Part shown: positions 1 through 21,885 of the stretch, piece by piece
How the letters are laid out: the number at the start of each line of letters is the position of its first letter
Position numbering within the stretch: the stretch's first letter is position 1
IMG/VR virus record: IMGVR_UViG_3300027901_000263
Coordinates: 1-21,885 of that record
Source: a virus
Strand: one strand, 5' to 3'
Length of the DNA stretch: 21,885 nucleotides
The notes under the pieces: generated by a model
Database searches by the model: none
The model's input: only the letters and a program-made list of their open reading frames with translations
Told to the model about the DNA's origin: nothing
Program-made: the position numbers and the translations under genes

Positions 1-2481
1 CAGCTAACAGGCCGTGTTGGATCCGCTAGCTGGGAAACTATCAATGAACCAGATCGAGAGACCCTAGACGTCTTCTATCAGCTGAATGGCGAAGAAACTA
101 GCAAGTGCCGACGATGTCTTTTGCACAAAACTGCTCAAGCTGTATGTTTACTAGGGCAAGGACCTATACCTTGTGAAGTCATGTTCGTTGGTGAAGCTCC
201 TAGCACACGTAAGCTAGAATCCATAGACAAACCATTCTCAGGCCCTGCTGGTGAAGTACTAAACACCATCTTCAAGAAAGTGGGTATATCTCGCTCAGAG
301 ATCTATATCACAAACGCAGTAAGATGTAGACCGCCGGGAAATAGAAAGCCTAAAGCAAAAGAGATACATGCTTGCTCTTACTGGATGGAGCGAGAACTCA
401 TGAGAGTAAAACCCAAGTACGTAGTCCTCTTGGGTGGGCCTGCCTTGAGAACTATGAAAGGACTACCTAAATCAATCGGACAAGCAAGAGGGAAGTTCTT
501 TGATGTAGATGGGTACAAGATCTTCGCTACTTACCATCCTGGTGCTGTGTTCCACGATGAGTATCGTCGGTCAGTCATAGAACTAGACTTGAAAAACTTC
601 TGGGCTAAGGTGAAGAACGGAGAAACACCTGAAGTAGGATTCAACATGAGACTGGTCACTAACTTCAAAGAGCTTAAGGAATGCTTTGACGATATACGTG
701 AGAACACTCTAGTCACTTACGATCTAGAGACTGAGGGTCTCAATCCTTGGGCTAAAGGAGTGGACATAGTTCTTTGTGGACTGGGTACTAAGAAGAACCA
801 GTGGATAATCCCCATCAAGCATAGAGATGTGAAGTTGTTCAAAGACCACGAAGCTAAGCAGTACTTCTTTCATCTCTTGGAGCAGCGCCTAAGACACAAG
901 ATAGTTGTAGCTCACAATGGGAAATTCGACAGCCTGTGGATTAAGGCTCTCTATGAAGCGGATATACATATCAACCAGGACACGCTCCTCATGAGCTACT
1001 TGCTTGATGAGAATAGACCTAATGGACTGAAGTACTTGTCTTCGTTGTTCTTCGGAGTTCCTGACTACGACATCTCAGTTCAGGAGAAGACTGGTGATGC
1101 TGACATCTACAAGCTAGCTGAGTACAACGCAAGAGATCTTCTCTACACTAGACGATTGTTATTTAAGTTGTTCTCCCAACTCAAGGACCAAAACAGACTG
1201 TACCGTTTCTACCGAGCTGTGATGATTCCTATCATCGAAGTCTTCAGAGACATAGAGTACAACGGTATCTATATCAACCCACAGCAGATCATCACCACCA
1301 GGAAAGAACTGGTTGAAGAGTTAGAGAAGGTGCAGAGAAAGCTTAACAAGTACAAGAAGGACGTGAACTGGAATTCTCCACAGCAAGTGTCTCAATTCCT
1401 CTTCAAGGACTTAAAATTGAAACCGTTGCAGTTCACTAATGGTGGTGATTGGTCTACGTCTGAATCTGTGATGCTAAGACTTGCCAAGAAGCATGACGCT
1501 CCTAAGCTCATATTGAGATATAGAGAGTTGTCCAAGCACTTAACTACTTTCGTGGACAGTTGGCTAGACAAGAGAGTAAAGAACCGTCTTCACCCACGAT
1601 TCAATATTGCAAGAATTTGGGAAAAAGAAGATCACAAAGGAACAGTTACTGGTAGACTCTCGTGTGAGGAACCAAATCTCCAGCAGGTACCGAGAGACCC
1701 AAAGATTAGATCATTGATCACTGCTCCTCCAGGCTGGGTCTTTGTTGAAGCTGACCTTAGCCAGATAGAGTTACGGATTGCAGCTGTGATGGCTGATGAG
1801 CCAGTTATGAAGAGAGCTTTTCAGACTGGTGAGGATATTCATACGAGGACTGCTATCATGGTATCTGGTAAGGATATGTCAGACAAGAAAGGTTTCGAAG
1901 CTAAGGAGTGGAGAAAGAAAGCCAAAGCGGTTAACTTCGGTCTCATCTATGGAATGGGTACTAATGGACTAGTGATATATGCTCGAGACAAATATGATGT
2001 GATCTTCGATTACGATGAAGCTGACGAAGTGAGAGAGCGGTACTTTAAGACCTATAGGAATCTTCGTCCTTGGCATAAGAGACAGAAAAGACTCGTTAGG
2101 ATGAACGGCTATGTTGTGAGTTTAGATGGCCGGATTCGTCATCTGCCTCATATCAACTCACATGATAGAGAGCAGCAATCTCTGGCTGAACGACAGGCAA
2201 TAAACAGCCCTGTTCAAGGTTTAGCCTCAGACCTCATACTCATGGCTGCTATAGAGATGAGTCGTTCGTTCTCAGAGAATATGGTAAAGTTAGTAGGGAC
2301 TGTACATGACTCGTTACTTATGTTCGTAAAGAAGGAGGTACTTGATGAAGTATTAAGTGAAGCTAGAGAGATCATAACCAAACCACGTATTCTAGAGAAA
2401 CTAGGTGTTCACCTGACTGTTCCTCTAGAGGTCGAGATGAGCGTGGGTCCTTGGAGCAAAGGAGAACCATGGAAGGAGTAG
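1..2481 (+). CDS. Uracil-DNA glycosylase (family 4-like) / DNA polymerase I fusion, 5' partial
   Basis: Replicative DNA polymerase with 3'-5' proofreading and an N-terminal Fe-S uracil-DNA glycosylase-like domain. The frame is open from base 1 with no plausible start before the TTG at 121, so the gene begins upstream of the window. Cysteine codons at 106 and 115 (C-x2-C), and C69 and C85 counted from codon 121, match the four-cysteine 4Fe-4S pattern of family 4 glycosylases. GEAPS and PFSGPAG (about 24-44) and YHPGA (138-142) resemble its active-site motifs. Exonuclease motifs are D201/E203, D270 and Y335/D339. Polymerase motif A is DLSQIELR (545-552). The O-helix has R598, K602, F606 and Y610. 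Motif C is HDS (729-731), where E. coli Pol I has HDE. No 5' nuclease domain is visible. The downstream nuclease start lies inside its 3' end. The polymerase call is certain; whether the glycosylase domain is active is unknown, because the usual GEAPG is altered and the loop is about one residue longer. Confidence 0.95.
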   Translation, partial: QLTGRVGSASWETINEPDRETLDVFYQLNGEETSKCRRCLLHKTAQAVCLLGQGPIPCEVMFVGEAPSTRKLESIDKPFSGPAGEVLNTIFKKVGISRSEIYITNAVRCRPPGNRKPKAKEIHACSYWMERELMRVKPKYVVLLGGPALRTMKGLPKSIGQARGKFFDVDGYKIFATYHPGAVFHDEYRRSVIELDLKNFWAKVKNGETPEVGFNMRLVTNFKELKECFDDIRENTLVTYDLETEGLNPWAKGVDIVLCGLGTKKNQWIIPIKHRDVKLFKDHEAKQYFFHLLEQRLRHKIVVAHNGKFDSLWIKALYEADIHINQDTLLMSYLLDENRPNGLKYLSSLFFGVPDYDISVQEKTGDADIYKLAEYNARDLLYTRRLLFKLFSQLKDQNRLYRFYRAVMIPIIEVFRDIEYNGIYINPQQIITTRKELVEELEKVQRKLNKYKKDVNWNSPQQVSQFLFKDLKLKPLQFTNGGDWSTSESVMLRLAKKHDAPKLILRYRELSKHLTTFVDSWLDKRVKNRLHPRFNIARIWEKEDHKGTVTGRLSCEEPNLQQVPRDPKIRSLITAPPGWVFVEADLSQIELRIAAVMADEPVMKRAFQTGEDIHTRTAIMVSGKDMSDKKGFEAKEWRKKAKAVNFGLIYGMGTNGLVIYARDKYDVIFDYDEADEVRERYFKTYRNLRPWHKRQKRLVRMNGYVVSLDGRIRHLPHINSHDREQQSLAERQAINSPVQGLASDLILMAAIEMSRSFSENMVKLVGTVHDSLLMFVKKEVLDEVLSEAREIITKPRILEKLGVHLTVPLEVEMSVGPWSKGEPWKE

Positions 2482-3452
2482 TTAGTTATACTCAGCTCAA
2501 GCAGTGGAGGTTCTGTCGTCAGGCTTACTACTATCGCTATGTGGAAGGTATATTTCCTAAGAGAAAACCAAGAGGTCTCAAGATAGGCGGCATCATCCAT
2601 GATATCATCAGAGCTTGGGCTCTAGGGCAAAACTATAATGCTATCGTCGCAGCTGTCAAGAAAGAATACAAGAACATGTTCGACGAGGAGAAGGCGTACT
2701 ATGGTGACATCCCTAGAATTATAGAGAGTAGAATCAAGCAGTACGTAGAACTCTATGGTGGAGAGCGCTCACAATACAAGTTTGTAGAGCATAGCTTCGG
2801 TCCCATACCGCTTACGAACAAGACTGAGTTCAAGTTTAGAATCGACAGACTTCTAGCGTCTAAGAAACTCGGGCTGTCGCTCTTCGAAACGAAGACTGGA
2901 AAGAAGATACCTGAGGAAGATATACGAGTATGGGACCTACAGACATTACTGTACGTTTGGGGTTTGTGGGAGTATGGTGAAATGGTGACTAGCATCACCT
3001 GGGACTATATCAGAACGAAAGAACCAGCCCTCCCCAAAATTCTCAAGGACGGTAGTGTCTCTACGCGGGCTGACATAGATACCGATTACGAGACTTTCTA
3101 CCAGGCCCTGATTGACAACAATTGTAATCCTAAGGAGCCTGAATATAGAGCTATTCTCAAGTCTCTAAAGGGCGATACACGACGGTTCTTCAAGCGTGTG
3201 AGGTTACCAATAAACGAGAAGATGATCAAGCCCGTTGTACTAGATGCCGCCAGAACTTCACTTGAGATACAAGCCCTTGTGGACAAACCCATAAGGAGTA
3301 TGTCTGGTTTTACTTGTCCTAGGTGTCAGTATCAACCACTGTGCTATGCGGTCTTAAATGGTCTAGATGAAGCGTTCCTTAGAGAACACGAGTTCGTAAC
3401 CAAGAAGAAGGAGGAGCATGCAAAAGAAGAGGAAGTTGATTCAGAAGACTAG
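2469..3452 (+). CDS. Cas4/RecB-like PD-(D/E)XK nuclease with Fe-S cysteines
   Basis: Probable phage recombination exonuclease of the PD-(D/E)XK superfamily (PF12705/Cas4/AddB-like), 327 residues. In order: N-terminal C16 in a W-R-F-C-R motif; GGIIHD with H44; D126 in FRIDRLL; E140-T-K142 as the ExK signature; Q158-x3-Y162 as the RecB-family QxxxY motif; and C283, C286, C292 near the C-terminus. One N-terminal plus three C-terminal cysteines is the layout that holds a 4Fe-4S cluster in Cas4 and AddB. I chose ATG 2469, preceded by AAAGGAG at 2458-2464, over the TTG at 2451. It overlaps the polymerase by 13 bases. The C-terminus is a short charged tail. Position between polymerase and Sak4-type ATPase points to replication-linked recombination; the exact polarity and substrate are not readable from sequence. 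Confidence 0.88.
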   Translation: MEGVVSYTQLKQWRFCRQAYYYRYVEGIFPKRKPRGLKIGGIIHDIIRAWALGQNYNAIVAAVKKEYKNMFDEEKAYYGDIPRIIESRIKQYVELYGGERSQYKFVEHSFGPIPLTNKTEFKFRIDRLLASKKLGLSLFETKTGKKIPEEDIRVWDLQTLLYVWGLWEYGEMVTSITWDYIRTKEPALPKILKDGSVSTRADIDTDYETFYQALIDNNCNPKEPEYRAILKSLKGDTRRFFKRVRLPINEKMIKPVVLDAARTSLEIQALVDKPIRSMSGFTCPRCQYQPLCYAVLNGLDEAFLREHEFVTKKKEEHAKEEEVDSED

Positions 3453-4221
3453 AGGTAACGTCTTGTCAAAGGCAGTGCCAGTAGCCGAGACTGATGACTT
3501 TGTCACAGCCTTGTTCTATGGTCGATCTGGAACTGGTAAGACAACGTTAGCCTCAACGTTCCCTAAGAAGATCTTGCTGCTTGACTTCAAAGATAAGGGC
3601 ACAGACAGCATCAAGGATGTGAAAAGTATCGATGTGATCAGAATCTTAGAGTGGTCTGAATTAGAGGATGTCTATTGGGCCCTCAAGAATGGAAAACATG
3701 ATTATGATACCATCGTCTTTGACACGATATCCGGGATGCAGACCACAGCCATAGAGCAAGTCAAGACAGAGAACAAGATGGACCAAGAGGATGCATTATC
3801 CAGGCGGAACTGGGGTGAAGTGAGCTCTATGATGAGCCAGTGGTTGATGCACTTCAGAGACCTGGAGTTGCATGTCGTCTTCTTGTCGCCCGACAGGACG
3901 AAAAATACAAGAGACGAAGAGGAGGAGCAAGAATACGAGGAAGGTCAACTAGAACCCGAAGTAGGGCCGGCTGTTATCCCTTCTGTAGCACGTATGGTGA
4001 ACGCTGCTGTTAAGGTCATCGGAAATACTTACATCAGACAGACACACAAGACCAAGGATGGTAAGCGTGTAGTCGTTACTGGCTATATGTTGCGGATAGG
4101 GCCTAATCCCTTCTACATCACCAAGATACGATCACCTAAGAGCTACAGATCTCCTGGGTCGATCGTAAACCCAACATTCGACAAAATACGAAGAATTATG
4201 AAAGGAGAAGAGCTAGAATGA
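3418..4221 (+). CDS. Sak4-type RecA-fold ATPase (AAA_24, phage nucleotide-binding protein)
   Basis: Probable single-strand annealing or recombination ATPase of the phage Sak4/AAA_24 group, 267 residues. Walker A is GRSGTGKT (35-42). Walker B is the hydrophobic run ending in D102 (DTIVFD). A very acidic insertion around 165-185 (DEEEEQEYEEGQ) interrupts the core, and FYITKIRSPKSYR near the C-terminus is a basic stretch that could touch DNA. AAGGAGG at 3408-3414 lies just before the ATG. The gene overlaps the nuclease by 35 bases and the next gene by four (ATGA), so the three are translated together. Sak4 proteins are known to work with a phage SSB, and the following gene is a good candidate for it. 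Confidence 0.85.
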   Translation: MQKKRKLIQKTRGNVLSKAVPVAETDDFVTALFYGRSGTGKTTLASTFPKKILLLDFKDKGTDSIKDVKSIDVIRILEWSELEDVYWALKNGKHDYDTIVFDTISGMQTTAIEQVKTENKMDQEDALSRRNWGEVSSMMSQWLMHFRDLELHVVFLSPDRTKNTRDEEEEQEYEEGQLEPEVGPAVIPSVARMVNAAVKVIGNTYIRQTHKTKDGKRVVVTGYMLRIGPNPFYITKIRSPKSYRSPGSIVNPTFDKIRRIMKGEELE

Positions 4222-4787
4222 AAAAACGCAGAACAGGACGAATCATCTCAGTAGACTTCAGTGATGTCGAAACCCGGGAGCTGTTACCAGCAGACGATTA
4301 CGCGGTCAAGGTCAAGGACGTCACAGAGGAAGAGGGAAAAGAGTATCCTTACTTCAACTTCGAACTGAAAGTGACCGAAGGTGACTTCAAAGGCGAGACT
4401 CTTTGGCATATCTGCTCACTCAGTCCTAAGTCCCTGTGGAACCTGAGGGCTACCTTAGAAGCACTTGGTCAAGATGTACCGGACGGTCCCATGGATGTGG
4501 ACCTGGATGAACTAAAAGGGCTGGAGATGGGTGTCACCGTAGAGATCGAGAAAGTTAAGGGCAAGAACAAGAACAAGGTGACTGACGTCTTCAGTCTTGA
4601 AGAGGAAGAGGAGGAAGAACCCAAGAAAAAGAAAAAGGAGGAAGAGGAGGAGGAAACCGATCTAGATGACATGTCCCTCAAGGAACTTCTCGAGTACGCC
4701 AAGGAGAACCGGATAAAGCTCTCAGATAATGCCAAGGAGAGTAAGACACGGGCGCTCCGGGCCATAAAGGCTGCGGAAGAGGAGTAA
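4218..4787 (+). CDS. DUF669-like probable ssDNA-binding protein with acidic tail
   Basis: Probable phage single-stranded DNA-binding protein, 189 residues. The N-terminal 120 residues look like the DUF669 family: a start with VDFSDVE, then alternating strands with YPYFNFELKV and TLWHICSLS, and VTVEIEKVKGKNKNKV as the last strand. It continues into low-complexity E and K blocks at about 125-147 and ends in a small helical segment (LDDMSLKELLEYAKENRIKL) resembling a SAP or HeH domain. Acidic tails are how SSBs usually recruit partners. ATG overlaps the stop of the Sak4-type gene. The assignment rests on fold-like patterns and context rather than a diagnostic catalytic motif. Confidence 0.7.
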   Translation: MKKRRTGRIISVDFSDVETRELLPADDYAVKVKDVTEEEGKEYPYFNFELKVTEGDFKGETLWHICSLSPKSLWNLRATLEALGQDVPDGPMDVDLDELKGLEMGVTVEIEKVKGKNKNKVTDVFSLEEEEEEEPKKKKKEEEEEETDLDDMSLKELLEYAKENRIKLSDNAKESKTRALRAIKAAEEE

Positions 4788-4825
4788 TTCCTAGCAAGTA
4801 TGGCTCCTATCTAATTCCTGTGTGT

Positions 4826-4901
4826 AATTACTAGGGCGGAGGCAACCAAGGGCTGTTTTACGGCTCCCTACAAAGCTCTTGGTTGCCTCTCTAGGTATCT
4901 C
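4826..4901 (+). repeat. Conserved intergenic element, copy A (with hairpin)
   Basis: A 76-bp element in the 172-base gap between the SSB-like gene and the 96-residue gene. It shares three blocks with copy B at 7820-7895 at identical spacing and without gaps: aattactag, 12 bases, caagggcYgtttt, 34 bases, ggtatcKc. By hand count about 43 of 76 positions agree. In this copy 4839-4853 pairs with 4875-4889 (15 bp with one G-U), enclosing a 21-base loop in which TGT and ACA can pair again. No T-run follows, so it is not an ordinary terminator. Function unknown: an RNA regulatory element or protein binding site are both possible. Confidence 0.6.
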
Positions 4902-4959
4902 AAAATTCGAGACAAATATAACACGAACTTTTTTAATCCAGAAGTAGCAAGGAGGGAAT

Positions 4960-5250
4960 ATGACGTCAGAAGAGAGACAGAAGGCCGTCCTAAAGGCGAT
5001 CAAAGCTATGCCTCTTATTCCAGCGACTATAGCTGAGAAGGTCGATGCTGTATATGCGCCTTTGATCCAGCAAGCCCGTCAAGAGGTAGCACAAAGCATG
5101 ATTGATTGGCTGGAACACCACCTATTCTATACTGCACTTCAATATGATGGTAGCTCAATGCTACACCTACTAACTAACGAGACTAAATCGGCTGAGAAGT
5201 GGGAAGCCTTTAAGGAATCTCTGAAATTCAAATATGGAGGTAAAAAATGA
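4960..5250 (+). CDS. Hypothetical phage protein, 96 residues
   Basis: Not recognised. It is a small soluble, mostly helical protein without cysteines or membrane segments; helices span about 3-15, 22-48 and 77-90. An excellent Shine-Dalgarno, AAGGAGGG at 4949-4956, precedes the ATG, and the long leader (172 bases with element A) suggests its own regulation or a new transcript start. Its stop codon overlaps the start of the following 31-residue membrane peptide, so the two are probably translationally coupled. No function is claimed. Confidence 0.75.
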   Translation: MTSEERQKAVLKAIKAMPLIPATIAEKVDAVYAPLIQQARQEVAQSMIDWLEHHLFYTALQYDGSSMLHLLTNETKSAEKWEAFKESLKFKYGGKK

Positions 5251-5342
5251 GTAAGAAAGTTACGCTATCGTTCTTTCTTGTGTACATCCTAGGCACTAGT
5301 ATCGGGATAGCTATAGGTTACTTATTCTGGGGACTATCATGA
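5247..5342 (+). CDS. 31-residue single-span membrane peptide
   Basis: A small gene linked on both sides by ATGA overlaps: its ATG at 5247 overlaps the stop of the 96-residue gene, and its TGA at 5340-5342 overlaps the ATG of the VRR-NUC gene. GGAGG at 5236-5240 gives a six-base spacer. The peptide is MSKK followed by about 26 hydrophobic residues with small residues in G-x3-G-like spacing (ILGTSIGIAIGYLFWG), a good helical membrane span with a positively charged cytoplasmic end. Role unknown; superinfection exclusion or membrane anchoring are guesses. Confidence 0.65.
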   Translation: MSKKVTLSFFLVYILGTSIGIAIGYLFWGLS

Positions 5343-5638
5343 GCGAACATCAACTAGTAAGGAAGATACTCAAAGCGCTCAGAGAGACTTATCCTGATGA
5401 TGTATGGTACAAGATCTACACTGGGCCTTACCAAGAACGTGGAGTTCCTGACATCCTAGGTTGCCACAACGGTAGGTTCATCGCTTTCGAAGTCAAAACT
5501 CCAGAGCGCATGTCTAGAGAAGGTCCTACACTCTACCAGAAACGTCAACTAGAGAAGATCAAAAAAGCTGGTGGCATAGCTAGAGCTATTACTTCTCCAC
5601 AAGAAGCCCTGGCCGCAATTGGAAAAAGAAAATCTTGA
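5339..5638 (+). CDS. VRR-NUC domain nuclease
   Basis: Stand-alone VRR-NUC (PF08774) PD-(D/E)XK nuclease, 99 residues, as in many phages, where it commonly sits next to an SNF2 helicase as here. The core motif is GVPDILG (about 35-41), then FIAFEVKTP with the E-x-K pair, then a Q-x3-L helix (YQKRQLEKIKKAGG). The N-terminal helix SEHQLVRKILKALRE is typical of the family. VRR-NUC proteins of this type are known or predicted to cut branched DNA. Start ATG 5339 overlaps the previous stop, and no strong Shine-Dalgarno is seen, so translation likely depends on coupling. Confidence 0.88.
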   Translation: MSEHQLVRKILKALRETYPDDVWYKIYTGPYQERGVPDILGCHNGRFIAFEVKTPERMSREGPTLYQKRQLEKIKKAGGIARAITSPQEALAAIGKRKS

Positions 5639-5670
5639 AACGTATTGGAGATTTTCTAAAACCAATTCGA

Positions 5671-5727
5671 TTTACCCCCTAAAATACTCCTTACCCCCAT
5701 TTACAAATTTTACCCAGGGGTATAGAA
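5671..5727 (+). repeat. Three TTACCC direct repeats with 19-bp period
   Basis: Three copies of YTTACCC begin at 5671, 5690 and 5709, exactly 19 bp apart, in the 96-base gap before the helicase gene. The third copy is part of a dyad, TACCC-AG-GGGTA (5711-5722). Near two helical turns of spacing puts the sites on roughly one face of the DNA. They overlap the proposed promoter, so a regulator or initiator binding array is the natural reading. Confidence 0.55.
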
Positions 5728-5733
5728 TATAAT
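5700..5733 (+). promoter_or_regulatory. Putative sigma70-type promoter for a leaderless helicase mRNA
   Basis: TTTACA (5700-5705) and TAGAAT (5723-5728) are 17 bases apart, which would start RNA near the GTG at 5735. TATAAT at 5728-5733 would instead start it at about the ATG at 5741. Either way the transcript would have almost no leader, which fits the absence of a Shine-Dalgarno before 5735/5741. The region overlaps the 19-bp repeats. Prediction from sequence only. Confidence 0.4.
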
Positions 5734-5740
5734 CGTGACG

Positions 5741-7738
5741 ATGAGAAAAGAGCACAAACTCAAATCACTAGTAAGAGCTAAACCCTACTCACACCAGAAA
5801 GAGGCTTTTTCTATAGCCACAGACTTAGATCAATCAGCCTTGATCATGGAGCAAGGAACAGGTAAGACGCTTCCGGCTATAGCAGCTATAGGGTACAGAC
5901 ATAGTCAAGGCGAAGTCAACAGAGTACTTGTCATCTGCCCAGCAACAGTCTCCACAGTCTGGGAGGATGAGTTCGAAAAGAACGCCCTCTTCGACTATGA
6001 ACTGCTCAACCTAGTAGATCTGAAGACTGAGAAGAGAAAGCAGTTGCTCAATCAAGCTAAGGGCCCACTTCAAGTAGCCGTCATCAACTACGAGTCATCC
6101 TGGCGAGAGATAGATCTTCTGCTCAAATGGAAGCCAGAGATGATCATCCTGGACGAATCACAGAAAGTCAAGAACGGCAAGAAGAAACAGTCTAAAGCTG
6201 CTCACAAATTAGGGAAGCTCGCCAACTTTAAGATGATTCTAACGGGGACCCCAGTTAGTCAAGGTCCACTGGATATGTGGTCACAGTATAGATTCCTTAG
6301 CTCTGAGATCTTCGGTAGAAGATTCGTTCCCTTCCGTGAAAGATACGCTATCATGGGTGGCTATATGAATCATAAGGTAGTTGGGTATCAGCGACTTAGA
6401 GAACTTACCAGAAAGGTATATAGCATCGCTTATAGAGTCACCAGAGACGAAGCTCTAGACTTGCCGCCTACGATAGATCAGGACTTGAAGGTCACTCTCT
6501 CTAGTGAAGCCTTAAAGGTTTACAAGCAGATGGAGCGGGACTTCATTATAGGCTTCCGAAACGGAGACTACGCAACAGCTCCTATTATACTCACACAGTT
6601 GCTAAGACTCCAACAGATTACGGGAGGCTTCATCACCACAGAGAAGCACAACACAGTCAAGATCGACTCAGCTAAGCTGAACGTAGTCAGAGAGCTATTG
6701 GAAGACTTACCAAGCACCAAGAAAGTGGTCATCTTTGCAAGGTTCATTCCTGAAGTAGACGCCCTCATGGCGATCACTAAGGAATTGGACATCCCAGCTG
6801 TGAAGCTCACCGGCGAGGTCGATAACCGGGAGAGGGGAAGGTTAATCAAGGAGTTCCAGACCAACCCCAGGCTTAGAGTCTTCATAGCACAGATACAGAC
6901 AGGAGGACTGGGAATAACACTCACTGCTGCAGACACCGCCATCTTCTACTCTACGACCTTTAGCTTTGCTGACTATGAACAGTCCAAAGCCAGACTCCAT
7001 AGGATAGGGCAGCATCACCCAGTCACTTATATCCACTTGATTACAGGAGGGACAATAGATGAGGAGATAATACAGGTCATCAGGGACAAAGAGAAAATGG
7101 CAGACAAGGTTCTAGCACAGAGACTTGCAAGGAGGACTATGATATCACTCGAGAAAGAAAACCCAGAAACTGATTGGTACTGGGATGAAACCGACGGGTC
7201 AGTTATTAGATGGCTCGACAGAAAGGAAGGTGCAGTAGAGACACTAGGGAAAGCAAAGACAGAAGTAGACGCCAAGAAACTCGTAACGAAATTCAATAAA
7301 GGAGGACTAAGAACAATGGCAGTAGCCAAGAAGAAAGTCAAGAAGACCAAACTCGTCCAGGAAGAAGAAGAGATCGACACCAAGCAGCTAGAAGAGCTAG
7401 CTGAAGATGAATCAGAACAGGAGGGAAAGAAAGTGACAAAGGAACCCAAGAAAGTCAAGAAGGCTAAGAAAGCCAAGGTCGAGGAAGAGGAACCCAAGAA
7501 ATCTAAGAAGGCTAAGAGAACCAAGGAAGAGAAGGAGGAGAAGCCTCCTAAGAAAGCAGCCAAGGTCACAGAGATGATCACCGTAATCGACCTGGCCAAG
7601 GAGTTCAAGAAGGAAGAGAAAGTTATCCGCCGGGCTCTAAGGGAACTTTTCCCTGAGCATGAACCTCGCACTCCTTGGGAGTTCAAACCCGGGGGAAAGG
7701 ACCACCAGAAAGTCCAAAAACACTTCAACAAGAAGTAA
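5741..7738 (+). CDS. SNF2-family DNA helicase with charged linker and C-terminal domain
   Basis: Superfamily 2 SNF2-type DNA translocase, 665 residues from ATG 5741 (GTG 5735 is a two-codon longer alternative). Numbering from 5735: Walker A EQGTGKT (39-45), motif Ia LVICPATV, motif II DESQ (140-143), motif III TGTP (170-173), motif IV VVIFARF (about 331-337), motif V QTGGLGITLTAAD and motif VI QSKARLHRIGQ (about 388-426). The enzyme core ends near 475. Then follow WYWDETDGSVIRWLDR, a K/E-rich low-complexity linker (530-600) and a small domain (about 605-667) with a helix-turn-helix look (DLAKEFKKEEKVIRRALR). GGAGG at 7301-7305 and an in-frame ATG at 7316 lie at the junction, so the tail may also be made alone. 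With VRR-NUC upstream it likely remodels replication or recombination intermediates. Confidence 0.92.
   Translation: MRKEHKLKSLVRAKPYSHQKEAFSIATDLDQSALIMEQGTGKTLPAIAAIGYRHSQGEVNRVLVICPATVSTVWEDEFEKNALFDYELLNLVDLKTEKRKQLLNQAKGPLQVAVINYESSWREIDLLLKWKPEMIILDESQKVKNGKKKQSKAAHKLGKLANFKMILTGTPVSQGPLDMWSQYRFLSSEIFGRRFVPFRERYAIMGGYMNHKVVGYQRLRELTRKVYSIAYRVTRDEALDLPPTIDQDLKVTLSSEALKVYKQMERDFIIGFRNGDYATAPIILTQLLRLQQITGGFITTEKHNTVKIDSAKLNVVRELLEDLPSTKKVVIFARFIPEVDALMAITKELDIPAVKLTGEVDNRERGRLIKEFQTNPRLRVFIAQIQTGGLGITLTAADTAIFYSTTFSFADYEQSKARLHRIGQHHPVTYIHLITGGTIDEEIIQVIRDKEKMADKVLAQRLARRTMISLEKENPETDWYWDETDGSVIRWLDRKEGAVETLGKAKTEVDAKKLVTKFNKGGLRTMAVAKKKVKKTKLVQEEEEIDTKQLEELAEDESEQEGKKVTKEPKKVKKAKKAKVEEEEPKKSKKAKRTKEEKEEKPPKKAAKVTEMITVIDLAKEFKKEEKVIRRALRELFPEHEPRTPWEFKPGGKDHQKVQKHFNKK
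7301..7318 (+). promoter_or_regulatory. Internal Shine-Dalgarno and in-frame start within the helicase gene
   Basis: AAAGGAGG ends at 7305 and an ATG follows at 7316, in the helicase frame (residue 528 from 5735). Initiation here would give a 140-residue protein of K/E-rich linker plus C-terminal domain. The site falls exactly at the border between helicase and tail, which is where a formerly separate gene would begin. Purine-rich coding for K and E can make such sites by chance. Confidence 0.4.
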
Positions 7739-7759
7739 ACCCTTTAACCTAACGAATAG

Positions 7760-7796
7760 GAGGGCCTGTACTACCCCCAGTACAGGCTCTCTTTTT
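7760..7796 (+). terminator. Rho-independent terminator of the replication operon
   Basis: A perfect 9-bp stem, 7764-7772 with 7779-7787, closes a six-base C-rich loop; neighbouring GGAG/CTCT bases extend the stem, and CTCTTTTTG follows. It lies 22 bases after the helicase stop. On the - strand the same hairpin lacks a following T-run, so it is directional, though it may slow leftward transcription of the converging virion operon. Confidence 0.85.
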
Positions 7797-7819
7797 GTGG
7801 TTTCAATTGCCACCCATGG

Positions 7820-7895
7820 AATTACTAGCAGGGACCTTGTCAAGGGCCGTTTTCGCTGCTCTAACAGCCGTCTTACTTTAATTTAAGGGTATCGC
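7820..7895 (+). repeat. Conserved intergenic element, copy B
   Basis: Second copy of the element at 4826-4901, located after the terminator in the 191-base gap between the converging operons. The blocks aattactag (7820), caagggccgtttt (7841) and ggtatcgc (7888) keep the spacing of copy A. The long stem of copy A is not kept here, but GGC-c-GTT (7845-7851) can pair with AAC-a-GCC (7863-7869). No gene follows in the + direction, so if it is a promoter or RNA element, its target here is not a protein gene on this strand. Confidence 0.55.
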
Positions 7896-7929
7896 GAGAC
7901 TACATTATTGAGGGGGTTATATTTAACAC

Positions 7930-8190
7930 CTAACTAAAGTGTCCTGTAAGGCAAAGCCCGATTATACAAGACATAGCGGCTAATATAAGCCCTAAGAGAA
8001 TCATCTGCCAGTTAGTTTTTTGGTTGATACCGTCTATTTTCCCATCTTGAATAATCATGTTAGGGATAATGGTAAAATGCATTACATCCCACATCTTATC
8101 TACTATCTTCTCCATTGTAGTAGGCTTTTCAGGCGGTGAATAAATTGAGTTCTTTTTATTGTTGATGAACCAAGTAACGAATTTGGGCAT
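7930..8190 (-). CDS. Small C-terminal-anchored membrane protein, holin candidate
   Basis: Last gene of the leftward operon, 86 residues. The N-terminal half is polar; a single hydrophobic span (about 62-82, WQMILLGLILAAMSCIIGLCL) is near the C-terminus. AAGGGAG lies 11 bases before the ATG at 8190; an internal ATG at 8115 is possible but has no ribosome site. Phage superfamilies of similar layout are annotated as haemolysin XhlA-like or holin-associated proteins, and the place at the end of the virion operon fits lysis. No specific family recognised. Confidence 0.6.
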   Translation of the reverse strand: MPKFVTWFINNKKNSIYSPPEKPTTMEKIVDKMWDVMHFTIIPNMIIQDGKIDGINQKTNWQMILLGLILAAMSCIIGLCLTGHFS

Positions 8191-8361
8191 AATACTATAT
8201 CTCCCTTTTCTTTATTAACACACTCTAAACAAACCGCATACTCATATCTACGAATCTTGACTCCTTTACTGATGAAGTAAGTATACCGTTTTTCGTAAAG
8301 CCCGTCTGTGATGATTTTACCGCATTTGTGACATTCATAGATTATATCTTTTGTACTCCAT
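8103..8361 (-). pseudogene. Zinc-ribbon-like reading frame without a start codon (possible +1 frameshift)
   Basis: The 173-base gap between two membrane-protein genes holds a frame reading YECHKCGK, about 27 residues, then AVCLECV: two C-x2-C pairs as in a zinc ribbon. The frame has no ATG, GTG or TTG after the upstream stop at 8364-8366. ATG 8361, which overlaps that stop region, reads MEYK and then stops after four more codons unless one A of AAAA (8349-8352) is skipped, which joins it to the zinc frame. The joined frame runs to TAG at 8103-8105, overlapping the next gene. Either a sequencing error, a programmed +1 shift or a decayed gene. Confidence 0.35.
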
Positions 8362-8363
8362 AG

Positions 8364-8636
8364 TTAAACCACCTTATTGGTCAGATCTTGGGAAGTATAC
8401 CCAAAAGTAAAGGCTAAGGGGAATATACCACCAGTTGGGATATTAAATGCTGGAAACAACAAGACTGCTGTCACCATAGCAAATGCGAGACTAAACAGAA
8501 TAGTATAAATATATTTGGTATCCCATTTAAACTCCTCGTTATTTTCAGCAGCTTCTGCCTTCTTTTTCAGAAATGGCAACAATGCTCTCATGAGGCAACC
8601 TAAAAATATGCCTCCTAGTGCTAGTCCTTCTTCCAT
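8364..8636 (-). CDS. Small membrane protein with two to three hydrophobic segments, holin candidate
   Basis: 90 residues from ATG 8636, which has AAGGAGG with a short spacer; the longer frame to 8693 lies inside the upstream gene. Segments: about 4-21 (GLALGGIFLGCLMRALLPF), then a K/E-rich cytoplasmic-type stretch, 41-62 (IYTILFSLAFAMVTAVLLF) and a weaker 67-80. Size, membrane layout and position after the tail genes fit a holin, but no family signature is visible. It follows the 79-residue membrane gene directly. Confidence 0.65.
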   Translation of the reverse strand: MEEGLALGGIFLGCLMRALLPFLKKKAEAAENNEEFKWDTKYIYTILFSLAFAMVTAVLLFPAFNIPTGGIFPLAFTFGYTSQDLTNKVV

Positions 8637-8637
8637 T

Positions 8638-8877
8638 TCAATCCTCCTTCTTCTTAAATTTTTTAATAAAATTATGTAACCTTTCGATTCCAAACCCCAA
8701 TATAGCAGCTGATAAAAGTAATTCAGCTATAAGTATCACTGGACATGGTTCATACAACCCCAATCCATGTACAGAAAACTCACCGTTTATCGCTATAAGT
8801 CCAAAGAGAAGCAATAAAAAAACACCTATAGCAATTAGCAATAGGTAGGCCAACATATCCTTTATTATATCTCTCAT
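8638..8877 (-). CDS. Small two-span membrane protein, holin candidate
   Basis: 79 residues. A strong span at about 10-30 (YLLLIAIGVFLLLLFGLIAI) and a second at about 46-64 (VILIAELLLSAAILGFGI), ending in a lysine-rich tail (KKFKKKED). Two spans with a basic C-terminus are typical of class II holins, an assignment supported only by layout. The start overlaps the upstream stop as TAATG, with no clear Shine-Dalgarno, so translation is probably coupled. Confidence 0.65.
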   Translation of the reverse strand: MRDIIKDMLAYLLLIAIGVFLLLLFGLIAINGEFSVHGLGLYEPCPVILIAELLLSAAILGFGIERLHNFIKKFKKKED

Positions 8878-9287
8878 TAGTGAAGATTAAACTCATACCA
8901 GGTGTTGATATTTGGAGAACCGGCTGAAACTGCTCTATAATAATAACTGGGTGGTACTATAAAGGTTATAGGAATATCATTATTCTCATTAAATCTAGTC
9001 TCAATGCAGCCTACATAAACTGATGGGGGACTTGAAGGACCAATATAGATGTGTATTTCCTCACCATCAACATTAAATATACCAGTGAGAACAACCAACC
9101 TTATCTTAGTGCTATTTTGGTAAATTGTATCGAGAGCTCTACTGGGAGCACTTCCACTTACGTCGTCTATTTTATCAACCTCATTCTTTAAATAGTCAAG
9201 ACTTCCACTTGCACCAAGATAACTATTCCATTGTGCCGCAGTGATTAAGTCTCCAGTTGTTCTAGTTACGCCTGCTGTCCAGCCCAT
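8877..9287 (-). CDS. Probable tail tip or short fibre protein
   Basis: 136 residues. The opening (TAGVTRTTGDLITAAQWNSYL) is a pattern often seen at the start of phage tail-tip or fibre proteins, where the helix around it anchors the protein. The C-terminal half is beta-rich and ends with IVPPSYYYRAVSAGS and a final W-Y-E, as in C-terminal domains of many fibre proteins. GGAGG precedes the ATG by nine bases, and the gene overlaps its upstream neighbour by 26 bases. Position after the tail tip gene supports a virion role. No enzymatic motif. Confidence 0.6.
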   Translation of the reverse strand: MGWTAGVTRTTGDLITAAQWNSYLGASGSLDYLKNEVDKIDDVSGSAPSRALDTIYQNSTKIRLVVLTGIFNVDGEEIHIYIGPSSPPSVYVGCIETRFNENNDIPITFIVPPSYYYRAVSAGSPNINTWYEFNLH

Positions 9288-9672
9288 TTAGGAGTTCCTC
9301 CTTATGCTCTTCATTCTCTTTGTCCAATTGTTCTAAAGTTTCTCCCGGAATCCAATTACGATTTTGAATCTGTCGTCTTAATAACAGTTTCTCAATTTGA
9401 TTTCTACCACTGGGGAAAACAGCTTGTCGATATTTATGTTTGTGACCGGCATTCCAACACGACTGACATATAAACCAACCCTCTTCCCACATCTTCTCAG
9501 CTCCCCCACACTCGCATCTAACTATCCAGCGCCCATGGTTAACTTCAGCCATAAGAGGTTCTGATTCAGAAATCTCTGGCTTCACCCCGTATTTCTCTAA
9601 CATGGGTTTAATAACAGATACGTTGTAAGCTTCCCATGATAGATTCAAATATGCATTAGCAGTTATTATCAT
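9262..9672 (-). CDS. Zinc-ribbon phage protein of unknown function
   Basis: 136 residues. A CxC ... CxxC zinc ribbon (RCECGG, then FICQSC about 15 residues later) sits in the middle; the N-terminal 45 residues are helical and the C-terminus is charged and helical (LEQLDKENEEHKEELL). AAGGAGG with a four-base spacer precedes the ATG. Similar small zinc proteins occur among tail genes of many phages without known role. It could be a tail assembly factor; no better call can be supported. Confidence 0.6.
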   Translation of the reverse strand: MIITANAYLNLSWEAYNVSVIKPMLEKYGVKPEISESEPLMAEVNHGRWIVRCECGGAEKMWEEGWFICQSCWNAGHKHKYRQAVFPSGRNQIEKLLLRRQIQNRNWIPGETLEQLDKENEEHKEELLNGLDSRRN

Positions 9673-9681
9673 GACCCCTCC

Positions 9682-10875
9682 TTAATAGCATAGATATGTG
9701 GTCTCCCCTATCTCACTATAGCCAGCAACACCCAGAGCCCAAAATTTTTGTTGTATTCCCTCAGCACAACTTAATTGCCACATAGTCTCCCAGGTGTAAT
9801 TGACTATGTCGATGGTATGCTGTATCCCCTCAATGAAGTAGTCCTCATCTAGGTCTGCCTCATTGCGCCTTAACGTTATTCTATCGCTAATCTCACGACC
9901 TAATACCTGGGGCCATAGATCAGCTGGATGAGATTCGGGAACGATCCGTAATTCTCTAGTCCTAAAGAACGGATCCTTATACGTCTTGAGTATAAAATTC
10001 GCTTGGTCTGCTGCTTCTCCATCGGTCGTCATAAATAAACCTGACTCAGAGAAAGAACGCTTACCGTAGGCAGTTTGACTGGTTGCATCAACTGCTGATT
10101 GCTGATTACCACCTTCGCGTTTTATTCTTACATCGTTATAGATTTGACTCGCTCCATAACGAGGTCTAAGACCATGATAAGGTTTCTCACCACTATCATC
10201 ACCGAAGGTAGCTTGACTAACTAGATGAGCGCCTTTCAAACGATGATGACGGTCTTCAAATTGCACATCACCGTCTCCAGCGATATAGATGATACCTAAT
10301 TCACTCTTCTGAACATTGAGTAAGTGTTCCCAAGCATTCACACTCTCCATAGCACCTGACGCTTGCATCTGACTTTGACCCGCATCTAAATCTCTTAATC
10401 CAGCAGGCCAACCAAAATGATCGAGTACGTTACCGATTCTAATACCACTTAACTCTTGTGAATAACCAGCATGATTGAGGTCGTATCTTGCTATATTAGC
10501 ACAGAGATCAGCGCATTGCGGTCTGACTATAGGAAATAATCCACCTTTCTCATCTATCCAAGCCGGATTCCAATCTTCAAGGAACCCTGTGAAAAGGTGA
10601 TAGGTCACCGCATCATAGATAGCATAAAGGTTAATACGTTTATTAGGCTTGACGTTAGGGTAGTAAGACCCACCGGTATTGTTCGGCCAATAATTACCAT
10701 GCCGATTGTTTAGTTCCAAGTCTGCTACAGCCGCCTGCATACGGTTTAGTTCGTGTTGTCTCCCACGTTTCGTGGTTATACTCCGCAAATCACTAGTTAT
10801 CACAGTCCAGCTCGGTGAAGCTGACATCGGGTCACTAGCAAAAGCTATACGTAATACTAAAGTTGGCCAGGCCAT
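9682..10875 (-). CDS. Tail tip / baseplate hub-like protein
   Basis: 397 residues directly after the tape measure, its start overlapping the tape measure stop as TAATG. The placement is that of the distal tail or hub gene in siphoviruses. The sequence is beta-rich with features common in these hubs: a first domain with ELNRMQAAVADLELNN (compare the domain that opens many tail-associated proteins), IYNDVRIKREGG in the middle, and ITLRRN and YFIEGIQHTID near the C-terminus. No peptidase or lysozyme motif is visible, so it is probably purely structural. Confidence 0.72.
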   Translation of the reverse strand: MAWPTLVLRIAFASDPMSASPSWTVITSDLRSITTKRGRQHELNRMQAAVADLELNNRHGNYWPNNTGGSYYPNVKPNKRINLYAIYDAVTYHLFTGFLEDWNPAWIDEKGGLFPIVRPQCADLCANIARYDLNHAGYSQELSGIRIGNVLDHFGWPAGLRDLDAGQSQMQASGAMESVNAWEHLLNVQKSELGIIYIAGDGDVQFEDRHHRLKGAHLVSQATFGDDSGEKPYHGLRPRYGASQIYNDVRIKREGGNQQSAVDATSQTAYGKRSFSESGLFMTTDGEAADQANFILKTYKDPFFRTRELRIVPESHPADLWPQVLGREISDRITLRRNEADLDEDYFIEGIQHTIDIVNYTWETMWQLSCAEGIQQKFWALGVAGYSEIGETTYLCY

Positions 10876-12683
10876 TATCCTAACCCCAATACGGCATTAT
10901 ATCTCTTCCTAGTTAGAAGCTGATCGTAAATAGTGTCTGCTAATTGACGCTCAGTTACCACACTACCATAAACTGTCACGTTGACCGTAGAGCCTAACGC
11001 ACCACCTTCAAATAATGGGATAACTGCTTCAGGACCACGTTCACCAATTATTGCTGTTGTAGGTCCAGTTACGATTCCCCCTTTTTCCATCTTGGTAGCG
11101 AACGTCGGGAATTTCCATTCAATCTCTTTCAAGTCTATACCCGGAAGTTTATTGATGAGTCTAATTACCCAATTTATACCCTCGATAACTCCGTTAACGA
11201 TGAGTCTAATAGGGGTTAAGACAATATCAACAAGCCTCCAAAATACAGCTTTAATCCCTTCAACCATGTTTACAAAAAATCCAACTATAGCATCAATCAC
11301 ACGCTTGAAGAAATTCCCCACAGCCTGGAAGGCTGCTTTCACCTTATCAAAATGCTTCACTACTAAGACGATTATCGCAATCAGGCCTGCTATAGCAAGA
11401 ATAATTAAACCTATAGGGTTAGCTGACATAACAGCATTTAGAGCCAATTGCACAGCAGTCCACACAATTGTGAGACCCTTTATTACGCCAATCACAGCTA
11501 TCAATTTGGGGAGTACAATCAAAATTGTACCTAAGACAGCTGCACCTGCAAGTAAAGCTATCGTTAGTTTAGGGTGCTCAGAAATCCACTCACCAATCTT
11601 CTCAATGATAGGTGTCACCATCCCCAACAACTTTGATAAGATGGGAAGTAAGGCTGTTCCTATTGTGATAGCTATATCTTGAAATTGAGCCTTTATCTTA
11701 GCGAATTTCCTGGAAGTACTTTCCTCCATCTGATCGAAAGCATCAGTGGCTGCTCCGGCAGAATTTGCCATATTGTCAAGGTCTTGTTGAAACGTCTCTG
11801 CATTTTTACCTGTTAATGCTAGGATGGCCTGAACCCCCTCTACAGAGCCGATGAGCTTACGGAGTTGCTCCATGTTACCGCTAGTAGCTTGAGTGACCAT
11901 GTCAAAAGCAGCAGCTAGTCCCTGATTTTTTATGACTGTGTCCAGATTAGTAATACCAAGCTCTTCCATCCTTTTCTTTTGTTCTGTGGCAGGAGCTGAT
12001 AGCGCTTGGATAGCCGCCCGCAGTTGTGTCGTCGCAACAGATGTAGGAACACCTTGCTTTGTGATAGAAGCTAATGCAGCTGCGACTTCCTCGAACTTTA
12101 CCCCTGAAGCAGCAGCTATAGGAGCTACATTAAACAGAGATGAGGACAGTTCTTCGAAGGTAGTCTTACCTCCCTTCACAGTGGTAAACATTACGTCAGC
12201 AACGTGTTGAGCTTCCTCTACTGGTATTTTGAAGGCATTGAGGACTGTCGTTAAGCCATCTACCGCAGTTGTAGTGTCCGTTACGCCGCCGATAGCAGCC
12301 TTTGTTGCTACCTCCAAGAAGGTAACTACATTTTCCTTAGGTATCCCCGCAGAAATGGCCTGATACAGCGCATTAGCGCTATCCGTTGCACTAACACCTA
12401 ACTCACGAGACATGTTCTGGATTTCTTTAGAGAACGACTTGAATTGTTCTTCACTAAGCAGCATCATGGTATTAACTTCACGCATAGCTGTATCGAAGTC
12501 TCCAGCCATCTTGAGTGAAGCACCACCGATTGCAAGTGTCGCTCCAACTAAAGCTACACCAGCCACCTTCATACGATGAGCTACCTTGTCAGAGAAGGTG
12601 CCCAACGATTTACCAGCACTATTTAGTCCCCGGTTAAGACCAGTGACATCTGCACCGATCTTAACTAATACGTCTGGCTTCAT
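10875..12683 (-). CDS. Tape measure protein (TP901 family)
   Basis: 602 residues. It sets tail length and is packed in the tail tube. The N-terminal third carries the TP901 core: MAGDFDTAMREVNTM, LGVSATDSANALYQAISAG, and the later TSVATTQLRAAIQAL. Two long hydrophobic stretches lie in the middle (about 375-405 and 415-445), as usual for proteins that insert in the host membrane during injection. The C-terminus ends with a GPEAVIPL motif seen in many tape measures. At the usual 0.15 nm per residue it predicts a tail of about 90 nm. GGAGG lies seven bases before the ATG, inside the end of the chaperone gene. No muramidase domain is present. Confidence 0.95.
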   Translation of the reverse strand: MKPDVLVKIGADVTGLNRGLNSAGKSLGTFSDKVAHRMKVAGVALVGATLAIGGASLKMAGDFDTAMREVNTMMLLSEEQFKSFSKEIQNMSRELGVSATDSANALYQAISAGIPKENVVTFLEVATKAAIGGVTDTTTAVDGLTTVLNAFKIPVEEAQHVADVMFTTVKGGKTTFEELSSSLFNVAPIAAASGVKFEEVAAALASITKQGVPTSVATTQLRAAIQALSAPATEQKKRMEELGITNLDTVIKNQGLAAAFDMVTQATSGNMEQLRKLIGSVEGVQAILALTGKNAETFQQDLDNMANSAGAATDAFDQMEESTSRKFAKIKAQFQDIAITIGTALLPILSKLLGMVTPIIEKIGEWISEHPKLTIALLAGAAVLGTILIVLPKLIAVIGVIKGLTIVWTAVQLALNAVMSANPIGLIILAIAGLIAIIVLVVKHFDKVKAAFQAVGNFFKRVIDAIVGFFVNMVEGIKAVFWRLVDIVLTPIRLIVNGVIEGINWVIRLINKLPGIDLKEIEWKFPTFATKMEKGGIVTGPTTAIIGERGPEAVIPLFEGGALGSTVNVTVYGSVVTERQLADTIYDQLLTRKRYNAVLGLG

Positions 12684-12686
12684 TCA

Positions 12687-13232
12687 TTATCCTCCCAATG
12701 CTTTACCAACAGCATTAGCCACAGACTCTAGGTTAGTCATGTCTATGAGTTTACCTATCCGCTCCCTTGTTGCAATATCGGGATACTCGCTACGAAGCAT
12801 AATAACAAGGGTGCGTCGTAATGCACTCATCTGTCGAGTTTGTAACAGATTGCCAACCTCTTCGAGAGACATATCAAATTCCTCTTCTAGATCAGCCATG
12901 ACATTCAAGTTCAAAGCAGGTAACTTATATTCTTTCCCATTTAACAGGGTGATAACCTGACTCTGCGGTTTACTTGTCAATCTCTTCTTAGTCATAACAC
13001 TCCTTTCTGGACACTTACCAATAATGTTCTCTGGTTTATATCGTCTAGTCCGAGTACTTACCAACGCACAGACGATTAGCGCTGCATTGTAGGAGTGAGC
13101 GTAACTCTCTATTGAACGAAGATACCAAATTTCCTCTACTAACGCATAGAGATATATTAAAGGTTGTTCTCGGATATATTCTAGAGTCCAACCAGTCTCC
13201 TTTACAATGAGCGCTATTAAATCATCCGTCAT
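12687..13232 (-). CDS. Tail assembly chaperone with fused, reversed domains
   Basis: 181 residues between tail tube and tape measure, the place of the G/GT chaperone pair. Residues 1-60 (LIALIVKETGWTLEYIREQP) look like the T part normally added by -1 frameshift. Residues 92-181 (LLNGKEYKLPALNLNVMADL, then LEEEFDMSLEEVG) look like the G part. In the usual arrangement G comes first and T is reached by slippage; here T comes first in one continuous frame. An internal AAAGGAG and ATG at 12995 begin the G part (102 residues). The long start at 13232 overlaps the tail tube stop and has no clear Shine-Dalgarno. Only four bases separate the stop from the tape measure start, leaving no room for a downstream T frame. 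Confidence 0.75.
   Translation of the reverse strand: MTDDLIALIVKETGWTLEYIREQPLIYLYALVEEIWYLRSIESYAHSYNAALIVCALVSTRTRRYKPENIIGKCPERSVMTKKRLTSKPQSQVITLLNGKEYKLPALNLNVMADLEEEFDMSLEEVGNLLQTRQMSALRRTLVIMLRSEYPDIATRERIGKLIDMTNLESVANAVGKALGG
12993..13006 (-). promoter_or_regulatory. Internal ribosome site and start within the tail chaperone gene
   Basis: Read on the - strand, AAAGGAG (13006-13000) is followed after four bases by ATG (12995-12993), in frame with the longer gene at residue 80. It would produce the G-like part alone in higher amount than the coupled full-length form, giving two products without a frameshift. Confidence 0.6.
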
Positions 13233-13597
13233 GCTGTCGCTTGAGTTAGCGTACCTTTACCGACAAAGTCGTATGAATACTCCACTAGACCGTCTACAGC
13301 CGCAGTGGGGTGTACGGCAGTAACAAAAGCACTACCACTCCAGCTCTGACCAGTTGTGGTTGACTCCTGTAAAGTCAAAGCAATCTCTGAGCCTTGAGCT
13401 ATCGGAGCACCATCTTTCGGGCCTCTAAATGAGCCACCCCACTCTATTGCACCCATGACCGGGTGAGGCTGTTGGCCATCATCAAAACCTCTACCATCTA
13501 GTACAGCAATAGAATGGTCTAGATTCCACTCCCGAATCCCCGTCTGTGAAACGGTACCAATTTTTATTTCACCACCGAATCCTGCTAATCTTGCCAT
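13229..13597 (-). CDS. Tail tube (major tail) protein
   Basis: 122 residues, compact and beta-rich, without cysteines. The position just before the chaperone and tape measure genes is that of the tail tube subunit. The pattern GGSFRG near the middle and the WSGSAFVTAV and YSYDFVGKG strands near the C-terminus fit the tail tube fold, where strands pack side by side into hexamers. It starts at ATG 13597 with an AAGGAGG site. It is somewhat shorter than the 150-200 residues common for this family. A strong late ribosome site fits the high copy number needed. Confidence 0.72.
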   Translation of the reverse strand: MARLAGFGGEIKIGTVSQTGIREWNLDHSIAVLDGRGFDDGQQPHPVMGAIEWGGSFRGPKDGAPIAQGSEIALTLQESTTTGQSWSGSAFVTAVHPTAAVDGLVEYSYDFVGKGTLTQATA

Positions 13598-13609
13598 CGT
13601 AATACCTCC

Positions 13610-13792
13610 TTATTTTTCTACAATTACTGGCAGATACTTTTTATCTGCATTCGGATAGTTGCCATGAAAACCAGATTCAGCGGCTTCGACCTTTTTAACC
13701 GCTTTATCCTCGGCTTCCTTAGGGTTACGGGCTTCTATACCCTTAACTTTGACTAGCCCCTTTAGCACATAAACGTTAACATCATACTCCAT
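13610..13792 (-). CDS. Small hypothetical protein between tail completion and tail tube
   Basis: 60 residues from ATG 13792, which follows AGGAGG with a five-base spacer; the longer frame upstream runs through the neighbouring gene and is not used. The sequence is strands and one helix: YDVNVYVLKGLVKVKGIEA, then a helix of ARNPKEAEDKAVKKVEAAE. This resembles small beta-alpha domains seen as DpnD/PcfM-like or similar phage proteins (a weak resemblance). No function assigned. Confidence 0.6.
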   Translation of the reverse strand: MEYDVNVYVLKGLVKVKGIEARNPKEAEDKAVKKVEAAESGFHGNYPNADKKYLPVIVEK

Positions 13793-13802
13793 GATTACCT
13801 CC

Positions 13803-14216
13803 TTACTTAGCCCAAACTTGGACTGAAAATTCCGTTGATAAATAATCCACACCACCCCAAGAAATGCTCGCTATACCAAGATTAGAAGCGACCTTACAGT
13901 CCTCAGCATGACCATCTAAGGTTCTACTAGCGTGTACAGCAGCAACCACTGATTTTTCGCCTGAAACGCCCAGATAAGGCAACATCTTAGATATCGCTGA
14001 AGGCGTATCCTGCTTACTGAATAAGAGTATCACCCTAAGGTTATAATCAGCATCGTGAGAATTAAGAGTCGTTACATAAGCTGTCTCACCAGGTAAAATT
14101 AAAGCAGTAGGGAAGTCGTTGATCGAGTCAGGTAACTCTTTAATTGAGAATACCCGTAAACCCTTAATAGTCTTCAATCTCTCCTTGAGTCCATCACCTA
14201 TCTCTAACATACCCAT
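13803..14216 (-). CDS. Tail completion / tail terminator-like protein
   Basis: 137 residues. Position after the gp10-like gene and before the tail tube is the usual place of the tail terminator. The sequence fits in outline: an N-terminal helix (LEIGDGLKERLKTIKGLRV), then strands including ALILPGE and YNLRVILLFSK, and a C-terminal strand with LSTEFSVQVW. The start overlaps the upstream stop as TAATG; a second ATG two codons later is possible. No catalytic motif. Confidence 0.65.
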   Translation of the reverse strand: MGMLEIGDGLKERLKTIKGLRVFSIKELPDSINDFPTALILPGETAYVTTLNSHDADYNLRVILLFSKQDTPSAISKMLPYLGVSGEKSVVAAVHASRTLDGHAEDCKVASNLGIASISWGGVDYLSTEFSVQVWAK

Positions 14217-14611
14217 TATTCGAACCTCACTTTGATGCTTTTCACGAGGTCATTCGTAAAATCTCGCATCTTGTTTTGTAACTGTTCAAGTGTATACGAA
14301 AACATCCCTTGACCTAGCTTTCTCGCTGATGAACCTCTCTCTACATGACGTGCCTCCATCTTATGTGTTCCGTATTCTACAAAAGGAGCGTACTTCACAT
14401 TAGTAAATACCTGCCCCTCTTGGGGGTTTATCCTAGCAGCAATACTAGAACGCAAGCGCCCAGTATCCACAGGGGTACTCACCTTCACGTTAGCTTCAAA
14501 CCAAACTGTCATCTTCTTAATTGAGTCAGATATCGGTTGCTTGAAATTATCCTTACTCAACTTGCGCAATAAGGCTTCTACGCCTACCACCTCAAACTTA
14601 AGTCCCGTCAT
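14216..14611 (-). CDS. HK97 gp10-like head-tail joining protein
   Basis: 131 residues, HK97 gp10-like family (PF04883). The diagnostic part is STPVDTGRLRSSI (about 46-58), followed by NVKYAPFVEYGTHKMEARH, both typical of this family. ATG 14611 overlaps the upstream stop (ATGA) and has AGGAG just before it; an upstream in-frame ATG at 14641 lies inside the connector gene and is less likely. These proteins sit at the neck between connector and tail. Confidence 0.88.
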   Translation of the reverse strand: MTGLKFEVVGVEALLRKLSKDNFKQPISDSIKKMTVWFEANVKVSTPVDTGRLRSSIAARINPQEGQVFTNVKYAPFVEYGTHKMEARHVERGSSARKLGQGMFSYTLEQLQNKMRDFTNDLVKSIKVRFE

Positions 14612-15435
14612 ATATACTCCTGTCTTTGAAAAGGAACACAAAGTTCAAGTACATCTGGGTCTATGCCTTTCGAGGTTATAATCTGACCGGTCTCTGGTGT
14701 TCCCACAATATCCTGATATGCAGAGTCTTTACGCTTCCAAGCTCTCATAGCAAGAATCAATACAGCTTGAGTGATGTCCTCTGGATAAGTATAAACCGAG
14801 ACTACACTAGCATCAGCATGCGTAGCAGCGGTAGTCCCGTTTACACCACGCTCAACGTGTAATTCATTCTGCGTGACATCACTAACAAACATTTGTTCTG
14901 TATCTACACGAATCGTCTGCCCAGCCTTAATTTCACTCCCATCACTAACTGTGAATTGAGTTACAGAGGCATCTATCCCCCCAGTCTCGTTAACAGCAGT
15001 CTTAGCCTCGTAGGGTGTAGCAGAATCAGCATATCCAAATACTCCTGTGATTTCAACCCCCTTAGTTATACCAGAGGCGAAGTGAGCATAATCACCATTG
15101 AGGTTTATCTTAAGCAGCGTTTTGGGATACTTATTAAACGGTTCCAAGAAATAATCAGTTGCTGCCATAGTGACTTCAAAAACTCCATCACCGTCAGTAT
15201 CACACTTTAATGATGTGATTGACAGAATATCATCAGGAAGCCATAATTTGGTACTCACATCGTTGTAATACTTAACCCCTTCAAAACAGTAAAAGTGTCT
15301 TCCAGTTAGTTTCGGTTTTTCAACTTGTCGACTCATAGCTTCAAGTAACCTCAACAATCCGGCATTATGTTCAGCTTCCTTAATGTTTAGACAATCAGGA
15401 CCTTTCAAATCGTTTAATGTAGCATATACGTTCAT
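14608..15435 (-). CDS. Head-tail connector (gp6-like) with inserted beta module
   Basis: 275 residues. The first 110 (MNVYATLNDLK, later LWLPDDILSITSL) and the last 55 (EDITQAVLILAMRAWKRKDS) fit gp6/gp15-type head-tail connectors, which form a ring below the portal. In between, about residues 155-215, is an inserted beta module ending in LHVERGVNGTTAATHADASV that also occurs at the N-terminus of the fibre at 16935-18425. The family is normally 90-200 residues, so the insertion explains the length. The start overlaps the upstream stop; GGAGGTGA lies ten bases before it. Confidence 0.7.
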   Translation of the reverse strand: MNVYATLNDLKGPDCLNIKEAEHNAGLLRLLEAMSRQVEKPKLTGRHFYCFEGVKYYNDVSTKLWLPDDILSITSLKCDTDGDGVFEVTMAATDYFLEPFNKYPKTLLKINLNGDYAHFASGITKGVEITGVFGYADSATPYEAKTAVNETGGIDASVTQFTVSDGSEIKAGQTIRVDTEQMFVSDVTQNELHVERGVNGTTAATHADASVVSVYTYPEDITQAVLILAMRAWKRKDSAYQDIVGTPETGQIITSKGIDPDVLELCVPFQRQEYI

Positions 15436-15746
15436 GGTGCTTCTTTCACCTCCAAACTATACTGCTGGGTAGTTTCTTGTACACCTGACTTAGTAGCGCG
15501 GACAACACAAAGAAATTCCCCCTCAGTAATGAAGTCGTTTTGTTGAACTGCATATCTCCAGGTTCCCTGCGTTGCCACGACGGGCTCGGCTGAACTACTG
15601 ACTATAGGATGCTTGGGATTACCCATTTCCCAAGCTTTAAAACTTAGAGTATAACCACTTAAATCGAACACGGACCCATCATCATTGGTTATTGTACCGT
15701 CCACATAAAACCCGAAATCACCTCTTTGGATTGTTAAATCAGCCAT
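15432..15746 (-). CDS. Ig-like BppU-N-type phage protein
   Basis: 104 residues, a single beta-sandwich. The opening (LTIQRGDFGFYVDGTITNDD) and the strands LSGYTLSFKAW, GTWRYAVQQNDF and GEFLCVVRATKSG match the pattern of the N-terminal domain of baseplate upper proteins, where it serves as an attachment domain. Here it stands alone. AAGGTGAG lies just before the ATG. Its neighbours are a repeat protein and the head-tail connector, so it may decorate the head or neck rather than the baseplate. Confidence 0.62.
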   Translation of the reverse strand: MADLTIQRGDFGFYVDGTITNDDGSVFDLSGYTLSFKAWEMGNPKHPIVSSSAEPVVATQGTWRYAVQQNDFITEGEFLCVVRATKSGVQETTQQYSLEVKEAP

Positions 15747-16404
15747 TTTGTCTCACCTTCCAATTATCAAACGTTCTACTAGGTATGCTCATCTCTAATT
15801 CTCTATTCCGCATGCTCATAGATAAAGATCTACCCAACATTGCCATAGTGATTGATTGATACCTAAACGTAGTTTCTAAAGCTAACATCGCTCTAGTTTG
15901 GGTCTGACTAAGTAAACCGAGGAAAACTAATGTATCAAGTTGAATTAAAAATCTAGTGTCTGTAACACTAAGTAATTCCAATGCGACTATAGTAGAACAA
16001 ACTAGATCTACTCTAGTGTTAACAATTAAACGAATAGTTAATGAAATCGACGAGGTGAATCCTAGACTTGCTCTAGTATCCCCCAGTGAACATAGGATTA
16101 ACTCCGCAATAACACCTAAGCTTAATGATGCCCTTGTATCAGTAAAAGATCTACACTCTAATTCTGGAGTAACTTGAATAATGAGAGCAGCTCTGGTACT
16201 ACTTGAAGAACTAAATACTAGACTAATCAGAGTATTTAACACCAAATTTGCATTGGTGTCCGACAAAACCCTAAGACATACAGAAACTTCTGTATTAGTA
16301 GTTAAGTCTACCCTTGAACTAGTATAACTTCGTAAGGAAAGCGTTACTACTTCACTCCGCTCTCCGTCAAAATAAATCTGGTCGAAATATGCAGAGTTAA
16401 ACAT
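15739..16404 (-). CDS. Virion-associated protein of eight 20-residue beta repeats
   Basis: 221 residues, not recognised as a known repeat family. The opening MFNSAYFDQIYFDGE is common in phage tail and fibre-associated proteins. Residues 21-180 are eight repeats of exactly 20 residues without gaps, with the pattern S-L-x-L-x-S-x-S-D-T-R-A-x-L-x-L-x-T-x-I. The alternating hydrophobic positions suggest short beta strands stacking as a solenoid or trimer. A non-repeat tail follows (MAMLGRSLSMSMRNRELEM). The T-R pair is the best conserved element. No Shine-Dalgarno precedes the ATG, but a 17-codon minigene ends across it. Structural role inferred from neighbours. Confidence 0.65.
   Translation of the reverse strand: MFNSAYFDQIYFDGERSEVVTLSLRSYTSSRVDLTTNTEVSVCLRVLSDTNANLVLNTLISLVFSSSSSTRAALIIQVTPELECRSFTDTRASLSLGVIAELILCSLGDTRASLGFTSSISLTIRLIVNTRVDLVCSTIVALELLSVTDTRFLIQLDTLVFLGLLSQTQTRAMLALETTFRYQSITMAMLGRSLSMSMRNRELEMSIPSRTFDNWKVRQNG
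15865..16344 (-). repeat. Eight tandem 60-bp coding repeats
   Basis: The repeats of the 221-residue protein are visible in the DNA as a period of exactly 60 bp: ctctagtRtY-type words (the T-R codons) recur near 15894, 15954, 16014 and 16074, with weaker copies at 16134, 16194 and 16254. Codons have diverged strongly while the period has not, so the array is old and its length is under selection, not a recent slippage product. Confidence 0.75.
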
Positions 16405-16450
16405 TCGGTTTCTTCATATCCTTTTTAGAAACAATAGATTTATCGAACAT
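16397..16450 (-). CDS. Possible 17-codon minigene upstream of the repeat protein
   Basis: ATG at 16450 with AAAGGA six bases before it reads MFDKSIVSKKDMKKPNV and stops at 16397-16399, eight bases beyond the start of the repeat protein gene (16404). That gene lacks its own ribosome site, so this minigene may deliver ribosomes to it. The 63-base gap is otherwise without features. The peptide itself may have no function. Confidence 0.35.
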   Translation of the reverse strand: MFDKSIVSKKDMKKPNV

Positions 16451-16467
16451 TAGATTCCTTTAGGAGT

Positions 16468-16926
16468 TTATTCATCCAGTTTAGTCTGCTTCACCAGCCA
16501 AAGAACTACTGCCGATAATTTCTTGAGGAATTCTTTAGCCTGTGTCAGATTGGTCACATTGTTCTCGATGTAGTTTTCAAGCTGCTCCTGAGTCAGTCCA
16601 TAAAGCTGTGAGAGTTTATAGGCTTCCTTTTGTGGATTGGGATTGATGGTAACAAGATTGCCCGCCGAGTCTTTTAATTGGCCTGCGTTATCCACATAGT
16701 ATTTATCGGGTAATGGTTCGCCTTCTGGAGTTCCCCGCTTGTTCCTGAATAAGTCCCTTGCCAGTGAACGATTATATCTTTCGTCGAACTCCAAGACCGA
16801 GTAAGGCACATTGATTGCTGTTCTAGGGGAATCCTCTGGCATCGTTATATCAACATACTCAGACCAGACTTTTATAATTTTGTGCTTCCCCGCTTCGTAT
16901 TCTTCGTTAAGATAATAAATTCTCAT
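16468..16926 (-). CDS. Hypothetical protein following the fibre gene
   Basis: 152 residues, not recognised. It has an N-terminal beta part (MRIYYLNEEYEAGKHKIIKVW), a segment with LPDKYYVDNAGQLKDSAGNL, and a helical C-terminus (LTQEQLENYIENNV, then AKEFLKKLSAVVLWLVKQTK). Position directly after a long fibre gene is where fibre chaperones or assembly proteins are often found, so that is a possible role. AGGAGG with a four-base spacer gives a confident start. Confidence 0.65.
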   Translation of the reverse strand: MRIYYLNEEYEAGKHKIIKVWSEYVDITMPEDSPRTAINVPYSVLEFDERYNRSLARDLFRNKRGTPEGEPLPDKYYVDNAGQLKDSAGNLVTINPNPQKEAYKLSQLYGLTQEQLENYIENNVTNLTQAKEFLKKLSAVVLWLVKQTKLDE

Positions 16927-16934
16927 GTCCCCTC

Positions 16935-18425
16935 CTAGTCTATAGCGCCGAAGGTTGCAGCATCTTCGCTCTCGTCGGTACTATTCCCTGAGTATTGGTT
17001 GTTACTTGTGTAGGCGACCTGCGCTCCGTCTTCCGCTCGAATACCTACATTACAGTTACGGATTCTTACATATCCATCTGCGGCGGCTGCGTAAGTAACA
17101 GCTACTGCATTTAACTCGGTGTGCATCCCATAAATACCACTGGAGCTGTTGCCATCTATAATTGAGCCATTTAGTATGTTAGCAACCGCATTATTGTAGG
17201 CTGAAACACACTTGGCATTAGCTCTGGAAATGGATAACTTTGTCCTATAGGCATTTACAAGGCCGCTATCTTGTATCCATAAAGCCCTTGATGCACCAGG
17301 GTCGCCTATTATAAGCACATCGTATAAAAGGCAGCTGGCAGTGTATATATGAAGATAACAGGCTGCTAGTTTACACCTGTTTAGAGTACACTCAGAGAAC
17401 GGATAAAGTGTTAGCGCATCAGAAGTATCAAGTTCAATGTCATTGCCCACGATGCCTTTTTGTCCTGTTACAATAACCAACTTATTTATACTTGTTGCCC
17501 AGTCATAGACAACCCATGTTCCAGAGGGAGTTGCCGACCAGCAACCGACTATTGTCGCCACATCAGCCGTGTCAGAGTCAATGAGCCGGTACTCCGAATT
17601 GGCATACATCAGCATATTGTCATAGCTACCGAACTTACCAGTATCGGTAATGCTTCCCTGCGTAGCCCCTGTTCCCTGAACCGCCGATTCTATAGTAGCG
17701 GTGTCTTGCTGGCTTAATGTTCCCTGAAGGGTAATCGTATAATTTCCTGAAAACTGTTTGCCTTGAATTGTTACTGTTTCGTCATAGTCCTCACCGTTGA
17801 TGTTGATTATTACATTCCCACCCACTAAGCCTGGGATGCAATCAATGGCATATTGAACTGTTGCGAAAGCATCGGAATCAACACCCGTTCCATGGTTGAG
17901 GTCGTCTGTCCCATCGGTCTTGTCCACATAGACAGTCATGCTGCCGACAGAAATAATGGGAATCCATTTGCTGTTATATTGATATAGGATATTCCTCCCT
18001 GTCGGAGTATGGAGAAACCATTGCCAATTAGTCGGTGAAGTCGGCATAGTTGCCCCATTGTCGCAGACCATAGCAATGGCTTTATACTTGGCAAAATCCA
18101 AGTTGCCCGTTAAGGCTATTGAACCATCTTTTCTCAGGACACTATTCTGAATATCCTCAATTACCCCAGCCGTAACCCTCAATTCCACAGCCTTCCCAGA
18201 AGCGTGAGAGGCAGGAGTAGTGCTTTCAGCCCCCCTAGTAACTGTCAGGACATCGCCAGTTCTGGAAGTGCATTTGACTATCTCGTCCTCGCAGGTGATA
18301 TGGAAGTCCCCACTAGAAGGGAAATTAGCACCCTCGCCAGTGGCTACAGTCCATTCAGTATCATCATTATCTACTCCACTCGCCAGCGTGGAATATGCTC
18401 GATTTTTTACTTTGAGAAAACTCAT
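16935..18425 (-). CDS. Fibre or receptor-binding protein with beta-helix-like body
   Basis: 496 residues. Residues 12-75 form a beta module ending LTVTRGAESTTPASHASGKA, shared with the insertion in the head-tail connector gene. Residues 95-115 (RKDGSIALTGNLDFAKYKA) form the linker seen in many phage fibres. From about 165 the sequence (VYVDKTDGTDDLNHGTGVDS, then ATVQYAIDCIP) opens a right-handed beta-helix of the pectate-lyase type, with Asn- and Gly-rich turns to the end. No catalytic residues of a depolymerase can be picked out. AGGAG precedes the ATG. It lies upstream of the connector genes, so attachment to head rather than tail is possible. Confidence 0.75.
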   Translation of the reverse strand: MSFLKVKNRAYSTLASGVDNDDTEWTVATGEGANFPSSGDFHITCEDEIVKCTSRTGDVLTVTRGAESTTPASHASGKAVELRVTAGVIEDIQNSVLRKDGSIALTGNLDFAKYKAIAMVCDNGATMPTSPTNWQWFLHTPTGRNILYQYNSKWIPIISVGSMTVYVDKTDGTDDLNHGTGVDSDAFATVQYAIDCIPGLVGGNVIININGEDYDETVTIQGKQFSGNYTITLQGTLSQQDTATIESAVQGTGATQGSITDTGKFGSYDNMLMYANSEYRLIDSDTADVATIVGCWSATPSGTWVVYDWATSINKLVIVTGQKGIVGNDIELDTSDALTLYPFSECTLNRCKLAACYLHIYTASCLLYDVLIIGDPGASRALWIQDSGLVNAYRTKLSISRANAKCVSAYNNAVANILNGSIIDGNSSSGIYGMHTELNAVAVTYAAAADGYVRIRNCNVGIRAEDGAQVAYTSNNQYSGNSTDESEDAATFGAID

Positions 18426-18433
18426 TAGTTCTC

Positions 18434-18841
18434 CTATCCTGTTTTGTAAACACTTATGGCAACTTCAAGATCACCGACACCAACGGTCACACCATCAGAA
18501 CCAGTAGTCTTTGAAGTAGTAATAGTCGCAATATACAACACATTACCCCCTGTTGTTGCGTCCCAGATAGAAAAGTGAGTAATCTCCTGAGCAGCATCAA
18601 TCTCTGTTCCAGCCCATGCAAGTTGGGCCGTATTCTTAGAAATCTGCTCAGTTGCTGTCGTCGACGCAACCGCGGTCCCCATAGTCACAGGTTTCCTCAC
18701 TATATCAGCAGTCCCTACTTTAGCTTCATTCTCATCACCATCATTAGCTGGGTCCCCCGTATGAAGCATGACATGTGGTGATCCATCTCTCATATCCTCA
18801 TCCAGCTCTATATTTGCCTGCTCGAAACTCATTGGACACAT
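18434..18841 (-). CDS. Probable fibre or decoration protein
   Basis: 135 residues. The opening contains PHVMLHTGDPANDGDENEAK, a signature seen in a common phage tail or minor structural protein family, followed by a jelly-roll-like domain (ITHFSIWDATTGGNVLYIAT). AGGAGG with a five-base spacer supports the ATG at 18841; a second Met three codons later is an alternative. No cysteines apart from residue 2, no catalytic motif. Stops nine bases before the fibre gene. Confidence 0.65.
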   Translation of the reverse strand: MCPMSFEQANIELDEDMRDGSPHVMLHTGDPANDGDENEAKVGTADIVRKPVTMGTAVASTTATEQISKNTAQLAWAGTEIDAAQEITHFSIWDATTGGNVLYIATITTSKTTGSDGVTVGVGDLEVAISVYKTG

Positions 18842-18843
18842 TT

Positions 18844-19011
18844 TTACCTCCTACCTGTCCACCCGCAAATCGGGCATAACAGGTCTTCTTCTTTATTTTC
18901 TCTGAGCTCATTAAAACCACACTCAGGACATTGAGTTATTGACTTGGTCTTTTCCTCTTCTACGATTTTTTGATTTTCGTCTAGTATTTCTTTTAGTTGT
19001 TGCCAAGTCAT
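18844..19011 (-). CDS. 55-residue zinc-ribbon protein
   Basis: A short gene between the radical SAM gene and the 135-residue virion gene. The N-terminus is a charged helix (MTWQQLKEILDENQKIVEEE), followed by CPECG and, 14 residues later, CPICGW: two C-x2-C-G knuckles of a rubredoxin-type zinc ribbon. The ribosome site of the next gene (AGGAGG) is formed by its last codons, so the genes are coupled. Its own start has only a weak AGGATG. Function unknown; the next cluster of zinc proteins is at 9262-9672. Confidence 0.65.
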   Translation of the reverse strand: MTWQQLKEILDENQKIVEEEKTKSITQCPECGFNELRENKEEDLLCPICGWTGRR

Positions 19012-19041
19012 GTTTCACCATCCTATCACAGGGGGGTTTAT

Positions 19042-19830
19042 CTAGCCCTCTGTACAAGCTTTGCATTTTGGTAACTCATGCCCCCTTCCTTGTTTATGCA
19101 TTGATCGATATTCTCTGTGTAGATCACTGTTCCATATTTCCTCTATTGTATTTAAACTTAGATTCCCGAACGTCACTTCCCCTAATGGGTCAAAACAGCA
19201 GAGACAAACTTCTCCCGTATAGAGGACAGTCATTTGGTTAATCGCTCTAGGACAAGACGTCCAGCGTCGTCGATCGTAAGGGTATTGAGTACCAGCCCAA
19301 GACTGATAGCGGATGGCAATTCCACCTGATTCTATAAAAGCTCTCACCTCATCTTGACTAACTTCAGGATAAGCAACCATCGTAGCTCTATACTTAACAC
19401 CCTCATTCTCCATAAGTTTGAACATCTGTACCACATGCCAATAATCATCGAGACCCATAAGTTTTTTACGAGTCTCGGGTTTCAAACCGTTCAAGGATAC
19501 ACTAAGGTGGAAATTGGGTATCTCTTTGAGTTCGTAGATGATAGACTCGGTCAACAAACTACCATTTGTATAAACTTCTATTTCCACCTGAGGTAACTTC
19601 TCGCGCGCGAACTTCAATCTGTTCATAAAGTTCTTATCCAAAAATGGTTCTCCATTTAACATCGGGTGAAAAGTCTTCAAATTAGGTAACTGACTAGCCT
19701 CCTCGATAATCTTCGTATATAAATCGTCAGACATAGAACCTTTCTCCAAGATCTTCTCGTGAGGACAGAAAATACACTTCCCGTTACAATAGTTTGTAGT
19801 CTCTATCTGTAGATACATCAATTCATTCAT
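19042..19830 (-). CDS. Radical SAM protein with SPASM/Twitch-type C-terminus
   Basis: 262 residues. Radical SAM enzyme: C15-x3-C19-x2-C22 binds the 4Fe-4S cluster that cleaves S-adenosylmethionine; LNGEPFLD is the GGE-like SAM motif. The last 70 residues (CPRA, TGEVCLCCFDPLG, FGNL, IEEIWNS, CKAC) have the spacing of a SPASM or Twitch domain for an auxiliary Fe-S cluster. Such enzymes modify peptides, sugars or proteins; the substrate cannot be read from sequence. It starts four bases inside the end of the methyltransferase-glycosyltransferase gene, so both are made together. No short precursor-peptide gene with a leader is seen next to it, which argues against a RiPP role. Unusual among phage virion genes. 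Confidence 0.85.
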   Translation of the reverse strand: MNELMYLQIETTNYCNGKCIFCPHEKILEKGSMSDDLYTKIIEEASQLPNLKTFHPMLNGEPFLDKNFMNRLKFAREKLPQVEIEVYTNGSLLTESIIYELKEIPNFHLSVSLNGLKPETRKKLMGLDDYWHVVQMFKLMENEGVKYRATMVAYPEVSQDEVRAFIESGGIAIRYQSWAGTQYPYDRRRWTSCPRAINQMTVLYTGEVCLCCFDPLGEVTFGNLSLNTIEEIWNSDLHREYRSMHKQGRGHELPKCKACTEG

Positions 19831-21245
19831 GTCTTAATCTCCACAGTAGTAACTTCCCCATAAGGGTAGGGGTGAACGAACTCGTCCTTTCTCTGCTGAG
19901 AAGTGATAAAGTGAAGAAAGTGTTCTGTCCCTATTAAACCTTTCGCTTTATGCCCACAAATGACACCCATATCAACATGAATCTTAAATCCAGCTTCCTG
20001 AACTTTCCTACAGAAATAAAAATCTTCCCCCACATGTGTTCCGTCACTGTATTTAAACCATGGGGGTTCAATAGCATCCAATACTCGACGATGCACTAAG
20101 ATACAACCAGCACCTACTCCGTCACATTCAAGTAGATCCTCTTTCGTTGATGGTAAAATTATAGCATCACCACCATGTAATTTGTCCTTGTGTTTCAACA
20201 AGAACTTAGCTATAGGATCTACTATAGGTATGTAAAAATGTGCATTTCTCGCTTCCTCAGCATCACCCATATAAGCATACTTGTAACAGTGAGGATAAGG
20301 TGCTCCTGGTGACTTGAAATATAAACCAGACACGATAGGTAAATCCCAACTAAGTAATTTGGTTAGTGTCTCTGGTGCGAAAGTTTGATCTGCATCCATA
20401 AAGAATAGCCAGTCTTTCTCCAACTCACGAATGATTTGATTACGAGCTTCGTCAGCTGGTCTATGACTCACTTTAGAAAGTCTTACATCAATCGGCTTTT
20501 GCAGACCCACAAATGAATAGAACCACTCATCTGGGATTTCACCAAGACAAGGTACACCAATATGAACTCCACGACTCATACCGCCTTTGACGAAGTCACC
20601 GTTAGGTTGTTGTATCAAATTGACATCCCTACACATCTTTACAAAGTATTCTGAGTGATTGAAGTGCATGGGAAAAATATCCTGTTGCCCAAAATTAGAG
20701 CGATGATATAGAAAACCTCGATCCTTCAAACAACGTGAAATTTCACTAAGCAAACGAGGTAGTTTATCTTTGTGCACGTGTTCAAAGAAATCGTTCGCTA
20801 CAACGAGATCAAAGTCTCTTAATCCCTTAAAACTTGTGACAGTAGGAATACATAACCCCCGCTCTTTAAATCTCATCTCAGCAAAAGCTCTTAGTTTGGG
20901 GTTAATATCGCAATAAGTAACGTCATTACCGGCATAAGCTAGTTGAATACACAGTGTACCTATACCAGCCCCTATCTCCAGAATCCTTCGGCCGTGATAA
21001 GAGAGTAAAGGTGCATTCCACGATTTGTATACATCATTCTCATAGTTCCAAGGTATCAACTCATAGAGATAGAAGTCACCTTGCTTTTTATAAAATTCCT
21101 CGACTTCCTCTGGAGTTTTGGGGTTGGTAGCTTTCCAACGTTCCGCAGCAAAACTGACACGATAACCACGTACTTGCTGTAAAGCTTCCTCGTATGATAT
21201 ATCGAGGAATCTTGATAGTTCTCTTACTGTTAACTCGAAACTCAT
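19827..21245 (-). CDS. Fusion of SAM-dependent methyltransferase and GT-A glycosyltransferase
   Basis: 472 residues, two enzymes in one chain. Residues 1-75 are helical (LTVRELSRFLDISYEEALQQ). A class I methyltransferase follows: motif I ILEIGAGIG (88-96), acidic D113 after VTYC, and FDLVVANDFFEHV (145-157). From about 227 (VHIGVPCLGEIPDEW) a GT-A glycosyltransferase begins: RNQII, LFFMDADQTF with the DxD metal site (284-286), and GEDFYFCRKVQEAGFKI near 410-425. GGAGGG precedes the ATG by about ten bases. The upstream gap holds a G/C-rich hairpin. Likely targets are a virion protein, a host surface sugar or a small metabolite; all three are speculation. Confidence 0.85.
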   Translation of the reverse strand: MSFELTVRELSRFLDISYEEALQQVRGYRVSFAAERWKATNPKTPEEVEEFYKKQGDFYLYELIPWNYENDVYKSWNAPLLSYHGRRILEIGAGIGTLCIQLAYAGNDVTYCDINPKLRAFAEMRFKERGLCIPTVTSFKGLRDFDLVVANDFFEHVHKDKLPRLLSEISRCLKDRGFLYHRSNFGQQDIFPMHFNHSEYFVKMCRDVNLIQQPNGDFVKGGMSRGVHIGVPCLGEIPDEWFYSFVGLQKPIDVRLSKVSHRPADEARNQIIRELEKDWLFFMDADQTFAPETLTKLLSWDLPIVSGLYFKSPGAPYPHCYKYAYMGDAEEARNAHFYIPIVDPIAKFLLKHKDKLHGGDAIILPSTKEDLLECDGVGAGCILVHRRVLDAIEPPWFKYSDGTHVGEDFYFCRKVQEAGFKIHVDMGVICGHKAKGLIGTEHFLHFITSQQRKDEFVHPYPYGEVTTVEIKT

Positions 21246-21266
21246 TTTATCAAACCCTCCTTTTAT

Positions 21267-21304
21267 GGGGCCAGGGGGGAGAGGAGGGAAACCCCCCTAA
21301 CCCC
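21267..21304 (-). other. Strong G/C hairpin in the gap before the modification genes
   Basis: In the 117-base gap between the 133-residue gene and the fusion gene, GGGG (21267-21270) and AGGGGGG (21273-21279) face CCCCCCT (21292-21298) and CCCC (21301-21304), an 11-bp stem with a 2x2 internal loop and a 12-base loop. No T-run follows in either direction. The + strand side also has three G-runs of three or more. It could reduce read-through into the cassette or protect the RNA end. The rest of the gap shows nothing else clear. Confidence 0.55.
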
Positions 21305-21362
21305 ACCTGTTCCCCGTAACGTCCGCTTGATCTTCGCCTCTTAAGACCAACCGGTATTACGG

Positions 21363-21764
21363 CTACTGACTCACAGCAGCATACCGGGGATTGAAGCGAC
21401 AGTTAACAGCTGCGAATTTGTGTCCGGTCCCTGTTGCAGGAGTAAGCGTCATCCTGAGATAACGATACCCATCGGACATCTGATCAGCATTAACTTCTAT
21501 GACTTCAATCTGATTAGTGGTGGCACTAGCGATAGTCTTCGTTGCAAGATAAGCCGTCGAAAACTGCGTGGAATTAGTGCCTTCGGCTACAACTGCCGTA
21601 ATAGCTCCTTGCCACTGCGTAGCCCCGGCTACTGTGATGACTCCAGCAAAGTTGTTATACTTCGCCATGTCTACCGCTTCCCCATTAACTGCCTGAGCAG
21701 TTCTATAGGTAGCTGGTACCGGAATGCCATCATCTACTTTTATGTTTTCGTCTAACAAATGCAT
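21363..21764 (-). CDS. Probable virion protein (head decoration-like)
   Basis: 133 residues, first complete gene of the leftward operon in this window. The sequence is beta-rich without cysteine except one (VNCRFNPRYAA), with YNNFAGVITVAGATQWQG and YRYLRMTLTPATGTG strands; similar small proteins lie just after capsid genes in many phages. AGGAG about seven bases before ATG 21764 gives a sound start. No enzyme motif. A decoration or head-associated protein is the best guess, based on position and type of sequence. Confidence 0.6.
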   Translation of the reverse strand: MHLLDENIKVDDGIPVPATYRTAQAVNGEAVDMAKYNNFAGVITVAGATQWQGAITAVVAEGTNSTQFSTAYLATKTIASATTNQIEVIEVNADQMSDGYRYLRMTLTPATGTGHKFAAVNCRFNPRYAAVSQ

Positions 21765-21885
21765 AGAGTTTCTCCTGACACTTATTCAGCTCATAGGTCG
21801 TCAGCCTACTCGCTCTCACTCGTTAAGCTAGCTCGGTGAGCCCCTAGTTATACTACCTCATTTACTGCGTAGTGGAGGCCAAGCA
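21765..21885 (-). other. Upstream gap, possible end of a preceding gene
   Basis: All three leftward frames entering at 21885 stop within 40 bases, so the C-terminus of an upstream gene may lie here; the frame ending in LHYAVNEVV with TAA at 21848-21850 is the longest but cannot be confirmed. CTCAC and GTGAG words near 21805-21840 could form a weak hairpin. No promoter is evident. Confidence 0.3.

Follow-up and report, generated by a model that had tools for sequence, protein, structure and literature searches.

The window, by which we mean the whole stretch of DNA analyzed, is an entire virus record of 21,885 bases. The block of interest is transcribed from its minus strand, with the genes in the following order: a phrog_5707 gene, a fused methyltransferase–glycosyltransferase (MT-GT), a radical SAM enzyme (rSAM), a zinc-ribbon protein, a gp80/phrog_240 gene, and a fiber-like gene. 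These features, and the basis on which each was assigned, are as follows.

21363–21764, minus strand: DEC_I, a small virion-region gene of the phrog_5707 type, 133 aa (phrog_5707, E 2.4e-8)
19827–21245, minus strand: MT-GT, 472 aa (open reading frame, Pfam and PHROG matches, alignment)
20694–20996, minus strand: predicted class I SAM-dependent methyltransferase (MT) domain, residues ~84–184 (Methyltransf_11/12/25)
19926–20573, minus strand: predicted short glycosyltransferase (GT) domain of GT-A/GT2 type, residues ~225–440 (Glycos_transf_2, phrog_1574)
19827–19830, minus strand: ATGA in which the end of MT-GT and the beginning of rSAM overlap (sequence)
19042–19830, minus strand: rSAM, 262 aa, with a single auxiliary [4Fe-4S] domain of the "twitch" type (PF04055, PF13186)
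19765–19788, minus strand: CxxxCxxC (C15, C19, C22) for the radical SAM cluster (invariant in nine aligned sequences)
19054–19254, minus strand: auxiliary-cluster domain with C193, C211, C256, and C259 (alignment with relatives and BtrN)
18844–19011, minus strand: zinc-ribbon protein, 55 aa, C-x2-C-x14-C-x2-C (open reading frame and motif)
18434–18841, minus strand: gp80/phrog_240 "head protein," context outside the module (PF23140, E 7.9e-19; phrog_240, E 2.5e-19)
16935–18425, minus strand: fiber-like gene between the block and the connector genes, context (phrog_8469 tail fiber, E 8.6e-19 over the N terminus)

Judging by the sequence, we read the ATGA overlap of MT-GT and rSAM as translational coupling. 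The capsid gene lies outside the window, as the record stops 121 bases beyond the 5' end of the phrog_5707 gene. An earlier reading of this DNA (hereafter the original prediction) had described a cassette made of MT-GT, rSAM, and the zinc ribbon, and its coordinates, four-base overlap, and enzyme domains were all borne out. Elsewhere in the window, positions 15739–16404 encode a strict 20-residue repeat with a [ST]DTRA-like motif (6 motif matches), which is also found in proteins encoded at 8822–10525 and 11978–12868 of the related locus L042 (11 and 8 motif matches, respectively). These look like repetitive beta-structured virion proteins, possibly fibers. Positions 1–2481 hold an open reading frame, cut at the record start, that by eye resembles a uracil-DNA-glycosylase–type domain followed by a family A DNA polymerase.

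In MT-GT, Pfam recognizes Methyltransf_11/12/25 on the MT half (E 2.5e-13) and Glycos_transf_2 on the GT half (E 3.3e-5), the latter (PF00535) barely above its cut-off with 24.3 vs. 23.3 bits, while PHROGs assigns the GT domain to phrog_1574 (E 4.8e-14). The proteins of loci L042–L049 are 54–74% identical to that of the window. In an alignment of seven MT-GT sequences, where the relatives share 57–74% identity with the window protein, the DxD motif (D284, D286), the E407-D408 pair, and the motif I glycines G92/G94/G96 are all invariant. The MT half of the structural model matches UbiG with a Z score of 17.4 and an rmsd of 2.6 over 168 residues, and its motif I glycines and Rossmann-like fold are those of a class I SAM-dependent methyltransferase. 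The GT half was modeled with low pLDDT; its matches include predicted structures from viruses that carry the name GT-A or glycosyltransferase, and the solved-structure matches were filled by the MT domain. By its motifs, a DxD metal site and an ED pair, the GT half is predicted to be a GT-A/GT2 enzyme.

The rSAM protein matches Radical_SAM (PF04055, E 6.8e-18) and SPASM (PF13186, E 7e-14). C15, C19, and C22 are invariant in 9/9 aligned sequences. The original prediction had staked itself on the conservation of the catalytic residues among relatives, and all of those it named (C15/C19/C22, DxD, and motif I) are invariant. C193 and C211 are invariant as well, C256 and C259 are present in every row that reaches them (the L043 sequence is cut), and C212 is also conserved. 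The auxiliary-cluster domain that had been proposed is therefore present, but as the twitch form, since the protein has only four auxiliary cysteines, in BtrN positions, rather than the seven cysteines and two clusters of a full SPASM domain. BtrN ranked first both by profile (E 3.4e-24 vs. 8.7e-8 for anSME) and by fold (Z score of 22.6, rmsd of 2.9 over 224 residues). C193/C211/C256/C259 align with BtrN C169/C187/C232/C235, which we take to ligate the BtrN auxiliary cluster, and their spacing is identical (18, 45, and 3). On sequence and model, rSAM is thus predicted to be a BtrN-like twitch enzyme.

What such an enzyme might act on is less evident from its kinship. BtrN is a 2-deoxy-scyllo-inosamine dehydrogenase that oxidizes a sugar-like alcohol (a free aminocyclitol), DesII, BlsE, and SpeY act on sugars or sugar-like substrates, and SuiB, SkfB, and anSME act on peptides. 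DesII, BlsE, and SpeY rank below BtrN against rSAM, and the peptide-acting enzymes come near it in fold (Z scores of 20.8 for SuiB, 19.5 for SkfB, and 18.4 for anSME). Since the fold matches span sugar- and peptide-acting enzymes, fold alone cannot settle the substrate. One could imagine that rSAM is a peptide maturase of the anSME, SuiB, and SkfB type, making or altering a side chain that is later glycosylated or methylated. SPASM/twitch enzymes often act on peptides, these fold scores are close to that of BtrN, and a small cysteine-rich protein adjoins rSAM. However, the aminocyclitol enzyme BtrN comes first in both sequence and fold, there is a single auxiliary cluster, a protein of 262 residues is too short to hold a leader-binding domain as well, and no precursor-like gene was recognized, the sole small neighbor being a zinc ribbon of a type also present without rSAM. 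We thus consider a peptide maturase unlikely.

We next turn to the relatives. Among 50,697 phage records, the window rSAM has a single match, 26% identical, in MT835743, where the neighbor genes look bacterial. In the species genomes searched for relatives, the sole hit was a weak one in a Thaumarchaeota MAG, and it involved the methyltransferase part. Distant radical SAM genes (L002–L041; 21–42% identity over the best segment) were left out of the analysis. The closest relatives, group I, comprise L042–L047, L049, and the more divergent L070 and L071. MT-GT lies 3' of an HK97-type major capsid gene (PF05065, E 1.3e-42 in L042) in 9/9 of these loci, with DEC_I in between in eight (L042–L047, L070, and L071). 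The capsid gene, DEC_I, and MT-GT follow each other directly in seven (L042–L046, L070, and L071). In L047, a glycosyltransferase gene (4870–5946) separates DEC_I from the fusion, and a second extra glycosyltransferase lies behind rSAM. In L049, in which DEC_I was not detected, the capsid gene is separated from the fusion by several further genes plus a zinc ribbon, and the fusion has an insert between its two domains. Wherever the contig continues (L042, L043, L045, L046, L047, L070, and L071), rSAM is found 3' of the fusion, in L043 after a cytidylyltransferase-like gene and a 96-aa gene. The zinc ribbon, whose CPxC-x14-CPxC is conserved among relatives and for which no single family match above the cut-off was found, lies 3' of rSAM in L042, L046, L047 (cut), and L070. 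In L070, it is followed by a connector gene; L071 has neither zinc ribbon nor fibers there, and both lack gp80 at the place corresponding to the window. The pair sought by the original prediction in other phages hence occurs repeatedly at the same place, not only singly or in unrelated contexts.

The cytidylyltransferase-like gene of L043 (7401–7814) overlaps MT-GT by four bases and resembles CTP_transf_like, with an HSGH motif and a PF01467 match below the cut-off (E 0.035); judging by these features, it might possibly supply a nucleotide-sugar. The remark that no sugar synthesis gene is visible thus holds for the window but not for its relatives, where there are this gene and the two additional glycosyltransferases of L047. 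In L048, MT-GT (2727–4100) directly precedes two major-tail-protein–like genes and is therefore beside the tail tube rather than the capsid. We rejected this locus as proof of a fusion without rSAM because its contig starts just upstream of the zinc-ribbon match.

Profiles built from the cassette proteins identified a second set of loci, group II, with an unrelated capsid type whose proteins are distant relatives of the capsid protein of Myxococcus phage Mx8/Mx9. Here, the enzymes are encoded by separate genes, in the order capsid gene, cement-like gene (Phage_cement_2 in 3/12, best E 2.8e-4), rSAM, MT, zinc ribbon, and GT, followed by head–tail joining genes. The group II rSAM is 35–37% identical to that of the window and had no match in the 50,697 phage records, whereas MT belongs to another subfamily, with a weak profile comparison to the window MT. 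The group II GT profile had no match among solved structures. The order differs in L073 and L079, while in L075 and L076 rSAM and MT lie ahead of the terminase. The group II phage L051 has an MptE-like PF01973 gene (10315–11256) and another methyltransferase further downstream. Among the loci as a whole, L059 stands out with two methyltransferase genes in succession within one block (6810–7376 and 7220–8056).

Group III consists of 10 loci (L050, L062, and L083–L090) in which the capsid gene is followed by another small gene and a reversed GT-MT fusion, with no rSAM and no recognized zinc ribbon nearby. Its MT half is homologous to that of the window (hhalign probability 99.9–100). The DxD and ED motifs of GT are invariant across groups I and II, and their group III equivalents are LDSD and SED. 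In a fourth kind, represented by the complete virus genomes MW202496 and MW202711, the capsid gene is followed by a small gene (100 aa) and then by a GT that stands alone. A phrog_1574 GT homolog was also seen in the structural region (5001–5600) of L167 (BK063679), a virus assigned to Methanobacteriales, i.e., to an archaeal host.

Which parts of the block are essential to it? We drew a sample with the group II capsid protein alone, which gave 56 non-redundant loci with enough sequence. GT is present in 53/56, a detectable MT in 41/56, and rSAM in 15/56, and at least five to six changes in rSAM are needed on the group II capsid tree. These numbers show that GT and MT are the core, while rSAM is an add-on that comes and goes. 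The idea of three chemistries in one block consequently needs amending: they recur together, but they are not inseparable since rSAM is accessory in this capsid-drawn survey. That of a single modification pathway is supported by the fact that two capsid lineages, unrelated to each other, both carry the genes as a set, either fused or as separate genes. Zinc-ribbon genes occur in group II as well, with or without rSAM. In a first count, they were found in 18/19 loci with rSAM vs. 0/8 without, and by profile in 13/15 vs. 0/41, but correction for kinship leaves 3 informative pairs, and a looser motif scan shows the zinc ribbon in most rSAM-less group II loci. We therefore withdrew the zinc ribbon as an obligatory partner of rSAM; in groups I and II, its association is with the GT/MT module.

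The constant neighbor of the block is the major capsid gene, nearly always together with a small virion-region gene. Of the targets initially put forward (fibers, head, or host surface), the head is thus the one that is constantly adjacent, with the caveat that neighboring genes need not encode an enzyme and its substrate. Modification of the neighboring head or tail fibers (gp80 and the gene at 16935–18425), which would change receptor binding, is suggested by the fiber-like or repeat genes that come after the block in the window, L042, and L046. Yet the block of L070 and L071 is followed by connector genes, with neither gp80 nor fibers in between, and groups II and III have no adjoining fiber, which rules out the fibers as a constant neighbor and makes them an improbable target. 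DEC_I is a candidate decoration protein and a possible target. The capsid protein itself offers a candidate acceptor, to judge from its C terminus, which ends in a Ser/Thr tail (e.g., LASTTS or DTTIAS), with 3–4 Ser/Thr among the last 8 residues in group I and 2–5 in group II. In contrast, thirteen relatives taken as cassette-free have 0–2; of these, ~5 kb downstream was read in Dagobah, Mx9, ct52p938, ctMlz233, and ppBjS10J-1, and 0.6–1.5 kb in the others. This contrast is a lead rather than a test, being one between clades, and its low p-values therefore do not reflect independent events. With GT in nearly every member, group II affords no independent Ser/Thr contrast of its own. Such a tail fits the glycans reported in mycobacteriophages at the C termini of capsid and tail-tube subunits (PMC12619734, citing Freeman 2023).

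Taken together, these findings indicate that the block is a real, conserved virion-modification module. We directly observed its gene order, the overlap, the conserved catalytic residues, and its presence at an equivalent position in capsid lineages unrelated to each other; from these, we infer activities, a substrate, and an order of steps. Glycosylation of the capsid with a methylated, radical-edited sugar, where target, sugar, and radical step are all deduced, is the best reading and a reasonably probable one. The module would be expressed late and modify the virion as follows: 1) the GT domain would transfer a sugar from a nucleotide-sugar, made by the host judging by the window, to one of the virion proteins, the likeliest acceptors being the major capsid protein and the small decoration-like product of the gene immediately upstream; 2) the fused methyltransferase would then methylate, and so cap, the transferred sugar; and 3) the same glycan would be the site of C–H chemistry by the BtrN-like rSAM (oxidation, epimerization, or deoxygenation). 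The zinc ribbon would be a small accessory part. Several points speak against this reading. BtrN, the analogy on which the radical step would rest, acts on a free aminocyclitol and not on a protein-linked sugar, the L048 fusion lies beside a major tail protein, and rSAM and MT precede the terminase in L075 and L076.

Two further alternatives place the product outside the virion proteins. In the first, the host surface (lipopolysaccharide or capsule) would be modified against superinfection, a role proposed for clusters of glycosyltransferases, nucleotidyltransferases, and methyltransferases of this kind in large cyanophages (PMC7824862). Those clusters are separate, however, whereas in several lineages the block forms part of the late head operon, and we regard this alternative as highly improbable. 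In the second, the product would be hypermodified DNA, for which there is precedent in phage glycosyltransferases acting on DNA (Pyle 2024, as cited in PMC12619734), but the block sits among late head genes, at a distance from the replication genes, which are encoded on the opposite strand, and no base-modifying partner was recognized within the window, which leaves it barely credible. Returning to capsid glycosylation, we would more hesitantly extend it to propose that a viral pathway may coat the capsid with a radical-edited, methyl-capped, protein-bound glycan, in which the radical step has been gained and lost repeatedly as an add-on to a widespread glycosylation core. Our findings suggest that sugar decoration of phage heads may extend beyond mycobacteriophages, being common in uncultured phages whose capsids represent three or more lineages, and that an oxygen-sensitive radical step is added to it in some of them. 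The module offers a concrete gene set and a candidate acceptor, and raises the question of what use a sugar coat is to a phage outside an animal host.

Glycosylation of capsid and tail tube has been published for mycobacteriophages (Freeman 2023, as cited in PMC11600133 and PMC12619734). Corndog (cluster O) encodes an O-methyltransferase, two glycosyltransferases, and a putative N-acetylglucosaminyltransferase (gp35–38) between its portal and protease genes, for which its authors proposed capsid modification (PMC4351075). In the cluster J phages Thibault, Halley, and LittleE, the interval that separates capsid from connector genes contains glycosyltransferase and methyltransferase genes, LittleE gp17 being an MT-GT fusion (PMC3706429). 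We found that Halley gp15, encoded directly 3' of the capsid gene in a block that extends to the head-to-tail adaptor, is homologous to the window GT (63 bits, E 5.2e-18 in 5,628 open reading frames), while the other Halley GTs and the Halley MT had no match to the profiles of the window and its relatives. The window GT also belongs with phrog_1574, a family listed as "unknown function" in PHROGs, its copy being fused to a methyltransferase. Similar to BtrN in fold, length class, single auxiliary cluster, and identical spacing of four auxiliary cysteines, the window rSAM is only 22–27% identical to it and is encoded in a phage head operon, whereas BtrN serves an antibiotic pathway. Like the mycobacteriophage blocks, the window cassette has glycosyltransferase and SAM-dependent methyltransferase functions inside the head operon and, with a homologous GT, would by its sequence be of the same type. 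In contrast, the annotation of the Halley block includes neither a radical SAM nor a zinc-ribbon gene, and it is the radical SAM component that is new with respect to known virion glycosylation.
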